Source: Gammaproteobacteria bacterium
GTDB taxonomy: Bacteria; Pseudomonadota; Gammaproteobacteria; Pseudomonadales; Pseudohongiellaceae
Assembly (NCBI GenBank): GCA_021773355.1
Contig: JAJFKE010000028.1
Span: 1 to 64,000, forward strand
Length of the DNA: 64,000 nt
Reading direction: 5' to 3'
Part shown: positions 1-64,000 of the stretch, in pieces
Layout: every line of letters begins with the position of its first letter
Numbering within the stretch: the stretch's first letter is position 1
Position numbers and translations under genes: made by a program
Notes under the pieces: model-generated
Told to the model about the DNA's origin: nothing
Database searches by the model: none
What the model saw: the letters and a program-made list of their open reading frames with translations, nothing else

Positions 1-155
1 GAATTTTGTGTAACAATGGCAGTGCATACATGGCACCTCTCCTTAGGTTTCGCGGCCTGTTGGAGAGTTTTATCGTGTCATGTATGCACTTTATTAGATT
101 AACTATTTGTATTTGCTAATTATTTCGTGGGGATATCTCAGAGTCCGACCCCAAC
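1..155. repeat. Repeat family A, partial copy (right end)
   Basis: The segment ends with the same terminal motif as the complete copy at 4629-4925: GGGGATATCTCAGAG followed by a GACCCCAA tail at about 129-154. It also shares the internal stretch ATTAGATTAACT. It contains its own inverted repeat, a 16-base arm at 21-36 pairing with 75-90 with one mismatch, whose sequence differs from the hairpin in the complete copy. The left end lies outside the window. It is non-coding and probably a miniature transposable or REP-like element. Confidence 0.6.
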
Positions 156-246
156 TGTAAGAATGGTTGAAGCTGGCTGCTAAGTGATAGACATAGCGGC
201 AACCCATGCCTATGCTGCCAGGTCTCCACCGATTGAGGAAAGTACT

Positions 247-1005
247 ATGAAAACCAAATATTCCAATTGGCTACTGCTCTGTGCAGCCCTTACCGCTCTA
301 CCTTTTTCTACAGTGCGGGCAGATGCCTATGACGACCTGATTGCAGCAGCGTTAAACAACCCGGCAAGGCTTGAGACCAGTAGCGCCCGCGACGCACTGC
401 GCAAGCCAGGCGAAGTGATTAAATTTATGGGCATCCAACCGGGCATGACAGTGCTGGATCTAGTGGCAATCGGCGGCTACTACACGGAGATATTAGCTGG
501 CGTTGTCGGTGACAACGGCAGAGTTATTTCACAGGCCTTAGCCGTGCAAGGCATGGATCCGAATTATGCTTTTGCCGCACATATTCGAAATTCGGAACAC
601 CTTAATAATGTAGTGCCTATTTACGCCGATCTTAAAGATTTGGATCTCGAAGAAAATTCGGTGGATGCCATATTTCTGATTCAAAATTTTCACGACCTTT
701 ATTTCGACCGTTGGGGTGCTGATCCTGATGTGACAATGGCAATGTTTAGAAAAGTACTAAAGCCCGGCGGAATTCTGGCGGTGATAGATCACGTGGCGCC
801 GGATGACGCGCCTAGCTCCACTGGCACATCAACCCATCGCATCTCACCGCTGTTCGCCAAGAACACCTTGCAGGCAGCGGGTTTTGAGTTCGAAGCCGAG
901 AGCAACATTCTGCGCAACGACACAGACGACATTAACAAGACGGTATTTGCACCAGATGTGCGTGGCAGTACGAGTCGTTTTGTGCAGCGGTATACTAATC
1001 CATAA
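247..1005 (+). CDS. Exported SAM-dependent methyltransferase-like protein
   Basis: A 252-residue protein with an N-terminal signal peptide (basic start, then a leucine/alanine-rich core, cleavage probably after VRA near residue 22). The body resembles exported class I methyltransferase-like proteins (COG4798 type). The motif I region reads VLDLVAIGGYYTE near residues 70-85, where a canonical enzyme has DLGAGxG; the first glycine position is altered. A late KPGGILAVIDH segment matches the strand after motif III/IV. An upstream in-frame ATG exists at 184, but 247 is preferred because GAGGAAAG lies just before it and the signal peptide begins there. Substrate is unknown; the periplasmic location is inferred from the signal. 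It stands alone, preceded by a repeat. Confidence 0.75.
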   Translation: MKTKYSNWLLLCAALTALPFSTVRADAYDDLIAAALNNPARLETSSARDALRKPGEVIKFMGIQPGMTVLDLVAIGGYYTEILAGVVGDNGRVISQALAVQGMDPNYAFAAHIRNSEHLNNVVPIYADLKDLDLEENSVDAIFLIQNFHDLYFDRWGADPDVTMAMFRKVLKPGGILAVIDHVAPDDAPSSTGTSTHRISPLFAKNTLQAAGFEFEAESNILRNDTDDINKTVFAPDVRGSTSRFVQRYTNP

Positions 1006-1495
1006 CACCTAATTGGAAGTGGATGGGTCATGGCGTAGCGCCAAACCTGTTGAATAGCGATTTCGTCGACGCCACTTTTGGCGATCAACTTCGCGGCTTA
1101 TACCGAGCTCGCGAATTGGTAGGCTATACCTTGAATCCGAGTTCACTCATGTCCGAAAGTTTAACCATTGTCGATTACCCTGGAGAGAATACAAAAAAGG
1201 CTGCTGCACGCAAAAGACATTCAGGAAAGCACTATAACGATGGAGCGAATTCGTAATATAGCTGAACAGGCAATGAGTCTTCTTGTCTCCAGTCTTTCCA
1301 AACACTTTCGAGTCCTATTATTGAGGACAATTTAAGAGCTACTGAGACAACGGAAGTTCACAGCAGATCTTATGTTTCCCACCCTTGAATGGCCGTTCTA
1401 GTAGCTTGATATTCCCTGAAGTTTGTGGGATATTTCATTTTCAATTAAAGAGCATGGCATGCCTCATAATTCAGGCATAGTTTAGGGGCATTCAA
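1006..1495. other. 490-bp stretch without a confident gene
   Basis: A 77-codon open frame at 1023-1256 (+) has no recognisable domain, no good ribosome binding site and a low-complexity tail, so I do not call it. The rest is AT-rich and presumably holds the promoter of the gene at 1496. I see no hairpin followed by a T run and no repeat. Confidence 0.5.
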
Positions 1496-2440
1496 ATGAC
1501 AGTTCATCTTCAGCAAATCGACATCACACCCGGCGGAACCGTACGGGTGAGTGGGCACGTTTCAGCTACAAACATCACTATAGCGCTCGAACCGCGTATT
1601 TATATTCAGCCACCCTCGGATAATATTTGGGAGTACGACATAGCAGAGACTGTGAACGGGAATTTAGGTGGTGCAAGCCTAACTTCGTTCTCGGCCGATG
1701 CAATATATCCAGAAGCCGAAAACCCCAGCGGGGTACGAGTGTACGTGCCCGGTGGTGGCGCCACAACTAAACTCATGCTTGAGGAGGTCAACGAATTTAC
1801 GGAATCGGCCCAGAACCATATACGTATTACCGGTGTAGGATACGACCGCACGCTAGGGGATCTTATAATTGATGTTGATTACTCCGGCGGATGCTTCGAA
1901 CATGCGTGGCGGCTTGAGTGGGACGGTAAAACACTTGAGAGCCAACCTCCTCAATACAAACTGCAGTTAGTTGATCTTTCTCCATATGATGCATGTGAGG
2001 CAATGATTTCACGGCAGTTGCGCATTGATGTAACGACGCCCGGTGTCTCTTTCCTATCTCCATCTCTCCTACTGGTTGGCACACCGAACTCTCAGGACCA
2101 TGTGCCAGTAGCAATCGGTTTCAGTGAGCAAGTAGAGCTAATTCCCGGCGAGCCCATCAACGATATAGATGGAGGCCTCTCGCTCCAAGTTAACAGAGTG
2201 CAGGACAGCCGCTGTCCGGTAGGCGCGCAATGTATATGGGCCGGGGAAGCAACAGTAGAACTAACTGGAGCGAAGGATAGTAAAGAGTTCGCTGTAGCGC
2301 TATCAAGTCTCGATCGAAGATCTGTAAAACTAGACGACAGCGGCTATAGCTTAGAACTTTTGTCGGTGACTCCATATCCGTCAAGATTATCCTCCCGTCA
2401 GGGATCAACTCTGGTAACCGTTAGAGTTTCTCGAAGTTGA
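1496..2440 (+). CDS. Hypothetical beta-rich protein with DSRCP..CIWAG motif
   Basis: 314 residues; the start is supported by TAGGGGC eight bases upstream. No enzyme family is recognised. The N-terminal half reads as beta-sandwich-like sequence (alternating hydrophobic and polar residues, many glycines). Near residue 240 there is a cysteine-containing motif DSRCPVGAQCIWAGEA, a pattern seen in small secreted proteins of unknown function, where the two cysteines probably form a disulfide. No signal peptide is obvious at this start, which is odd for such a motif. The gene is monocistronic and closed by a strong hairpin terminator at 2520-2572. Real gene likely; function unknown. Confidence 0.6.
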   Translation: MTVHLQQIDITPGGTVRVSGHVSATNITIALEPRIYIQPPSDNIWEYDIAETVNGNLGGASLTSFSADAIYPEAENPSGVRVYVPGGGATTKLMLEEVNEFTESAQNHIRITGVGYDRTLGDLIIDVDYSGGCFEHAWRLEWDGKTLESQPPQYKLQLVDLSPYDACEAMISRQLRIDVTTPGVSFLSPSLLLVGTPNSQDHVPVAIGFSEQVELIPGEPINDIDGGLSLQVNRVQDSRCPVGAQCIWAGEATVELTGAKDSKEFAVALSSLDRRSVKLDDSGYSLELLSVTPYPSRLSSRQGSTLVTVRVSRS

Positions 2441-2519
2441 AACGCGACCTAATGAGAATATGAGTGTTATTAAGTGCGAAAACCAACTTCAGAGAGAAAT
2501 GGCTATAGCGAAAATAGTT

Positions 2520-2572
2520 GAGGTCAAGGTAGATAACCGGGGCTAGTTATTTCCTTTGACCTCTTTTCTTTT
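2520..2572 (+). terminator. Rho-independent terminator-like hairpin
   Basis: Eighteen-base arms at 2520-2537 and 2546-2563 pair with three mismatches around an 8-base loop and are followed by TTTTCTTTT. It lies about 80 bases after the stop at 2440 and fits termination of the 1496-2440 gene. Confidence 0.7.
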
Positions 2573-2683
2573 AAGCTCTCGAATTTTGTTTTCTCTCCTG
2601 ACACACGCTGTCAGTGGCATCCCGTATTGTTAATTCCATCTTCCCAATGACAACGAGTCGGGATCAATCCAGAGGAATCAGCA

Positions 2684-3133
2684 ATGACCGAACAATCCAA
2701 CACCCAGGTAACCGAAGATGACAACCCCTCCATATTGGCCCATGTCTCCCTCGGGACCAACCAGTTTGATAAGGCCGTAGAATTTTATGACAAAGTCTTG
2801 GCTGTAATCGGAGCCCGACGCATAGTAGAAGTGCCTGGCCTCGCCATCTCCTGGGGTAGGCAGTTCCCGGAATTTTGGGTGCAACTCCCCCATGATCAGG
2901 GCAGGGCCGCAACAGCAAATGGCACTCATTTCGCCTTTCTCGCCGCTAGCGAAGAGGAGGTACAGCAATTCCACGCCGCAGGTCTTGCAGCAGGTGCAAC
3001 TGACGATGGCCTGCCCGGCCCCAGACCCCATTATTCAGACGCCTACTATGGTTGCTTCCTTCGTGATCTAGAGGGGCATAAAATAGAGGCCATGTATTGG
3101 GACTTCAGCAAGGCCCCAGTTTCTGCCGCCTAG
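2684..3133 (+). CDS. VOC family (glyoxalase/bleomycin-resistance fold) protein
   Basis: 149 residues forming a single VOC unit. After a short polar leader, ILAHVSLGTNQFDKAVEFY is the first beta-alpha element with the usual metal-site histidine; a later GTHFAF strand supplies the second histidine region and FLRDLEGHKIEAMYW the terminal strand with a candidate metal-ligand glutamate. The family includes glyoxalases, dioxygenases and thiol transferases, so the substrate cannot be read from sequence. The WYL regulator gene begins 17 bases downstream on the same strand, suggesting co-transcription. The closest general type is the YdcJ/PhnB-like single-domain VOC protein; cytoplasmic. Confidence 0.85.
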   Translation: MTEQSNTQVTEDDNPSILAHVSLGTNQFDKAVEFYDKVLAVIGARRIVEVPGLAISWGRQFPEFWVQLPHDQGRAATANGTHFAFLAASEEEVQQFHAAGLAAGATDDGLPGPRPHYSDAYYGCFLRDLEGHKIEAMYWDFSKAPVSAA

Positions 3134-3150
3134 ACAATTCAGGAATATCG

Positions 3151-3858
3151 ATGAGGAAATCGGAACGCCTATTACAACTCTTGGTATTACTTAGAGGTCG
3201 ACGTAGAGCGAGCACGGCGAATGAACTGGCTAATCGATTACAGGTCTCGGAGCGCACCATCTATAGGGACATACAGTCGCTGCAATTGTCCGGCGTGGAT
3301 ATTGTTGGTGAAGCCGGCGTGGGTTACTGCCTGCAACCAGGCTCCGGGATTCCTCCGCTGATGTTTAATGAAAAAGAATTGGAGGCCTTGGTGTTAGGTA
3401 TTCGCCTGGTGAAAGGCTGGGCCGATGACGAGATGTGTGAGGCTGCAAATACCGCGCAAGATAAAATCAAGGCGGTGTTACCACCACAGATACAACAAGC
3501 TCACGAACACAAATTAACCAAGTATCTGGTGCCGGATTATAAACGGCAGAGCCATGTCAAATTCAGCGAACTGATTCGGTCCGGCATAGACAGCACAATC
3601 GTTATAGAAATCGACTATTGCGATGAGAAAGAGAAAGCCTCAACGCGCCGAGTTAAACCACTAGGAATGATGTTTTGGGGGGCCAAATGGACCTTGGTGG
3701 CATGGTGCCAATTACGCGACGACTATCGATTATTCAGACTGGACCGCATTGAAGATGCCAAGCTAACAGACGAAACCTTCAACAGCTCTGCTAGTTGTAG
3801 TTTCGAACACTATGTGCAGCAATATGGGCCTGATATCTCAACCGGCTTCTGGGACTAG
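3151..3858 (+). CDS. HTH/WYL-domain transcriptional regulator (YafY type)
   Basis: 235 residues. An N-terminal HTH_11 domain (residues 1-60, RLLQLLVLL, ANRLQVSERTIYRDI) is followed by a linker and a WYL domain in the C-terminal half, with the expected segment RVKPLGMMFWGAKWTLVAWC and RLFRLDRI. WYL domains bind effectors such as nucleic acids or small ligands, and YafY-type proteins act as DNA-binding regulators. An upstream in-frame ATG at 3097 lies inside the VOC gene; 3151 is chosen because it follows AGGAATATCG and starts directly with the HTH. Its position after the VOC gene suggests that it regulates that pair. Confidence 0.9.
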   Translation: MRKSERLLQLLVLLRGRRRASTANELANRLQVSERTIYRDIQSLQLSGVDIVGEAGVGYCLQPGSGIPPLMFNEKELEALVLGIRLVKGWADDEMCEAANTAQDKIKAVLPPQIQQAHEHKLTKYLVPDYKRQSHVKFSELIRSGIDSTIVIEIDYCDEKEKASTRRVKPLGMMFWGAKWTLVAWCQLRDDYRLFRLDRIEDAKLTDETFNSSASCSFEHYVQQYGPDISTGFWD

Positions 3859-3942
3859 AACCTATGGCTTAAACTTGGGCGGAGTGAAATCTAAAGAACT
3901 TAATGGTTACTCTGGCTCCATTTATCTCGTACTATTGTTGCC

Positions 3943-4629
3943 ATGAAACCCACAAGCCTGGATTTTTATTTCGACTACCTCTCCCCATTTGCTTTCTTCT
4001 CCTGGCTTAAGCTGGAGAATTTTTGCGGACAAAATAAGTTAGAGCTTAAAGCCCATCCTGTGGTATTCGGAAAGTTGTTAGATCATTGGGGCCATCTAGG
4101 GCCAGCCGAAATTCCACCGAAAAGCCAATGGGTTGGTCGTTACTGTAAACGTTACGCGAGCCTGGCTGGCTTTGAATACAGCCCGCCAAAATATCACCCA
4201 TTCAATCCCCTGGCGTCTTTGCGTTTGTCCCTTGCTCAAGTAAGTGGAGATGCCCAATATGCAGTAATCGATGCCATATTTAAGGCCGGCTGGACAGAGG
4301 GTGAAGACCTGGGTGATGTGGCTAATCTGATAGCAGTATTAGAGCGGGCGAATATTGACTGTGCAGGATTTGCAGAAAAAATAACTGAGACAGAGATAAA
4401 GAATGCGCTTATGAGTGAGACCGCAAACGCTATTACCCGTGGTGTATTTGGCGTCCCAACCATGATAGTGGCAGATCAGCTATATTGGGGCAATGATCAG
4501 TTTGATCACATTCAATTGTTGCTGGATGGTAAGGATCCAATTGATGCTGCAAAACTGGATTCGTTTACGGCAAGACCACGGATGATAGATCGCAAAGCAT
4601 TTAAAGATAAAAACTGCGGCAGTTCCTAG
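3943..4629 (+). CDS. 2-hydroxychromene-2-carboxylate isomerase-like DsbA-fold protein
   Basis: 228 residues of the DsbA/kappa-GST thioredoxin-fold superfamily. The N-terminus has FYFDYLSPFAFFSWLKL, where the serine of SP replaces the catalytic cysteine as in NahD-type isomerases. The middle is a helical insertion, and FGVPTMIVADQLYWGNDQF near residues 170-190 carries the cis-proline and the conserved WGxD of the family. NahD-like enzymes use glutathione in aromatic-ring catabolism, isomerising 2-hydroxychromene-2-carboxylate; the actual substrate here is inferred only by family. The gene is followed directly by repeat family A, whose first base is the last base of its TAG stop. Confidence 0.85.
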   Translation: MKPTSLDFYFDYLSPFAFFSWLKLENFCGQNKLELKAHPVVFGKLLDHWGHLGPAEIPPKSQWVGRYCKRYASLAGFEYSPPKYHPFNPLASLRLSLAQVSGDAQYAVIDAIFKAGWTEGEDLGDVANLIAVLERANIDCAGFAEKITETEIKNALMSETANAITRGVFGVPTMIVADQLYWGNDQFDHIQLLLDGKDPIDAAKLDSFTARPRMIDRKAFKDKNCGSS

Positions 4630-4925
4630 AATTGGGGTCAGAGTCTGAGATATCCCCAGAAAATATTGAGCCAGCTTAATAGATTAACTTGTAATGAGCT
4701 GCTGCTTTCTGTTTTAGGCGTTAGATTTGAACAATGAGCCAGAGACTGGACTGGACAGAATACTTCATCGCCCGCTGTAACGCAGATGCTCACGGGCCCC
4801 TGGCCCTGATTGTTCCCAGGAAACATCTGCGTTACAGCGGGCTTACTTCAGCGTTGAATTTAAAATAAAACTAAGCCAGCGTTTTCAAGATTTCGTGGGG
4901 ATATCTCAGACTCTGACCCCAATTC
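4629..4925. repeat. Repeat family A, complete copy with 30-bp perfect terminal inverted repeats
   Basis: The two ends, 4629-4658 and 4896-4925, are perfect reverse complements over 30 bases (GAATTGGGGTCAGAGTC outward). Inside, a second perfect 19-base inverted repeat (4770-4788 with 4824-4842) can form a hairpin. There is no coding sequence. The element fills the gap between two convergent genes, running from the stop codon of the isomerase gene to 10 bases before the end of the hydrolase gene. Related copies lie at 1-155 and 45280-45534. It has the look of a MITE, and may also act as a bidirectional terminator. Confidence 0.85.
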
Positions 4926-4935
4926 TTCACTCACC

Positions 4936-5829
4936 CTACTCGGCATACTCCGCATAGGCCTGTAACAACCAGTCTCTGGTATTATCATTCGCTGCCGCAT
5001 AGCCATCTGCAGGTTCAGTTGCCAGCATCTCCTCAGCCGATAATCCCTGCACCTTGGCCCGCACCAGGCGACCACGGATAACGACTAACATGTCTCTATA
5101 GGCTAATAAGTCTGCCCTGTTAGAAAGTTGACCATGGCCGGGAATAATAATGGTGTCATCATTAATCAGGCCGGCAATATTCGAAATCGCATCGATCATG
5201 CCATCGGTGGTGCCACCGTTGTCTCGGTCGGTGAATGGCAGACCATAACGCACGAACATATCACCGGTGTGGATGACATTAGCTTCGCGAAAATAAATCT
5301 GCGCATCGCCGTCGGTATGTCCGTTGCCGGTGTTGACGATATCAACGGCGTTGCCGTTGAAATAGAAACGCATAGTGTCCTCAAAAGTAATCTTGGGCAG
5401 ACCCACTGCTTCATAGGCTTCCTGCACCCTGCCACTGCCGGAAAGAACCTGAGTGCTTTCCATGCGCTTGCGCGCGTTGTCCTGAGCCACGATATAGGCC
5501 CCGGCCCTACCAAAATTCGTATTGCCGTCGGTGTGATCGTAGTGGAAGTGGGAGTTCATGACGAAGGTCACCGGCTTGTCGCTGAGTTCAGCAATGGCGG
5601 CTTCGATCTTGTTGGTCAACGGTCCGAATTGGTCATCCACGATGATAACGCCATCATCACCGACGGACACACCGATGTTGCCTCCGCTGCCCTGCAGCAT
5701 GTAGATATTGTCACGAACTTCAATGGTGGTGATTTCGATGTTGCTGAAGTCCTGGGCGCTAGCTAGTGCCGGCAGCAACAGAAGTAAAGCTAGGTTGATT
5801 GAGCTAATGTTTCTTCTTATAGATGTCAT
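4936..5829 (-). CDS. Exported metallo-beta-lactamase-fold hydrolase
   Basis: 297 residues with a clear signal peptide (MTSIRRNISSINLALLLLLP, cleavage near ASA-Q at about 25). The zinc motif HxHxDH is present as NSHFHYDHTDGN near residue 117; NTGNGHTDGD provides the third-strand histidine and IIPGHGQ the last histidine, so both metal sites look intact. The overall pattern resembles the subclass B3-like and SoxH-like periplasmic hydrolases rather than a true antibiotic lactamase. Substrate unknown. Transcribed toward the isomerase gene with only a repeat element between them. Confidence 0.85.
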   Translation of the reverse strand: MTSIRRNISSINLALLLLLPALASAQDFSNIEITTIEVRDNIYMLQGSGGNIGVSVGDDGVIIVDDQFGPLTNKIEAAIAELSDKPVTFVMNSHFHYDHTDGNTNFGRAGAYIVAQDNARKRMESTQVLSGSGRVQEAYEAVGLPKITFEDTMRFYFNGNAVDIVNTGNGHTDGDAQIYFREANVIHTGDMFVRYGLPFTDRDNGGTTDGMIDAISNIAGLINDDTIIIPGHGQLSNRADLLAYRDMLVVIRGRLVRAKVQGLSAEEMLATEPADGYAAANDNTRDWLLQAYAEYAE

Positions 5830-5950
5830 TGGGATGATCTCTTAGTGTTAATTGACTAGCGGGTGTGGCAGTGCCTTCACTCTAGCGCTGTCAGATAGGG
5901 GAGTAAATGAATACTCTGAAAAAATTAGAATACTACTAAGTAAGCTCAGA

Positions 5951-6457
5951 TTATTGTCGTGTGAATTCATAGTTGAAGACAACACCCTGTGCGGTATTTG
6001 GGTCAGATATCCCATCCACGGATTCAATGGTGTGCCATTCGAGGTACAGAGCGTCACCGTCAAGCTCATAGTTGAAAACACCTAAGCCGCCCACGTATTC
6101 CGGTAACATGGCAAAATCCGGATGGATAGTGAGCTCATCTTCGCTTAATTCAAAATGACCTGCGTTCACAATGAGAGTGCTAAAACGCGCGAGCTTTTCT
6201 GCATCGGTAGGACGCAGCTGCTCTGCCGAAAACGGCGCGGGAAGCTCACCGGTGGCCCAGTTCATGCTGTAGTAGTTGCCCGCAAACAACAACAAGCTTT
6301 CCTGAGGATTGCTGGGAAAAATCTGACCGTTCGGTGCGTGCACCTCGGCCGCCGTGAGCTTCCATACTCCCTCCAGAGGAGTATTTAAACTTTCTAAGTC
6401 AACAGACGGAGAACAGCCAACCAGGAGCATCAATAGGGAAATCGTCATTATTTTCAT
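5951..6457 (-). CDS. Putative lipoprotein, lipocalin-like
   Basis: 168 residues starting with a lipoprotein signal; the lipobox is LLVGC with the cysteine at about residue 15. The mature part begins with LNTPLEGVWKLTAAEV, the G-x-W-x-L pattern seen at the first strand of lipocalin-like domains, and remains beta-rich to the end (FNYEFTRQ). The family binds small hydrophobic molecules or is of unknown function. It would be anchored in the inner or outer membrane. Independent transcription is likely; the neighbour at 4936-5829 is on the same strand but 120 bases away. Confidence 0.65.
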   Translation of the reverse strand: MKIMTISLLMLLVGCSPSVDLESLNTPLEGVWKLTAAEVHAPNGQIFPSNPQESLLLFAGNYYSMNWATGELPAPFSAEQLRPTDAEKLARFSTLIVNAGHFELSEDELTIHPDFAMLPEYVGGLGVFNYELDGDALYLEWHTIESVDGISDPNTAQGVVFNYEFTRQ

Positions 6458-6552
6458 TTGTAACCCCTCCTGAATTTAGTTATTTCCGAAACGCAGCAAT
6501 TCGCTGATTCCTGTTGTTAACAACTCTAGCACTATTCTTCTGGTTTTCGGTC

Positions 6553-7002
6553 TCAGCGTTTTACTGCTATGGCCTGAATCTCAAAGTGCGCATCAAACAA
6601 CAGACTACCCGCACCTATAAAAGCGCGCGCCGGAAACTCCTGGCTAAAGAATGTGCGATACACATCATTGAAGACCTGATACAGGGATAAATCTGTACAG
6701 AAGATTTGTACATAGGTTAAATCATCCATGGTCATGCCAGCGGCTTCTAATTGCGCCTTGATGCCGTTCAGCACATTGCGTGCTTCCGTAGCAGCATCGG
6801 CTGGAACCTGGCCATTCTCCAAACCCAGAGTGCCGGATATATACAGGGTATTGTCTGTTAGAACTGCGCCACTAAACGGCGACACATTTGGCTGCGAGGC
6901 ATGATTCGGATTGATGTAACTTCTTTCCTGTGCGGTCGCGCCGGTCACGACAAACAGGGACGTAGCCAGTAGCACAGACAGTAGATGTTTCGAGTTAAGC
7001 AT
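6553..7002 (-). CDS. Exported RidA family protein
   Basis: 149 residues. A signal peptide (MLNSKHLLSVLLATSLFVVT..ATAQ) precedes a RidA/YjgF/UK114 domain: SPFSGAVLTDNTLYISGTLG, then EARNVLNGIKAQLEAAGMTMDDL, and the terminal FPARAFIGAGSL with a candidate substrate-binding arginine, followed by FEIQAIAVK. RidA proteins hydrolyse reactive enamine/imine intermediates released by PLP enzymes; exported members are less well understood. The frame extends upstream to 7089, but 7002 is preferred because the signal peptide begins there. Confidence 0.85.
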   Translation of the reverse strand: MLNSKHLLSVLLATSLFVVTGATAQERSYINPNHASQPNVSPFSGAVLTDNTLYISGTLGLENGQVPADAATEARNVLNGIKAQLEAAGMTMDDLTYVQIFCTDLSLYQVFNDVYRTFFSQEFPARAFIGAGSLLFDAHFEIQAIAVKR

Positions 7003-7146
7003 TTGCGTGAGTCTCCACAATAAAATCAGTGCTTGAGCATGACTGAGAATTTGCAATGGTGCAAGAAATGGCTTGCTCCCGACCCGCATAAGCCCTAAAT
7101 TTGGGGCTCTCTAATTGCTGACGCCGTACGCCCATTAGAAGCGATC

Positions 7147-7353
7147 ATGTTTGATACGAACTACCTACTTATTAGTCTAGTGTTCAGCTCAATCGGCCTG
7201 GGCTATTTCATCTATGGCAAGAAACAGAAACATAATGTCGCGTACTACACCGGGCTTTGTATGATGTTTTATCCCTACGTGATTTCAAACGCCATGCTGA
7301 TGATAACTATTGGCATCGCCTTAATGTTCGTACCAAAATTTGTACGACTATAA
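7147..7353 (+). CDS. Small membrane protein, two to three transmembrane helices
   Basis: 68 residues: an N-terminal hydrophobic segment (LLISLVFSSIGLGYFIYG), a short basic loop (KKQKHN) and a second hydrophobic region (MMFYPYVISNAMLMITIGIAL). Homologous small proteins are widespread in gammaproteobacteria and sometimes named amino acid transport protein without evidence. Location is the inner membrane. No domain function is assigned. It is followed 73 bases later by the monooxygenase-like gene on the same strand. Confidence 0.65.
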   Translation: MFDTNYLLISLVFSSIGLGYFIYGKKQKHNVAYYTGLCMMFYPYVISNAMLMITIGIALMFVPKFVRL

Positions 7354-7426
7354 AAAGGAATATGACGGCCTAAAAGAGCGTGATCGAATAGGGAATTGGA
7401 CCTAATTAAATATGGAGTAGTAGAAA

Positions 7427-7735
7427 ATGATTATTGTAACCGGCAGCATAAAACTCGAATCGGTAGAAGAATTTGAAAGCGCAAGACAGGCACTGATGAA
7501 TCGCGCACAGCGTAGTCGAGCTGATGCTGGATGCATCGACTATGCGTTCTCTGAAAACCTTGAAGACCCGACTGAAATTCGTCTCACTGAAAAATGGGAG
7601 AATGCCGAACTGTTGCAGGCCCATCTGGAAATCCTCGATGAAGAATTTAATGCTGTTATGGCTACGGCGAAGATTAGCACGGCAAATATTGTGTCGAATG
7701 AGGCTGGCGAAAATAGAGGTTTGATGCAGCGATAG
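7427..7735 (+). CDS. Antibiotic biosynthesis monooxygenase (ABM/YgiN-like) family protein
   Basis: 102 residues forming one ferredoxin-like ABM domain: MIIVTGSIKLESVEEFE as strand 1, RSRADAGCIDYAFSENLEDP in the middle with the typical small-residue-C-I-D-Y segment, then LTEKWENAELLQAHLE. YgiN-type enzymes oxidise quinols without a cofactor; others act in polyketide tailoring. The substrate is not readable. The start is supported by GGAGTAG upstream. Confidence 0.85.
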   Translation: MIIVTGSIKLESVEEFESARQALMNRAQRSRADAGCIDYAFSENLEDPTEIRLTEKWENAELLQAHLEILDEEFNAVMATAKISTANIVSNEAGENRGLMQR

Positions 7736-8050
7736 AACAGGGCAGGTCATTTTTTATTTATGTGCATTATTAATGTACATGGATAATTAATGGACAAAAG
7801 AGATGGGTTACAGATCATTAGAATTCGCAGTGGTTCGATATAGGCAAAGACTGAGATCCAATAATTGAATTGCTGCAGCAGTACACAGTCAGTGCTGGGC
7901 GCCGACTCCTACGCCAATTCTACTTCGCCCCGGGGCTAGTCAGACCCACAGACATTTTGAGCTATCTCTGTCACCCCGAGCCGAATCAGCATAAAATAGC
8001 CAACTCAAAACCCAACATAGTTCCCGGCCCACCGGGAATGCAGGATTGTA
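7736..8050. other. 315-bp intergenic stretch before tex
   Basis: No supported gene; a 64-codon frame at 7870-8064 runs into tex and has no features. The region presumably carries the tex promoter. I find no convincing hairpin or repeat. Confidence 0.5.
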
Positions 8051-10399
8051 ATGACCGCTACTGAAGCAACGTCTGCAAGAATCACCCAAAAAATCGCCAG
8101 CGAACTGAACGTCAAACCGCAACAGGTTAACGCCGCCATCGCGCTGCTGGATGACGGCTCCACCGTGCCCTTCATCTCTCGCTACAGAAAAGAAGCAACC
8201 GACGGGCTGGACGATTTGCAACTACGTGACCTGGAATTGCGTCTGCGTTATCTGCGCGAGATGGATGAGCGGGTGGCGACGATTATTGCCAGCATTAGCG
8301 AGCAGGAAAAGTTAACACCAGAATTGGAGACGCAGATTCGCGCCGCAGAAACCAAGACCGAGCTGGAAGATTTGTACCTACCCTATAAGCCCAAGCGTCG
8401 AACCAAGGGCATGATGGCCATCGAGGCCGGGCTGGAGCCCCTGGCAGATAAGTTGTTTGCTGACCCGATGTTAGATCCCGAAGTCGAAGCTACTCAATAC
8501 GTTGACACCGACTCCCGCAGCAATGGCATACAAGATAGCAAGGCCGCACTGGACGGTGCTCGCTACATTTTAATGGAGCGCTTCGGTGAAGACGCTGCCC
8601 TGATGGGTAAGCTGCGTAATCATCTTTGGGATAATGGCGAACTTCGCTCCCGGCTGGTTGAAAACAAGAAAGACCAGGCGACCAAGTTTAGTGATTACTT
8701 CGATTACAGCGAAGGCCTGCACAAGATTCCCTCGCACCGGGCATTAGCAATCTTCCGTGGCCGCAAGGAAGGTTTTCTGACGGTGGAGATTGGCAGCGCC
8801 GGCGTCGAGTCCGGCGCCACCGATCCCTGTGAGGCCATGGTTGCCCAGCATTTTGGGCTGGAGAATAAGAACCGTCCAGCGGACAAGTGGCTTAGCGAGG
8901 TAGTAAGTTGGACCTGGCGCATCAAACTCGTCTATAGACTGGAGACGGATCTGCTAGGCCAGCTACGGGAACAGTCAGACCATGAGGCCATTCGTGTGTT
9001 CACCGAAAACATGAAAGCCATCCTGCTGGCACCGCCGGCGGGCAACAAGGTAACCCTGGGCCTGGACCCAGGCCTGCGCACCGGGGTGAAGGTTTGTGTG
9101 GTAGATCGTACCGGCAAATTTCTGGAAGACACCGCCATCTATCCCCATGCACCAAGAAAGCAATGGGACGAATCCATTTCTGTGCTGGCCAAGTTGGCAA
9201 AGAAACACGGCGTCGAATTGATCGCCATCGGCAATGGCACCGCCTCGCGGGAAACCGACAAGCTAGCCGGCGAGCTGATCAAGCTGCACAAAGAACTGAA
9301 GCTGGACAAGGCCATGGTGAACGAGGCCGGCGCCTCGGTGTATTCCGCATCGGATATTGCCCGAGAAGAGTTTCCTGATTTAGATGTAACCGTGCGCGGC
9401 GCAATTTCTATTGCGCGCCGTTTACAAGACCCATTAGCAGAACTGGTAAAGCTGGATCCCAAGTCTATCGGTGTGGGTCAGTATCAACACGATGTGAGTC
9501 AGGTCAAACTCGGACAAAGCCTGGATGCGGTAGTGGAAGACTGTGTGAATGCCGTGGGCGTGGATGTAAACATGGCATCGGCCGCTCTGCTCAAACAGGT
9601 CTCTGGTCTATCGTCCTCCATCGCCACCAATATCGTTGAGTACCGTAACCAACACGGCGAGTTCAAAAACCGCCGCGAACTAAAGGCCGTGCCGCGTTTC
9701 GGTGAAAAGAGTTTCGAACAGGCGGCCGGCTTCCTGCGCATCGTAAAGGGTGACAACCCCTTGGATGCTTCAGCGGTGCATCCCGAGTCCTACAACGTAG
9801 TAAAAAAGATTGCATCCAGCAGCAAGAAAAAAGTTGCCGAGATTATCGGTGACCACGACTTCCTATCCAAGATAAACCCGGCGGACTACACCGACGAAAA
9901 ATTCGGACTGCCCACCGTCACCGATATTCTGACCGAGCTGGAGAAACCCGGCCGTGACCCAAGACCAGAATTCAAGACCGCAGAATTTAGAGACGGCATA
10001 GAATCCATGAAAGACCTTGAGGCGGGCATGCGCCTGGAAGGTGTAATCACTAACGTGACCAACTTCGGCGCCTTCGTTGATATAGGCGTGCATCAAGACG
10101 GACTGGTGCACATCTCCGCCCTGGCCAATCAATTCGTGAAAGACCCACACGCGGTGGTGAAAACCGGCGACGTGGTAAAAGTGAAAGTCATGGAGGTTGA
10201 TGTGCAGCGCAAGCGCATTGCCTTGTCTATGCGCCTGGATGATGAGCTGCAGTCGAAAACGACAAAGGAAAGAACTGCCGACGGTGCCAACAATAAGTCA
10301 GCCAGGCCCGCGCCCAACGCAGTAGAGCGCAAGCCAGCACCACCGGCTGTGGGCAGCTTTGGTGCTTTGTTGCAGAATGCGGCGAAGGCGAAGAAATAG
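8051..10399 (+). CDS. tex: Tex, RNA-binding transcription accessory protein
   Basis: 782 residues, the usual Tex length. In order: N-terminal helical Tex_N domain ([13 protein letters not shown] near 35), YqgF/RuvC-like fold in the middle ([18 protein letters not shown] near 340), helix-hairpin-helix modules ([46 protein letters not shown] as separate pieces), and a C-terminal S1 RNA-binding domain ([17 protein letters not shown] near 675). The tail is basic and alanine/proline-rich. Tex contacts RNA and RNA polymerase and affects transcription and stress tolerance. Cytoplasmic, monocistronic, highly conserved; this is a chromosomal anchor gene. Confidence 0.97.
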
Positions 10400-10680
10400 C
10401 TTGATCGATCGACGTTGGTCCTCGTCCGCCAACTAGGCTGTTACATTCCACTCTGCCTTTTATTTACGTTTTAGGTCCGCGGGTGTCATTGAGTTGAGCG
10501 AAGCTGCCTGACAACCACTGCAAAACACTGAGCAATTCGGCCTGGGCTTCAGTATAGAGCCGTGTATGATAGGACAAGCTGATGGGTGCCAGCCTATGAC
10601 AGGGAAACTCATGGGCAGATAAAACTCCGGCAGCTAATTATTTCTACACTGCTCAATCGCAGGCCTCAATCAGGTTATCC

Positions 10681-11394
10681 ATGTCTAATTCAGATAAGAA
10701 CAGCAAGCAGGCTCTGATTCGCAATCGGTATAAAAATACCTGTTACCTCCTCGCGATTTTCATGAGCTACTGCGCAACCAGTGCTGCCCAGGAATGGCAG
10801 CTAATGAAGGATGACGATGGCATACAGATTTATACGCGAATCGTGGAAGGCTATTCCTATAAAGCGGTTCGTAGCGATATTGTGTTGTCTGATACCAGAT
10901 TATCCAGCGTTGTGGCGGTGATTCGAGATTCAAAGGAATGTCCACAGTGGTCGGTGGTCTGTAAATCAGCGAACATAATCGAATCGGTAAGTGAACAAGA
11001 AAACTATGTGCATACCCTGAGCGACTTGCCCTGGCCCGCAAGAGACCGCGATGTTGTTTCACACGTTATTTGGAAGCAGGACCCAGACACATTAATTGTT
11101 ACCATGACCGGCGAAGCCACTACCGATAAGCTACCAGTAAGTCAGGGCATAGTGCGATTGACCGAGGCAAATATTCATTGGCAGCTTCAGTCCTTAGCCG
11201 GTGGTTCCACCAGCGTGGAATTTACTGCACATATTAATCCCGCGAGCATTTTCCCAAATTGGATTACCAATATGTTGTTGGTTGATTCGCCCTTTCAAAC
11301 CCTACAGGGGTTAAGACAGCAGGTAAAACTGAAAAGGTATGCAGAAGCAGAACTTGCCTATATCGAAGAGCCTGTGCAATTTTTGTCTCAATGA
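10681..11394 (+). CDS. Exported START/polyketide-cyclase-like lipid-binding protein
   Basis: 237 residues with a long signal region (hydrophobic core CYLLAIFMSYCATSAAQ, cleavage near residue 37). The mature part matches the START domain pattern: WQLMKDDDGIQIYTR at the first strand, then DSKECPQWSVVCKSANII, LPWPARDRDVV and a long C-terminal helix beginning FQTLQGLRQQVK. START-type proteins bind a hydrophobic ligand in a deep cavity; the ligand is unknown. The DLPWPARDRD segment is a signature of bacterial periplasmic START proteins of this type. Monocistronic. Confidence 0.8.
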   Translation: MSNSDKNSKQALIRNRYKNTCYLLAIFMSYCATSAAQEWQLMKDDDGIQIYTRIVEGYSYKAVRSDIVLSDTRLSSVVAVIRDSKECPQWSVVCKSANIIESVSEQENYVHTLSDLPWPARDRDVVSHVIWKQDPDTLIVTMTGEATTDKLPVSQGIVRLTEANIHWQLQSLAGGSTSVEFTAHINPASIFPNWITNMLLVDSPFQTLQGLRQQVKLKRYAEAELAYIEEPVQFLSQ

Positions 11395-11472
11395 TTTATT
11401 TACCGGACTCTGACTGAAAGCAACAAGCCTGCACCTGACCTGACACCCCTTTTGATCCAGGAACTGATTCCA

Positions 11473-12234
11473 CTATTTTTCATTATTGAAGTGTTCTTCA
11501 AGCGCAGATCGCACAGTGTCAGGATTGCTGCGTTGCATATAGTCGGCCGATTGATCCTTCCAACAGACCATGCCTTCGGCATCGACAAGCAGCGTGGTGG
11601 GAATTGGTAAACCAGGCAGGCCCGGGGGGCGAACTGCCGTATTGAGATTACGAAGTCCGAAAAGATCTGTAACTTCAAGTTTAGGATCTGCAAGAAAAGT
11701 ACCTCGCAGTCCATGCTTATCACGACCGCTGGATATTTTTTCGGGCGTGTCCGTACACACGGCAACAACTTGAATTCCACGCTCATCCAAATCACCGCTT
11801 AAATCTTCTGCCCATCGCCGTAACTCGGCGACACAGTAAGGTCACCAATGACCACGGAAAAACTTAAGAAGAACAGGAGAGCCCGCCACCGATGCAGAAT
11901 CGAATGAATTACCCTCTCCATCCAAAGCAGTGAACGCAGGAATTTGATCGCCGACCGAGATGGTGTTCCCAACTCCCTGCTTGCGCAGGGCATGTAAGAG
12001 AAGAAGCGTGATTCCCCCTAGCGCTGCTACGCCACCAATGATTCCGCTTAACCAACCTCCGTCGGAAGCAAAAAAGCTTGCAACTCCTAACAGTGCGGCC
12101 AAAAGCCATAAAAACTGAAAGGCAATACGACTATCGGGAATAGCTACGCGACGGAGACGTCTAAACCAGGCAAGCCCCGAAAACAGAAGTAGTGCAAATC
12201 CAAGAAGTGCGAGTGCAACAGCGTAGCTAATCAT
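11473..12234 (-). CDS. Membrane-anchored peroxiredoxin-like selenoprotein (in-frame UGA = Sec131)
   Basis: Read through one TGA (11844-11842) this is a single 253-residue protein. Residues 1-85 hold about three transmembrane segments. Residues 90-253 are an AhpC/TSA-like thioredoxin fold (VGDQIPAFTALDGEGN, VLLKFFRGHW, IPTTLLVDAEG). The TGA is codon 131, in the context FFRGHW-TGA-PYC, where relatives carry the redox cysteine (W-C-P-Y-C). A hairpin fitting a bacterial SECIS lies at the right distance (11808-11836). The reading frame is intact on both sides, with no other stop. By family it would reduce peroxides or disulfides, with a U-x-x-C pair. The alternative is a nonsense mutation; the exact position at the active residue argues against it. 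selA/B/C/D are not in the window. Confidence 0.8.
11808..11836 (-). promoter_or_regulatory. Candidate bacterial SECIS element
   Basis: On the mRNA strand a perfect 6-bp stem UCGCCG/CGGCGA (11831-11826 with 11820-11815) closes a 5-base loop AGUUA (11825-11821). A 3-bp outer helix CUG/CAG follows across a small internal loop. The loop begins 17 bases after the UGA and has a G in its first two positions, both within the usual limits described for bacterial SECIS elements. It lies inside the coding region, as bacterial SECIS elements do. Confidence 0.65.
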
Positions 12235-12333
12235 ATCGTCTCATTGAGCCCCGAGGCTCACTCTGAAATAAAGAAGTTCAGAGTAGTTTGAAAATCTGGG
12301 CGGCAACTTTCTCAATTACCGTCCGGCCAAGTG

Positions 12334-13320
12334 CTAGGGCTCTAAACCTAACTGTTCAAGACGTCGCGCTCCACCTAGGATACCTACCATGCCATAGTTT
12401 CCTTCATGACAGGCATACTCGTAAATTTCTTCGTTAATTCTCGATAGCGCGTATTCGCCAGAGAACTGTGAAGTAAATACCGTTGGGTCATCTACCGTGA
12501 AGCCATAAATCATTTTGTTGTTGGTGTCTCTTCTAAAGGTTTCGATAACGGTGAGATTCTCGGTTGGCGTTCCGTACAATGTTTGCCAGTTATTGAAGTA
12601 CCTGGTTTCCACAACCAGCATTTCCCCTTCCCAGCGCCCGATTGAATCGCCCATCCATTTTCTTTGCACCGCCGCTGCCGCGTTGTGTTCGTCGCTAATT
12701 TTTATAATGCGGGTATCGTGCGCCATTTCCGTAGTAATGCTGATATATCCTGGCGACTGATTAAACTGCAGGTGACTGTTGTAGATACTGGGCCGCATAA
12801 CCGGACTACCGAAATTGCCGTTCAACAGACAACGCTCACCCAGACCACGACCCTCGGGTCCGTCGCTATTTCTACCCCGACTACCTCGCGCTGCCATGCG
12901 CTCACTAAACCCCGCCACTCGTTCCGGCATACGCCCGTTTGCCGGGTCAGTTATTGCAGAGGTACGAAACTCGCCATCAATAGTAGGTATAAACTTGGCA
13001 TCCTCGCGCCAGAACAGATCGTAGTTACCAAGGGAAGGCAGAGGCTCACCCACTTCAGGGGGTGCACGATCAGGACTCAGCGGTTCATTCGCGGCTTCGA
13101 ATTTCTGTTGTACTGCACCTTCCAATACTAGAGCTTCTTCCTCGGTATAGGCACGCTTCTCAGCAAGTTCTTCCGGTCGTTCAAAGGGCATAATCGTGGC
13201 GTGTCGCCAGACTCCGTGGAAGTTTGGTACGCCCCATTCTGTTTTGGGGACTGTGTATTCTTGGGCTGTGGCGGTGGTGGTGATAAGGGTAACTAGCAGC
13301 AGGGGTAAGGGGATTTTCAT
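12334..13320 (-). CDS. Exported hypothetical protein of a marine gammaproteobacterial/acidobacterial type
   Basis: 328 residues; signal peptide MKIPLPLLLVTLITTTATAQ with cleavage before EYTVP. The mature part starts with the motif WGVPNFHGVWRH, typical of a large secreted family of unknown function often found in genomes rich in TonB receptors and exported oxidoreductases. A central region contains RCLLNGNFGSPVMRP and later DSIGRWEGEMLVVETRYFN, the family's repeated beta-rich core. No catalytic residues can be assigned. Monocistronic; about 100 bases separate it from the selenoprotein gene, same strand. Confidence 0.7.
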   Translation of the reverse strand: MKIPLPLLLVTLITTTATAQEYTVPKTEWGVPNFHGVWRHATIMPFERPEELAEKRAYTEEEALVLEGAVQQKFEAANEPLSPDRAPPEVGEPLPSLGNYDLFWREDAKFIPTIDGEFRTSAITDPANGRMPERVAGFSERMAARGSRGRNSDGPEGRGLGERCLLNGNFGSPVMRPSIYNSHLQFNQSPGYISITTEMAHDTRIIKISDEHNAAAAVQRKWMGDSIGRWEGEMLVVETRYFNNWQTLYGTPTENLTVIETFRRDTNNKMIYGFTVDDPTVFTSQFSGEYALSRINEEIYEYACHEGNYGMVGILGGARRLEQLGLEP

Positions 13321-13544
13321 TTTTATTCTCCTGGTGGAGGGATCGATAAGGTGAACATATTGGTTAGATGTTTGAGAGTGAATATACAGGAATTTGGGCG
13401 GATTGCCTCTCTCTGTTGCTAGGCCTGACCCTGGAGGCGGTCAATTTCTCAGCCTCAAGAATCATAGAGATAAGAGTTACTTGATCAAGCACGATGGCCT
13501 CAAATCTAACCACTGTGGCCCAGCCAATTATCAAGATTACCGTC

Positions 13545-14306
13545 TTAACCAGCTAAAAACAGTTCAGACATCCCATCTAATCTGGCTTTAGTCGCCTTCC
13601 AATCTGGCACTAAACTCTTTAACAACCTGTAGTACTTAGAACTGTGATTATGTTCCTTGATGTGACATAACTCATGGAAAATAACATAGTCAATACACTC
13701 TCTGGGAGCTTTCACTAGTTGAGGATTTAGTGAAAGAACCCCTGTTGGCGAGCAACTTCCCCATTGATTCTTCATTACTCTTAGCTTCCACTTTGGTGGT
13801 GACCTCAACCAGTTCGCTTGATGATAGATAGCCATTAGTCTGCGGTTGATTACTTCTTCTGCGTGTAAGCGATACCAGCTATTTAGCAAAGTTTTAACCG
13901 CCTCTCGCTCTCTTGACTTTGTTCTCACTTGCAACTGCCCACGCAATAGTTTTACCCCGGGTTCACCATGTCTAATGGCAAAAACTTTCAGAACATAACG
14001 GCGTCCCAAATAATAATGACACTCCCCGCTAACATATTGACGAGGCAAAACATAACTAAGTTGTATTCTGGCTTTTTCTACATGTTTGTATACCCAGCGC
14101 GCTCTTTTTTGTACGGCCTGCTTGACGTTCGAAAGTGCAATGCCTTCTGGAGATATAACGTGTACTTTTCCATTAGGTATAACATCAATCCTAATATTAG
14201 ATTTCTTAATTGAGGTGTAGATAACAAGGTATGGAATGCTTTCACTACCATACTGTAAAGTTTGTTGAACATGTCGAGAACCAATATGGGTGAGCAACTT
14301 GCTCAT
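13545..14306 (-). CDS. YgjP-type zinc metallopeptidase of the type I R-M operon
   Basis: 253 residues. The C-terminal half is a YgjP/DUF45 (WLM-like) metallopeptidase domain: the zinc motif HELCH is at about residue 210 in VIFHELCHIKEHNHS, preceded by WGSCSPTGVLSLNPQLV, the family signature. The N-terminal half includes a beta-rich segment and the basic region typical of YgjP. Its ATG overlaps the hsdR stop by four bases (14303-14306), so it is translated with hsdR and belongs to the operon. Genes of this type accompany many type I R-M loci; a role in restriction control or subunit processing is an inference. Confidence 0.85.
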   Translation of the reverse strand: MSKLLTHIGSRHVQQTLQYGSESIPYLVIYTSIKKSNIRIDVIPNGKVHVISPEGIALSNVKQAVQKRARWVYKHVEKARIQLSYVLPRQYVSGECHYYLGRRYVLKVFAIRHGEPGVKLLRGQLQVRTKSREREAVKTLLNSWYRLHAEEVINRRLMAIYHQANWLRSPPKWKLRVMKNQWGSCSPTGVLSLNPQLVKAPRECIDYVIFHELCHIKEHNHSSKYYRLLKSLVPDWKATKARLDGMSELFLAG

Positions 14307-17300
14307 TCCTCGCCTCCCGGAGAGATACCTAAACGAGTTATTTTAATAATTTCTTCTATAATTTCCTTTGCCTTATTCATGCCTGTTAGCTTGAATAAGC
14401 GCGGTAGCAGCTTTTGGCGAATTTCAGATTCGATATTTACTGGGTTAAGAGAATACTCGGCCACAGCATTGTTGACGATCTTCTCAATGACAAGTGCCTC
14501 ATCTGCAAATTGCTCTATCTCATCTTCCGACATATTCTTGAAACGATCCTCACCAAGAACAAGAATAAACGTCCCGTAGTAGGCTTTTGCATGTCGGCTA
14601 CTATCAAGTTGCGAGGGAATACCTTCAACTTGGCGATTTTCCACCTTTTCACCAAACGCTTTGAACAAAGCATATTGTTTAATTGGGTGATCAAATAGCG
14701 CCTCCGCCTGTTTAATAATCTCTTTCAAAAGTTCTGATAGTACCTTCTGCGCATAAGGGTCATCATTTAGCTCCTGCTCTATACTCTTCTTGACCCGCGT
14801 ACGAATAATATCGGTCTCATTACGTGTTTTTTCTTCACTCCAGCTGCTGAGATCTTCTTCTTTGCCAAGTTCAGCAACTATGTAAACCCCTTCCGGGTCT
14901 TTTATTGATTCACCAATAACCTGCTTATCAACCAACCGCCTTAGTTGTTCGTCATAAACACTGTAATCCACAGTCTCCTCTGCATCCCGACGGGCAATCA
15001 TACGTAAACTGTTGAAAAAGAGTAAATCCTTCTTGTACTGCGCGATATCTGTTTCGCTAAAACTGTTGTCTGCAAAAAAACTACTGGAAGACAAAGCTAC
15101 TTTTAGACAAAGACCAAACTCAGTTAACCGCTTGTAGAAATCTTCTCGAATCATTTGATTGGCATCATAGCTGTGTCCGTCTGCATCCTCTTGCCATTTT
15201 GGTACTAGTAGCTGCCGATATTGCTCCGTATCTTGTTTGTTGTAGACATATTTAAAAGTATTCAACAGAGCTTTGTGCAGGCTTGGTAGCTGTTTATACT
15301 CCGTGCTCATCTGGTTATATAGGCCCTCTATGTCATCGATCGAATAGCCTCCCTGAGTTCGCTCAGCCAGAATTTGATAATCTGAGATGACGGTATCCAG
15401 CGCAGCTAGAATGCCCCGATAATCAATTAGCAAACCAAATTGCTTGGCTTCATGCAGGCGATTGACACGGGCAATAGCCTGAATCAAGTTGTGCTCTTTC
15501 AAAGGCTTGTCGATGTACAGCACTGTATTGCGCGGTTCATCAAAACCAGTAAGTAATTTATCCACCACAATTAGTAAATCAGGTGGTCCGTCGGTTGAAA
15601 AATCTTCCAATACCCTTTGGGTATATTTTTCTTCCGCCTGATTTCCCACGTTGTCCTTCCACCATTGCTGAACTTCTGGCAGGCTACTTTCGTCAACGCT
15701 CTCATGGCCCTCTCGCGTATCGGGTGATGACATAACTACCGCTGATGTCACTAAGCCGGTGGCATCCAAATGTTTTTTATAGCGGATCGCCGAAGCCTTA
15801 CTGTCTGTCGCCACCTGGCCTTTTAGCCCCATTTGCAGCGATTTGATATTACTAGCAAAATGGGTGGCGATATCCCAGGCGATTAATTCGATACGGTTGT
15901 CTGAACCATATACTACGCCTGCCTGGGCAAATTTCTTTTTTAGGTCAACTTTTTGATTCTCGCTGAGTGTGACCGTGATTTTCTCAAACCAATTGTCAAT
16001 TGCCCTCTCGTTAACGATTAGTTCGGGTTTTCGCTCCTCATAGAGTAATGGAGTGACAGTGCCGTCTTCTACCGCTCTCTGCATGGTGTAGGCATGAACA
16101 ATGGGGCCAAATTTATTTACCGTCTTTTCGTCCTTCAGCAGAGGAGTACCAGTAAATGCAACATAGGCGGCGTTGGGTAAGGCTTTGCGCATGCGTTCAT
16201 GGTACTCGCTGCCATGACTACGGTGACCTTCATCAACCAGCACGATCATGTCTGCGCTGGGGTTATAGCATCGCTTGAGCTTTGAGGCAGAGGCAAATTT
16301 ATTGACGATGGTAAAAATAATGCGATCCTCACCATGACCAATTCGTTCGGCGAGTTCACGGCCGGTATTTACCTTGGCCTTCTCCCCCTCTCTCTTATTG
16401 GCAATGGCCGAACCGAATGCACCACCACTAAGAAAGGTTCTTGCGAGTTGCTTCTCCAAATCAACTCTATCGGTAACAACTACAACTCGACATTTCTTTA
16501 ACTCATCTCGAAGTAACAAAGCTTTGGTGAGAAACACCATGGTGAAGGACTTACCAGACCCGGTTGTATGCCAAAGCACACCGCCCTGTCTGTGCCCGTC
16601 CGGGGTTACAACACTAATACGGTCAATCAAACGCTTGATGCCAAAAACCTGAGCGTATCGTGCGGCGATCTTGCCGGCCTTTTTGTCGAATAGAATGAAA
16701 TAGCGAATAAATTCCAGCAGGCGATCCGGCTGCAACAAGCTAATCAGTAGAGTATCTTGCTCTGTTGGGACAACATGATCCGACCAAAGGTTTTCGAAAT
16801 ACGAGCGGCTGGCTCGATCGCGTTGAGCAAACAATCCCTGCTTTTGTTCTTCAGTTAAGGGCCTGTTCTTAATCTCATCGAAGTGTTCAGGGCTCAAATC
16901 TTCCTCATGCCAACTGCTCCAAAATTTGGCATCGGTCTTTGTAGTGCCATAACGTGCATCAATACCATTGATAGAAAAAAGTAACTGAGAATAGGCAAAT
17001 AGATAGGGAATTTCATCGTTTTTTTGGTTACGAATTTGCTGCGAAATACCCTCTTTAAGCATGTCCTTGTTCGGGTTATGGCTATCGGGTCGCTTGGCCT
17101 CAATAATTACCAGCGGGATGCCATTCACGAAACACACTATATCCGGTCGCCGCGCCTGAGTGCCTGCAGTATTAAGCACACTAAACTCTTCCGTTACATG
17201 AAAAGTATTATTCTCACTATCGTTCCAATTAATAAGAGGAACCGTAATGCTTTCCCTTCTTCCTTCCACAAACTCTGCAACAGTAATACCCAGCATGATT

Positions 17301-17596
17301 TGCTGGTAGATCTTCTCGTTGGCACCCAATAGCCCCTCGTTCATGGACGGAGTGGCAATATCACGTACGATCTGCTCAATGGCATTGGCGGAAAGTGTCC
17401 GCTCGCGACCACTCGCAGTAAAGCGATATTGTTGCAGGTGAGCAATTAGTACTTCTCGTAATAATACTTCTCGCTCACCGCCGCGTAGCTTCAGACATTG
17501 TTCAGGAGAAATATACTCATAGCCCATGGCCACCAACACTTGGAGAGCGGGAATTTTTGCGCTGTATTCTTCCTGAGTGAGGGGGGTAGCGTCCAT
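14303..17596 (-). CDS. hsdR: Type I restriction enzyme, R (restriction/translocase) subunit
   Basis: 1097 residues, full length for HsdR. The N-terminal endonuclease domain has RRPDIV with the aspartate near 151 and VIIEAKRP near 165 (the D..ExK site). The SF2 translocase follows: Walker A TTGSGKS near 345, DEGHRSH near 453, AFTGTPLL near 475, and a second RecA-like part with LLTGFDEPR and AIARVNRLH. A helical C-terminus contacts the M subunit. In the complex it uses ATP to pull DNA and cut at distance from unmethylated sites. Five bases separate it from hsdS upstream. Confidence 0.97.
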   Translation of the reverse strand: MDATPLTQEEYSAKIPALQVLVAMGYEYISPEQCLKLRGGEREVLLREVLIAHLQQYRFTASGRERTLSANAIEQIVRDIATPSMNEGLLGANEKIYQQIMLGITVAEFVEGRRESITVPLINWNDSENNTFHVTEEFSVLNTAGTQARRPDIVCFVNGIPLVIIEAKRPDSHNPNKDMLKEGISQQIRNQKNDEIPYLFAYSQLLFSINGIDARYGTTKTDAKFWSSWHEEDLSPEHFDEIKNRPLTEEQKQGLFAQRDRASRSYFENLWSDHVVPTEQDTLLISLLQPDRLLEFIRYFILFDKKAGKIAARYAQVFGIKRLIDRISVVTPDGHRQGGVLWHTTGSGKSFTMVFLTKALLLRDELKKCRVVVVTDRVDLEKQLARTFLSGGAFGSAIANKREGEKAKVNTGRELAERIGHGEDRIIFTIVNKFASASKLKRCYNPSADMIVLVDEGHRSHGSEYHERMRKALPNAAYVAFTGTPLLKDEKTVNKFGPIVHAYTMQRAVEDGTVTPLLYEERKPELIVNERAIDNWFEKITVTLSENQKVDLKKKFAQAGVVYGSDNRIELIAWDIATHFASNIKSLQMGLKGQVATDSKASAIRYKKHLDATGLVTSAVVMSSPDTREGHESVDESSLPEVQQWWKDNVGNQAEEKYTQRVLEDFSTDGPPDLLIVVDKLLTGFDEPRNTVLYIDKPLKEHNLIQAIARVNRLHEAKQFGLLIDYRGILAALDTVISDYQILAERTQGGYSIDDIEGLYNQMSTEYKQLPSLHKALLNTFKYVYNKQDTEQYRQLLVPKWQEDADGHSYDANQMIREDFYKRLTEFGLCLKVALSSSSFFADNSFSETDIAQYKKDLLFFNSLRMIARRDAEETVDYSVYDEQLRRLVDKQVIGESIKDPEGVYIVAELGKEEDLSSWSEEKTRNETDIIRTRVKKSIEQELNDDPYAQKVLSELLKEIIKQAEALFDHPIKQYALFKAFGEKVENRQVEGIPSQLDSSRHAKAYYGTFILVLGEDRFKNMSEDEIEQFADEALVIEKIVNNAVAEYSLNPVNIESEIRQKLLPRLFKLTGMNKAKEIIEEIIKITRLGISPGGEE

Positions 17597-17601
17597 GTCC
17601 C

Positions 17602-18834
17602 TTATCCTTGTCTTGCCCTAGCTGCTTTAGCATCTGGTAGGCCTATTTTTACGCGGCGCTTGCCGGTAAGAAGCTGTTGCATAAGAGCTTTTTTTTCTAA
17701 TTTCAGGAGATCTAGTCCCTTCTTCGCTGTCGCAATTTCATTGTCTACAGTTGATAGAATTGAAGCGATTTTATTTTGTTCTTCCGAAGAAGGCAGCAAT
17801 ACAAGGCAATTCCCAATTTCGCCAAGGTTTATTTTTTTTGGAAAAGCCACATGAATAGTTCTTTTCCAAAGTTCCCGCTGAAAATCCTCACATCCAATGT
17901 AGTGTGATAGGAATTCAGAATCAAATTCACGGCTATTTTTAATTAAAGCCAAGCTTACGTAAAATGATGCCCGCACATCCCAATCTATCAATCTCGCTGT
18001 TCCTATATCTCCAATTCTTGTCATCAGAATATCTCCTTTCTTGAGTTCCACTCTTGAATTTTCATTCTTGAAAACAGATTCTGAAATATATTTTGTATTT
18101 GAGAAATTATTACTTGTAAGATGCTCCACACTATAAAAAGGAACTCCATTCGCAACATATTCTGGAGTTGAATGTGTCCCATCAAATATTCTTGTTAAAT
18201 CATGCAGTGGGACTTTTCTCCTTTCCTCTTTGAATTGTATAAACCGTTTCTTTCCTGACAACAACTGCTGCATCAAGGCCTTTTTCTGAGCTCGACTGTT
18301 GTCAATCAGCTTTACAACAGTTTTAATTGCCCTATCCCATGTGGAGAGGATTCTAGCGATTTTTATTTGCTCTTCATATGGAGGTCTATTTACCGGAAAC
18401 TCTTTTAGGCTCTCTGTATCAATTCTTCCTGTTCCATGTCCTGCCGTCGATACTAACTGCCTAATGCGTGACTTATTTGCTAACAATAGATATGAAAGAT
18501 ACAAGGGGTTGACATCAGATTTTGGATTCAAAGCCTTAACATCTTGGTTAAAAGCCATCTCTCTAGTGGCGTATCCAACTGGAAAATCTTTCAGCAGCGT
18601 CATACCCCTTACGAGTACTAGAGTCGCTCCTTTTGGTGCTTTTTTTGCCAAATGAAAACCAGATTCACTAAGGGTGTCTATGCTTTTTTCCAAATAGTGT
18701 GACTTGAGGTCCTTCCCAGAAATCCAGGGAAACCCTCCTCCCCAGAAATCAGCCCTCTGTTTACTTGGCGTTCCTCCAGAACTAAAATGAGCCATGTCTC
18801 CAAGTTCAGTGGCAGTCCACCCATCAGGAGTCAT
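17602..18834 (-). CDS. hsdS: Type I restriction enzyme, S (specificity) subunit, two-domain
   Basis: 410 residues with the classic two-TRD layout. TRD1 starts near WTATELGDMAHFSSGGTPSK and is closed by a coiled-coil spacer (RAIKTVVKLIDNSRAQKKALMQQLLSGKKR in pieces near 170-200). TRD2 begins at VPLHDLTRIFDGTHSTPEY and ends in a matching coiled coil (KKGLDLLKLEKKALMQQLLTGKRR). The repeated KKALMQQLL[ST]GK unit is the half-subunit duplication. It recognises the bipartite DNA target together with two M subunits. The start overlaps the end of hsdM by 11 bases. The C-terminal part is AT-richer than hsdR, as is usual for exchanged TRDs. Confidence 0.95.
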   Translation of the reverse strand: MTPDGWTATELGDMAHFSSGGTPSKQRADFWGGGFPWISGKDLKSHYLEKSIDTLSESGFHLAKKAPKGATLVLVRGMTLLKDFPVGYATREMAFNQDVKALNPKSDVNPLYLSYLLLANKSRIRQLVSTAGHGTGRIDTESLKEFPVNRPPYEEQIKIARILSTWDRAIKTVVKLIDNSRAQKKALMQQLLSGKKRFIQFKEERRKVPLHDLTRIFDGTHSTPEYVANGVPFYSVEHLTSNNFSNTKYISESVFKNENSRVELKKGDILMTRIGDIGTARLIDWDVRASFYVSLALIKNSREFDSEFLSHYIGCEDFQRELWKRTIHVAFPKKINLGEIGNCLVLLPSSEEQNKIASILSTVDNEIATAKKGLDLLKLEKKALMQQLLTGKRRVKIGLPDAKAARARQG

Positions 18835-20389
18835 ATCCTAACTCCTTCAAGTAACTATCCATTTCCAATTCTAGCTTGCTCAGTTTTCCCTTCAGCACCT
18901 CACGCTCTTTCCGAATTGCAGCAAGATCAATCTCCCCTTCTTCCTCAAATGTGTCTACATAGCGAGGAATATTGAGATTAAAGTCATTTTCGGCGATCTC
19001 ATCTTGAGTCGCGAGATAGGCATATTTATCTACACTTTCACGTGCCTCAAATGTAGCAACGACCTTTTCAATGTTTTCCATGGATAAAAGGTTTTGATTT
19101 TTGACTGCCGTGAACTCTCGACTGGCATCAATGAAGAGCACTTTCTCATCACTCTTCTTCTTTTTGAAAATTAGAATTGCAGCGGGAATGCCCGTGCCAT
19201 AAAAGAGTTTTTCCGGCAGACCGATTACTGCATCAAGTAGGTTTTCTTCTACAAGCTGTTTGCGAATCTTACCTTCACTGGAACCTCTGAAAAGAACACC
19301 GTGAGGGACTACTACTCCCATGCGACCACCAGTCTTGTTCTTTACTGCCGGTTTTAGGGTTTCAATCATGTGGAGAATAAAGGCATAGTCGCCCTTGGTT
19401 TTTGGAGGAATACCGCGACGAAAGCGGCCGAAGCGATCCGCTTCCGCTACATCATGGCCCCACTTATCCAAGGAAAAGGGAGGATTCGCTACAACTACGT
19501 CAAAATGTTTTAGGCTATCTTCCTTACCGTCTACACTGTTCAATAATTTTGGATTGCGCAGGGTATCTCCCCACTCGATGCGGTGATTATCTTCGCCGTG
19601 TAGGAACATATTCATTTTAGCCAATGCCCAGGTAGAGCCGATGGCTTCCTGGCCGTAGAGTGCATATTTTTTAGAGCCTTTGTATTTCTTCTTGATCTGC
19701 TGACCACACTTCAGTAGCAAGGATGCCGATCCACAGGCTGGATCACAGATCTCATCACCCTCTTCCGGCTGTACTAATTCAGCAATTAGCTCGGAAACCT
19801 CAGGCGGGGTATAGAATTCACCGGCACTTTTGCCGGCACCGGAGGCAAAGCTTTTAATCAAGAATTCATAGGCGTTTCCGATTATATCCAGCTTGCCTAC
19901 TCGAGATGGGCTTAGGTCTAACTCTTCTCTGGCAAAATCTTCTAACAGATGACGCAGCAGATCATTTTTCTGTGCCTCTTCTCCTAATTTATTGGCGTTG
20001 AAGCTAATATCCTGAAAGACATCGCGTAATTTGCTTAGGTTATTTTCTTCGATGGCGTGTAACGCCTTGTCGATGCGCTCGCCGTTGCCCGGTTCGAACC
20101 GTTGCTCATACAAATGATAGAAGCTAGATTGCTCTGGTAGCACAAAGCGTTCGTTCTTCATCATTTCTTCTATGAGTTCCGGGTGGTCTCCATGCTGATT
20201 TTGGTATTCTGCATAGTGGTCTTGCCACACATCACTGAGGTATTTTACAAAGAGCATAGTCAACACATAGTCTTTGTATACGCTGGCATCAACCGTACCG
20301 CGGAAGGTATCGCAGGCACGCCATACTGCTTTGTTGATAATTTGTTGTTTAACTGCATCTTGATTGTTGGATGCGATCTGCTCACTCAT
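18824..20389 (-). CDS. hsdM: Type I restriction enzyme, M (adenine methyltransferase) subunit
   Basis: 521 residues. An N-terminal HsdM bundle (ACDTFRGTVDASVYKDYVLTM) precedes the N6-adenine methyltransferase. GEFYTPPEVSELIAEL leads to motif I DPACGSASLLL near residue 218; the usual DPACGSG carries alanine at the last position. Motif IV is VVANPPFSLDKW near 305. The C-terminal helical tail binds HsdS. It methylates the recognition site and is the core of the M2S methylase and R2M2S nuclease. Its start overlaps the stop of the short S-like gene by four bases. Confidence 0.96.
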   Translation of the reverse strand: MSEQIASNNQDAVKQQIINKAVWRACDTFRGTVDASVYKDYVLTMLFVKYLSDVWQDHYAEYQNQHGDHPELIEEMMKNERFVLPEQSSFYHLYEQRFEPGNGERIDKALHAIEENNLSKLRDVFQDISFNANKLGEEAQKNDLLRHLLEDFAREELDLSPSRVGKLDIIGNAYEFLIKSFASGAGKSAGEFYTPPEVSELIAELVQPEEGDEICDPACGSASLLLKCGQQIKKKYKGSKKYALYGQEAIGSTWALAKMNMFLHGEDNHRIEWGDTLRNPKLLNSVDGKEDSLKHFDVVVANPPFSLDKWGHDVAEADRFGRFRRGIPPKTKGDYAFILHMIETLKPAVKNKTGGRMGVVVPHGVLFRGSSEGKIRKQLVEENLLDAVIGLPEKLFYGTGIPAAILIFKKKKSDEKVLFIDASREFTAVKNQNLLSMENIEKVVATFEARESVDKYAYLATQDEIAENDFNLNIPRYVDTFEEEGEIDLAAIRKEREVLKGKLSKLELEMDSYLKELGYDS

Positions 20390-21030
20390 GTTGATTCTCG
20401 ACTTGTGGTTCTTAATTTGGGGTTATCAAAATCCTGTTGAATAAATTCTTCACACATACCACGAACCATTTGTTCGCGATTGTTAAGTAGCTGTTCGGTA
20501 AGCCTCTTCTCCTTTAGCCATCCTTCATGGATGCTGGCAATTTTGTGCTGGATTGCCATGGAGGGTAGCGGTACTGGCAGCTCACTGACAGTGCGTTTAT
20601 TTATCATGGAGATATTGCTACCGGTATCATTGCGCTCTAAATATAGCTGGGCGTCTGGCTGATTGAGATACCAACATAAATAGGATGGATCTACGATGCC
20701 AGCTTTTGGGGTTAAAACAAAGAATTGTCCAGCGGCGATGACATTCGGAATATCGGCGGTGAATAAGCCACTATAGAAATACCCTCCTCTTGCGCGCAGC
20801 AGGATTTCGCCCGGTTTTAGCGTTTGTGGGGTTTCGTCGGGCATTTTGACCTGGGTAACGTGATCCAAATTGATATGATGATCTTTTTGTACATCCTTAA
20901 GTTGAAGCACGTAATAGTCCCAACCTGAAGCCGCGTGCTTAACCTTCGATCTAAATGGATATCCACTACGAATGCCCACCAGGCTACTTAACTTTTTTGT
21001 CCCGCCCTTACTAGTCACTTGTTCATGCAC
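20386..21030 (-). CDS. Half-size HsdS-like specificity protein (single TRD)
   Basis: 214 residues, about half the length of an HsdS. It contains one target-recognition domain: a leading KKLSSLVGIRSGYPF, then LKPGEILLRARGGYFYSGLF, YLCWYLNQPDAQLYLE and SNISMINKRTVSELPVPLPS, the family's TRD-closing pattern, followed by a short helical tail. It is the first gene of the hsd operon, coupled to hsdM. Possible roles are an alternative specificity subunit acting as a dimer, or a modifier of specificity. Its TRD is unlike either TRD of the full HsdS in the key segments I compared by eye. Confidence 0.75.
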   Translation of the reverse strand: MHEQVTSKGGTKKLSSLVGIRSGYPFRSKVKHAASGWDYYVLQLKDVQKDHHINLDHVTQVKMPDETPQTLKPGEILLRARGGYFYSGLFTADIPNVIAAGQFFVLTPKAGIVDPSYLCWYLNQPDAQLYLERNDTGSNISMINKRTVSELPVPLPSMAIQHKIASIHEGWLKEKRLTEQLLNNREQMVRGMCEEFIQQDFDNPKLRTTSREST

Positions 21031-21051
21031 TCATCACTGAAATCACATTAT

Positions 21052-21135
21052 CTACAGTAGATTCTCTACTGGAATTAATAGAGTTTGGAACAAGCTTATA
21101 CGCATGTCAAGCTCACAGTAGAATATCTACTGTAG
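21052..21135. promoter_or_regulatory. Inverted-repeat operator between the hsd operon and abiE
   Basis: Two 20-base arms, CTACAGTAGATTCTCTACTG (21052-21071) and its near-perfect reverse complement at 21116-21135 (two mismatches), flank 44 bases. Nested inside and just outside are a second inverted pair, AAGCTTATA (21092-21100) and TATAAGCTT (21158-21166). The region lies between the divergent half-hsdS and abiEi genes. AbiEi antitoxins are known to bind inverted repeats and repress their own promoter, so this is the expected place for its operator; control of the hsd operon by the same protein is an inference. Confidence 0.65.
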
Positions 21136-21219
21136 TATATATATTGAAAATTGGTAGTATAAGCTTCCAAATAATGGAAGTTTCTAGAATATTTTGAGGT
21201 ATTTGTATAGAATTGCTGC

Positions 21220-21870
21220 ATGACCCCATTAGCCAAACAGATTATCGCCGAGAAGCTGGCCAACCATGTCTTAAATGATCGGCAATTGGCCCGAGCGCTT
21301 GGTGGCAGTGACGAGCGGCGCTATGGGCTGGTGAACAGAGCAGTAAAGACCGGCGAGCTAATTAGGGTAAAGAGAGGCATTTATGTATTATCGAATGAAT
21401 TGCGCGATGAGCCTGTTCACCCATTTGCTTTAGCACAGCACTTGCAGCCCGGCAGCTATGTATCTGCAGAATCAGCACTGAGCTTTCATGGATGGATCCC
21501 AGAAGCTGTACACAGCGTGATAAGTATTACTGCGAGAGGAAAGTCAGTAAGTTATACCCATGAGAAGCTGGGGAAATTTGAGTTTAGGCGGATGACGGTG
21601 AAGCCTGGATATTTCCTGCAAACAGTGACAAGGCATGAACTGCAACATCAAGTAGCATTGATTGCCGAGCCTATGCGAGCATTGTTGGACTTGGTGTATT
21701 TGCGCAAACTTCCATGGCAGGGCTTAGACTATCTTCTGGAAGGCTTAAGAATTGAACAACAGGCGATTAGCTCAGTGTCTTCTTTAAGCATCAGAAAGCT
21801 GACTAGTGTATATAAGGGAAAACGTGAGCAAGACTTTATTGAAAAACTGTTACGGTCACTTGGTTTATGA
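21220..21870 (+). CDS. abiEi: AbiEi-family antitoxin / transcriptional regulator
   Basis: 216 residues with an N-terminal winged HTH (LANHVLNDRQLARALGGSDERRYGLVNRAVKTGELIRVKRGIYVL in pieces, residues 10-57) and a C-terminal antitoxin domain containing SYVSAESALSFHGWIPE, the conserved segment of AbiEi. AbiEi represses the abiE promoter and counters AbiEii toxicity in a type IV-style arrangement that can cause abortive infection. It overlaps abiEii by four bases, giving translational coupling. Confidence 0.9.
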   Translation: MTPLAKQIIAEKLANHVLNDRQLARALGGSDERRYGLVNRAVKTGELIRVKRGIYVLSNELRDEPVHPFALAQHLQPGSYVSAESALSFHGWIPEAVHSVISITARGKSVSYTHEKLGKFEFRRMTVKPGYFLQTVTRHELQHQVALIAEPMRALLDLVYLRKLPWQGLDYLLEGLRIEQQAISSVSSLSIRKLTSVYKGKREQDFIEKLLRSLGL

Positions 21871-22718
21871 TTGAGCTAATTCAAAAGCGCCTGGCCGAAT
21901 ATGCTGCGACAAACCCCATTGAGGAGGAGAATGCCCTAAAGGAAATAATCCAAGAGATTATGCTTTTCGCATTGTGGCAGGCAGATTTTTTTGAGGTAGC
22001 CGCATTCCAAGGCGGGACCAGCTTAAGAATACTACATGGTCTGCCTCGCTTTTCTGAAGATATCGACTTTATCTTACTTGAACCCAGTCCAACTTTCGCG
22101 TGGACTCCCTACTTAGAAAAACTAACTGAAACATGCCAAGAATTTGGAATTGAATTGGGAGTAGCGGACAAAGCCCGCATGGAGCAGCGTGTAAAAAGAG
22201 CCTTGATAAAAGACACATCGATAGCCAATCAATTGAATTTAAATTTCATGGATATCAAAAATGGACGCAAACTAACCATTAAATTGGAAATTGATTGTGA
22301 CCCACCCGCAGGTTCTGGATTTGATTACACCTATCTCAACTTTCCGGTAGATTTTGAGGTTTGCCATCAAGATATGAGCAGTAATTTTGCACTAAAGGTT
22401 CATGCGCTGTTATGCAGGGACTACCTCAAGGGCAGAGACTGGTATGATTTTAACTGGTATATCGCCCAGGGAATAACCCCAAATATACAGCTGTTACAGA
22501 ATGCACTTATTCAGTATGGCCCTTGGCAGGAACAGGCACTTCAAATCGACAAAAACTGGTTGACCGCTGCATTAGGGGAAAAAATCTCTTCCATAAACTG
22601 GCCAGATGCGGCGGCTGACGTAGAGCGATTTATAAAACCGATAGAGCAGAAGAGTCTCACGCTGTGGAGTGAGAGATTCTATCTTAAAAAGCTGGAAGAG
22701 CTGAACTCGCTGAAATAA
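21867..22718 (+). CDS. abiEii: AbiEii-family nucleotidyltransferase toxin
   Basis: 283 residues of the DNA polymerase beta-like nucleotidyltransferase fold. The catalytic signature FQGGTSLRILHGLPRFSEDID near residues 50-70 gives the G-S motif followed by the D-x-D pair, and KLEIDCDPP carries the later acidic residue. DLLDR-type helices follow (CRDYLKGRDWYDFNWYI). Related AbiEii/MenT toxins transfer nucleotides to targets such as tRNA acceptor ends. It is the toxin half of the pair with the gene just upstream. Confidence 0.92.
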   Translation: MIELIQKRLAEYAATNPIEEENALKEIIQEIMLFALWQADFFEVAAFQGGTSLRILHGLPRFSEDIDFILLEPSPTFAWTPYLEKLTETCQEFGIELGVADKARMEQRVKRALIKDTSIANQLNLNFMDIKNGRKLTIKLEIDCDPPAGSGFDYTYLNFPVDFEVCHQDMSSNFALKVHALLCRDYLKGRDWYDFNWYIAQGITPNIQLLQNALIQYGPWQEQALQIDKNWLTAALGEKISSINWPDAAADVERFIKPIEQKSLTLWSERFYLKKLEELNSLK

Positions 22719-22736
22719 ATCCCTCATGTAGGAAAA

Positions 22737-22886
22737 GGGACGGGTAGGATCACTCACAACTTAACAACTTAAGGAAAAGAAAGAGCATCTAAAAGACCGC
22801 AAACTGCTTACTGAATTGGTTTCTCACGTTGGGAAACATTCAATACTACTCACAATCGACCCGGAACTAAGTTGCGAGTGTCACCT
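22737..22886. repeat. Repeat family B, copy 1
   Basis: About 150 bp related to 44231-44373 and 50319-50466. Shared landmarks in order are TCACAACTTAACAACTTAAGGAAAAG, AGAGCATCTAAAAGACCGCAAAC (both read in pieces here), CTCACGTTGGGAAA, and CACAATCGACCCGGAACTAAGTTG. The ends are more degraded than in the other copies. It lies between two convergent genes, directly after abiEii. Confidence 0.75.
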
Positions 22887-22899
22887 GGAGCTACATCCG

Positions 22900-24330
22900 C
22901 TAACTCAAAAATCGACCGAAAACACCAAATGGCTGATTAGAGCCTGGCTTTTTGTCATCATCTTTAGAGTTAGGAACCTCAATTTCCAAATCACCACCGC
23001 TGGTGAGGACGGTAGGCACAATATTTTCTGACTGTGTCATCTCTTTTACTTTAGGTGCCTTTGCAACCCACTTGGCTAGGTGCTGACCAATATCTTGGTA
23101 AAAAGCAGGAAAGTGCTTCGATGATTCCTCAACGAATGTTTTTGCTCCTTTAAATCTCGCCATAACATCGATCACGCGAACGAGCTCCAGCTGTGATGGT
23201 ATGTCTTTAACGCCAGATGGTATTAGAATCTCCGGATTATCAAAAGCTTCCTGCAATGAAGCTGTGGACATTGGAGTTCTTTTTGGCCAGTACACTCTCA
23301 CTGACACATGAGGCATATCGCTATGCTTTAGTTGTCGTGTTAACCAGTTAATAGAAGCGGTGGCCCTAGTTTTATCCTTCGGTGCGTCTAATTTCATACT
23401 TACGTTAATCGTTCTTCTTAAGAAATCAGCACTGAACTCAATTCTTGAAGCCGCATTAGGAATGTCGAAGAAGGACACCAAACTATTTTCTTTTTCAAGT
23501 GCTAAGCAATCTTCTTGAAAATTGAGGTCAGCGTCTCGCGACCTCAGCCTTGATAGTGATATGGAGACAGGCTCACCAATGGCCATACTTAAATTCAACG
23601 CTAAGTGCTTTGTAAGTTGCTGCCAACTGGTAACTGCATTCTTGACGGCCTGTGATTTGCGATCAAGAACAGCTCCCTGTTGAACCTGCTCACAAACTGT
23701 CTTCCAATCACCGTGCATTCTTGTGAGTGAAGTAACACCCGATGATTCATGGTTCATATAACGAATTAGCTCGCTCAAAATATAAGCCTGTTCTGGATCG
23801 TTCAGCGAATTACTGTCTGTGATTAATATGGCCTTCGAGACAATGGAGAGCCAGGAGAAGTGAAACAACGAGACAGACTTAGTCTTGGCTTTTGAAATCT
23901 TAACTGGATGATGGCTAGGTGAAGTTGCGAATTGATTGGATATGGTGATTAGGGCGTCAATCTGGTTTGATTTTGCTATATCCAAATAGCCCTCTATCTG
24001 CTCTGAGGTGAGATCCGAGCTTCCAACTTTCGATTCAACAAGCGCCATCCATTTTTTGGTGCCGGCCCTGATTACGATTAACCCGTCCGGCCTGATCTTA
24101 CTTTCTTTCCCAGAACTCTTGAACGAAACTTCGGTATAGCACTCTACTTTAATCTTTTTACCTGAAGGAGCTCCAATCTCCGAAAGGACTTCTTTAGCAA
24201 AATTAGGAACAACCATAAAGGAGGCCAATAGACTCGAAGTTGCCCGTTCTTCCTTTTTGGAATCAGACACTGTGGGTATTAACCGTGCTAGTTGCCCTGA
24301 TGACAAGATACTCAGGATATCGGCTTCCAT
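22900..24330 (-). CDS. PD-(D/E)XK nuclease-like protein, putative defence factor
   Basis: 476 residues. The N-terminal domain shows the PD-(D/E)XK pattern: IRPDG with Asp82, then WMALVESKVG giving Glu99-x-Lys101, followed by SEQIEGYLDIAKSNQIDALITIS, a typical helix-strand continuation. The remainder (residues 200-476) has no recognised domain, with beta-rich segments and an acidic-lysine tail (NSKDDDKKPG). A cytoplasmic protein that binds or cuts nucleic acid is inferred. It stands in an R-M/AbiE island, divergent from the DNA methyltransferase-like gene at 24687, so the two might form one system. Confidence 0.65.
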   Translation of the reverse strand: MEADILSILSSGQLARLIPTVSDSKKEERATSSLLASFMVVPNFAKEVLSEIGAPSGKKIKVECYTEVSFKSSGKESKIRPDGLIVIRAGTKKWMALVESKVGSSDLTSEQIEGYLDIAKSNQIDALITISNQFATSPSHHPVKISKAKTKSVSLFHFSWLSIVSKAILITDSNSLNDPEQAYILSELIRYMNHESSGVTSLTRMHGDWKTVCEQVQQGAVLDRKSQAVKNAVTSWQQLTKHLALNLSMAIGEPVSISLSRLRSRDADLNFQEDCLALEKENSLVSFFDIPNAASRIEFSADFLRRTINVSMKLDAPKDKTRATASINWLTRQLKHSDMPHVSVRVYWPKRTPMSTASLQEAFDNPEILIPSGVKDIPSQLELVRVIDVMARFKGAKTFVEESSKHFPAFYQDIGQHLAKWVAKAPKVKEMTQSENIVPTVLTSGGDLEIEVPNSKDDDKKPGSNQPFGVFGRFLS

Positions 24331-24686
24331 GTTTTACCCCTTATTTTTCGCCCACGCATTGCGTGATATGGATATTTGCACGATGATACCCCTAAATCAA
24401 GCGTACTTGCTTTGTAATACAGCCACCGGACAAGCAAGCGTGGGCTACTTATACTGAAGGACATAGGACCCATCAAAATTCTTCGATAAGCAATCTAATA
24501 CTCGAAAAGGGACATTAGGGGGTATGTAGATCGATAAATTGGGATTAAACCTAATTGCCTAGTAACGGAAATTAAAATATGACATTCGTATAGAACATAT
24601 CGATGACGTGTTTCGCAGCAACTACCGTGACCAAAGCAGGCGCTCAAAATTTTCACAAACATTTAGGGCAGGGATATATCAAAAAA
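24331..24686. other. Divergent promoter region between nuclease-like and methyltransferase-like genes
   Basis: This 356-bp AT-rich stretch separates two divergent genes and must hold both promoters. An imperfect dyad GCCCACGC (about 24350) / GCGTGGGC (about 24435) spans its left part. A frame starting at 24603 joins the methyltransferase gene but lacks a ribosome binding site. No other gene is supported. Confidence 0.45.
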
Positions 24687-26783
24687 ATGAAAATTGGTAA
24701 GAGGAAAGCAGAAAAATTATTTGTTGATTGTATCACCACATCTATTGACGCAGAAAATGGGGATTTTCACTGGGACATATTCTTCCAAAATTGGTTCAAA
24801 ACCCACGGCCAACCGTGCTACTTCCTATTTCGAAAGCATTTGGGAGTCACTAACACACAATATGTGGAATTATTCGCTTTACTCCAAAAACATAGCAAAA
24901 GCTCAGTCTATAAAAAGGGAACTACACATTTGATGTTTCATACCACTGAGCAAATTAAGGGTACGTTAATTGATAGCTTGAATAGCGTCCTTGATGTTGA
25001 AGAAAGCCAACGAGAAAAGAGCATTAGAGATTTTTCAAAGACTTACACCGAGGTGTTCTGCGCTACCGTTGCCATTGATTTATTCTACTGTTCCACGTCC
25101 GTATTACTTCCTCCAGGATTAGAGGTCGAAATTGGAAAAATTTGCGCTGCCTCTGGCTATATACATTCTGCCGGATACGCAATATTCATAAGGAATATCA
25201 AGAAAGCCAAAACAAAAGACTTGTTCTATAGTTTAGACAAGCATTTAGAGAAGAAAGAGAAAGAGACCAATAAGTCGAAAATTCCTTTTGTGGTCTATGC
25301 TCATGAGGACTTCTCCGATTTCGATAGTGAAGCCAAAGAGCAAATTGGGCGCGGCATAGAAACAACAAAAATTTTCGTTGAAAAAATGAGTATGGGCGCA
25401 AACCGGCTGTCCGAAGTAGTGGACACAATGAGAGATAAATTCACTGAAAATCTAGAAATTCCTAAACCAGGCTCATATTTGCAGGAGCATCAATTCAATT
25501 CTTCGAGCTGCTTGTGGCTTATCTCAGATCGGTCACTATCATCTGCCAATTCATCGAATCCTGGGCGAGATAGATACTACATATGCTTCGAGCAAATCTA
25601 TAGAAATGAAAACCCTTTCTTCATATTCGATGAGAACAAACCAGCGTGGAAATCCCATACCACTATGCCTCACTCTCTTACAGCTGCACTGATTAATTCG
25701 ACAGGCTTACCAGATGGAAATTTGACTCTTTCTGACCCATTCGGCGGAACTGGAACAACTTGGCTTGAGTCTCTAAGGCTTGGACAAAAATCTGGGATTG
25801 TATGCTCCGACATTTCTCCTCTAACAACATTGATGACGGAGGACAACTTACGCTTTTTCTTGAAAAATGTTGCGGAGCTACAATCACTTCAGTCCATTCT
25901 TTTAGAGTTTTTGGAATTTTCAAAAGACGACGAGAAATTCGAGATTGGATCACTACAAGGTAGCTTCCAACTAAACCAGTCTACAACCCTTGAAGGGGCA
26001 AACGCGTCTTACATCATCGCGAAAGATTTATTCGAAGAGCTTAGCCTTTCCCAACCCAATGAAGATGAAGAATATGTATTCTCAAATGAATTTATAAAGA
26101 AGATGGAAAAAGAAAGCTTTGAATCTCGATTCCTATTATACATTTTCCTGAGAGCGAAATTTAGATTTCAAGGCGGATTCAAACGTAGATCAACTCTGTT
26201 TCGAACAGCTGTCGCCAAATCTATTGACGAACTTTTGGTTCAGATCGAGAACTTCCTTGAAGTAAAACGGTATTTGACCAATAAAAAAATAACGAAGAAA
26301 GATGGCTATTTTGAATATCAAGGTAGATATTCAAAGGAGATTATTTCACACATGTTTCTCATGAAATATGAAAATTTTGAACTTAGGATCGAAGATGAAA
26401 TTCAATGTAAAGATGCACGAAAAATTGATGAAAACAGCGTCGACGTAATTATTTGCGACCCACCTTATGGCTTTAATACGACCGAGTCGCAAGCATTACT
26501 AGCTAAGTTATATTCTGAATTTATTGAAGTTTCAATTAGAGCTCTCAAACCGGGAGGCCATTTTATAATTTGTCTTCCGGCAGAATCTTATACGGGCCGC
26601 GATTTACCTTATTGCACGAAAAGCAGTATGATATCGAATCAAGTTCTTACCAAAGCTGAAATATTGGGAAGAGAAGTTTTCCTTCCAGCACAGAGTCTTC
26701 CCCTGAGAGAGTTCTCTCCTCCTTACTACTGGGAGGCAGAGAAAGCATTGAGGAGGATAATTCTTCACTTTCGTATTTCATAA
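24687..26783 (+). CDS. DNA methyltransferase-like protein with motifs FxGxG and DPPYG
   Basis: 698 residues from ATG 24687, chosen over 24603 because GGGCAGGGA precedes it. The N-terminal 340 residues are unassigned. Motif I, LSDPFGGTGTTWLES near residue 350, is followed by GIVCSDISP, and motif IV VIICDPPYGF lies near 590. The order I then IV, separated by about 240 residues of unique helical sequence, places it near the amino-methyltransferases (adenine or cytosine N4), or the TRM11-like RNA methylases. It is AT-rich compared with the hsd genes. The large insertion between motifs may be the recognition domain. It would protect DNA or RNA in concert with the divergent nuclease-like protein; that link is inferred. 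Confidence 0.7.
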   Translation: MKIGKRKAEKLFVDCITTSIDAENGDFHWDIFFQNWFKTHGQPCYFLFRKHLGVTNTQYVELFALLQKHSKSSVYKKGTTHLMFHTTEQIKGTLIDSLNSVLDVEESQREKSIRDFSKTYTEVFCATVAIDLFYCSTSVLLPPGLEVEIGKICAASGYIHSAGYAIFIRNIKKAKTKDLFYSLDKHLEKKEKETNKSKIPFVVYAHEDFSDFDSEAKEQIGRGIETTKIFVEKMSMGANRLSEVVDTMRDKFTENLEIPKPGSYLQEHQFNSSSCLWLISDRSLSSANSSNPGRDRYYICFEQIYRNENPFFIFDENKPAWKSHTTMPHSLTAALINSTGLPDGNLTLSDPFGGTGTTWLESLRLGQKSGIVCSDISPLTTLMTEDNLRFFLKNVAELQSLQSILLEFLEFSKDDEKFEIGSLQGSFQLNQSTTLEGANASYIIAKDLFEELSLSQPNEDEEYVFSNEFIKKMEKESFESRFLLYIFLRAKFRFQGGFKRRSTLFRTAVAKSIDELLVQIENFLEVKRYLTNKKITKKDGYFEYQGRYSKEIISHMFLMKYENFELRIEDEIQCKDARKIDENSVDVIICDPPYGFNTTESQALLAKLYSEFIEVSIRALKPGGHFIICLPAESYTGRDLPYCTKSSMISNQVLTKAEILGREVFLPAQSLPLREFSPPYYWEAEKALRRIILHFRIS

Positions 26784-26823
26784 TGGATAAAAAAATAGCT
26801 TGAGCGAAATCTCTCAAAAAGGC

Positions 26824-27027
26824 CAGACTATTTTGGTCTCAATAATCCCTAATCCACCAACACAGTAGCCGGTGCCCCAACCTTCTTGATCATATGCACC
26901 AGGAACCTAGCTGATTCGGTGGAGCTAATATTTCGCCCTATTTGATGAATATCATCTGGAGTTTCGTAAAACGTATCCCCAGGCTTAAGCCGCTTAAGCG
27001 CACCACCCTTCACCTGCATCTCTACTT
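26824..27027 (-). pseudogene. Truncated duplicate of the cupin gene 3' end
   Basis: These 204 bases align without gaps to 29663-29866, the 3' end of the intact cupin gene, at about 90% by eye. Its translation keeps the frame up to the same stop, with only conservative changes (for example S to T, V to I) next to mostly synonymous ones, so it is a fragment of a related gene rather than a recent copy. The 5' part is missing and is replaced at 27028 by the end of a RAYT element. Confidence 0.85.
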
Positions 27028-27031
27028 AAAT

Positions 27032-27100
27032 CACAGGGTCAGGTCGCCATTTGCACATCGTTGGTGCGGGTAATGCGGCTTATTGCGGCATGGCTCAGAT
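27032..27100 (-). pseudogene. RAYT element remnant (C-terminal end)
   Basis: The sequence CACAGGGTCAGGTCGCCATT and the next 50 bases match the left end of the RAYT elements at 33271 and 37269, which encodes the extreme C-terminus of the transposase. Homology stops near 27100. The remnant directly abuts the truncated cupin fragment and so marks the breakpoint. Confidence 0.8.
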
Positions 27101-27235
27101 AAATATCAATAGGGACGGTTTACGAGAATATGAGCCATATTGGCCTGCCCGTCAATTTCATCGCATAATGTCACTTGGAACAGAAGTGGTTGCCGACGAA
27201 TCAGATGTTTAAAACCAGCTAAAGAAGAGAAGACT

Positions 27236-28168
27236 ATGGACGGAGTCCTATCAATATTAATCGGACTAACTGGAGGGTTAGCCTCTGTAGGGCTGATACT
27301 GTGGATCGTATTTAAGGAGAGGAAGAAGAACAAATACTCACCATTTAGAGAAAAATCTCTTCGCTCCCCTGGCTATTCGCTTGGTCTACAACTTGACGAG
27401 TCGATATCCTATTTCACAGAGCCATTAGTGGGTTTAATGATTATACCCATGGTCTACTTCTTGATAATTGGTCAGATTGAGACAATCAACGCCGTTATAT
27501 TTGCCATCCCTGTTGTGATTATTATGGTGATTCTTGGCAGGCAATTCGTAAGCCGTACAGCCGAGCCTAGAAGAGTTCGGCTTGGATTGGAGGGCGAAGT
27601 ATATTCCGGTCAAGAGCTTAACTTTTTGATGCGTGAAGGTGCATACGTCTATCACGACGTCCCATACAAATACGGCAACATCGATCATGTCGTTGTTTCA
27701 ACGGGTGGTGTTTTTGTTGTTGAAACCAAGGCGGTAAGAAAGCCTGCCGGAGAAGACGGTAAACGACAAAGCAAGGTGATCTGCGAGAATGGAAAGCTTA
27801 ATTTCTCTCGATTTACAATAGACTACCCTATTAGGCAGGCTGCACGTCACGCCGAATACATGAGAAAGTTCCTAAAAACACGAACAGGGGAAGACGTTCC
27901 AGTGACGGCAGTTGTTGCACTGCCGGGATGATTTGTTGAATCAACGGGCAAGACTGGATTGCTGATAATTAATCCGAAACGCGGAAACGCGTTACGCGGG
28001 TTTGTTAAGCAAAATAACATTCCCGAGAAGCAAGTAGATATCGTGGCTAGTTTAATAGAGGAAATTGCCCGCTCCGTTTGGTCAAAAACCGAAATATATG
28101 ATCCAGACGGTGATAAGAAATTTCGTTTTTGGTTGGACAGGAAACCGGAAGAGAGAAAAATTGAGTAG
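27236..28168 (+). pseudogene. NERD-domain membrane protein gene interrupted by TGA
   Basis: Start at 27236 after AAGAAGAGAAG. Two transmembrane regions (residues 5-25 and about 65-100) precede a NERD nuclease-like domain: GLEGEVYSGQELNFLM, YGNIDHVVVSTGGVFVVETKAV with the E-x-K site, and VPVTAVVALPG. The frame is stopped by TGA at 27929-27931 (codon 232), then continues with FVESTGKTGLLIINP to 28168. In NERD proteins a tryptophan follows ALPG, so this is a TGG-to-TGA nonsense change and not selenocysteine. The full frame would be 310 residues. The truncated 231-residue protein may still be made, as it keeps the nuclease-like core. Sequencing error is possible. Confidence 0.8.
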
Positions 28169-28265
28169 CGGTTAAACTACCGATAAGCGATCATAACAAA
28201 CAGGTAGTCTTACCTGTTTGCCTTCGTCTCAATGCTCAACTTCGTAATAAGATGAGGATACGCTA

Positions 28266-29129
28266 TTGAGTAAGATTAAATTTTCAAATGTGCTAACCAT
28301 TGCATCGCTGTGCGCACTTTTTCTTGCGCCATTCGTCACTTACTTTTTTAGTGAAGCGACATTGTCGCAACAGATTACACCCTATATTACGATGAAGGAC
28401 GCAATACAATCCCTGATAATATTGTTGTTATCAGTAATCGTAATACTCAAGATTTTTTTGGATTCTATACAAAATTTTCTGAGGTGGAGTTCTGTTTATA
28501 GCGAGGTCGAACACAGCTATTTCTATTCGGCCGATAAGTCCGTAACGATTCGTTCCTCGTATTTATTTTTGAACGGCAGGAATAACGACCTTGCTACTCT
28601 CCCAAAGGAAAATTTATTATGGCATGAAACTATTAGCAGCAAAGCAATATTCTATCGCCTTTTCTATAGGGGATATTTACAAGATAGAGTGATACATTCA
28701 GCACCGCCTCAAATTTATGCAAGCAACGTAGAACGCGAAGGAGAGTTTCTTAGCTGGGAACCTAGAGTGAAACCACCTTTGAGGAAAAAAGAACGAATAG
28801 GCTTCATGGTGGAGATCTATACACCTAACACGGAAGCAAAAGCCTTTACTTCGGGAGGAACAACCTTGGGTTTCGGTGTGCACCATCGCACAAAATCTGT
28901 ACAAGTAACCGCCTATGCTCCATTTGGCTACAAATTTGTACTTGTGGACCCAATAATCTCACTGAGAGATGCCGAGAGCTTGGACGAAGTTCCCATAAAC
29001 CGGTCCAAACTAGCGTTTCCGGAAATATCGCCCGATAGTTCCGTGCTCACATACCGTGTTAAGAAACCCAAGGAAGGGTTTCGTTACTGGGTTCATTATA
29101 GATTTGAGGAGCACTCCATTGACAACTAA
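28266..29129 (+). CDS. Hypothetical membrane protein
   Basis: 287 residues from a TTG start preceded by GATGAGGATA. Two N-terminal transmembrane helices (about 8-28 and 48-68) are followed by a long soluble domain, beta-rich, without recognised motifs. The topology suggests a cytoplasmic C-terminal sensor or effector domain. It is followed, with an 11-base overlap, by the cysteine-cluster gene. It sits in the low-GC block between the two cupin 3' ends, so it is likely accessory. I do not recognise the family. Confidence 0.6.
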   Translation: MSKIKFSNVLTIASLCALFLAPFVTYFFSEATLSQQITPYITMKDAIQSLIILLLSVIVILKIFLDSIQNFLRWSSVYSEVEHSYFYSADKSVTIRSSYLFLNGRNNDLATLPKENLLWHETISSKAIFYRLFYRGYLQDRVIHSAPPQIYASNVEREGEFLSWEPRVKPPLRKKERIGFMVEIYTPNTEAKAFTSGGTTLGFGVHHRTKSVQVTAYAPFGYKFVLVDPIISLRDAESLDEVPINRSKLAFPEISPDSSVLTYRVKKPKEGFRYWVHYRFEEHSIDN

Positions 29130-29526
29130 GAAGGAATTTAGGTGCACACAGTGTGGAGATTGTTGCTCGAATCTTGGTGTCGAAGGAGTGGTGGTGCTGC
29201 AACCTCAGGATATAGAAAGAATTTCTGATTATTTGGGAATATCCCAATCACATCTACTCGAGAGTTACTGCGAGGTGAACGCTGAATTGACCGAGACATT
29301 TGAATGCAAAGTGCACCACCTCAAAAATACTAAAGGAAAATGCTTCTTTCTTAGGAGCGACAATCTATGTAATATTCACTCAGTTAAACCTAAACAATGC
29401 GTGCTTGGTCCTACATTGTTTATGTCTAGCGCCATGACAAGATATGAATGCATGCAGGGCGTAGAGCTTATTTCTACGGACAACTCAGATTTAGAGTTTT
29501 TTCAAGTATTTACTAAGGAGTCTTAA
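29119..29526 (+). CDS. YkgJ-like cysteine-cluster protein
   Basis: 135 residues from TTG 29119; the start is favoured because GAGGA lies eight bases upstream and it overlaps the preceding gene, giving coupling. The N-terminus RCTQCGDCCSNLG is the CxxCxxCC signature of the YkgJ (UPF0153) family, with later cysteines in ECKVHH, GKCFFL, LCNIH and KQCVLG. Such proteins bind zinc or an iron-sulfur cluster; their function is largely unknown. A longer frame upstream (29056) overlaps the neighbour too far to be likely. Confidence 0.8.
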   Translation: MTTKKEFRCTQCGDCCSNLGVEGVVVLQPQDIERISDYLGISQSHLLESYCEVNAELTETFECKVHHLKNTKGKCFFLRSDNLCNIHSVKPKQCVLGPTLFMSSAMTRYECMQGVELISTDNSDLEFFQVFTKES

Positions 29527-29529
29527 ACC

Positions 29530-29628
29530 ATGCCAGCCGCACCTCCCCAAATAGTAGTTGAGATAGCAAAAAAAGCGAGCAAGAAAAACCGAGCAAAGAA
29601 GCTGCGTTCTAATCAGAAACCAAATTGA
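29530..29628 (+). CDS. Possible 32-residue basic peptide
   Basis: An ATG three bases after the preceding stop opens a frame encoding MPAAPPQIVVEIAKKASK followed by a lysine/arginine-rich end. Its tight spacing suggests translational coupling with the cysteine-cluster gene. No similarity is recognised and chance cannot be excluded. Confidence 0.3.
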   Translation: MPAAPPQIVVEIAKKASKKNRAKKLRSNQKPN

Positions 29629-29687
29629 GCCGGACTTATGTAAGGATGAGAATCAAAGCCATCAGACTACTTTGGTTTCAATAACCC

Positions 29688-30110
29688 CTAATCCACCAAC
29701 ACAGTAGCCGGTGCCCCAACCTCCTTAATCATATGCACCAGGAACCTAGCTGATTCAGTGGAACTAACATTCCGCCCCACCTGATGGATATCCTCCGGCG
29801 ATTCATAAAAAGTATCCCCAGGCTTAAGCCGCTTAAGCGCACCACCTTTCACCTGCATCTCTACTTCGCCCTCCAGCATGTACACGTAGACATGGGCATT
29901 GTGCCTATGGGGAGGGGAAGCCTCGCCAGGTGCGAGCTGAACTTCGATGATTCGCATCTCCTGATTCTCCAGGATGGTGGGTAGTTCTAAGATTTTACTG
30001 AGAGGAGATTCCCCCGCCTGTGCCGTATTGCTTAATGCAAAGACGAACGGAAAGACTGAATACATTAAAACAAGACGAAGCTTGGTTGGTAGGATGGTTG
30101 GAATATTCAT
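29688..30110 (-). CDS. Exported cupin-domain protein
   Basis: 140 residues. Signal peptide to about residue 32 (SNTAQAGE), then one small cupin barrel: motif 1 PGEASPPHRHNAHVYVYMLEGE with the H-x-H..E metal set, and motif 2 GDTFYESPEDIHQVGRN with the last histidine. It may bind a metal and a small ligand in the periplasm. A diverged copy of its last 61 codons lies at 26824-27027. It is followed at its 3' end by the AT-rich accessory block. Function unknown beyond the fold. Confidence 0.85.
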   Translation of the reverse strand: MNIPTILPTKLRLVLMYSVFPFVFALSNTAQAGESPLSKILELPTILENQEMRIIEVQLAPGEASPPHRHNAHVYVYMLEGEVEMQVKGGALKRLKPGDTFYESPEDIHQVGRNVSSTESARFLVHMIKEVGAPATVLVD

Positions 30111-30230
30111 ACGCGCTCCTATTGAAGTACTAAAAACAATTTAGTTTAGATTCATAATGTGAGTGTGTGAACACCTTTTACAAATTAGTGAAAAAAACCA
30201 TTAGCAAAAGCCGCAACTAAGGCAACGCTT

Positions 30231-30797
30231 CTATAACGCATCCGCAGACAGACCCTGTTTGTCGCTAGCTGCTAAGCTAGCCAACTCTTTCATAACAGGC
30301 TCACAGCTATGGGCGTGGCCCAGACCCCTTCTTAGTATGGGAAAGAATGCAGCAAAAGCCACAGCTATAGCCATTTCGGTAAGCGCCGCTTCTCCCCAAC
30401 GCTGAACGATCTGCGCTTCAAGGTCTATTAGTTCAGCCGCGTTCTGATCCACAACTGCATTGGCATAGCGCATGCCAATAACCATATCTTCTGGAACATC
30501 GCTTTCGTTACCAGCTAGTGCGGCGTGAATGATTCCATCTTCTAGCTTCGCCTCTCTCGCCATATTGATTACCAGTCGCAGACAGGGCCCACAGTCGAAG
30601 TGCTTTGTGGCAACCATCTTGGCCACCAGATACACCTGTCCAGGCGCTTTCTTGCGATAGGTCGCAAAAGGCGTGCATAAAAGATAACGATAGAACGCGC
30701 CTGGGGATACCTCGGCCATGTGTTCCAAATACTCAACATCGTAATCGTAGTTTTTGGCAAAGTCCGATAACATGAATTTTGCAATCGTTTTATTCAT
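30231..30797 (-). CDS. AhpD-like/carboxymuconolactone decarboxylase-family protein (ECF41 partner)
   Basis: 188 residues with an AhpD-like CxxC: ATKHFDCGPCLRLVINMA near residue 70, then a helical bundle. The CMD/AhpD superfamily includes alkylhydroperoxide reductases and decarboxylases. It overlaps the membrane protein gene upstream by eight bases and shares its ECF41-type promoter. ECF41 sigma factors are characteristically linked to such 'COE' genes (carboxymuconolactone decarboxylase, oxidoreductase or epimerase), and the cognate sigma gene is divergent at 31477. Start ATG 30797 chosen by overlap and domain start. Confidence 0.85.
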   Translation of the reverse strand: MNKTIAKFMLSDFAKNYDYDVEYLEHMAEVSPGAFYRYLLCTPFATYRKKAPGQVYLVAKMVATKHFDCGPCLRLVINMAREAKLEDGIIHAALAGNESDVPEDMVIGMRYANAVVDQNAAELIDLEAQIVQRWGEAALTEMAIAVAFAAFFPILRRGLGHAHSCEPVMKELASLAASDKQGLSADAL

Positions 30798-31242
30798 TGC
30801 TGTTTCTCCTTTGTCCTGATTGACTGGATAGTGTCGAGTGTTGGTGTTTGTGATGGCCTGTGTGATTGCCTCTTTCCAGTTTCATCAAGCAGAAAATTGC
30901 TATCAGCACAGGCAATACGATCAACACAAAATCCCGCATTGCTGCATTTAGCAGGGCACCCATTGCGATCATCTCAAATAGGTGAAGCAGTCCGTGGCCC
31001 GCCAGGAAAACCATGGATACGAAAGCGATATCGTTTGCTGTCAGCTTTTTCTGGGAGACGCCAAGCGCTAACCCCGATCCTGCGGCGAGAAACGCGATGC
31101 CGATATCTCGCACGAAATGAATATTGAAGGGCCCGGTTGCTGATGCGCCTGGTGTTTGTTGATACCAGAACTCGGGCGCGACTATCATCACCAGGCCGTT
31201 GAGAATATTAAACAAGGCAAAGAGTTTTAAGTAAGCGATCAC
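30790..31242 (-). CDS. Four-helix integral membrane protein, ECF41 operon
   Basis: 150 residues from GTG 31242, with AGGAGG about eight bases upstream. Four hydrophobic segments (LFALFNILNGLVMIV, DIGIAFLAAGSGLALG, IAFVSMVFLAGHGLLHLF and VLIVLPVLIAIFCLM) are followed by a histidine-rich tail HTGHHKHQH that may bind metal. The family is a small DoxX/DUF4345-like membrane type. It is the first gene of the two-gene transcript with the AhpD-like protein, starting 22 bases after the predicted -10 element. Confidence 0.75.
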   Translation of the reverse strand: MIAYLKLFALFNILNGLVMIVAPEFWYQQTPGASATGPFNIHFVRDIGIAFLAAGSGLALGVSQKKLTANDIAFVSMVFLAGHGLLHLFEMIAMGALLNAAMRDFVLIVLPVLIAIFCLMKLERGNHTGHHKHQHSTLSSQSGQRRNSNE

Positions 31243-31264
31243 AAGAATATCCTCCTGCCCCTAA

Positions 31265-31291
31265 GACGAGTTAGGCAGGCAAGATGTGACA
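31265..31291 (-). promoter_or_regulatory. Predicted ECF41-dependent promoter of the COE operon
   Basis: On the minus strand TGTCACA (31291-31285) is separated by 16 bases from CGTC (31268-31265). This equals the published ECF41 consensus (TGTCACA -35, CGTC -10). It lies 22 bases upstream of the GTG start at 31242. Confidence 0.8.
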
Positions 31292-31406
31292 TCGATCTTT
31301 ATCTATGTGATATTTTAGGTCAGCTATTCAACTGGGACAGGTTGATGTGGCGAGCATCAGCACAGGTCTTAGACATACTTTTTGTTACATTAGTGGTTAC
31401 ATTCTT

Positions 31407-31433
31407 AGTCACATTCATGATCGCTACGTCGTC
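31407..31433 (+). promoter_or_regulatory. Predicted ECF41-dependent promoter of the sigma gene (autoregulation)
   Basis: AGTCACA (31407-31413), one base off the ECF41 -35 consensus, is followed after 16 bases by CGTC (31430-31433). It is 43 bases upstream of the sigma factor start and on its strand, so the sigma factor probably activates its own gene. Confidence 0.6.
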
Positions 31434-31476
31434 TATTTGTTAACAAACTCATCATTCCTGATATCGGAGCAAGCAT

Positions 31477-32406
31477 GTGAAAAGTCTGGAGAGTGTGTTG
31501 GCCTCTAATCGTGGACGCTTTATTGGTCTTGCCTACCGCATGTTGGGAAGCAGGGCCGATGCCGAAGATATATTGCAGGATGCCTATCTAAAAATCAGCC
31601 AATTGGATCAGCAGGAGATTCGAAACGCCGAAGCGTTTTTGGTGACCATGATTACTCGAATGTGCCTGGACCAGCAGAAGAGTGCCAGGGCACGTCGTGA
31701 GGTTTACGTTGGCCCCTGGCTACCGGAACCGATTCTGGATGCCGAGCAGATATCACCGGACAGTGCCAACGAACTGGCCGATGATCTGTCTTTCGCCCTG
31801 TTGTTAACGCTGGAGAAGCTTTCCTCTAGTGAGCGCGCTGCCTTCTTATTGCATGATGTATTTGATACACCGTTCTCACATATCTCGGATATTCTGGGAA
31901 AGAGCGAGGCGGCTTGTCGGCAACTTGCCACCCGCGCGAGAAAATCCATCCACACTACCCGGCCCTCTGTTGCCGTACCGGATGAGGTTCATCAGACGCT
32001 GCTTATGCAGTTTTCTGAAGCGGCAAAAACGGGGGACACTGCTGCACTGCAAACCCTGTTGGCTGACGATGCTATAGCCTATACCGATGGGGGCGGACAG
32101 AGAATCGCCGCGCTTCGCCCTATTTTTGGTGCTGACAAGATTGCCAGGTTCTTCGTTGGCATCGTTCGCAAGAGTGAGGCGCGCAATCAAGCAAAAGACT
32201 TCTCTTTGCAGACCATAAACGGCATGCCTGGATTGGTCGTGAAAGTAGATGACGTGATTGATCAAACCGTCACTCTTGATGTGGCGGATGGGAAAATTCA
32301 ATCGATATTTGTAGTGCGTAATCCGCAGAAGCTGCATGCTGTTGGGAATGGGACAGAAAACAATTGTCTCTCCTTAAATAGCACACTCAACACTGGAGAT
32401 ATTTAG
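31477..32406 (+). CDS. ECF41-group RNA polymerase sigma factor with SnoaL-like C-terminal domain
   Basis: 309 residues from GTG. Sigma region 2 (RGRFIGLAYRMLGSRADAE, DAYLKI) and region 4 (LSSSERAAFLLHDVFDTPF, HISDILGKSEAACRQLATRAR) are followed by an NTF2/SnoaL-like extension. All three ECF41 hallmarks are visible: WLPEP in the linker, YTDGGG for the DGGGKV motif, and NPQKL for NPDKL. In ECF41 the C-terminal domain replaces an anti-sigma factor and tunes activity. Targets are the divergent COE operon and itself, both with matching promoters. Confidence 0.95.
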   Translation: MKSLESVLASNRGRFIGLAYRMLGSRADAEDILQDAYLKISQLDQQEIRNAEAFLVTMITRMCLDQQKSARARREVYVGPWLPEPILDAEQISPDSANELADDLSFALLLTLEKLSSSERAAFLLHDVFDTPFSHISDILGKSEAACRQLATRARKSIHTTRPSVAVPDEVHQTLLMQFSEAAKTGDTAALQTLLADDAIAYTDGGGQRIAALRPIFGADKIARFFVGIVRKSEARNQAKDFSLQTINGMPGLVVKVDDVIDQTVTLDVADGKIQSIFVVRNPQKLHAVGNGTENNCLSLNSTLNTGDI

Positions 32407-33116
32407 TCACTATTATTTTGGTCTATGGTTTTGTTAGGTAGAAGCGATAGCAATTCATCCTCATCGGCAATTAGCTTAAAAGATTTTCCCGACACTATCC
32501 AAGCCACACCAAAAGCAACCAAGGCTATGCCCTCTGCCCAAAATAATTTCTGCCACGGCACTGAAACACTAAACATTGTTTCAATTAAGTCAGTTATCGG
32601 CACGCTCAGAATCGCACCAATCATAATAAATCCACAAGTAATATAGACTTTAGATCGCCGCCCCTTCTTTCCAACGGCTCCTCTCGTACCGTTTTTCCCC
32701 ATCCAAAAGAAAAAGAAACAAAAACAAATTAATATTAGAAAAAGGATAAATGCTGCTGTGAAATGGATAATTGTAGTAGCCTCAATGTCGCAACCATCAC
32801 ACCTTTGATTTTCCGAAGTCGGATTGAAAGCTACCAGAAAAGCTGCTATTGACGCCGCTTTGCTAAACGATGCCTGTCGCAATGTGTGACCGTTATAGGC
32901 GAATAGAAAGGCACCAACTACGCATAAGCTGCCCACAAAAACATTTCTAGCATATTTATCTGTGGCCCAATATGAATGGCTAATTGAGCTAAGCGGATCT
33001 TCATCTAACGTTATAAAAAACACAACAAACGGCAAACTTAACGCGATAATCCCCATGGTTAAGCGAAGCGCCCTATAGTCAAAAACCGTAGATTCAGTAT
33101 CAAGTGACATCTCCAA
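32403..33116 (-). CDS. Hypothetical integral membrane protein
   Basis: 237 residues with about six to seven transmembrane helices, for example LTMGIIALSLPFVVFFITL, FVGSLCVVGAFLFAY, FTAAFILFLILICFCFFFFW and ITCGFIMIGAILSVPI. A loop has a CDGCD cysteine pair and a lysine/arginine-rich stretch (GKKGRRSK) lies on the cytoplasmic side. No family recognised. It is convergent with the sigma gene, overlapping its end by four bases. The composition is AT-richer than the sigma operon. Confidence 0.65.
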   Translation of the reverse strand: MEMSLDTESTVFDYRALRLTMGIIALSLPFVVFFITLDEDPLSSISHSYWATDKYARNVFVGSLCVVGAFLFAYNGHTLRQASFSKAASIAAFLVAFNPTSENQRCDGCDIEATTIIHFTAAFILFLILICFCFFFFWMGKNGTRGAVGKKGRRSKVYITCGFIMIGAILSVPITDLIETMFSVSVPWQKLFWAEGIALVAFGVAWIVSGKSFKLIADEDELLSLLPNKTIDQNNSD

Positions 33117-33270
33117 CCTCCTAGGCTCTGTGGATTTGAATCTAGCCTATGTATGCTCTAATTATTTTTGCAGTGTACTTCTTTGATTGCGGCAAAAGAA
33201 CGTCTTCTTAATATCATTAGTATCGTGGGGGGTCAATTATTCTGAAACGTGGGTATCACAGGGTCGGTAT

Positions 33271-34234
33271 CACAGGGTCAGGTCTCCATTTGCATGTCGT
33301 GACTGCGGATAATGCGGCTTATTGTGGTGTGGCTCAGATGGAGGAAGTCACCGATTTCTCGTTGCGAGTAGTGGCAACTGCGATAGGCCATGATGATGGA
33401 TTGTTCGCGTGAGGCATATCGCTCAAAGTACCATTCGATGGACCGTTTTACCGGGCCATGTTGAGTCTTGGGTATACCACGGAGTTTTGCGCCCTGCGCC
33501 ATCTTGCACTGCATATTTTCGACGAACTCCTCGCTACCCAGATAAACTTGATTGCGCAAATTTTGCCACGGTGAGGGTTGGCCTTTTCCTTCGTTAACAA
33601 ACTGTTGGTAGGCAAATTGACTCTGCATCTTATTCGGGTTGAACAGGGACAATAGCGTATCCGTCTGCATCCAATTCGGTGTCGCGACCAGGCCTGCGGT
33701 CGCCCGGTAACTACTCCAGGGCCACTCTTCTGCCTTATGCGTCATGCCTGCCCGGACGCAACGTATCTGCATAACTCCAACAGGTAACTTTCCGCCTGAA
33801 CCAGAATCGCTTTGTATCGACCCTGCAATACATGCCCTACTCGCCGGTGGCGACGATTAATGAACTGCGTGTAGTTGCCGTTGAGATGACGCATGCCGCG
33901 ACTGAGGGTTGCATCGCCAGTCTCGATTACCAGGTGATAGTGATTGCCCATGAGACAATAGGCATGGCAGCGCCAGGTGTAACGGTCTACACACTGAGCG
34001 AGTAGCTCAAGGAATTTCAATCGATCGGCTCGATCACGGGCTATTTCCTGCCTGGCATTTCCCCTTGCCGTAATGTGATACAAGGCACCCGGAAACTCTA
34101 TTCGAAGCGGTCTCGCCATTTGCTGTTCCATCCATGGAAATGAGCAGGGAAAACAAACCTTAGATCAAGTGCAGAGAAACTCCAAGAAACTGCGCACAGT
34201 TGTCTGCAAAATGTGCAAATGGAGACCTGACCCC
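33271..34234 (-). mobile_element. RAYT-type element, copy 1 (964 bp, inactivated)
   Basis: The ends are imperfect inverted repeats: GGGTCAGGTCTCCATTTGCA at the left and TGCAAATGGAGACCTGACCC at 34214-34234. The element is 10 bp shorter than copy 2, due to a single deletion near 33757. On the left the phrase TATCACAGGGTC is duplicated in tandem just outside. Copies 1 and 2 lie in the same orientation about 4 kb apart. Confidence 0.85.
33278..34131 (-). pseudogene. REP-associated tyrosine transposase (RAYT), frameshifted
   Basis: The two frames 34131-33742 and 33772-33278 together match the intact 287-residue RAYT at 37276-38139 almost completely. A 10-bp deletion (the bases GGATTAAGTA, read on the plus strand between CGGACG and CAACGT) removes the LNPVR segment just after the catalytic tyrosine region and shifts the frame. 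The HUH motif GNHYHLVIE and the putative nucleophile region AESYLLELCRY remain in the first part. Confidence 0.9.
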
Positions 34235-34295
34235 GTGCTTTTTCAACCGCGCAGTTGACTGCAGATTAACTAGAGTACTGTTTCGATTCGTCCTA

Positions 34296-34392
34296 TTGAC
34301 TTTAAATAGGCTATAAATATATAGCCTTATTGTTCTATATAGGCTATATATATACATCCTTTTTAACTCGTATGAACTATATTTATATAGCC
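34296..34392 (+). promoter_or_regulatory. Promoter and palindromic operators upstream of mobile mystery A/B
   Basis: TTGACT (34296-34301) can act as -35, with a -10-like TATATAG about 17 bases downstream. The element GGCTATA occurs at 34309 and 34342, and its reverse complement TATAGCC at 34320 and 34386; the first pair forms a perfect 8-bp-arm palindrome (34308-34327) over the presumed -10. An autorepressor site for the HTH protein encoded next is likely. Confidence 0.6.
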
Positions 34393-34399
34393 TTTTCCC

Positions 34400-34852
34400 A
34401 TGAAAGAAACTATTCGTAAACAATACCAAAAAAAGATCAATCAACTGATTGATCTAGACAAGATCAAGCGCCCAAGAGAGGGTTGGATCAGAACCTGGCG
34501 CAAAGCTCTGGGCATGAGCAGCACCCAGCTTGCAGCACTGCTTGGGCTTGGCAAGGCTCAGGTTACTCAGATGGAGCGCATGGAAACTCAAGACCGAATT
34601 ACCTTGAAGCAGTTGCGGCGCGTGGCCGAGGCAATTGATGCCGAGCTGATCTACGCTTTTGTGCCGCGGCATTCTCTGGAGCAGACTCTGCACAGCCGTG
34701 CTCAGTTCAAAGCACGGCGACTGGTGGAAAAGGCCAACGTGCAGATGAAGCTGGAAGCGCAACAACTCTCTGAAGAAGAGCTGGAGAATCAGATTGATAT
34801 GGAAACCCAGCGCCTGTTGATGTCCATGCCCAGGGATCTATGGAATGACTGA
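34400..34852 (+). CDS. Mobile mystery protein A (XRE-type HTH regulator)
   Basis: 150 residues. Residues 25-80 form an XRE-like HTH (WRKALGMSSTQLAALLGLG, QVTQMERMETQDRITLKQL). The overall length and the conserved start KIDQLD-like region, seen here as KINQLIDLDKIKRPREGWI, match the mobile mystery protein A family, which always precedes the Fic protein B. Likely acts as repressor and antitoxin. It overlaps the next gene by eight bases. Confidence 0.9.
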   Translation: MKETIRKQYQKKINQLIDLDKIKRPREGWIRTWRKALGMSSTQLAALLGLGKAQVTQMERMETQDRITLKQLRRVAEAIDAELIYAFVPRHSLEQTLHSRAQFKARRLVEKANVQMKLEAQQLSEEELENQIDMETQRLLMSMPRDLWND

Positions 34853-35456
34853 ACACCCAGACGACACGCTTTTCGCCGAGTCGGATGCCACCACAGCCCT
34901 GGGTCCCGACGAACGTGAAGGCTTGAAATTACCCCATGTGGAAACGCGGGGTGAACTGGACCAGGTGGAACAGCAAAATATGCAGGATTGCTATCGCTGG
35001 CTGGAAAAACAGCGAAAGTACAAGGGCACTGATTTCCTGACAGAAGATTTCCTCCTGGTTCTACACAGACACATGTTCGGTACGGTTTGGCGCTGGGCGG
35101 GCCACTATCGCAATTCCGAGAAAAGCATTGGTATTTATCCGGGAGAGATCGCTGCGGCTTTGCGAGTTTTACTGGAAGATGCGCAGTACTGGGCTGAGCA
35201 TGATACCTATAGCCGTGAGGAGTATGCGGCAAGGTTCCATCACCGCTTAGTTTGTATTCATCCATTTCCCAACGGCAATGGCCGCCACGGGCGAATAATG
35301 ACCGATGTTGTACTCGAAAATGTATTGAATGTTGATCCTGTTGATTGGACCGGAGAGGAGACAATGGACGCCGAGACTCACCGACAATGTTACATTCAAG
35401 CGCTGCGCGCAGCGGACGGAAGAAATTATAGTGCGCTAATCACTCTGATGTCGTAA
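34845..35456 (+). CDS. Mobile mystery protein B (Fic-domain protein)
   Basis: 203 residues with a Fic fold. The active-site loop is HPFPNGNGRHGRIMTD near residues 143-158, keeping the histidine, the GN and the final arginine; the usual acidic residue (HxFxD/E) is replaced by asparagine. The flanking helices GTVWRWAGHYRNSEKSIG and EYAARFHHRLVCIHPFPN are typical. Fic enzymes transfer AMP or other moieties to protein hydroxyls. The N for D/E change also occurs in other family members and may alter metal binding or activity. Pairs with protein A as a toxin-antitoxin-like module. Confidence 0.9.
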   Translation: MTEHPDDTLFAESDATTALGPDEREGLKLPHVETRGELDQVEQQNMQDCYRWLEKQRKYKGTDFLTEDFLLVLHRHMFGTVWRWAGHYRNSEKSIGIYPGEIAAALRVLLEDAQYWAEHDTYSREEYAARFHHRLVCIHPFPNGNGRHGRIMTDVVLENVLNVDPVDWTGEETMDAETHRQCYIQALRAADGRNYSALITLMS

Positions 35457-35484
35457 TCAATGAATGGCAGAATCCGGCGGGAAT

Positions 35485-35623
35485 CACAGGGTCAGGTCTC
35501 CATTTGCACGTCGTGGTAGCGGATAATGCGGCTTATTGTGGTGTGGCTCAGATGGAGGAAGTCACCGATTTCTCGTTGCGAGTAGTGGCAACTGCGATAG
35601 GCCATGATGATGGATTGTTCGCG
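35485..35623 (-). pseudogene. RAYT element remnant (C-terminal 45 codons)
   Basis: The left end and about 130 bp of RAYT C-terminal coding sequence are present and nearly identical to copy 1 (CACAGGGTCAGGTCTCCATT...). Homology breaks at TTGTTCGCG, where the sequence switches to a REP-like unit. Confidence 0.85.
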
Positions 35624-35632
35624 GGAAAGCAC

Positions 35633-35691
35633 GGGGTCAGGTCTCTAATTGCACACAGATCAGGCATTGAGTTGCAAATGGAGACCTGACC
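35633..35691. repeat. REP-like palindromic unit built from RAYT ends
   Basis: Starts GGGGTCAGGTCTCTAATTGC and ends TTGCAAATGGAGACCTGACC, so it joins both ends of the RAYT element around a 19-base centre. This is the layout expected of the REP-type sequences that a RAYT mobilises. Confidence 0.75.
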
Positions 35692-36132
35692 TCGAAACTC
35701 ACGTGACCTCGAAACTCACGAAACTCGAATTAAATTCGAGCTTGAAGCTCATTCGACTGTTCGAGTCAATACATCGGGTCGGTTCAGTACTCACGCTTGT
35801 TAACGGTCTTTGCTGACCTTCAAATCATCGAGCTACTGAACCGGTAACTAGCTGAAACTGATTACGGGCTTAGCTTTATCAAAGAGTCAAGAACAGGGAG
35901 ATTTGACCATACAATCAAATCAATTAGGGACAGGGCTAGCGCCCCTCCCATTAGTAAGGGCGTTTTCTGCACCGAAGTGTGCTAATCGGAAGGAAAGACC
36001 AACTAAAGAAGTACAAATAGTCATGTTCAATTAACCTGAGAATTTGACGAAAAAAGTACTATTCATGAACTACCATTAATATTTCTTAGAGAGTAGGCTC
36101 CTATTTTCGTCAACCAAAATAGGAGCACTGTC
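35692..36132. other. Intergenic stretch without a gene
   Basis: Begins with a short direct repeat (ACCTCGAAACTCAC twice) and a palindrome CTCGAATTAAATTCGAG, then plain AT-rich sequence with no supported frame. The last 50 bases are the probable promoter and ribosome binding site (AATAGGAGC) of the gene at 36133. Confidence 0.5.
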
Positions 36133-36405
36133 ATGAATACACAACAGTTCATCGAAATAGTTATCAGCATCGCTCGCAGCTTGGGGTACTCAGTTGCATC
36201 GAATCGTTTAGGGCAAGAACAAATAGATTTTGGTCATAAGAAAATTCATTCTGGTCATTTGGTTAAGTTATTTCCAGATATTATGAAAGAGAACGCTAAC
36301 ATATCTAGGCTTATCGAGTCTGTTGCTCCCGGTAGACCTTGCGCTCATCGACCTATGCGAAAAATCATACAAATGATCCAACAGCGAGCTTATGTCAGCA
36401 GCTAA
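36133..36405 (+). CDS. Hypothetical small protein
   Basis: 90 residues, ATG preceded by AGGAG at the right distance. Mixed helix with N-terminal hydrophobic stripe (FIEIVISIARSLGYSV) and a basic C-terminus. No family recognised. It lies in the segment between the two RAYT copies, so it is probably accessory. Confidence 0.5.
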   Translation: MNTQQFIEIVISIARSLGYSVASNRLGQEQIDFGHKKIHSGHLVKLFPDIMKENANISRLIESVAPGRPCAHRPMRKIIQMIQQRAYVSS

Positions 36406-36410
36406 CAAAT

Positions 36411-36447
36411 AGATCAGGTATTGAGTTGCAAATAGAGACCTGACCCC
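36411..36447. repeat. REP-like unit, half copy
   Basis: AGATCAGGTATTGAGTTGCA and the next 17 bases match the right half of the unit at 35633-35691 with two changes. It starts just after the stop codon of the preceding gene and is related to the RAYT right end. Confidence 0.7.
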
Positions 36448-36476
36448 GAAACTTTTGGCGGAGTTGAACCTCTCCT

Positions 36477-36965
36477 TTAACCGCGTTTCTTCCTACTCGC
36501 TGCTGCCTTTTTAGCGCGCGCAGCGCGGGCGGCGGCATCAGCTTTTATTTTTTTGTCCCAGTCTTTTTCAAACTGGGCCAGCACCTTGGCTCTGGCAGCC
36601 AGCTTGCGGTCGAAGGGTTTGGCGGAGTGCAGCTTGTCTTCGGCGGTAACCATAATCTGTTTGGCTTCACTGAGAGATTTACCCAGTAACAGACTGGCAG
36701 CCCTGGCTTTCTTGAGTTGATCGCTAGCAGTTTTACTGCTGGATTTTTTAGCCTGCGCAGCTGCCTTGGCGGCACTCGCTCTGGCTTTGGCGAGTTTGTT
36801 CTGAACTACCTTGAGTTGTTTCTTTGCTGTCATTATCTCCTTCTGATGGCCGGCAACATAGCTGTCTCTGGCCTTGCCAATTTTATTCTGCAACGAATGA
36901 AAATCGGCTTCAAGGTCATGGATGATGTGACGGGATTTGCTCTGGGATTTATTTGTCGTGGCCAT
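36477..36965 (-). CDS. Lysine/alanine-rich histone-like (AlgP-type) protein
   Basis: 162 residues, strongly helical, rich in lysine and alanine, with AKKSSSKTASDQLKKARAAS and a C-terminal tail of repeated basic AA units (AARAARAKKAAASRKKRG) resembling histone H1 tails and AlgP/AlgR3. The N-terminal half predicts a coiled coil (LEADFHSLQNKIGKARDSY). Such proteins bind DNA non-specifically; a regulatory role is inferred. Low-complexity sequence makes homology assignment weak. Confidence 0.65.
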   Translation of the reverse strand: MATTNKSQSKSRHIIHDLEADFHSLQNKIGKARDSYVAGHQKEIMTAKKQLKVVQNKLAKARASAAKAAAQAKKSSSKTASDQLKKARAASLLLGKSLSEAKQIMVTAEDKLHSAKPFDRKLAARAKVLAQFEKDWDKKIKADAAARAARAKKAAASRKKRG

Positions 36966-37268
36966 AGTGTTGCTCCGAAATGATTATGTAATAGTTATTT
37001 CTGTAAACTGCTGCAGTGAATTTCCTGACAATCGATATTCGGGGAGCCTCGGAACCGGCCAAAGGCTATAGGTGCCATAGACTCGCTCAAAGGATCCCTA
37101 GTCTTCCATCTCCATTTCACAGCTGTAATCACCAGACATCGCTAGATGATTCAGTCGGGCACGTTTTACCAGAGCCCGCTACGCCAGTATGGCATTCTCC
37201 TGTTTGCCTTGCCATGCCAACAGGGCTGGTTGTTGCAGGGCTCTGCCGAAAGAAATCGTAAGGAAAAT
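36966..37268. other. 303-bp stretch before RAYT copy 2, no gene
   Basis: Holds the presumed promoter of the histone-like gene at its left end. Frames at 37016 and 37189 are short and featureless. No hairpin or repeat found apart from the RAYT end that follows. Confidence 0.5.
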
Positions 37269-38242
37269 CACAGGGTCAGGTCTCCATTTGCACGTCGTGG
37301 GTGCGGATAATGCGGCTTATGGTGGTGTGGCTCAGGTTGAGGAAGTCACCGATTTCTTGTTGCGTATAGTGGCAACTGCGATAGGCCATGATGATGGATT
37401 GTTCGCGTGAGGCATATCGCTCAAAGTACCATTCGATGGACCGTTTTACCGGGCCATGTTGAATCTTGGGTATACCACGGAGTTTTGCGCCCTGGGCCAT
37501 CTTGCACTGCATATTTTCGACGAACTCCTCGCTACCCAGATAAACTTGATTGCGCAAATTTTGCCACGGTGGGGGCTGGTCTTTTCCGTCGCTAATAAAC
37601 TGTTGGTAGGCGAATTGACTCTGCATCTTGTTCCGGTCGAACAGGGACAATAGCGTGTCCGTCTGCATCCAATTTGGTGTTGCGACCAGGCCTGCGGTCG
37701 CCCGGTAACTACTCCAGGGCCACTCTTCTGCCTTATGCGTCATGCCTGCCCGGACGGGATTAAGTACAACGTATCTGCATAACTCCAACAAGTAACTTTC
37801 CGCCTGAACCAGAATCGCTTTGTATCGACCCTGAAATACATGCCCTACTCGCCGGTGGCGACGATTAATGAACTGCGTGTAGTTGCCGTTGAGATGGCGC
37901 ATGCCGCGACTGAGGGTTGCATCGCCAGTCTCGATTACCAGGTGATAGTGATTGCCCATGAGACAATAGGCATGGCAGCGCCAGGCGTAACGGTCTACAC
38001 ACTGAGCAAGTAGCCCAAGGAATTTCAATCGATCGGCTCGATCGCGGGCTATTTCCTGCCTGGCATTTCCCCTTGCTGTAATGTGATACAAGGCACCCGG
38101 AAACTCTATTCGAAGCGGTCTCGCCATTTGCTGTTCCATCCATGGAAATGAGCAGGGAAAACAAACCTTAGATCAAGTGCAGAGAAACTCCAAGAAACTG
38201 CGCGTAGTTGTCTGCAAAATGTGCAAATGGAGACCTGACCCC
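37269..38242 (-). mobile_element. RAYT-type element, copy 2 (974 bp, intact)
   Basis: Ends CACAGGGTCAGGTCTCCATT (37269) and TGCAAATGGAGACCTGACCC (38222-38242) are inverted repeats. The element consists of the ends plus one transposase gene; a 5' leader of about 80 bp lies between the gene and the right end. The left repeat contains the gene's last codons and stop. Confidence 0.9.
37276..38139 (-). CDS. REP-associated tyrosine transposase (RAYT)
   Basis: 287 residues. The N-terminal Y1/HUH transposase domain has RPLRIEFPGALYHITARGN, the HUH pair in GNHYHLVIETG, and a catalytic tyrosine in AESYLLELCRYVVLNPVRAG. The C-terminal half adds a helix-turn-helix (YTQQEIGDFLNLSHTTISRI near 260-280). 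The last residues, HDVQMET, and the stop are encoded by the terminal repeat itself. RAYTs move REP/BIME palindromes. An alternative start at MARPLR (38127) is possible. Confidence 0.93.
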   Translation of the reverse strand: MEQQMARPLRIEFPGALYHITARGNARQEIARDRADRLKFLGLLAQCVDRYAWRCHAYCLMGNHYHLVIETGDATLSRGMRHLNGNYTQFINRRHRRVGHVFQGRYKAILVQAESYLLELCRYVVLNPVRAGMTHKAEEWPWSSYRATAGLVATPNWMQTDTLLSLFDRNKMQSQFAYQQFISDGKDQPPPWQNLRNQVYLGSEEFVENMQCKMAQGAKLRGIPKIQHGPVKRSIEWYFERYASREQSIIMAYRSCHYTQQEIGDFLNLSHTTISRIIRTHDVQMET

Positions 38243-38246
38243 GGAT

Positions 38247-40385
38247 TTATTTTCTTATTTGCATCTGCACCACCAATGGCTTCGTGCCCTGCCCACCTTC
38301 TTTCAACCAGGGCGTGCGGTCACCGCTGGGCACCCACAGTCCTCTGCCCTGCCAACCGGCATTCGGATCATCGATCCGTCCTTCTAATCCCTTGGTATAA
38401 AAACCCAATGGATAGGGCACTCTGAGGGTGTGAAATTCTCCATCGACAAATGCGTGTACTCCATCGAACAAGTTACCGGTAACAATGGGTACGTCTTCAC
38501 CCAGACCGAGGCTGTTATGTTGGTCCACCCAGGTGTAATAACTGGACTCCACACTGTCTTCGGGCAGGTCTTGAAACCCCGGTCCGGGTAATCGTTGGAA
38601 ACTCCAACCTTCGGGGCAATGATCGCCGGTGGCTGTTGGACCATTTAGAGGTCCAGTGCATTTTCTTCTATCGAATTCGCCGAGATGACCACTTCCTAGT
38701 GAAACCCATACTACGCCGTTCTTGTCGATATCGGCACCACGTGAGCCGTAGCCCGGCAATGGTACGTTGAATTTTTCACCGAGGCCCGTTGCTGGATCGA
38801 ACCTAACAAGCGCTCCTGGGTAACCAAAAGCATTAGAGCCCCATACCGATCCGTCCGCCGGGTTAGGCATGACCGCATAAAATCCGGCGGGCACGCGTGC
38901 GTCTTTACCTTCTTGCAGAGGCTGGCCCGGCTCGGTCCATTCATCTACTTCGCCGTTGCCATTGGTGTCCAGTATTAGAGGCGACCAACCTTGTGCAGCA
39001 GCCGCATCGCCAGTCTCTAAAAATTCCCTGGTATTGAGCCAGCCCACTACCTGACCGCCACCGCTGGTCCACAAGGTGTTGTCATCGTCATAGGCAAACT
39101 GCAAATGATGCGTGCTGTAACAGGTATCGACGAAGCTGTATTCCTCGGTGGCAGGATCGTACACCGACAATTGTCGGCCGGCTCTCTGCGTGGGAAACAA
39201 TTGCGCCGAGGGGTGATCACTGCCCTGCTTACAAAAGTCCGGATTGTCAGCGGCTCTAATTCTTGCCGTGTACCAGACTCGCCCATCCTGATCCAGCATG
39301 GGATTGTGGGCATTGGCCTTGCTGTCCCAGATTGCTTCGTCTCCCCAATAGGCGGACGATGCAGTAGGCGGAGTCGAATTGGTAGTGGGTGTGTCTTCGT
39401 CTCTTACAGGCACATGAATTACAGTCGCAGTATTAGTAAGGGGATCCAGCACCGGAAATTCGTCGGTGCTGAGTTCGGGTGCGCCATAAACGGGGCCGTA
39501 GGCATTCACCGTTGGCTTGCGTCTGTCGGTTCCAGACAGATCATGCATATAGGCTTTCGGAGTTGACCAGTCTCTGACGGTGAGTACTACATCACGTTCG
39601 ATGCCATCGGGGCGCTGCGGTTGTGCGAAAGGCAGTTCGCCGTTCTCAATGCGTTGCGTCCAATCGGCTAAATACTTTACCGGAATGCCCTGCCCGCGAT
39701 TCATGAGTTGACTGAGCATTCCAGCACCGGCCTGACCGGATTGCACTCTTCTTATCCAGGCTTCTTCATGGGTTTCAAATCCCTGATAGGCTTCCGGTAG
39801 AGTTCGGGTAGCGAGTTGCCCCAGTTGATGACAACCGACACAGCCCATGTTCTTCATCCAGGTTAAGTAGGCATTCATGCCGCCGTCTATGTTAGCCAGC
39901 TCTTCCTCATTAGGCAGACCCATCATGGAATACCAGTAGGCGGCGGGATAGACCTCGGCCGCTTCGGCTGGGTCGGCGGCGATCAGTGCAGTGAGATTTA
40001 CCGAGGTACCGGGCCGGGAATTCGTCTTCGGCGAGTCAGCCAGACCGTATCCCCTGACCCAGACCTGATAGTTGGCCTCGGGTAAGTCGGGCAGTTCGTA
40101 GTTGCCATCGTCGTCGGTGACGACGATCTTGGCGAAGAAAGTTTCAAAGTCGCCTGTTTCGGCGATGACCCAGACCCCGGCCTCGGCACCGTTTACGGAT
40201 GTGACGGTGCCTACAATGGCGTTATCGGGAATTTCAGCGCTTGCTGCGGTGGCCTGAGAATCTGATTGCGCCGAATTGCTGCTGAGAGCCGGCTGGTCCG
40301 AACAGGCCGCAAGTGCGGCGCTGCAGACCATGGCCAGAGCGAAAATAAGCGGTGTTTTACTGAAACTGTAAGAAGGCTCGCGCAT
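38247..40385 (-). CDS. Cytochrome-like lipoprotein with carboxypeptidase-regulatory and beta-propeller domains
   Basis: 712 residues. Lipoprotein signal with lipobox (ALAAC near residue 27). A CnaB/carboxypeptidase-regulatory-like domain follows (IVGTVTSVNGAEAGVWVIAETG, DDDGNYELPDLPEANYQVWVRG in pieces, residues 55-115). One c-type haem site NMGCVGCHQLG is near residue 185. The C-terminal 400 residues resemble the virginiamycin-B-lyase-like propeller (DQDGRVWYTARI, GVVWVSLGSGHLGEFD). This combination is frequent in marine gammaproteobacteria with exported dehydrogenases; a role in periplasmic electron transfer or carbohydrate handling is inferred. Confidence 0.8.
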   Translation of the reverse strand: MREPSYSFSKTPLIFALAMVCSAALAACSDQPALSSNSAQSDSQATAASAEIPDNAIVGTVTSVNGAEAGVWVIAETGDFETFFAKIVVTDDDGNYELPDLPEANYQVWVRGYGLADSPKTNSRPGTSVNLTALIAADPAEAAEVYPAAYWYSMMGLPNEEELANIDGGMNAYLTWMKNMGCVGCHQLGQLATRTLPEAYQGFETHEEAWIRRVQSGQAGAGMLSQLMNRGQGIPVKYLADWTQRIENGELPFAQPQRPDGIERDVVLTVRDWSTPKAYMHDLSGTDRRKPTVNAYGPVYGAPELSTDEFPVLDPLTNTATVIHVPVRDEDTPTTNSTPPTASSAYWGDEAIWDSKANAHNPMLDQDGRVWYTARIRAADNPDFCKQGSDHPSAQLFPTQRAGRQLSVYDPATEEYSFVDTCYSTHHLQFAYDDDNTLWTSGGGQVVGWLNTREFLETGDAAAAQGWSPLILDTNGNGEVDEWTEPGQPLQEGKDARVPAGFYAVMPNPADGSVWGSNAFGYPGALVRFDPATGLGEKFNVPLPGYGSRGADIDKNGVVWVSLGSGHLGEFDRRKCTGPLNGPTATGDHCPEGWSFQRLPGPGFQDLPEDSVESSYYTWVDQHNSLGLGEDVPIVTGNLFDGVHAFVDGEFHTLRVPYPLGFYTKGLEGRIDDPNAGWQGRGLWVPSGDRTPWLKEGGQGTKPLVVQMQIRK

Positions 40386-40511
40386 AACTATTCCCCAGAT
40401 AGGTGATCTGAAAGCAGTATGTTCTCCCCAAGAACAAAAGCATACAGAAAAAGCTTACGGCGAAAAAGGGGCGCTAAGCTATTAAACTATTGGTATCCCC
40501 TGTTGCTGTTG

Positions 40512-41075
40512 CTATTCAGACTCCTCAGCCTTTTTTTGCGCATCCTGATAAGCGGTATACACGAGGAACGCACCGAATCCCATAGGAAGTATTGGCCACC
40601 AGGAATTTAACCAGTCGAGTGATAATCCGAAGGCTGTATTGGAAAGTGCGATGACACCAAACATCAGCAAGGCACCACCGCCTAGGTAACTGCCTGCGAG
40701 CTTATTGTTGGTTAGCTCGTCTGGCAAATCAATTTGCTCGATACCATCGAGTGTCAGGTTGTACATGGTCGCTCTCCGTACTGCATCGATCACGCCGTAG
40801 AGCACGAAGAAGACCAGAAAAAAGATTCCTCCTGCGATATACGGCTGATTTCCATCCCCTGTACTCAGCACTGAAAATATTGTTGCCGCCACGAAAATAT
40901 TAATAAACCCACGACGGTAATATCCCACATACACCTGGCCCAGCCCCGGTAAAAACGAGAGCAAGCCCGCGTAGAATGGATTCTTTCTGCGGGGGTCGTT
41001 GAGCTTATATAGTGATCCCGAGTTGATAGGACCGCCCTGTTGCATGGATTCCGACTGCTGCTGTGTTGTACTCAT
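40512..41075 (-). CDS. Hypothetical membrane protein, third gene of the sigma/anti-sigma operon
   Basis: 187 residues. After a polar N-terminus, DPRRKNPFYAGLLSFLPGLGQVYVGYYRRG matches the TM2-like signature (P-G-x-G-Q-x-Y-x-G) in pieces, followed by four more hydrophobic segments including IAGGIFFLVFFVLYGVIDAV. Twenty-four bases downstream of the anti-sigma gene on the same strand, so it is probably in the same transcript and might be controlled by the sigma factor. Confidence 0.7.
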   Translation of the reverse strand: MSTTQQQSESMQQGGPINSGSLYKLNDPRRKNPFYAGLLSFLPGLGQVYVGYYRRGFINIFVAATIFSVLSTGDGNQPYIAGGIFFLVFFVLYGVIDAVRRATMYNLTLDGIEQIDLPDELTNNKLAGSYLGGGALLMFGVIALSNTAFGLSLDWLNSWWPILPMGFGAFLVYTAYQDAQKKAEESE

Positions 41076-41099
41076 AATCTATTCCTCGCGTTAAAAACT

Positions 41100-41930
41100 C
41101 TACTCAATTAAATCCTGACCACTTAAAAACCCTGTATCCAGAGTGTCCAGAAAACTGGAAAACTCCTGCCAGATCTCTTTACATGACTCTTGCGCAAAAC
41201 TAGCGCTGCTCTGAAAAAAGCGCGACTGAACGTCTTCTAGTGAAGTCGCCCCACTGCTAAGTTCCGGCCCCAATTTGCTAAACCCAATTTCTATATTTGT
41301 TAATGCTTGCGTCCATGCCTTTTGCAGTTGTGACTCTCCCGTCGCAAGTGACTGCTCTGCGAAAGAGGTAGGAATAACAGAAGTAGGCACGCCAAATAGT
41401 AATGTCCACAGCAATGTGGCAGCGAACGAGGCTTCTAAGGCAAACCGCGGTCGTAATAGAAATTGCGTGTATAGTTTCGCGACGGATTTTGGAAAGGAGA
41501 ACTTTATCTGCTGCTTACCCAGGGTATGCTGCAACACAATATCCAACAATTCATTGGGCGGTTCCTGCTCGGCGATGAGTGCCAATTCAACGCCAATAAC
41601 TTGAAGACTCTGGTGTAAATTCTGACAATGCACGCAGCTTTTCAGATGTAAGGTCAATAGCGCTTTCTGTTCTTCATCCAGGCTGAGGTCGATAAAATCA
41701 CCGAGCAACTCTTCACTCTCCGCACACAAATTCGGCGTTGTTGCCTGCAAAACACTCTGTGTAAATGCATCACTGTCAGGCAGTGCGAACTGTGCCTGGT
41801 TCGCCTGAGCAAAACTTTCGAGGCAGCTTGCGCAGCTTTGTATGTGGTTTTCACAGGCATCGCGCAGGATCTCATTCACTTCGCCAGAAATGAGCAGCGG
41901 TAAATGCTTTGCAAACTTTTCACAATTCAC
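41100..41930 (-). CDS. Zinc-finger anti-sigma factor
   Basis: 276 residues with two zf-HC2/ZAS-type units: HIQSCASC near residue 28 and HLKSCVHC near 95, each the H-x3-C-x2-C motif. One transmembrane segment lies around residues 155-175 (ALEASFAATLLWTLLFG), and the C-terminal part is periplasmic. Its start overlaps the sigma gene stop by one base, the standard coupled arrangement. It is expected to hold the sigma factor inactive at the membrane until a signal arrives. Confidence 0.85.
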   Translation of the reverse strand: MNCEKFAKHLPLLISGEVNEILRDACENHIQSCASCLESFAQANQAQFALPDSDAFTQSVLQATTPNLCAESEELLGDFIDLSLDEEQKALLTLHLKSCVHCQNLHQSLQVIGVELALIAEQEPPNELLDIVLQHTLGKQQIKFSFPKSVAKLYTQFLLRPRFALEASFAATLLWTLLFGVPTSVIPTSFAEQSLATGESQLQKAWTQALTNIEIGFSKLGPELSSGATSLEDVQSRFFQSSASFAQESCKEIWQEFSSFLDTLDTGFLSGQDLIE

Positions 41931-42523
41931 TAGATAACACCCGAAGAACCAGATTCAACATTCATCAGCTCTGCCATTCGCTTTGCCAAATCAATGCGCG
42001 CTCTACTGGAGCGCGATTTCACCGTACCGACCGGCAGCGATAGAATTTCCGCAACCTGTTCCAATTTCAATCCCTGAATATCTTTCAGCAACAGGATGTC
42101 CCGATTCGTTTCTGTAAACTCGCTCAGTGCCTGATACATGAGTCGCTGACGCTGCTCACGTACCGTGATTGCTTCCGGTGATTCGCTGGCACGTGGAGCG
42201 GATACTGCAGCCACCTCATATTCACCTTCATATTTTGTCCGCAACTTCGATCTACGAATTCTATCCAGGCAGCAATTTCGAGTAATTGAGAGCAGCCACG
42301 GCAAGAATCCATCCGCCTCTCCCGCAAAGCGACCCAGAGCATTAAATACCTTGATGAATACTTCCTGAGAAGCCTCCTGCGCCTCCGCTGTATTGCGTAA
42401 ATAGTAGAACGAGACGCTATAGACTTTTGCTTGATAGCATTTCACCAGAGACTCCCAAGCCAGGGGATTGCCCTGCCGACACTGCGTGATGGTGCTTTCC
42501 AGATCCAGCGATTCGTTGCGCAA
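41930..42523 (-). CDS. ECF-type RNA polymerase sigma factor
   Basis: 197 residues. Region 2 reads LAWESLVKCYQAKVYSVSFYYL and EASQEVFIKVFNALGRF; region 4 reads LSEFTETNRDILLLKDIQGL and LEQVAEILSLPVGTVKSRSSRAR, the usual G-T-V-K-S-R helix. TTG start with AAAGG eight bases upstream. It forms an operon with its anti-sigma and a membrane protein; the stimulus is unknown. Confidence 0.93.
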   Translation of the reverse strand: MRNESLDLESTITQCRQGNPLAWESLVKCYQAKVYSVSFYYLRNTAEAQEASQEVFIKVFNALGRFAGEADGFLPWLLSITRNCCLDRIRRSKLRTKYEGEYEVAAVSAPRASESPEAITVREQRQRLMYQALSEFTETNRDILLLKDIQGLKLEQVAEILSLPVGTVKSRSSRARIDLAKRMAELMNVESGSSGVI

Positions 42524-42784
42524 AGCAGCGGCCTTTAATAGTTATTACTTCTGCACTGTAGTGTAAACGTCTGCCGTGAGAATAGGTTGCAGCGTGGGTG
42601 AATAGTGAAAATCCGGTTTGAAAGTGCCCGATGGCTCAACTTGTCGTCTAAATCCTAAGTCGTCCGTACTCTTTAAAGCCATTGATTGATGAAGATAAAA
42701 CCCGTAGACCTGGGCACATAGATGGCTTGCAGTGGGTACTGGAAAGGCATACTCTGATCCATATTTACAGACTGGAGAGTTCTG

Positions 42785-43690
42785 TTGAATCACGATTATC
42801 GGTATCAAGCGAAGCAGGTGGACAAGATCATTGTTCGTCCATTCTCGTTTGAGTTTCCAGATGATCTAGATCCCAAGTGGGTGCCAGATAACATCGTGCG
42901 ATCTCATTTCTTTAATGGGGTTTCATTGACCATGCCTTATTTGGAACCCTTTCTGGTAAAGACAATGCGTGAGGCATCCGAACAAATCAGCGAGCCGAAA
43001 CTACTGGAAGACATTCGAGGTTTTAACGGCCAAGAAGCAAGTCATTACAAGTGCCATCGACGCTTAAATACTCTGTTAAAAGCCAACGGCTATCCGGAAT
43101 TTGAAGAAGTTGAGGCACGACTGGATGCTACCTACAAGAGATTGTCCACACGAAGTTTGCGCACCAGGCTTGCCTATAGTGCTGGCTTCGAGTGCATGAC
43201 CAATGGATTCACAACCTGGCTAATCAACAAACGGCAGCAATTATTTCGAGGCGCGAGCCCACATATAGCGTCGTTTTGGTTGATGCATATGATCGAAGAG
43301 ACCGAACACAAAACAGTGGCGTTCGATGTCTATATGGCTTATTCAGGCCAGTACCTGCCCAGGGCCATTGGGGTCTTTCACGGATCATTTCACGTGTTGG
43401 CGTACGGAATTATCGGCATGTTCACAGCGTTGAAGAAAGACGGCAAGCTCAGCGAATTAAATTGCATAACGGGTATCATTCAGCACTTTTTCTCTTTGTT
43501 ATGGAATGTAGGGCCATTTTTGCTTCGCGCCTTACTGCCATGGCATAACCCCAGGGGTGAGGCAGACCCGGAATGGATGAGACAGTGGGTCATTGGACAC
43601 GCTGCACTTTCAGCAGATGAGCAGTTACCCCTTGTCGATACCAACGATCCCGATATGCCAGTGCCGTTTACACAAGGCGTCACAGCGTAG
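42785..43690 (+). CDS. PF10118-like diiron/metal-dependent hydrolase family protein
   Basis: 301 residues from TTG, GGAGAG upstream. The family (predicted metal-dependent hydrolase, COG3687) is recognisable by IIVRPFSFEFPDDLDPKWVP at the start, DIRGFNGQEASHYKCHRR (glutamate and histidine ligands) and HMIEETEHKTVAFDVY (E-x2-E-x-H). The arrangement of E and H residues in helices suggests a ferritin-like diiron centre. The substrate is unknown. Followed at 43757 by a membrane protein on the same strand. Confidence 0.85.
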   Translation: MNHDYRYQAKQVDKIIVRPFSFEFPDDLDPKWVPDNIVRSHFFNGVSLTMPYLEPFLVKTMREASEQISEPKLLEDIRGFNGQEASHYKCHRRLNTLLKANGYPEFEEVEARLDATYKRLSTRSLRTRLAYSAGFECMTNGFTTWLINKRQQLFRGASPHIASFWLMHMIEETEHKTVAFDVYMAYSGQYLPRAIGVFHGSFHVLAYGIIGMFTALKKDGKLSELNCITGIIQHFFSLLWNVGPFLLRALLPWHNPRGEADPEWMRQWVIGHAALSADEQLPLVDTNDPDMPVPFTQGVTA

Positions 43691-43756
43691 ACACTAGCTA
43701 ATTGCCAATTACAGAGCTGTTTTCTAACTTTTCCGAATAGTCACTGGGAGTAATTC

Positions 43757-44233
43757 ATGGAGCGTTTGCAGAGAATAATGATAGGTAATGGATTGTTGGT
43801 GGTTCTCGCTTCGATGCTCGCTGGCTTCATGCTTATGTTCGGTCTACTGGGTGGCTTAGAAGTCTGGCCCGGCAGCATTGTCTCGATACCAACCTATGGG
43901 ACAACCGAGGGTTGGGTGAGAGCACATTCCGGGGGGGCGATGAATGGCCTGTTATTAATGGTTGTTGCACTGGCACTTCCCAAGCTAAATCTTAGCGCAA
44001 ACATGCAGCGCTTTGTTGCCTATGGTTTTATCTATGTAGCCTGGTCATTCACGGTTTTCTACTGGCTCGGGAATGCCGCTGGAAATCGAGCGCTTACATT
44101 CGGCGACAACCCGCTGGGCGAATCTGATATTTTCGGCATACTCGGTTTTTTACCGGGCCTGCCCAGTGTCTTCCTGGTGGTGATCTTACTGGCGATCACA
44201 GCCAAGGGAATTTTTAGCGGAAAAAGTGAGTAG
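43757..44233 (+). CDS. Styrene-oxide-isomerase-like membrane protein
   Basis: 158 residues with four transmembrane segments. The conserved RAHSGGAMNGLLLMVVA near residue 55 is like the second helix of styrene oxide isomerase, where a histidine at about this position is a haem ligand; LGNAAGNRALTFG follows in the third-fourth loop. SOI converts epoxides to aldehydes in the membrane. Homologous proteins outside styrene pathways have unknown substrates. Its TAG stop is the first part of repeat family B copy 2. Confidence 0.5.
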   Translation: MERLQRIMIGNGLLVVLASMLAGFMLMFGLLGGLEVWPGSIVSIPTYGTTEGWVRAHSGGAMNGLLLMVVALALPKLNLSANMQRFVAYGFIYVAWSFTVFYWLGNAAGNRALTFGDNPLGESDIFGILGFLPGLPSVFLVVILLAITAKGIFSGKSE

Positions 44234-44373
44234 GGACACCCACAACTTAAGAAAAAGAAAGACCATCTAAAAGATCGCAAACCGCAAACCTATATTAGTT
44301 TCACTCGCTGGGAAGTTATTCGACACAATCCACAATCGGCCCGAAATTGGTTTGTTAAATTGTAGGTGTCCCC
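44231..44373. repeat. Repeat family B, copy 2 (143 bp)
   Basis: Starts (T)AGGGACACCCACAACTTAA and ends TTAAATTGTAGGTGTCCCC, an inverted-repeat pair with a few mismatches. The core has AAAGACCATCTAAAAGATCG and CACAATCGGCCCGAAATTGG. It sits between two convergent genes and provides the stop of both: TAG for the upstream gene and, on the other strand, TAA for the HAD gene. Confidence 0.85.
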
Positions 44374-45155
44374 GGCAGCCCGAGTAACTCTCCCAACTCA
44401 GACACAGAGCCAATAACTGCATCCGGAATAATCTCTGACCTCTTCACAATGTCTTTACGATACTTTCCTGTCTGCACCAGCACAGCGACCAGGCCACTGG
44501 CTAGCCCTCCACCAATATCATTCTCAATATCGTCGCCTACGATTAGTACTTCTGATGAATGTAGTCCTAGTGACTCGGTGGCCAAACTAAAGAAGTCCTG
44601 ACTGGGTTTGCCGATTATTGTTGCCTGTTTACCCGAAACAAACTCCAGCCCTGCAACAAATGCCCCGATGTCCATCTGCAAGCCCTGCTCGGTCTGCCAG
44701 AACTTGTTCATATGCATGGCAATCAACTCTGCACCGTTCATCAATTCGTTAAACACCTGGTTGAGCAAGGCATAGTTCCATGCTGCACCGATGTCTCCGA
44801 CAACCACATAGTCAGGATTCGGGTTGTCCTGATCGAACATGGAGAATTCGGAACGGGCCGCTTCCTGAATCAACAAATGGACACTAGGCGCTCCCTTTGT
44901 CAGGAGAAAGCTACACGTGGCACTTACGGCACTAAAGATTTCCTCAATCTCTATGGAAAAGCCCATAGTCTTCAACTTGTCGGCAACGCTGGCGGCGGTC
45001 TTGGTGGAGGTATTAGTGATAAACCGATAGAGGATGCCCTGCTGTTTCAGCCGAAGCAACGTGTCTTGCGCACCCGCCACGACCTGATCACCTATATACA
45101 GCACACCGTCCAGATCAAACAGGATGCCTTTAATGTTCGAAAAGTCTTTAATCAT
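44355..45155 (-). CDS. HAD-IIA family phosphatase (NagD/phosphoglycolate-type)
   Basis: 266 residues. HAD motif I GILFDLDGVLYIGD at the start, motif II FITNTST near 47, motif III lysine in IIGKPSQDFF near 185 and motif IV VLIVGDDIENDIGGG near 208. The C2 cap of subfamily IIA lies between II and III. Enzymes of the type hydrolyse phosphoglycolate, nucleotides or small sugar phosphates. The last six residues, PGTPTI, and the stop come from repeat family B, so the natural C-terminus was probably altered by its insertion. ATG preceded by GGAG. Confidence 0.92.
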   Translation of the reverse strand: MIKDFSNIKGILFDLDGVLYIGDQVVAGAQDTLLRLKQQGILYRFITNTSTKTAASVADKLKTMGFSIEIEEIFSAVSATCSFLLTKGAPSVHLLIQEAARSEFSMFDQDNPNPDYVVVGDIGAAWNYALLNQVFNELMNGAELIAMHMNKFWQTEQGLQMDIGAFVAGLEFVSGKQATIIGKPSQDFFSLATESLGLHSSEVLIVGDDIENDIGGGLASGLVAVLVQTGKYRKDIVKRSEIIPDAVIGSVSELGELLGLPGTPTI

Positions 45156-45279
45156 GGGAGAACTCCTAGATCAAAGGGGATCAGATACGAGGGTATCTTG
45201 ATCCCCTTTGTTTGATTACTAATCAATCACCCTACTCTCACCCCTGCGGATTTTCTTTACTCTAAATCTCTTAATAAAC

Positions 45280-45534
45280 TGGGTCAAAGCCTGAGATATC
45301 TGCAGAAAATATCGAGTCAATTCAGTAGATTAACTTGTTTTGAGTTGCTGCTTTCTGCTTATAGCCGTTGAGTTTTGAACAATGAAACAGAGACTGGGCT
45401 ATTATTTGCGAACAATCAGGACCAGGGGCCCGTGAGTATCTCCGTTACAGCGAGCTTACTTCAGCGTTGAACTTAATATAAAACTAAGCCAGCACGTTCA
45501 AGATTTCGTGAGGATATCTCAGGCTCTTATCCCA
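45280..45534. repeat. Repeat family A, diverged copy
   Basis: Same order of segments as 4629-4925: TGGGTCAAAGCCTGAGATATC, AGATTAACTTG, GCTGCTTTCTG, GTTACAGCGAGCTTACTTCAG, AACTAAGCCAGC and GAGGATATCTCAGGCTC. The terminal repeats still pair over about 20 bases with several mismatches and the inner hairpin is degraded. It is older than the copy at 4629. Confidence 0.85.
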
Positions 45535-45555
45535 TGAATTATACCAGCGGCGAAC

Positions 45556-45584
45556 ATAAAAACGCCCCGATCGTAATCGGGGCG
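45556..45584 (-). terminator. Rho-independent terminator of the TonB receptor gene
   Basis: CGCCCCGAT and ATCGGGGCG (45563-45571 and 45576-45584) form a perfect 9-bp GC-rich stem with a 4-base loop; on the minus strand it is followed by TTTTTATG. It lies about 55 bases after the receptor stop. Confidence 0.9.
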
Positions 45585-45640
45585 CTGTTTATTGCTAGCA
45601 GAAACCGGTATTCCACTCGATTCCTGATCGACTAGTACTT

Positions 45641-48523
45641 CTAGTACTTGTAGCTAAATTCCATGCCGTAGGCTCTAGGCAATGTGGTGCCCGAGTTGTG
45701 ACGGTAGAATTCAGCTTCACTTTGCCGCAATATTTGCAGGTTAGCCACATCATCGAGGATGTTGTTAACAAACGCTGATACCTGCCAATTGTCATTTGGA
45801 GATGACCAGGTTGCGCGCAAGTCTGCCCGACCATAAGCCTCAGCTTTCTCAGCTTCAGTTTCGAATGGTGAGTAGTAGACTTCGTCGGTCCAGCTATATA
45901 CCCCAAATAGCTCCAGCTCGGCACCACCATTCATTGGAATCGCGTAGCTGGCCCAGGCAGTAAACTTGCTTTCCGGTACCTGCAACACCTGATTACCTTT
46001 GATATCTTGAGTTAGAGCGTTGAACTCTGGATACAACGATTCAGGCACATCTCGCCTGCTAGCGTCAGAGATTAGCAAAGTTTCAGTATATTCACTTGGC
46101 GTAAAGCTGAAGTTTCCGCCTAGTGTCAGATAGTCAGTCGCTAGCCAAAGCACTTCACCTTCGAGACCAAGAACTTCAGCGCCGGGGGCCTCCAATACCG
46201 AAGAGGTGGTTCCGCCCAGGCTTGTAACTTCTGTGCCCACAGTATGAATGGTGTCGTAGTCATACGCATATATCGAGGCATTCAATTGCAGGGTGTCGTT
46301 AAGAAAGCGCGATTTATAACCTATTTCGTAAGCTATCAACTCTTCCGGATCATAGGTGGGCGTGTTGCTAAAAAATACCAGGTTAAAGCCACCTGAGCGA
46401 TAGCCGGATGTGGCAGAGAAATACATCAATGTATTATCGGTTATATTCCAGTCCAGATTGACACGTCCGGTCGTCTTGCGGTCAGTTCGGTTAAAGGGTC
46501 TATACACACTGAGTGCAAAAGGAATACCGCCATTGGTAACGGCCTCGGTGGGTACTATCTGTTCACCGTCTTCATTGTCAACCAAACCGCCATTAACGCG
46601 GTTTACCGCTGCCAGACCACCGTAAAGGGCCAAGAAACTATCCGCGCCAGTCTCTGAATAGCGCCACAAATTCTCCTCAGCAGTCACTTCATCCTCGGCA
46701 TAACGTATTCCCAGGGTTAATGTAAACGTCTCGTTGATGTCCCACACACCCTGCGTATAAGCTGCGAAAGCTTCACGTTTGGTTTGCGTTGCGTACAGCA
46801 AGTCAGTCGCCGTAGTTACTGGACCATGCTCCACGTTCAAGTCTGGATTGCTGCCGTTGTCACCACCCCAGGCTGAGAGTTGAAGATTGTTGCCGCCGTT
46901 ATTGCGAGCGCAGGCTGCAGCGGGGGTCGCAACATTACAGCTTAGTTTCGCACTAAACAACGAAACCATGGGTGCACCACCAAATGCCAAGGTGCTGGCA
47001 TTGATACCTTCAAGACCAGGAGCGCCAATTGCAGCCGCTGCTCCAGCACTCAATGCGGTGTTATCCACATAGGGATTCACGAATCTGGATTCGCCAAGAG
47101 CTGAATAGAAATCTCCGCGCTGATCGATGGTTGCATCGTAGACGAAATAACCTGAGGTGATCGACACCGTATCGCTGATGTCGTAGAACGCCTGTAGTTC
47201 ATGGGAGGTATAATCTGCTTCGTGGTTCACATAAAACTGGCGATCATGGAATAGACTGGCGGTGTTATCGTCGTCTGTATTTCGCTTGTAGGTGAGCTCA
47301 TTGAAACCGTACAGATATTTCAGCTGTAGTCTGTCATTCACATCCCATGAGATATTGAACTGAGTACCTTGCTGCTCGAAAGTCTCATTGTTCAGACCGT
47401 TAGTCGCCGCGCAGAGGTCATCGCCATCGATATCCCCGGGAAATACACACTCATTGTATCTGGCTGCTGACGCTGCCGATGTGTTGTTAAACCCATCCAG
47501 TGAGGCTGCCGCGTTCTGGGTACCATCGAAGTCACCGAAATCGATTCCTGGCCGAACACGCTGGGCCTGATCAATTACACCGGTGGTTGGGTTGGTGAAA
47601 TTCAATATTGGTTGACTCTGATCGTAGAAATCGCTGCTGTCAAAATTCGCTCGATCGGTATTGCTGGGATCGATAAACCGGAAACCAGGAACCAGCGCAT
47701 CGGTGATCCGGTTTGGGCCACCATCTTCATTCAATACCACCAGACCTGCGCCGTTGGCACCGCCGAAAGAGCGGTCGATCACCATAAAATTCTGTCGCAG
47801 ATTGACTTCAACATCATCTCTAGGTGTCCATTTGAATTGAATGGCACTGTTCTCAGTGCCGAGACCATCGATATCACTACCGCTGCCCAGTTCTTCGATG
47901 ACACCATCTCGGTCGCGATAGGCAAAGTTTACCCGCGCCGACAAAACGTCTTCAATCAACGGAGTGTTCACCATTCCGTAAGCCTCGTTGGTACCAAAAT
48001 TACCGAGGATGGATTTGAAAGAATAATCTAATTCCTGAGTAGGCTCTTTGTAAAGCACATTAATGGCGCCACCAACCGCGTTACGACCGTACAGTGTTCC
48101 CTGGGGCCCGCGCAGCACCTCTATACGTTCGACATCCCAAAACGTTGCGGCCGTGGCTGTCAATAAATCTTCGGAATAAATTCCGTTCATATAAGTTGCA
48201 ACACCTGGATCTCCGCCCAGCGCACGAAAATTACGCCCAACGCCACGAATCGTAGAATCGTAGGGTTGAATGGTTGTTGCGGGAATAAAGTTTGCTAGAT
48301 CTTCCTGGTTGCGAATTCCAAAAGCATCCAGTGATTCGCCAGTCAACGCGGTAATGGAGATCGAAGTATCTTGAACTGATGCCTCTCTTCTCTCCGCAGT
48401 TACCATGACTTCTTCGATACGTCTGCCGTCATCGTCTTGGGCGGCGAGCATCCCTATCGGTGCATAACCCGCACAGAACAGTGCCGAAGCACCGATCAGA
48501 TTCTTAGTGATTTTTAGTTTCAT
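45641..48523 (-). CDS. TonB-dependent outer-membrane receptor
   Basis: 960 residues from ATG 48523 (a frame to 48574 lacks signal features). Signal peptide MKLKITKNLIGASALFCAGY.. ends near the AAQ site. A TonB-box-like segment IEEVMVTAERREASVQD leads into the plug (RIEVLRGPQGTLYGRNAVGG near residue 130). The rest is a 22-strand barrel ending in the aromatic signature FSYKY. The ligand is unknown; proteins of this subclass are common in marine gammaproteobacteria that take up complex organic molecules. No transporter genes flank it. Terminated by the hairpin at 45556-45584. Confidence 0.95.
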   Translation of the reverse strand: MKLKITKNLIGASALFCAGYAPIGMLAAQDDDGRRIEEVMVTAERREASVQDTSISITALTGESLDAFGIRNQEDLANFIPATTIQPYDSTIRGVGRNFRALGGDPGVATYMNGIYSEDLLTATAATFWDVERIEVLRGPQGTLYGRNAVGGAINVLYKEPTQELDYSFKSILGNFGTNEAYGMVNTPLIEDVLSARVNFAYRDRDGVIEELGSGSDIDGLGTENSAIQFKWTPRDDVEVNLRQNFMVIDRSFGGANGAGLVVLNEDGGPNRITDALVPGFRFIDPSNTDRANFDSSDFYDQSQPILNFTNPTTGVIDQAQRVRPGIDFGDFDGTQNAAASLDGFNNTSAASAARYNECVFPGDIDGDDLCAATNGLNNETFEQQGTQFNISWDVNDRLQLKYLYGFNELTYKRNTDDDNTASLFHDRQFYVNHEADYTSHELQAFYDISDTVSITSGYFVYDATIDQRGDFYSALGESRFVNPYVDNTALSAGAAAAIGAPGLEGINASTLAFGGAPMVSLFSAKLSCNVATPAAACARNNGGNNLQLSAWGGDNGSNPDLNVEHGPVTTATDLLYATQTKREAFAAYTQGVWDINETFTLTLGIRYAEDEVTAEENLWRYSETGADSFLALYGGLAAVNRVNGGLVDNEDGEQIVPTEAVTNGGIPFALSVYRPFNRTDRKTTGRVNLDWNITDNTLMYFSATSGYRSGGFNLVFFSNTPTYDPEELIAYEIGYKSRFLNDTLQLNASIYAYDYDTIHTVGTEVTSLGGTTSSVLEAPGAEVLGLEGEVLWLATDYLTLGGNFSFTPSEYTETLLISDASRRDVPESLYPEFNALTQDIKGNQVLQVPESKFTAWASYAIPMNGGAELELFGVYSWTDEVYYSPFETEAEKAEAYGRADLRATWSSPNDNWQVSAFVNNILDDVANLQILRQSEAEFYRHNSGTTLPRAYGMEFSYKY

Positions 48524-49345
48524 ATAATATCCCTTGGCAATATTTTTTCTTTTATGTGGCCATAGGCAAAACAATGCTCAGCTTTTCGCTTACGGTGAAT
48601 TCTTCTTTCTTTAATTTCGTTTGAACGAGCAATGAAAAACTATTCATCGTCAACGACGCCGCATAGAATAAGTCACCCCCTTCTCACTACTTAGAGTGTC
48701 TAAAGTGAATTGCCTGGGTTTCTCTGGCGGTCAAAAAGATGCAGACCGTAAACGAACCTTTTGCAAAGAAGAGCAAGCAAGTTATAAAACGTTGGCCCAA
48801 ATCCTTATGGGACATACGTGACCGAAAGCAGGATTTTTCGATAACTCGACGTTATAGAACGACGAAGCGTTCGTCAAGGTAATTGCGAAATATGGAAAAG
48901 GCACTGTGGATCTAAATTTTGTTACCAAACTACTCGTTCTATAATCTGATCACCGAACGGTAGTCACTGCAAATTCTCGCAACTTAGACGCCATTTAATG
49001 AAGCCGCAATTTCAGAATTTTTCTGCAAGCAACGATGCGACAGAAACGGCGAAGGCTCTAGCGGTCACTCTAAAAATTGACTGCAAAAGTAATTCGACAA
49101 AGTAGGGCAAGATAGCAAATTGGCAGCTCGCTTGGTGAATGGATGCTGCTACAAATTACTGGAAATTCGTTACCTATTTACTCAGAATATTTTTCCATTT
49201 TGACGAACTAAAATCGGAAGAATCTTGTCAATAGTAGATCGATTCAGGCCGTAGCCCCGCGATGAGCGACTTTAGTTAGGCTAAGCGATTCAACTCTGAG
49301 CAAAGGGATAGATCAAAGCGGAATACCTTGATTTGCCCATCTACG
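48524..49345. other. 822-bp non-coding stretch upstream of the receptor
   Basis: No supported frame on either strand. Contains the TonB receptor promoter near its left end (a ribosome binding site GGGATATTAT lies before 48523) and AT-rich DNA beyond. No repeat of families A or B and no tRNA is visible. The length is unusual for the otherwise compact neighbourhood. Confidence 0.5.
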
Positions 49346-50152
49346 TTATTCGAGGTAAGAAGGAGCTAGATCGAGCGTTTCAGCAAGCTCTTTGCTGTGT
49401 TCGATCCAAAAAGTAGCCCCTGTTAATTCAAGCAGAGATTCAACTTTGTCCATGGACATCAAAGTTTCCTCAATGCTGGTATTAAAAACGGGGGTTCGGC
49501 GCAATTCCCGGCTCGCCTCGAAATGGTAAAGGTCTCCCGAAAGTATCAGTGGACCAAAACGGCTGAGCTCCAAATACAAAGATTGGTGACCTGGGGTGTG
49601 TCCTGGCGTTGAAATAATTTTGACCGAGCCATCACCGAAGACATCGTAGTCTCCGCTTAAGCTTATACGATTAGAGTCTCTGAGCTGTGAATATAATTCT
49701 GGTCTAAACACCGGATTATCTTCAGGATGTTCAAACGCAGCCGTGGCCTCCGCCTCCTGAATCAACAAAGTGGACTGATTAAAAGCATTGGCGGCACCGA
49801 CATGGTCATAGTGCATGTGCGAAAAGGCAATAAAATCTATATCGGCCGGACTAATGTTCATGGCTGCAAGTTGCTGCAGAAAAGATGTCTGGTAGCGGCT
49901 ATTACCTCCGCTCTGCCCGACATCTGCAAGTGGTAAGCCCGCATCCCATACCATCAAATGATCATCATGTTTAATCAAGTAGCAAGGCACGAATAATTCA
50001 CGCACCGAGGTTTCTTCATTACTTAAACCAAATGCGGTCACATCTGGAAAGGAAAGCTGGCCGCAGTCGAACACATAGAGTTTTAAATCCGCATGCGCCA
50101 AGCTTGAAGTCAGTAACAATAGCAGAAGTAGAATCCTAGGGGCCCTAGACAT
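49346..50152 (-). CDS. Exported metallo-beta-lactamase-fold hydrolase (lactonase-like)
   Basis: 268 residues from ATG 50152; GGAG lies eight bases upstream, whereas the ATG at 50158 is too close and the frame to 50221 runs into a RAYT remnant. Signal peptide MSRAPRILLLLLLLTSSLAHA. Zinc ligands are SHMHYDHVGAAN (HxHxDH), STPGHTPGHQSL and LILSGDLYHFE, the set of AHL-lactonase and AttM-like enzymes. The substrate could be a lactone or ester; export suggests an extracellular or periplasmic one. Confidence 0.88.
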   Translation of the reverse strand: MSRAPRILLLLLLLTSSLAHADLKLYVFDCGQLSFPDVTAFGLSNEETSVRELFVPCYLIKHDDHLMVWDAGLPLADVGQSGGNSRYQTSFLQQLAAMNISPADIDFIAFSHMHYDHVGAANAFNQSTLLIQEAEATAAFEHPEDNPVFRPELYSQLRDSNRISLSGDYDVFGDGSVKIISTPGHTPGHQSLYLELSRFGPLILSGDLYHFEASRELRRTPVFNTSIEETLMSMDKVESLLELTGATFWIEHSKELAETLDLAPSYLE

Positions 50153-50218
50153 TGACATTCTCCTATTAGATTGATCAACGTAATCGGTAAATACGTAATA
50201 AATTAGCCTGGGATAAAT

Positions 50219-50252
50219 CACAGGATCAGGTTTCCATTTGCACGTCGTGGGT
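50219..50252 (-). pseudogene. RAYT left-end remnant
   Basis: CACAGGATCAGGTTTCCATT and the following 14 bases (CACGTCGTGGGT) match the RAYT left terminus with two changes. Homology ends after about 34 bases. Confidence 0.7.
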
Positions 50253-50318
50253 ACAGCTTACTCTCACTCTCATCACTATTCATCTGTGCTGAGGGATGGC
50301 AAGCAAAAAGAGATGAGC

Positions 50319-50466
50319 GGGGACATTCACAACTTAACAACTTAAGGAAAACAAAGACCATCAAAAACTCGCAAACTGTGTACTTAATTGAATTCTCATG
50401 CTGGGAAATCACTCACTACCATTCACAATCAGCCCGGCACTAAGTTGTTATGCTGTGAACGTCCCC
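50319..50466. repeat. Repeat family B, copy 3 (148 bp)
   Basis: Begins GGGGACATTCACAACTTAAC and ends with GTGAACGTCCCC, inverted over the first 12 bases. Core landmarks are TTAAGGAAAACAAAGACCATC, CTGGGAAATCACTC and CACAATCAGCCCGGCAC. It is about 250 bases upstream of the biosynthetic cluster and marks its left boundary. Confidence 0.85.
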
Positions 50467-50761
50467 TGTAGCTTCACCTTTTCCCCTCTACGTTAAACAA
50501 GATCCATTAGATTATGAGTAACTTGTAGAGCCAGTATGAGCTCTTGTATCTCAACAAAAACGTGAGAATGAAACATTTTTAACAAACGAGATCATACTTG
50601 TAATTCACAATGATTGACGACTTGTAGAAAATGGCTTCTGTAGTTATATTAACAGTGGCCCAGTTTTAAGTGCTTTCGTATGTATCCACGCTGACTCAAA
50701 ATGCGATAATAGCAATTTTATGGATTGCGTCAACACCGCGCGTTTTTATGGAGAAACACTA
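50467..50761 (+). other. Leader region of the biosynthetic cluster
   Basis: About 295 AT-rich bases with no gene. TTGACG near 50612 followed about 19-24 bases later by TGTAGTTATAT is a weak promoter candidate; I cannot assign a start site. GGAGAAACACTA directly precedes the aminotransferase ATG. Confidence 0.35.
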
Positions 50762-51982
50762 ATGTATCCAGAGTTGAATACAACATTAAGGGAGATGAAG
50801 GAGTACGCCTCAAAAGCGCTGTCCGAAAAAGCTAAATTAATGCCTGGCGTTGATAATCTAAGTATCGGAGAGCCGGATTTCGGACCTCCCGAGGAACTAT
50901 TACCAGGAATATTAGATGCTGTCTTAAACCAAGCAACATTTTTGGATTCAGTTAACAGATACGAAAGCTCTAGGGGGTCATTAGAATTACGGGTCGCCAT
51001 AGCAAATTGGTATAACAGCCACTATGGCTTAAATATTGACGCGGAATCGGAAATTCTTGTTACACATGGAGGAGTCGAAGCAATAGCACAATCTATCCTG
51101 AGTTGCACTCCATCGACGGGCGCGATAGCTGTAACAAATCCATCATACATGTTATATGAAAGAAGTATCTCCACGCTTGGCCGTAAGTCACTATCATTGA
51201 CGCGACCAACCGGCGGCAATGAATATGAGAAGTTATTCTCCCTCGAAGAAAATCGTAAGTTGCTGACCGAAGCTGATGCACTAATAATAAATTCACCAGA
51301 AAATCCAACTGGCTATGTTCTAAGCGATGAGGATTGGTCCACCCTAAAAACGAATGCTGACAAATTCGGTTTGTGGATTATTCATGACGAAGTCTACGAT
51401 GCTATGTCGTTCGGTCGAAAACATTATCCCGCGATATCCAGAGAAGATCTGCATGATCGGACGATAATGGTAAATAGCATGTCTAAGAAATTTGGAATTC
51501 CCGGCCTGCGAATAGGCTGGATGATCTCGAATGCTGGCGTGATTGACTTAGCCTGTAAGTCGCACGACTATCTATATTTGGGAGTCAATATATTGTTTGA
51601 GAAGGTAGCAACTCACCTGTTATCAGCTCCTAAAATTGATGAATGGCTTTTTCGTATCAACAATATGTTAGAAGAACGCATCGAAAATGCCATGACTAGA
51701 ATGACACCAGCGCTGGGTTACGAATGGCCTCGTAGGCCAATGGGAGGAATGTTTCTATTCCCAAATGTGAGCAAGCTATATAATGCATTGCCCGAGGCCT
51801 ATAGAAAGGAAAGCATTGGTGAGAGCGTCGCCTCGTACTTACTTTCTGAGAAAGGCGTTTCAACAGTTCCAGGTATCATTTATGGAGATCAATGTTCGGA
51901 TTACATCAGACTAGTGCTATGTACTTCCGATGAGGTGTTTGTCCGTAGCATTGAGAAGTTAACCGCAGGGAATGTGCCATGA
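50762..51982 (+). CDS. PLP-dependent aminotransferase (class I/II fold)
   Basis: 406 residues from ATG 50762, chosen over 50720 because GGAG sits eleven bases before it. Fold type I landmarks: LSIGEPDFGPPEELLP, NRYESSRGSLELRVAIANWY, VTHGGVEAIAQSILSC, INSPENPTGYVLSDEDW, IIHDEVYDAMSFG and the lysine loop SMSKKFGIPGLRIGW. The type covers aspartate/aromatic aminotransferases and, in clusters, enzymes making non-protein amino acids. It is the first gene of an operon with a dioxygenase, an NRPS and an ATP-grasp enzyme, so it likely prepares an amino-acid building block. Confidence 0.93.
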   Translation: MYPELNTTLREMKEYASKALSEKAKLMPGVDNLSIGEPDFGPPEELLPGILDAVLNQATFLDSVNRYESSRGSLELRVAIANWYNSHYGLNIDAESEILVTHGGVEAIAQSILSCTPSTGAIAVTNPSYMLYERSISTLGRKSLSLTRPTGGNEYEKLFSLEENRKLLTEADALIINSPENPTGYVLSDEDWSTLKTNADKFGLWIIHDEVYDAMSFGRKHYPAISREDLHDRTIMVNSMSKKFGIPGLRIGWMISNAGVIDLACKSHDYLYLGVNILFEKVATHLLSAPKIDEWLFRINNMLEERIENAMTRMTPALGYEWPRRPMGGMFLFPNVSKLYNALPEAYRKESIGESVASYLLSEKGVSTVPGIIYGDQCSDYIRLVLCTSDEVFVRSIEKLTAGNVP

Positions 51983-52103
51983 CTTTCTAGTAATGATTGC
52001 TCCTCTATAAATTTAGCGGAATAAGAGGAAATTATTCTTGCTGATATAACAAGCATTCGAAAGCATAATGAAGTAAAGAACACCGAAAAATGGCGCAAAT
52101 TTT

Positions 52104-52952
52104 GTGATATTGAGAAATCATCGCGATCAATTGGAAAAATTTGGATTCGTGGAGCTTCCAGGCTCATTGTCGCCATCCGACATTTCACGTCTCGAATATT
52201 TTTATTCCAAATTCTATGAAAAAAGTAAGTCAATACTGTATGAAATAAGGGATAAAGCCACTACTATCTCGCAGTACTATTTGAATTCCACTGACAACCT
52301 CATAGTCGTTCCGGAAGAGTTAGATTCAAGTCTTATAAGCAGGATTGAGTACTTAACGGGAGCAAATGCGGACTTTCGTGGATTCGTTATTGACAATATT
52401 CAGCCAACAATCGAAGCGATAGTAGGGAAGGAACTGAATATATTCAAAGATAAGTGCAATCTTAAGCTCCCTGGGAGCGATGGTTTCCCCCCTCATCAAG
52501 ACTATATTGCTTATCAACACTTTCCTCCTGACTACAACATAACCGCCATGATACCTATTGACGACATGGATATCGAAAATGGCTGCGTCCAGTTCGCGAA
52601 AAATTACAGAGAATCGGCCTTTGTCAATTCAGCCAATGTAGAAAATATAGCTAGTGGCCAGCGAATATTTGATACTGATGATCGCGGAGGTATAGTAGCT
52701 GAGGTTGTGACTAAAATTAAGTGGCAGGCATCTACTCCGAATGCCGGAGATATTGTCCTGTTCGACCACTTTATTCCTCATTTCTCACAAGCTAATATGA
52801 CGCAGAGCCCGCGCAGAGCATACTTCATTACGTTTTCACTGGCGGAACAGGGAGATTGGTATGAATTTTATTTTGCGAATAAGAGAGAAAATTACAACTC
52901 GCCAAAATTTCACGTAGCAAATCCTACGGGCAATAAACCCTCCAGATCGTAA
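52104..52952 (+). CDS. Phytanoyl-CoA-dioxygenase-family (Fe(II)/2-oxoglutarate) oxygenase
   Basis: 282 residues from GTG 52104 (an alternative TTG is at 52110). The PhyH pattern is visible: KFGFVELPGSLSPSDISRLE at the N-terminus, iron ligands in FPPHQDYIAYQ (H-x-D) and a distal histidine in FDHFIPHFSQANMTQSPRRAYF, with the arginine of RRAYF as 2-oxoglutarate contact. Such enzymes hydroxylate or desaturate amino acids and peptides in secondary metabolism. 121 bases separate it from the aminotransferase. Confidence 0.88.
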   Translation: MILRNHRDQLEKFGFVELPGSLSPSDISRLEYFYSKFYEKSKSILYEIRDKATTISQYYLNSTDNLIVVPEELDSSLISRIEYLTGANADFRGFVIDNIQPTIEAIVGKELNIFKDKCNLKLPGSDGFPPHQDYIAYQHFPPDYNITAMIPIDDMDIENGCVQFAKNYRESAFVNSANVENIASGQRIFDTDDRGGIVAEVVTKIKWQASTPNAGDIVLFDHFIPHFSQANMTQSPRRAYFITFSLAEQGDWYEFYFANKRENYNSPKFHVANPTGNKPSRS

Positions 52953-52967
52953 CCGTAGAATCTCTGA

Positions 52968-54338
52968 ATGTTTATTCGAACAAACATGTCAGCACGCATA
53001 GGAGAAACCGTCAGTGCGGTGGAAGGGCTAAATTCACCTTTAGCGCGAAGCTGTCATGTTGGAAATAATACTTCAAATGTTTGGGGTATGCTGTCGATGT
53101 TCCCGAATTCCTTTCTACTCCTCTACGACCATACAGTTTATTCGTTAGACGAAAACTGCTTTCCCTGGCTAGTTTTAGACTCCAAAGGGTCAATCGCAAA
53201 TTGTTACGACCACAAAGGAAATCCCGCTTCTTCGTGGAATGGGTGCGCGGTTAATCATCACCTAAAGACTATGGAAAGAAAACCAAACATATTGAATTAT
53301 GGAATATATGCCGAGCACGAGGGCGTCGATCTGTTCACTTGGCACTACAATCAAATTAGTAGTCTATCAAATAGGCTAAACGGCAGTGAGGTTCTAACTG
53401 ATTCCCAAGCTTTACTTCAAGATATTGAATTATTGTCATCCGTAATTACCTACTCAGCCGAGAATAAAGCTTTAGACCTTCTATTTAACAGGTGGGTATC
53501 AATATCGAAACGAGGCAACACAACAATCCAATCTATCAGTGACATAGCTTACAAAAACGGCGAAGTCCAAATTACGGTTCACGATCATGGCAAGGTATTT
53601 TCTGGCAGGGCAGATAAACTTATTCACCTCTTCGTTGAAAATATTAGTATTGTAGCAAACAGAACATCGGCAGGGGAAAGGGCTGTGATAAGTGGGTATC
53701 CATGGTTTACGCTTGGTTTTGCCTATATTGTTACAACAATGAGGGAGGCGAAATTGTCTCCCGCACAAAAGGATTTCTATCATGCCGGAGGCTCTTCAAG
53801 TCAGTACTATATAAATAACCAAGTATTTCAGAGTGAATTCACCCGGTTGTGGACTCATTTGGGTAATGAGGGATTCCTTCCTAGTGATGGCCAGCTTAGT
53901 ATGATCCCCACATTTTGCTGTCAACTATTCGCAACAAGCCAGCAAGGGAAATCGTATATTAATCAATTGCTCGATATTTGGGACGATTTTTGCTCCAGGA
54001 ATGCCGAGCAAATTGAGCTGCTAGTCGATGAACTTTCGGTGGCGACCAGCCCGTCTGATGCCGCGGCTAGCGCAACAACGCTTCTAAATCCAAACCAGAA
54101 GAAAGAAATAAAAAGTATAGTATTACTATTCAATGGCGTTGACAAAAATAAACTCCCGGTGGCACACATTTCACAAGTAAACAGAATTAACTACAATAAA
54201 TTTGGCGCACCTATGAAGTGCTTTTTTCAAACAGATTTCTTTTGGCCGCGTGATCTGCAAAACTATTCATGGGCGAACATTGAATTATTTCTAAAAGTTA
54301 TAAGTGAACTATTCTGTGACGACCCCGAGGCCTGGTAG
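52968..54338 (+). CDS. Unrecognised protein of the biosynthetic operon (456 aa)
   Basis: Sequence of 456 residues with no family I recognise. The ATG at 52968 lacks a good ribosome binding site; 52986 (MSARIGE) is a plausible alternative. Points to note are cysteine/histidine-containing segments (ARSCHVGNNTS, NCYDHKGN, NGCAVNHHLK, FCCQLF), YAEHEGVDLFTWHYNQ, and an end with KCFFQTDFFWPRDLQNYSWAN. No signal peptide and no obvious transmembrane helix. Located 15 bases after the dioxygenase and 5 bases before the NRPS, so it is co-translated and must act on the same product. It could be a new tailoring or peptide-forming enzyme. Confidence 0.75.
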   Translation: MFIRTNMSARIGETVSAVEGLNSPLARSCHVGNNTSNVWGMLSMFPNSFLLLYDHTVYSLDENCFPWLVLDSKGSIANCYDHKGNPASSWNGCAVNHHLKTMERKPNILNYGIYAEHEGVDLFTWHYNQISSLSNRLNGSEVLTDSQALLQDIELLSSVITYSAENKALDLLFNRWVSISKRGNTTIQSISDIAYKNGEVQITVHDHGKVFSGRADKLIHLFVENISIVANRTSAGERAVISGYPWFTLGFAYIVTTMREAKLSPAQKDFYHAGGSSSQYYINNQVFQSEFTRLWTHLGNEGFLPSDGQLSMIPTFCCQLFATSQQGKSYINQLLDIWDDFCSRNAEQIELLVDELSVATSPSDAAASATTLLNPNQKKEIKSIVLLFNGVDKNKLPVAHISQVNRINYNKFGAPMKCFFQTDFFWPRDLQNYSWANIELFLKVISELFCDDPEAW

Positions 54339-54343
54339 TTTTA

Positions 54344-57300
54344 GTGAAGATTTCCAGATACTATCCGAAACTTCCCAGCGAGAATTATGAAATTTTTTTG
54401 GCATCGAGTACCAGGTATTCTTTGTGGAATAGCCTGCTCTATGCGGCGCAAATAAATCCGGACCGCATTGCCATAGAATGTAAAGAAGAAATAACCTACA
54501 AGCAATTATATCAATGTGTAGAAGAACTAATTTCTAAAATCACAATTGAAAAAAATACTGTTGTTCTACTGATTTATCCAAGAGGAATTGAATTCGTTGT
54601 GGCAATGTTGGCGGCGATCGCCCGAAACTGTATTTTTGTACCAATTGATTCATCCATTAGTGCTTCGAAATTACGGCACATTAACAAAGAATTGCAGCCG
54701 AGTTCTATACTGATCTCCAAGCAAGATATGCCAGATAATCAATTTGAGGAGTACCTAAGCGATTTTCGAGAATGCCAGGGTAACGAGAAGCATATCCACC
54801 TAAAGCGATCTGTCGCCCCCCATAACATTAGTAAACTGTGTTCCGATGGATACATAATGTATACGTCAGGGTCAACTGGAAGACCTAAAGGAGTAATACA
54901 AAGCCAATCAGGGCTACTTTCCCAAATCAGAAACTATATACAATCAATAAAAATCAGTTCTAACGACCGACTATCTTTGTTCGCACCAATTCCAACCGAT
55001 GCGGCTTTTATGGACATATTCGGCTCGCTGTTGAGTGGGGCAACATTGTGTATCTGCACTATATACGCATCAAATTTTCCAACAATCGCCAACTGGGTAG
55101 AACGAAATCGAATATCCATATTTCACTCAATCCCAACCTTGTACCGGTATTTCGCGAACTGCTACTCCAATTCGAATAGTGAACGCTCTCTCCGACTTAT
55201 AGTTCTAGGAGGGGAACCTGTACGAAAACAGGACCTGGAACTATTTCAAAGAAAATTTCCTGCATCGGTTATTCTGTGCAACGGCTACGGGCCTACCGAG
55301 TGCACAGTCGCATTACAGTGCTTTTTCGAGATAGATGAGGATAAACACCTACCGAATGAAATCCCTATTGGCTGGCCAGTTGAAGGAGTAGGTTTATCTT
55401 TTGTCAGCTATAGCTCTACGGACACAGGAAACACGGGCGAACTGCGACTGAAATCAAAAAGCATTGCCCTTGGTTATGTTTCGATGGAACAGGCTTCAAA
55501 TTCGATTGAACTTTCTACTGAGGATTCATTCTACAATACCGGAGATTTAGTTCGTCAAGACAGAATTGGAATTTACTATTATGTCGGGCGAATAGATTCA
55601 CGATTTAAGGTGAATGGCAATTGGATTAATAGTTTGGAAGTTGAACGTGATCTTATCGAAAAACTTCAGCTTGAGGACTGCGTGCTAATACTTGATGAGA
55701 GCGATAGTCTTCAGGCGTTTACCGTTTTCATAAAACCCCCTTCCACGAATGTCCTAGACGATGAGCACTGGATTTCATTAGTTCGAGAGTTCTCTGATTC
55801 AGACATCCCCATCAAGACGATTACAATTGAAACTGAATTCCCTAAGACAGATAGCGGGAAAATTGATCACATAAAACTTGCTCATTCGATCAGAAGTAAA
55901 AACCCTCGTCTCCCTACCAACACCGATATTGCAAGAATATTTTCTGAAGCACTTAATTGTTCCGTCAATACCGAAACAATCATAACGGCGCAGATCGCAC
56001 TGAACTCAATTGACATACTCGAAATACTGGGAGAAATAGAAACAAAACTCGGTGTTAATGTAGCACTATTTGAATTCTTTGATTTCCCCTCAGCCGATCT
56101 TTTAGCCCAGCACCTGCTGTCCCGGGAAAAGCAAAACAAGATACGGCCTCCAAATCAATACCCGCCCATCGAATACTCTAGCAGTTTTGACTTGTCCCCA
56201 GGACAGTTCAGATATTGGGAAAGGAGAGATGAATTGGATCACCGGGCTTGGAACTTGATTTATATCACTGAATTCAAGGCCAATATCAGGAAGCAGGATA
56301 TAGAGGTAGCTCTGGCGAAAACAATTCAGGCTTCCCCTCTCTTAACTGCAAGAATACTAGGAGGCTCACAACCAAGTCACGACATTAGCCCGTGTGAATT
56401 CAACAGTTTTCGACTTGATACTTCAAGCAACGTTCAGCTGGCAACAGAATCGTATAGGGAAATGAAACTTCCATTGGATGAAGGCTCTTTATTTCGTGCA
56501 ACACTTGTCGAGGATGAAGAGGATAGGATTCACCTGGTTTGGAGTGCACACCATATTGTATTTGACGCATGGTCACGAAATCTTTTCACAAATCAGTTGC
56601 ATTTGAATTTGTGCAATAGAGAGAATGACGGTTTTGGAGGTTTTGAATATCGAGATTTTGTTGATGAACGCATCGAAGAAATTGAAAGCTTGGATATAGA
56701 GTCTAGACTGAAACTGCTGGAAGCATCTATCAACCATCACGATAACAGAATACCCGTCAACAACTCCGCTTCTGAATGTGGTGTAACTTCGGAAAAATCC
56801 CATGCTAGATACAGATTATTGAGTAAAGCGTGTAGAAAGTTGAAAGTATCTCCATTCACATATTCTTCTATGGTGTTTAGAGTTTTCATTCTGCTCATAA
56901 CTGGCTCGGAATCATCCCTATTGACTACGGATCTGACTCAGAGATCTAGAAAAAAATGGAATAATGTTATTGGGCTATTCACAGAAGTTCTCATCCTCCC
57001 TAATACAATAGCTATAAATTCTTCGTTTGAAGTGAATGTTCTAAATGAAGCAACTCGCTTGACCTTCGCTTTAAAAGAATCCCATTTACCACTAAAAAAT
57101 GTTTTTGACAGCATTCTTCCGGGAGAGCTAAAGAATTACCATTGCCATCTCCCTTTCGCTATTTTTTATGAAAAAGAGAATTTGGATGGAGAACACGATA
57201 GTGTGTGGGCTATTACCAGGGAAGCTAGTGAATCAGCTACTACCAGGCCGTTGATTCTGGTAGTTTCAGAAGAATCCGATACCATTACTCTTAGCCTCGA

Positions 57301-57424
57301 AAGTATGCAGGGATACTTTTACAAACAAGACCTCGAATTACATCTTAAGTCTCTATGTTCTCTATTTGATATTTTTTTGCAAGATTCTGCCACACCAATA
57401 CAAAAACTACTTCGAGAATTCTGA
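54344..57424 (+). CDS. Nonribosomal peptide synthetase, A-PCP-C
   Basis: 1026 residues from GTG. Adenylation domain with A3 YTSGSTGRPKG near 172, A5 GYGPTECT near 315, A7 YNTGDLVRQD near 397 and A10 lysine DSGKIDH near 505. An aspartate in IPTDAAFMDIFG matches the Asp235 position that binds alpha-amino groups. A carrier domain follows with Ser in ALNSIDILEILGE near 552. The condensation domain has HHIVFDAWS near 737 and IGLFTEVLILPN later. No thioesterase follows. The A-PCP-C order puts the C domain after its own carrier, so it likely offloads by condensing the loaded acyl group with a free amine. One base precedes the ATP-grasp gene. Confidence 0.95.
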   Translation: MKISRYYPKLPSENYEIFLASSTRYSLWNSLLYAAQINPDRIAIECKEEITYKQLYQCVEELISKITIEKNTVVLLIYPRGIEFVVAMLAAIARNCIFVPIDSSISASKLRHINKELQPSSILISKQDMPDNQFEEYLSDFRECQGNEKHIHLKRSVAPHNISKLCSDGYIMYTSGSTGRPKGVIQSQSGLLSQIRNYIQSIKISSNDRLSLFAPIPTDAAFMDIFGSLLSGATLCICTIYASNFPTIANWVERNRISIFHSIPTLYRYFANCYSNSNSERSLRLIVLGGEPVRKQDLELFQRKFPASVILCNGYGPTECTVALQCFFEIDEDKHLPNEIPIGWPVEGVGLSFVSYSSTDTGNTGELRLKSKSIALGYVSMEQASNSIELSTEDSFYNTGDLVRQDRIGIYYYVGRIDSRFKVNGNWINSLEVERDLIEKLQLEDCVLILDESDSLQAFTVFIKPPSTNVLDDEHWISLVREFSDSDIPIKTITIETEFPKTDSGKIDHIKLAHSIRSKNPRLPTNTDIARIFSEALNCSVNTETIITAQIALNSIDILEILGEIETKLGVNVALFEFFDFPSADLLAQHLLSREKQNKIRPPNQYPPIEYSSSFDLSPGQFRYWERRDELDHRAWNLIYITEFKANIRKQDIEVALAKTIQASPLLTARILGGSQPSHDISPCEFNSFRLDTSSNVQLATESYREMKLPLDEGSLFRATLVEDEEDRIHLVWSAHHIVFDAWSRNLFTNQLHLNLCNRENDGFGGFEYRDFVDERIEEIESLDIESRLKLLEASINHHDNRIPVNNSASECGVTSEKSHARYRLLSKACRKLKVSPFTYSSMVFRVFILLITGSESSLLTTDLTQRSRKKWNNVIGLFTEVLILPNTIAINSSFEVNVLNEATRLTFALKESHLPLKNVFDSILPGELKNYHCHLPFAIFYEKENLDGEHDSVWAITREASESATTRPLILVVSEESDTITLSLESMQGYFYKQDLELHLKSLCSLFDIFLQDSATPIQKLLREF

Positions 57425-57425
57425 A

Positions 57426-58331
57426 ATGGCCAACGTAGCCATTGTCTATGTATCAAAAGAAGACACTCCCTTTAAAGAAGCCATATCTGAATCGTTTATT
57501 TGCGATCTTGCCAGTATGCTGTCAGCTAAGGGGCACATTCAGGGCATTTTCAAATTTTCGCCATCAAGCGAATTTCTTAAACATATTTCTATGTTTAGGC
57601 CAGATGTGGTGCTTAATCTGGCTTATGGCTATGAGATGGACGGAATTCGTATAGACCAGGCCGCTATAGCAAATTCACTTGAAAAAATTAATTGCAGGTT
57701 AATTGGCTCTAATAGTTCTGCCCTATCCCTCGTTCAGGACAAAGTTAGGTGCTCTGAAATATTAAGATCACAGGGCGTTCGAGTAGCACGATCAATAATT
57801 ATGGGAGACGATTTGCCACCGACTTGGAAATGTATTATTAAGCCTCGATTTGGGGGGTGCCATAGGGACATCAGAATTAGCGAGTACTCTCAACTATCCG
57901 AAGACGATTTCGACTTGTCGAAGTACATTGTTGAGGATTACATTTCCGGGAGGGAGTTCACAATTGGCTTGTATGAGAGCGATGCTGGTTTGACTGCATT
58001 TAAACCATTGGAAATTGAATTTGCGGCTAGTGAAAAAATACGGATTTTGGGAGATCATCACCCTGCTGTTAGCTATGCTCACCTTGATAGAGACGAATTC
58101 CACCTCCGGGATACTGCAAAATCCGCCTTTTCAATATTGTCTCTGTCGGATTACTCCAGAATGGATTTCCGTGTAAACGACGATAATGAAGCATTCCTCA
58201 TCGATGTTAATGGCTTACCAAATTTGGATCCCGAGCGCAGCTTTCTCCCAATGATTGCACTGGAAAATGGTGTTGCTATCCAAGATCTAATGATTTCGAT
58301 TATTGATCACAAATTGAGTTCAGTATTGTAG
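57426..58331 (+). CDS. ATP-grasp ligase, D-Ala-D-Ala-ligase-like
   Basis: 301 residues from ATG 57426, one base after the NRPS stop. ATP-grasp features: IIKPRFGGCHRDIRI (usual KPxxxGSS replaced by GGCHRD), YIVEDYISGREFTIGLYE, and SRMDFRVNDDNEAFLIDVNGLPNLDP, where the metal ligands are D-x-N in place of the common E-x-N. Enzymes of the class join a carboxylate and an amine through an acyl phosphate. It probably makes a peptide bond to an amino acid derived from the pathway. Overlaps the convergent gene by 25 bases. Confidence 0.93.
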   Translation: MANVAIVYVSKEDTPFKEAISESFICDLASMLSAKGHIQGIFKFSPSSEFLKHISMFRPDVVLNLAYGYEMDGIRIDQAAIANSLEKINCRLIGSNSSALSLVQDKVRCSEILRSQGVRVARSIIMGDDLPPTWKCIIKPRFGGCHRDIRISEYSQLSEDDFDLSKYIVEDYISGREFTIGLYESDAGLTAFKPLEIEFAASEKIRILGDHHPAVSYAHLDRDEFHLRDTAKSAFSILSLSDYSRMDFRVNDDNEAFLIDVNGLPNLDPERSFLPMIALENGVAIQDLMISIIDHKLSSVL

Positions 58332-59767
58332 CGCTCTGCAATTTCCTCCCGTGGTATAGCGAAGTCATTTATAAGTGAGCCAACTTCTGGGTAAGCTAGG
58401 CTTATATGAATATGCAAATTAGTAATCGATATATGAATGCATTCCGAACTATTGATTGATGTGGTCAATTCTCGCAAAGTAGCTAATTCTAGCTTTCGCA
58501 TTTTTGAGTCTGAGATGGTACCCGTCTCCATTAGATGCATCGCCTTCTTAAACTGAACACATAGCCTAAAATGATCCCTTAATATACACAGGACTGCTAG
58601 TTCATGATGCATGCGGAGAAGATCATCTGTTTCACTCAAAAAACCAATATCTTTACCGAAAAACCCCTCCATATCAGTAAAAAATTTCCCCACTAGATTA
58701 ACTACCACTTCATCCTTAATAAGAAACCAGCCATATCTCTTGCTCCGATAATCCATTGCCGCCGCATATTCTCCTTCTGCTGATCTAACAAATTTCTCGT
58801 TGATATCGCCTATCTTTATCCAATAGAAGCCCTCGGAAGGAATTTCTATAGTCGAACACGAAATTAATTCTAAGTGTCTTTTAGCGTCTAATAAGAGCTG
58901 ATCATGGGTTTCCACAAGCTCCGACATGTTAGTTGATATCGCTCTCACAATTTCGCAGAGCTGCTGATCACTTGCAGCAGTTTCGAAATATAGTGCTCTA
59001 ATATTACTAGGCGTCCATCTCAACTCATTGCACGGAACCCCCTGATAGTGCGGCGTATCAGAAGCCTGACTAATGAAACTCAAATTTTCAAAAGTTTCAT
59101 CGGGCCATGCTACAGAGGCCCAGGTCGGAGTAAATTTGATTTTTGATTTGCCAAGCTGGCTTTCTGAAGCCCGCACAGCATGGTTTGCATAACGCTCCGA
59201 TTGGCCACCAATATTCCTTTTGAGATAAGTCGACAGCGTAGAATAGATTGGTTCGCCCAAGCTCGGTACAATCGAGTCAAAAAATGAGCGCTCGAGATCC
59301 GGTCGACTTTTTAGTAGCTCCAACAAGCGAGCTTTTTGTATCTTCGTTCGCTCAAATAGTGTTCCTGCCCCCTTCACTTCCAGTTGCAATTCCAACTTCC
59401 CATTCCCCCAGCCTAGTGACGATAGATCCAAAAACGCAACATCCTTGACCATGCCGAGCTGGTTGACCGAAGCAGGGTTGATCAGGAATGTTCGCCCTCC
59501 TGTCATCTGAGCTTGTACTTCAACTCTCTCATTCTGTGTCGAAAGTGCTGGGGGCGTAAACGAATATATTGGTGTGGTGGAACCAGAAAGACCCGTATCT
59601 ACATAACGCAAATAATTCTTGCCCAACTCCTTCACCCTTTCATCTGCTGGACATACATGCAAGTTTACTTTCAAGAAGCGATCATCATAATGTTTCCAAT
59701 ACATCACTTCCGTGTTGTCGGGGAGAAAACTACCTTTGTAATAGCCCATATCGATTTGCCACCGCAT
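58307..59767 (-). CDS. Unrecognised protein convergent to the biosynthetic operon (486 aa)
   Basis: 486 residues. No family is recognised. The N-terminus MRWQIDMGYYKGSFLPDNTE may start at the internal methionine instead. Two halves are apparent: residues 1-250, mixed alpha/beta with several histidines and acidic residues (FDSIVPSLGEPIYS, ELRWTPSNIRALYFE), and a helix-rich C-terminal half (LLRMHHELAVLCILRDHFR). It ends inside the ATP-grasp gene (58307-58331). Composition is as AT-rich as the cluster, so it probably arrived with it, perhaps as an immunity or regulatory factor; this is inference only. Confidence 0.65.
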   Translation of the reverse strand: MRWQIDMGYYKGSFLPDNTEVMYWKHYDDRFLKVNLHVCPADERVKELGKNYLRYVDTGLSGSTTPIYSFTPPALSTQNERVEVQAQMTGGRTFLINPASVNQLGMVKDVAFLDLSSLGWGNGKLELQLEVKGAGTLFERTKIQKARLLELLKSRPDLERSFFDSIVPSLGEPIYSTLSTYLKRNIGGQSERYANHAVRASESQLGKSKIKFTPTWASVAWPDETFENLSFISQASDTPHYQGVPCNELRWTPSNIRALYFETAASDQQLCEIVRAISTNMSELVETHDQLLLDAKRHLELISCSTIEIPSEGFYWIKIGDINEKFVRSAEGEYAAAMDYRSKRYGWFLIKDEVVVNLVGKFFTDMEGFFGKDIGFLSETDDLLRMHHELAVLCILRDHFRLCVQFKKAMHLMETGTISDSKMRKLELATLRELTTSINSSECIHISITNLHIHISLAYPEVGSLINDFAIPREEIAERYNTELNL

Positions 59768-59875
59768 TCATGCTCATCAATTTTGATCTATGGAATTAAG
59801 AGTAAACTCAATTTACGATAGTCCATTGTATTTCAGACTCAAACCCATTAGTTGCCGTTAGATAATACCTAACAT

Positions 59876-60499
59876 TTATCCTGGGCGGCCCATGCTGAAT
59901 AGTGACTCGCCATCCACCCGAGTATAGTCGTTATAACCCAACCTGCCGATGACCAGCATTTTCATCACATCAACCAAGCCTTCCTCAGTGATAAACTCGT
60001 CATCTATGTGAATCCCCACCACCTCGCCAAATATAACTCTGTAGGCATCTGCCTCAGTCCAGCCGGGAATCTCCACGCTCTTCAGGTAACGGCACTCAAG
60101 ATGTACCGGCGCTTCTTTAATGCGCGGGGCATTAACTAGTTTGGAGGGGATAGCGGTCAAGCCCGACAGGCTTATCTCATCACAATCCGGGGGCAGTGCC
60201 TCTGATGATTTATTCATTTTCTCACGCGTGTCCCAGGTGGCCAGATTGCAAACAAACTCGCCCATGGATTCAATATTCCTTACCGAGTCTTTCAGGCCAT
60301 CTGCGGCCGAACCCACGCCACCGGAAAACATGACAGTGGGCGGGCTGTAACTCACTGCATTGAAAAAGCTGTAGGGTGCGAGATTGCGTACGCCCGTTTT
60401 ATCCGTGGAGCTGATCCAGCCGATGGGTCGCGGGATGATCAAACTGTTGAAAGGATTTTGGGGCAGTCCGTGGTTTTTCTTCTTGGGTTCGTAAAACAT
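59876..60499 (-). CDS. Flavin reductase-like FMN-binding protein
   Basis: 207 residues of the split-barrel flavin reductase family: LIIPRPIGWISSTDKTGVRNLAPYSFFN at the start (in pieces) and SYSPPTVMFSGG, NIESMGEFVCNLAT, then FGEVVGIHIDD, the usual strand-turn set. It likely binds FMN and reduces it with NAD(P)H, or acts on an aromatic substrate with a partner oxygenase. No partner is adjacent. Start ATG 60499. Confidence 0.9.
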   Translation of the reverse strand: MFYEPKKKNHGLPQNPFNSLIIPRPIGWISSTDKTGVRNLAPYSFFNAVSYSPPTVMFSGGVGSAADGLKDSVRNIESMGEFVCNLATWDTREKMNKSSEALPPDCDEISLSGLTAIPSKLVNAPRIKEAPVHLECRYLKSVEIPGWTEADAYRVIFGEVVGIHIDDEFITEEGLVDVMKMLVIGRLGYNDYTRVDGESLFSMGRPG

Positions 60500-60614
60500 A
60501 GAGATACAATTCTAAAATTGATTGACGAAAGCAAAGCAAAGAGCGGAACGAATCAATGTTCTGTGGCTTCTACCGCAAGTGGGAAGTAACTAGTTTTTAT
60601 AATTTGGTAACAAA

Positions 60615-61142
60615 TCATCGTTCATCGCGCTGCAATTCTTTCTTGAATTGCTTGAATTTCTTAACATAGATGTCAGCGCTCTTAAGCAAGTCTGCTTGCT
60701 GTTCAGCTGATAAAGTCTTAACCACTTTAGCAGGCGAGCCCATCACCAAGGAGCCATCGGGAATCTCCTTGTTTTCGGTAACCAGGCTGTTCGCCCCTAT
60801 CAAGCAATTGTTACCTATCTTGGCGCCGTTAAGAACTACCGCATTAATTCCAATAAGAGAGTTATCACCGATAGTACAACCATGCAGCATCGCCTTATGG
60901 CCTATGGTAACGTTCTTACCGATTGTCAGTGGGGAGCCGTAATCGGTGTGCAGCACCGCGCCGTCCTGTACATTAGAATTTTCACCGACGGTGATTAATT
61001 CATTGTCACCGCGTATGACGGCGTTAAACCAAACGCTGGCGTTGTTCTTCAACCTTACTAAGCCAATCACATCGGCACTGTCGGCGACGAAATAGTCATC
61101 ACCTTGAATATCCACTTCAAACTCACCCAAACGGTACAACAT
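60615..61142 (-). CDS. Gamma carbonic anhydrase-like hexapeptide protein
   Basis: 175 residues with the left-handed beta-helix hexapeptide repeat, visible as [26 protein letters not shown] (in pieces). Three candidate zinc histidines lie in VLHTDYG, IGHKAM and MLHGCTIG. Members of the family (YrdA, CaiE-like) are trimeric; carbonic anhydrase activity is not certain. A C-terminal helix ([18 protein letters not shown]) follows. ATG 61142. Confidence 0.9.
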
Positions 61143-61213
61143 TATTTACTCCGTAATTCTATTTCCAATTCCAGGCTTATTGGCGCAGAATCATTGTTCG
61201 CAAAAAAGACAAA

Positions 61214-61363
61214 GCGAGTGTAACTCAGTTGGTAGAGTACTAGCTTCCCAAGCTAGTTGTCGCTAGTTCGACAAGCGCGAAGCGCGCAGCACGACCGAAG
61301 GTCGCCCGCAGGGTGAGGAATTTGGCTTAGCCAAATTCCGAATGACCCTCGTCGCCCGCTCCA
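61214..61363 (+). tRNA. tRNA-Gly(CCC)-like gene with an insertion in the T loop
   Basis: The first 58 bases fold like a tRNA: acceptor GCGAGTG, D arm ACTC/GAGT, anticodon arm CTAGC-TTCCCAA-GCTAG (anticodon CCC), then GCTAG and TTCGA. After about 61271, some 75 bases of palindrome-rich sequence intervene before CTCGT, CGCCCGC, T and CCA (61346-61363). Acceptor pairing has one A-C mismatch at pair 4 and one G-U; the T stem has one mismatch. The insertion contains a 23-base dyad, GGAATTTGGCTTAGCCAAATTC in outline. It may be a tRNA pseudogene or an unusual tRNA disrupted by a small mobile palindrome. Confidence 0.55.
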
Positions 61364-61397
61364 ATTTAGTAGTAAAAAGGATAGATCTATTTTTTGT

Positions 61398-61829
61398 TCA
61401 CGAACGTGGGTCCAACCTTAGAAAATAGCGCGGCGGAAACCCAGTTCGAAACCTAAACTCAAATCCAAAACTATAAACCTCGCGTATGTGTTCTTCTTCA
61501 GCTCCTTCCAAGGAGACGGCTAAGTATGGCTGAAATGAATCCTCACCCGGCATCTTTACTTCCACATTGGGATTAGCCAATGCCTGTCTATACCAGGCGC
61601 GGGGCCAATGATTGGCAGCAATATAATTATTGCCGTCAATCTGTTCCAAACGCAGCACCCGTTCGTGACGATCGTTGTCTTCGTTGAAGGTTGCTATGAC
61701 TAATGAGGTACTGCCCTGCGGTTGGTTGTATCCGAGCCTAGCTTCGAACCAGACGATGGAACCTATGTAGGCCAGGAACAACACACCTGCTGCGACCAGT
61801 GACCACTTTAGGGTCTTGTTGTTTTTCAT
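61398..61829 (-). CDS. Membrane-anchored split-barrel protein of the F420/nitroreductase-like type
   Basis: 143 residues with one N-terminal transmembrane helix (WSLVAAGVLFLAYIGSIVWF) and a small beta-barrel domain (STSLVIATFNEDNDRHERVL, NYIAANHWPRAWYRQALANP) of the DUF385/deazaflavin-dependent nitroreductase-like fold. Cofactor binding is not certain in Proteobacteria. Periplasmic or cytoplasmic side not decided. Same strand as the PQQ dehydrogenase, 63 bases downstream of it. Confidence 0.65.
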   Translation of the reverse strand: MKNNKTLKWSLVAAGVLFLAYIGSIVWFEARLGYNQPQGSTSLVIATFNEDNDRHERVLRLEQIDGNNYIAANHWPRAWYRQALANPNVEVKMPGEDSFQPYLAVSLEGAEEEHIREVYSFGFEFRFRTGFPPRYFLRLDPRS

Positions 61830-61892
61830 TATTGGTTCTCGTTATTTTATAGGTGGTGCTCGATCACACATTTTTTACATCAATCGAATTGC

Positions 61893-63665
61893 TTATGGCA
61901 AACGAAACACGTACAAGGTATTCCCACCTGCGCGCTGGCGAATCTCTGGCGTGTGTCGTCGGTAGTTAACGCCCTCGCCTGCCGCAATGGCAATATACTG
62001 CACTCCATCCACGCTATAGCTCACGGGAAAACCACCGGCCGTGGAGTTAAGAATTTGCTCCCAAAGAATGTCGCCGCTGTCGGCATCGAAGGCACGAAAT
62101 CGTCTGGCGTCGTCGCTGACAAAAACCAGTCCACCGCCGGTGGTTAACACGGAACCACCGATGCCGGCTCGTTGCCGGTAGGTCCAGCGGGTTTCACCGG
62201 TGGCCACATCGATCGAGGTAAATTGTCCTACCTGTCCGGTATCCTCAGGCCCAAGCTCGGGACTGTTTCTGGCGGATGCGTGGTGTAGGCCTACAGTGGG
62301 TGTCACCGGCCTTAGGGCGTAATTCATGCAGGTGTTATTGCTTGGCGTATACAGAGAGTTAGTCTGTGGACTGTAACCGACAGAGTTCCAGTTAATACCG
62401 CCCTGAGCAGTTGGGCACACCAGTTTCTGCTGCCCAATTTCGGTGATATCTATCTCAGGATTGGTGATGCCCTTGCGCCCTTCTATGTCCACGCCAACGA
62501 TTACGTTCTGATAGTTAGTCTCGGTTGCCCACAGGAACTCGCCAGTGGCCGCATCCAGTGTCCACACGATGCCGGGCTTGCCGGGAATACCTGTGATGAC
62601 TTTGCGTCGTTCGCTGGAGGCGATGTTTGGATTCATCCAGGACACAGCATCGGCATCGGGTGTGACTTCGGTTTCTACTATTAAACGCTCGAAGGGATGG
62701 TCCTGATCCCAGTTGCCAGCGGGAATATGTTGGAAGTACCAGGCAATTTCGCCAGTCTCTGCATCCAGAGCCAAGGTGGAGTTAGTGTACAACACATCGC
62801 CGCCCCGGGTACCGCGCTGAATTTCACCCCAGGGAATGGGCACTGCCACACCGATAAAAATAAGATTGAGCTCGGAGTCGAAACTGGCTGGCATCCAGGC
62901 CGAGCCGCCGCGGCGCCGTTCGTTGGGAACGTCTCCCCAGCTTTCACCGTTGGGTTCACCAATCTTTGGTACGGTGTTGGTACGCCACAACTCTTCGCCG
63001 GTGTCGGCATCGTGGGCAGTAATCCAGCAGCTGGTATTGATGTAGTAACAGCCGGACATGCCGGTGATAACTTTGCCGTTGAACACCTGTGGACCGCCGG
63101 AATAATGTTGGCCCACTGTCCAATCACCGATCTGTCGCTCCCAGGTGACTTCACCACTGGTGGCGTTTAACGACACTATGTAAGCATCGCGGGTGGCGAT
63201 AAGTAATTGATCTTTATACAGGGTGCCATTGCGGTTTGCGCAGGACAGCGGCGCAGCATGATCGACGGTTGGCCTTCGATATTCCCACAGCGGCGTACCA
63301 TCGGTGGCGTCCACGGCCTCGATAAAGTCACAGGCCTGGGGCAGAAACATAATGCCGTCGTGTACCAGGGGCGTGGTCTCCTGCTTGCCGGGCTCCATGG
63401 TCCAGGACCAGGCCAGACGCAGGCTGTCTACGTTATCCTTGTTGATCTGATCCAGCGGACTAAAGGCCCAATGGTTGGGCGTGCCGCGCCACATCAGCCA
63501 ATCACCTGCCGGCGGGTTTGCTAACTCTTCCAGAGTAACCGGGGTGTAGTTATCCAATAGATCCTGTTGCGCGCTGGCAATGGACATGATTGAGGCGAAC
63601 GCAATGGCAAAGGTTGCCAAGACAAGTCTGGATAGAGAATGCTGGCGAGCAGAACGGATGGGCAT
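61893..63665 (-). CDS. PQQ-dependent quinoprotein dehydrogenase
   Basis: 590 residues. Signal peptide (LVLATFAIAFASIMSIASAQ) and an eight-bladed propeller with W-docking motifs: WLMWRGTPNHWAFSPLDQIN at the N-terminus, ALDAETGEIAWYFQHIPAGNWDQD in the middle (in pieces) and AFDADSGDILWEQ near the C-terminus. This is the pattern of methanol/alcohol dehydrogenase-type quinoproteins without a fused cytochrome. It oxidises an alcohol or sugar in the periplasm and passes electrons to a cytochrome. The substrate is undetermined. Its C-terminal neighbour is the split-barrel protein. Confidence 0.93.
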   Translation of the reverse strand: MPIRSARQHSLSRLVLATFAIAFASIMSIASAQQDLLDNYTPVTLEELANPPAGDWLMWRGTPNHWAFSPLDQINKDNVDSLRLAWSWTMEPGKQETTPLVHDGIMFLPQACDFIEAVDATDGTPLWEYRRPTVDHAAPLSCANRNGTLYKDQLLIATRDAYIVSLNATSGEVTWERQIGDWTVGQHYSGGPQVFNGKVITGMSGCYYINTSCWITAHDADTGEELWRTNTVPKIGEPNGESWGDVPNERRRGGSAWMPASFDSELNLIFIGVAVPIPWGEIQRGTRGGDVLYTNSTLALDAETGEIAWYFQHIPAGNWDQDHPFERLIVETEVTPDADAVSWMNPNIASSERRKVITGIPGKPGIVWTLDAATGEFLWATETNYQNVIVGVDIEGRKGITNPEIDITEIGQQKLVCPTAQGGINWNSVGYSPQTNSLYTPSNNTCMNYALRPVTPTVGLHHASARNSPELGPEDTGQVGQFTSIDVATGETRWTYRQRAGIGGSVLTTGGGLVFVSDDARRFRAFDADSGDILWEQILNSTAGGFPVSYSVDGVQYIAIAAGEGVNYRRHTPEIRQRAGGNTLYVFRLP

Positions 63666-63890
63666 TTGTTATTCCTCTTATAGTGTGACGCTTGAAGATT
63701 GATAACACAGAATCTGCGCCGCAGACTACTTTTTTGCCATAAATAAGCGCATGAGTTAGAGTTTTTTGGTCGATGATTAGCTAAAGAGTTGTTCTGTCAT
63801 CTCCTGTTTTCTCATTACTGTGGGATCGACACAACAATGACCATAGCCGAGGACGCGCAATTTTCATCACCCTTGCCAGTGCCTGGATAG
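63666..63890. other. Intergenic, presumed PQQ dehydrogenase promoter
   Basis: About 225 bases upstream of the dehydrogenase with no frame of interest; a T-rich segment ACTTTTTTGCC at about 63728 may be a terminator remnant of the gene at the window end. Nothing else is seen. Confidence 0.4.
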
Positions 63891-64000
63891 TCAGTTACCG
63901 AAAACCTCTTTCAGATTTACAATCAGCTTCTCGCGTATTTCTTCGCCGGCTTTGTCCAGATTCAATTCTTTCCATCGTACCGCTGGCAAATATTGAGCAT
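63891..64000 (-). CDS. C-terminal end of a gene cut by the window edge
   Basis: On the minus strand an open frame enters from beyond 64000 and reads AQYLPAVRWKELNLDKAGEE, then continues in frame to NLKEVFGN and a TGA stop at 63893-63891. Sequence character is that of a genuine protein C-terminus (amphipathic helices). Identity cannot be assigned from about 35 residues. Probably co-oriented with the PQQ dehydrogenase. Confidence 0.65.
   Translation of the reverse strand, partial: AQYLPAVRWKELNLDKAGEEIREKLIVNLKEVFGN

What the first reader, a model, noticed from the sequence alone, without database searches (positions are those of the whole stretch)
50762..59767. Compact biosynthetic locus: aminotransferase, PhyH oxygenase, unknown protein, A-PCP-C NRPS, ATP-grasp ligase
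Five tightly spaced co-directional genes combine two different amide-forming chemistries (condensation domain and ATP-grasp) with amino-acid building and oxidation enzymes. No transporter, thioesterase or phosphopantetheinyl transferase is included. The combination does not match a cluster I know, and the AT-rich composition suggests acquisition.
Basis: partly seen in the sequence, partly recalled or inferred. Interest (0 to 1): 0.88.

Follow-up and report, generated by a model that had tools for sequence, protein, structure and literature searches.

The report
Four-ligase peptide cluster, two new families
Six neighbouring genes in this bacterium are predicted to build an unknown peptide-like compound with four different kinds of bond-forming enzyme, and two of the genes belong to very rare protein families that no model in the curated databases searched describes.

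The parts
50762..51982 (+). PLP-dependent aminotransferase-fold enzyme (fold type I); alternative start 50720
   Evidence: PF00155 E 2e-41; best NCBIfam model GntC enduracididine cyclase, 212.9 bits against a cut-off of 415, so not an assigned equivalog; the PDB matches listed are ordinary aminotransferases
52104..52952 (+). PhyH-type Fe(II)/2-oxoglutarate oxygenase
   Evidence: PF05721 E 3.8e-14; best NCBIfam model methylphosphonate hydroxylase, 94.3 bits against a cut-off of 500; PDB EvdO2 E 1.3e-4 and leucine hydroxylase E 0.0056; HQD and a distal H and R visible in the sequence
52968..54338 (+). X: 456-aa protein of an undescribed family; predicted class I aminoacyl-tRNA-synthetase (HUP) fold with HIGH-like CHVGNN (residues 29-34) and KMSKS-like NKFG (410-413)
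54344..57424 (+). NRPS, A-PCP-C, condensation domain at the C-terminus (HHIVFDAWS), no thioesterase
   Evidence: PF00501 E 7e-55, PF00550 E 1e-4, PF00668 E 1e-17; 25.6% identity over 1070 columns to the NRPS of L016
57426..58331 (+). D-Ala-D-Ala-ligase-like ATP-grasp ligase
   Evidence: PF07478 E 5.8e-13, PF02655 E 8e-6; 30% and 28% identity to two ATP-grasps of L016, E 2e-41 and 9e-36; only itself found in the protein collection
58307..59767 (-). Y: 486-aa protein of an undescribed family; predicted SelO/YdiU pseudokinase fold; convergent with the ATP-grasp gene (25-base overlap)
59876..60499 (-). right boundary: flavin-reductase-domain gene of the genus backbone (not part of the cluster)
   Evidence: present in 38 of 61 genomes of the genus, own included; in 4 of 7 fetched relatives near homologues of window 4.9-13.3 kb

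Best explanation
This locus is a six-gene biosynthetic cluster that likely assembles a short modified peptide with four different ligase types: an A-PCP-C NRPS, an ATP-grasp, X (predicted class I aminoacyl-tRNA-synthetase fold) and Y (predicted SelO pseudokinase fold). Shown here: the genes, their domains, the predicted folds, and the recurrence of X, Y, A-PCP-C and Ddl-like ATP-grasp together on one Acidobacteria contig. Inferred steps: (1) The A domain would load one amino acid on the PCP. (2) With no downstream module and no thioesterase, the terminal C domain would release the aminoacyl group by condensing it with a soluble amine acceptor. (3) X would make that acceptor by adenylating an amino acid at its HIGH-like/KMSKS-like site and transferring it to a small-molecule amine, as MshC (mycothiol) does and BshC (bacillithiol) is thought to do (roles recalled). 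(4) The ATP-grasp would add a further residue through an acyl phosphate. (5) Y would activate a terminal carboxylate as an acyl-AMP, as NIS synthetases do and as is plausible for MchC/MceJ, the SelO relatives needed to attach a siderophore to microcins. (6) PhyH and the PLP enzyme would tailor a building block in this lineage only.
Against: X has no significant Foldseek hit (best E 0.1); its fold rests on the second-look aligner. Y's Foldseek hits have low TM-scores (0.28-0.36) and rmsd 8-12 A over the whole alignment. Sequence profiles do not support either relation: A2 vs SelO E 0.007, probability 5.5%; A1 vs BshC E 0.21, worse than the unrelated control A1 vs SelO (E 0.046). Against single sequences SelO and BshC do not separate from 156 ORFs. 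Confidence is lower at the HIGH-like block (residues 31-40: 74) and the KMSKS-like loop (401-410: 56). X and Y are often apart: one X relative lies on a 195,583-base contig and three Y relatives on contigs of 336,451, 36,550 and 35,764 bases without an equal-length partner, and L017 has X without Y or ATP-grasp on 16.6 kb. The C and PCP domains score weakly (64 and 23 bits). Aminotransferase and PhyH are missing in L016. Substrates, step order and product are unknown.
Confidence: 0.42

Rival explanations
1. Y is not a ligase but a protein nucleotidylyltransferase (like SelO/YdiU) that AMPylates or UMPylates the NRPS, the ATP-grasp or a cellular target, for control or self-protection.
Against: Y lies beside an ATP-grasp in the same tail-to-tail position in the window and in L016. 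It lacks the C-terminal [C/U]xx end that 111 of 143 SelO proteins have (PMC3281104, passages; Y ends ELNL). The microcin SelO relative MchC acts in product maturation.
Confidence: 0.25
2. X uses aminoacyl-tRNA (like CDPS, SbzA or PEARL systems) rather than free amino acid and ATP.
Against: CDPSs lost the HIGH motif (PMC2922099, passages), whereas X keeps H, G, N, N in 21 of 21 members and K411 in 21 of 21; BshC and LysRS score far higher.
Confidence: 0.2
3. PhyH and the PLP enzyme make a hydroxylated or cyclised amino acid (GntC-like cyclodehydration, PMC10367076, passages) that the A domain loads, and they define the product.
For: Best NCBIfam model for the PLP enzyme is GntC (212.9 bits, next 155.4). 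PhyH matches include a leucine hydroxylase (E 0.0056).
Against: GntC score is about half the cut-off; the PDB matches listed are ordinary aminotransferases. The A-domain pocket read by eye is D A M H V G G V A K here and D A M H V G A T A K in L016 (alignment), and L016 has neither gene, so the A domain probably loads an unmodified amino acid (the nearest code that I recall is Glu, DAWHFGGVDK; one search listed no paper with that string).
Confidence: 0.15
4. X and Y are inert or unrelated passengers of a variable island and the pathway is only NRPS plus ATP-grasp.
For: The island also carries restriction, toxin-antitoxin and transposase genes; 16 of 20 X and 18 of 22 Y relatives have no partner of equal contig length, some on long contigs.
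Against: 48 and 33 invariant columns, open frames at 31-46% and 35-42% identity, and recurrence with the same partners in L016.
Confidence: 0.08

Closest known systems
aaRS-like peptide ligase pathways (MshC; MetRS paralogues with cupin; CDPS), framework of Aravind et al. 2010 (PMC2922099; abstract and passages seen)
   Same: class I aaRS-fold enzyme used for small-peptide metabolites, in several cases beside ATP-grasp or condensation-domain ligases; PLP enzymes as neighbours
   Different: X has no detectable sequence relation to BshC or any Pfam family; no cupin or lysine N-hydroxylase here; a SelO-fold partner is not in the passages seen
SelO/YdiU pseudokinases and the microcin maturation protein MchC/MceJ (PMC3281104, passages; PMC12409994, passages)
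   Same: predicted fold of Y; a KGxG lysine and two spaced acidic residues; MchC shows that a SelO relative serves in a biosynthetic cluster
   Different: no SelO Pfam match, no C-terminal Cys/Sec end, no TDN or DYG motif; no HlyC-type partner (MchD/MceI) among the cluster proteins; MchC itself was not compared
NIS synthetases (AcsD, SbnC, IucA)
   Different: no IucA/IucC Pfam match; Y is 66-100 residues shorter than the listed chains
Lincosamide synthetase (PMC4351081, passages)
   Same: NRPS A and PCP parts joined to unusual, family-less proteins and thiol-metabolism relatives
   Different: its LmbE is an Mca/MshB relative, not an aaRS fold; LmbD was not compared with X or Y
SNA pathway: PEARL after C-domain chain reversal (PMC11212132, abstract in listing and passages)
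   Same: an assembly line whose product is extended by a separate amide-forming enzyme
   Different: extension there by a LanB-like PEARL; no such Pfam match here

Membership tests
class I aminoacyl-tRNA-synthetase-fold (HUP) ligases such as MshC and BshC, for X | HUP Rossmann catalytic fold | tested here: met
class I aminoacyl-tRNA-synthetase-fold (HUP) ligases such as MshC and BshC, for X | HIGH-type signature (HxG[H/N]) in a strand-to-helix loop near the N-terminus | tested here: met
   HVGNN with H30, G32, N33, N34 in 21 of 21, between strand 25-30 and helix 37-44; a variant of HIGH, place in the active site not measured
class I aminoacyl-tRNA-synthetase-fold (HUP) ligases such as MshC and BshC, for X | KMSKS-type loop | tested here: inconclusive
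   N410, K411, G413 in 21 of 21 in a low-confidence loop; position relative to the active site not measured
class I aminoacyl-tRNA-synthetase-fold (HUP) ligases such as MshC and BshC, for X | sequence homology to BshC | tested here: not met
   hhalign against 15 BshC sequences, E 0.21; one of 15 ranks first but the rest mix with 156 ORFs; X is not filed as a BshC
class I aminoacyl-tRNA-synthetase-fold (HUP) ligases such as MshC and BshC, for X | ATP-dependent amino acid ligation | not testable with these tools
   needs assay
SelO (PF02696), for Y | SelO kinase-like fold | tested here: met
SelO (PF02696), for Y | match to the Pfam SelO model | tested here: not met
   none of 23 members lists PF02696 at E <= 10, within HMMER's filters; hhalign E 0.007, probability 5.5%
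SelO (PF02696), for Y | TDN and D[Y/F]G motifs and C-terminal [C/U]xx | tested here: not met
   TDN and DYGP in 7 of 7 fetched SelO; at the places that I take as equivalent the 23 Y members have KDE/KDQ/KDT/KDM and [F/Y]xDxE; Y ends ELNL; so Y is not filed as a SelO
MchC/MceJ, for Y | sequence similarity to MchC; HlyC-type partner | not tested
   no MchC sequence was fetched; no HlyC domain among the cluster proteins
D-Ala-D-Ala ligase, for the ATP-grasp | over the curated cut-off of an NCBIfam Ddl model | tested here: not met
   best 65.1 bits against 243; Pfam domain cut-offs are passed
NRPS module | A, PCP and C domains over Pfam cut-offs | tested here: met
   C motif HHxxxD and PCP serine visible in the sequence
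GntC enduracididine cyclase, for the PLP enzyme | over the NCBIfam equivalog cut-off | tested here: not met
   212.9 against 415 bits

The most novel reading that the evidence does not exclude
X and Y found two new ligase families: X is the first member of a HUP (aminoacyl-tRNA-synthetase-fold) clade that builds amines for terminal condensation domains, and Y a SelO-fold clade that activates carboxylates; together with ATP-grasp and A-PCP-C they form a four-ligase peptide pathway unlike any described assembly line.
Probability: 0.35. Interest if true: 0.88.

Novelty: new variant of a known kind. Interest (0 to 1): 0.72.

Why it matters
Two protein families with 48 and 33 invariant columns, about 20 members found each and no match in the curated libraries searched recur with the same NRPS and ATP-grasp partners in this genome and in an Acidobacteria MAG. 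If X is an aaRS-fold amide ligase and Y a carboxylate-activating SelO-fold enzyme, four evolutionarily unrelated ways of activating a carboxylate serve one compact pathway. It would also test whether the SelO fold, known for protein AMPylation and microcin maturation, is a wider ligase scaffold. The 9-kb size makes heterologous expression and gene-by-gene deletion practical.

Tried and rejected
Family libraries: single-sequence Pfam, NCBIfam and PDB searches gave nothing for X and Y. With every alignment member scanned, each family listed matched one member only, best E 0.016 for X (Pfam, NCBIfam) and 0.0073 for Y (Pfam, NCBIfam), taken as chance. PDB profile searches gave two sequences each at E 0.3 or worse. 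PADLOC gave nothing for X, Y or the ATP-grasp, so a defence system was dropped. PHROGs was not searched.

Sequence proof of the fold relations: A2 against 7 SelO and A1 against 15 BshC proteins by hhalign were not significant, and the wrong pair A1 vs SelO scored better than A1 vs BshC. In a rank test among 156 ORFs of fetched loci plus these 22 proteins, SelO ranked 2, 9, 16, 21, 26, 27 and 93 for Y, and BshC 1, 9, 14 and lower for X. The relations are therefore claimed at fold level only.

More neighbourhoods: X or Y was sought in 97 relatives (X), 297 genomes of the MAG's phylum (Y), 398 of the window's phylum (Y), 72 of the MAG's order (X), 390 of the window's order (X), plasmids and viral contigs; only the window's genome and HKST-UBA06 answered. 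The protein search for Y scored only the 7,992 best candidates, and both searches need shared five-residue words, so 20 and 22 are lower bounds.

The ATP-grasp search found only itself, probably because of the word filter, since L016 has two relatives at 28-30%. A substrate call for the A domain from the recalled Glu code was not confirmed by the literature search and is kept only as a remark. A PEARL-type cluster was rejected because no LanB domain is listed. The adjacent flavin reductase was rejected as a cluster gene by synteny. Promoter and terminator scans were at chance level. A phosphopantetheinyl transferase elsewhere in the genome was not searched for. On checking this report I added and lowered the main confidence from 0.45 to 0.42 (and raised the passenger rival from 0.07 to 0.08), because X and Y relatives on long contigs without an equal-length partner had not been weighed.
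Full report
What is there. The window lies in a 5.08-Mb genome (G000, contig C21); no call names the organism. Between 50,762 and 58,331 five + strand genes follow each other with gaps of 121, 15, 5 and 1 base: a PLP aminotransferase-fold enzyme, a PhyH oxygenase, a 456-aa protein (X), an A-PCP-C NRPS and a D-Ala-D-Ala-ligase-like ATP-grasp. A sixth gene (Y, 486 aa) runs on the - strand from 59,767 to 58,307 and overlaps the end of the ATP-grasp gene by 25 bases. The G+C of the six genes is 0.406-0.432, against 0.463 for the window.

Boundaries. The flavin-reductase gene right of Y (59,876-60,499) is found in 38 of 61 genomes of the genus, own included. I fetched 20-kb surroundings of seven of these and compared them with 55 window ORFs. 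In 4 of 7 (L055-L058) the genes 59,876-63,665 lie in the same stretch as homologues of window genes between 4.9 and 13.3 kb, in differing order, and no gene of 13.5-59.8 kb matches. In two of these (L055, L057) the next matching gene after the flavin reductase, about 1.6 kb on, is the homologue of 12,334-13,320. In the other three (L059-L061) only the flavin reductase, with at most one further gene, matched. So window 13.4-59.8 kb looks like a variable island with Y as its last gene (inference). The left neighbour (49,346-50,221) has none of its window neighbours beside it in 7 of 7 fetched relatives. The island also carries type I restriction, AbiE and transposase genes.

X and Y are rare families. 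The searches found 20 relatives of X and 22 of Y among 5.8 billion proteins, the window's own copies left out; these are lower bounds, since the search needs shared words and scored only the 7,992 best candidates for Y. Identity to the window copy is 31-46% and 35-42%. Scans of every member against Pfam and NCBIfam gave only single-member chance matches, and profiles found no PDB sequence below E 0.3. X has 48 and Y 33 invariant columns, so both look like enzymes (inference).

Do they belong together? The genome scan found two X loci, both in the Acidobacteria MAG HKST-UBA06. One contig (L016, which contains L010) holds, in order: Ddl-like ATP-grasp (+), Y (-), GSH-S/RimK-like ATP-grasp (+), a second Ddl-like ATP-grasp (+), a protein with a partial AMP-binding match below the cut-off, A-PCP-C NRPS (-), X (+). 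The tail-to-tail ATP-grasp/Y pair is the same as in the window, and that ATP-grasp is the best of the three matches to the window's (30%, E 2e-41). Of ten frames of L016 scanned, none is an aminotransferase or PhyH; left of the cluster lie an acetyl-CoA hydrolase part, a cation efflux protein, an ECF sigma factor and a kinase-TPR protein. The other contig (L017) holds X beside an ABC transporter, a KS-AT-DH-KR-PCP-C protein and a protein with luciferase, AMP-binding, FkbM and PCP domains; Y is absent there (one search finds one Y in the genome) and none of the five further frames scanned is an ATP-grasp. Three further X/Y relative pairs have identical longest-contig lengths (11,519; 8,176; 4,967). 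In a jitter trial three or more such matches came up in 0 of 20,000, two or more in 3, one or more in 537. That these are the same contigs is inferred from length; only the 16,724 pair was read. Identities of X and Y over the five pairs correlate (r 0.94; 3 of 120 permutations, the observed one included). Against: 16 of 20 X and 18 of 22 Y relatives have no equal-length partner; most contigs are short, but one X relative (195,583 bases) and three Y relatives (336,451, 36,550, 35,764) lie on long ones. So X and Y are partners in five cases (two read, three inferred from length) and are also found apart.

How it likely works. Shown: the domains. Inferred: the A domain loads one amino acid; the terminal C domain, with no module or thioesterase behind it, hands the aminoacyl group to a soluble amine; X and the ATP-grasp make or extend that amine; Y activates a carboxylate. 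Support for an X-C domain link is that in all three loci read (window, L016, L017) X is adjacent to an assembly-line protein that ends in a C domain. The A-domain pocket, read by eye from the A4, A5 and A10 motifs, is D A M H V G G V A K here and D A M H V G A T A K in L016 (alignment), so both may load the same amino acid although only the window has aminotransferase and PhyH. This argues that those two genes act on another building block or after loading.

Novelty. Literature searches for SelO with biosynthetic clusters (1 of 1 listed), aaRS with clusters (20 of 129 listed), PEARL/ATP-grasp/NRPS (9 of 11 listed) and aaRS-like plus ATP-grasp plus condensation (12 of 14 listed) showed no paper that, by title and start of abstract, describes this set. 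The nearest is Aravind et al. 2010 (PMC2922099), which predicted aaRS-like ligases beside ATP-grasp and condensation enzymes but, in the parts seen, not these families. MIBiG was not available. Hence: new variant of a known kind (hybrid nonribosomal cluster), with two undescribed families. Interest 0.72, held down because function and product are untested and the X fold call rests on one aligner.

Noticed in passing
window 13545-22718: Type I restriction system (HsdR, HsdS, HsdM, partial HsdS) followed by an AbiEi/AbiEii toxin-antitoxin pair, beside a YgjP-like protein, at the left end of the variable island.
   Followed up: partly
window 37276-38139: 287-aa protein with an IS200-type Y1 transposase domain and a C-terminal sigma-70 region 4 match; an unusual fusion.
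   Followed up: no
window 22900-24330 and 28266-29129: 476-aa and 287-aa proteins without a Pfam match at E 0.001 or a PADLOC match, near a 726-aa protein with methyltransferase domains.
   Followed up: no
L017 2246-16570: Second X copy of the Acidobacteria MAG beside an ABC transporter, a KS-AT-DH-KR-PCP-C protein and a protein with AMP-binding, luciferase-like, FkbM methyltransferase and PCP domains.
   Followed up: partly
L016 5418-10250: Three ATP-grasp genes (two Ddl-like, one GSH-S/RimK-like) around Y in the Acidobacteria contig, suggesting a longer product there.
   Followed up: partly
genome G000, contigs C7, C8, C14, C21, C23, C25, C38, C39: 18 condensation-domain matches genome-wide, in open frames up to 5,392 aa; the window's C domain is one of the two lowest-scoring.
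   Followed up: no
genome G000: No SelO (PF02696) in the window's genome, and only 2 of the 13 genomes of its genus searched have one.
   Followed up: no
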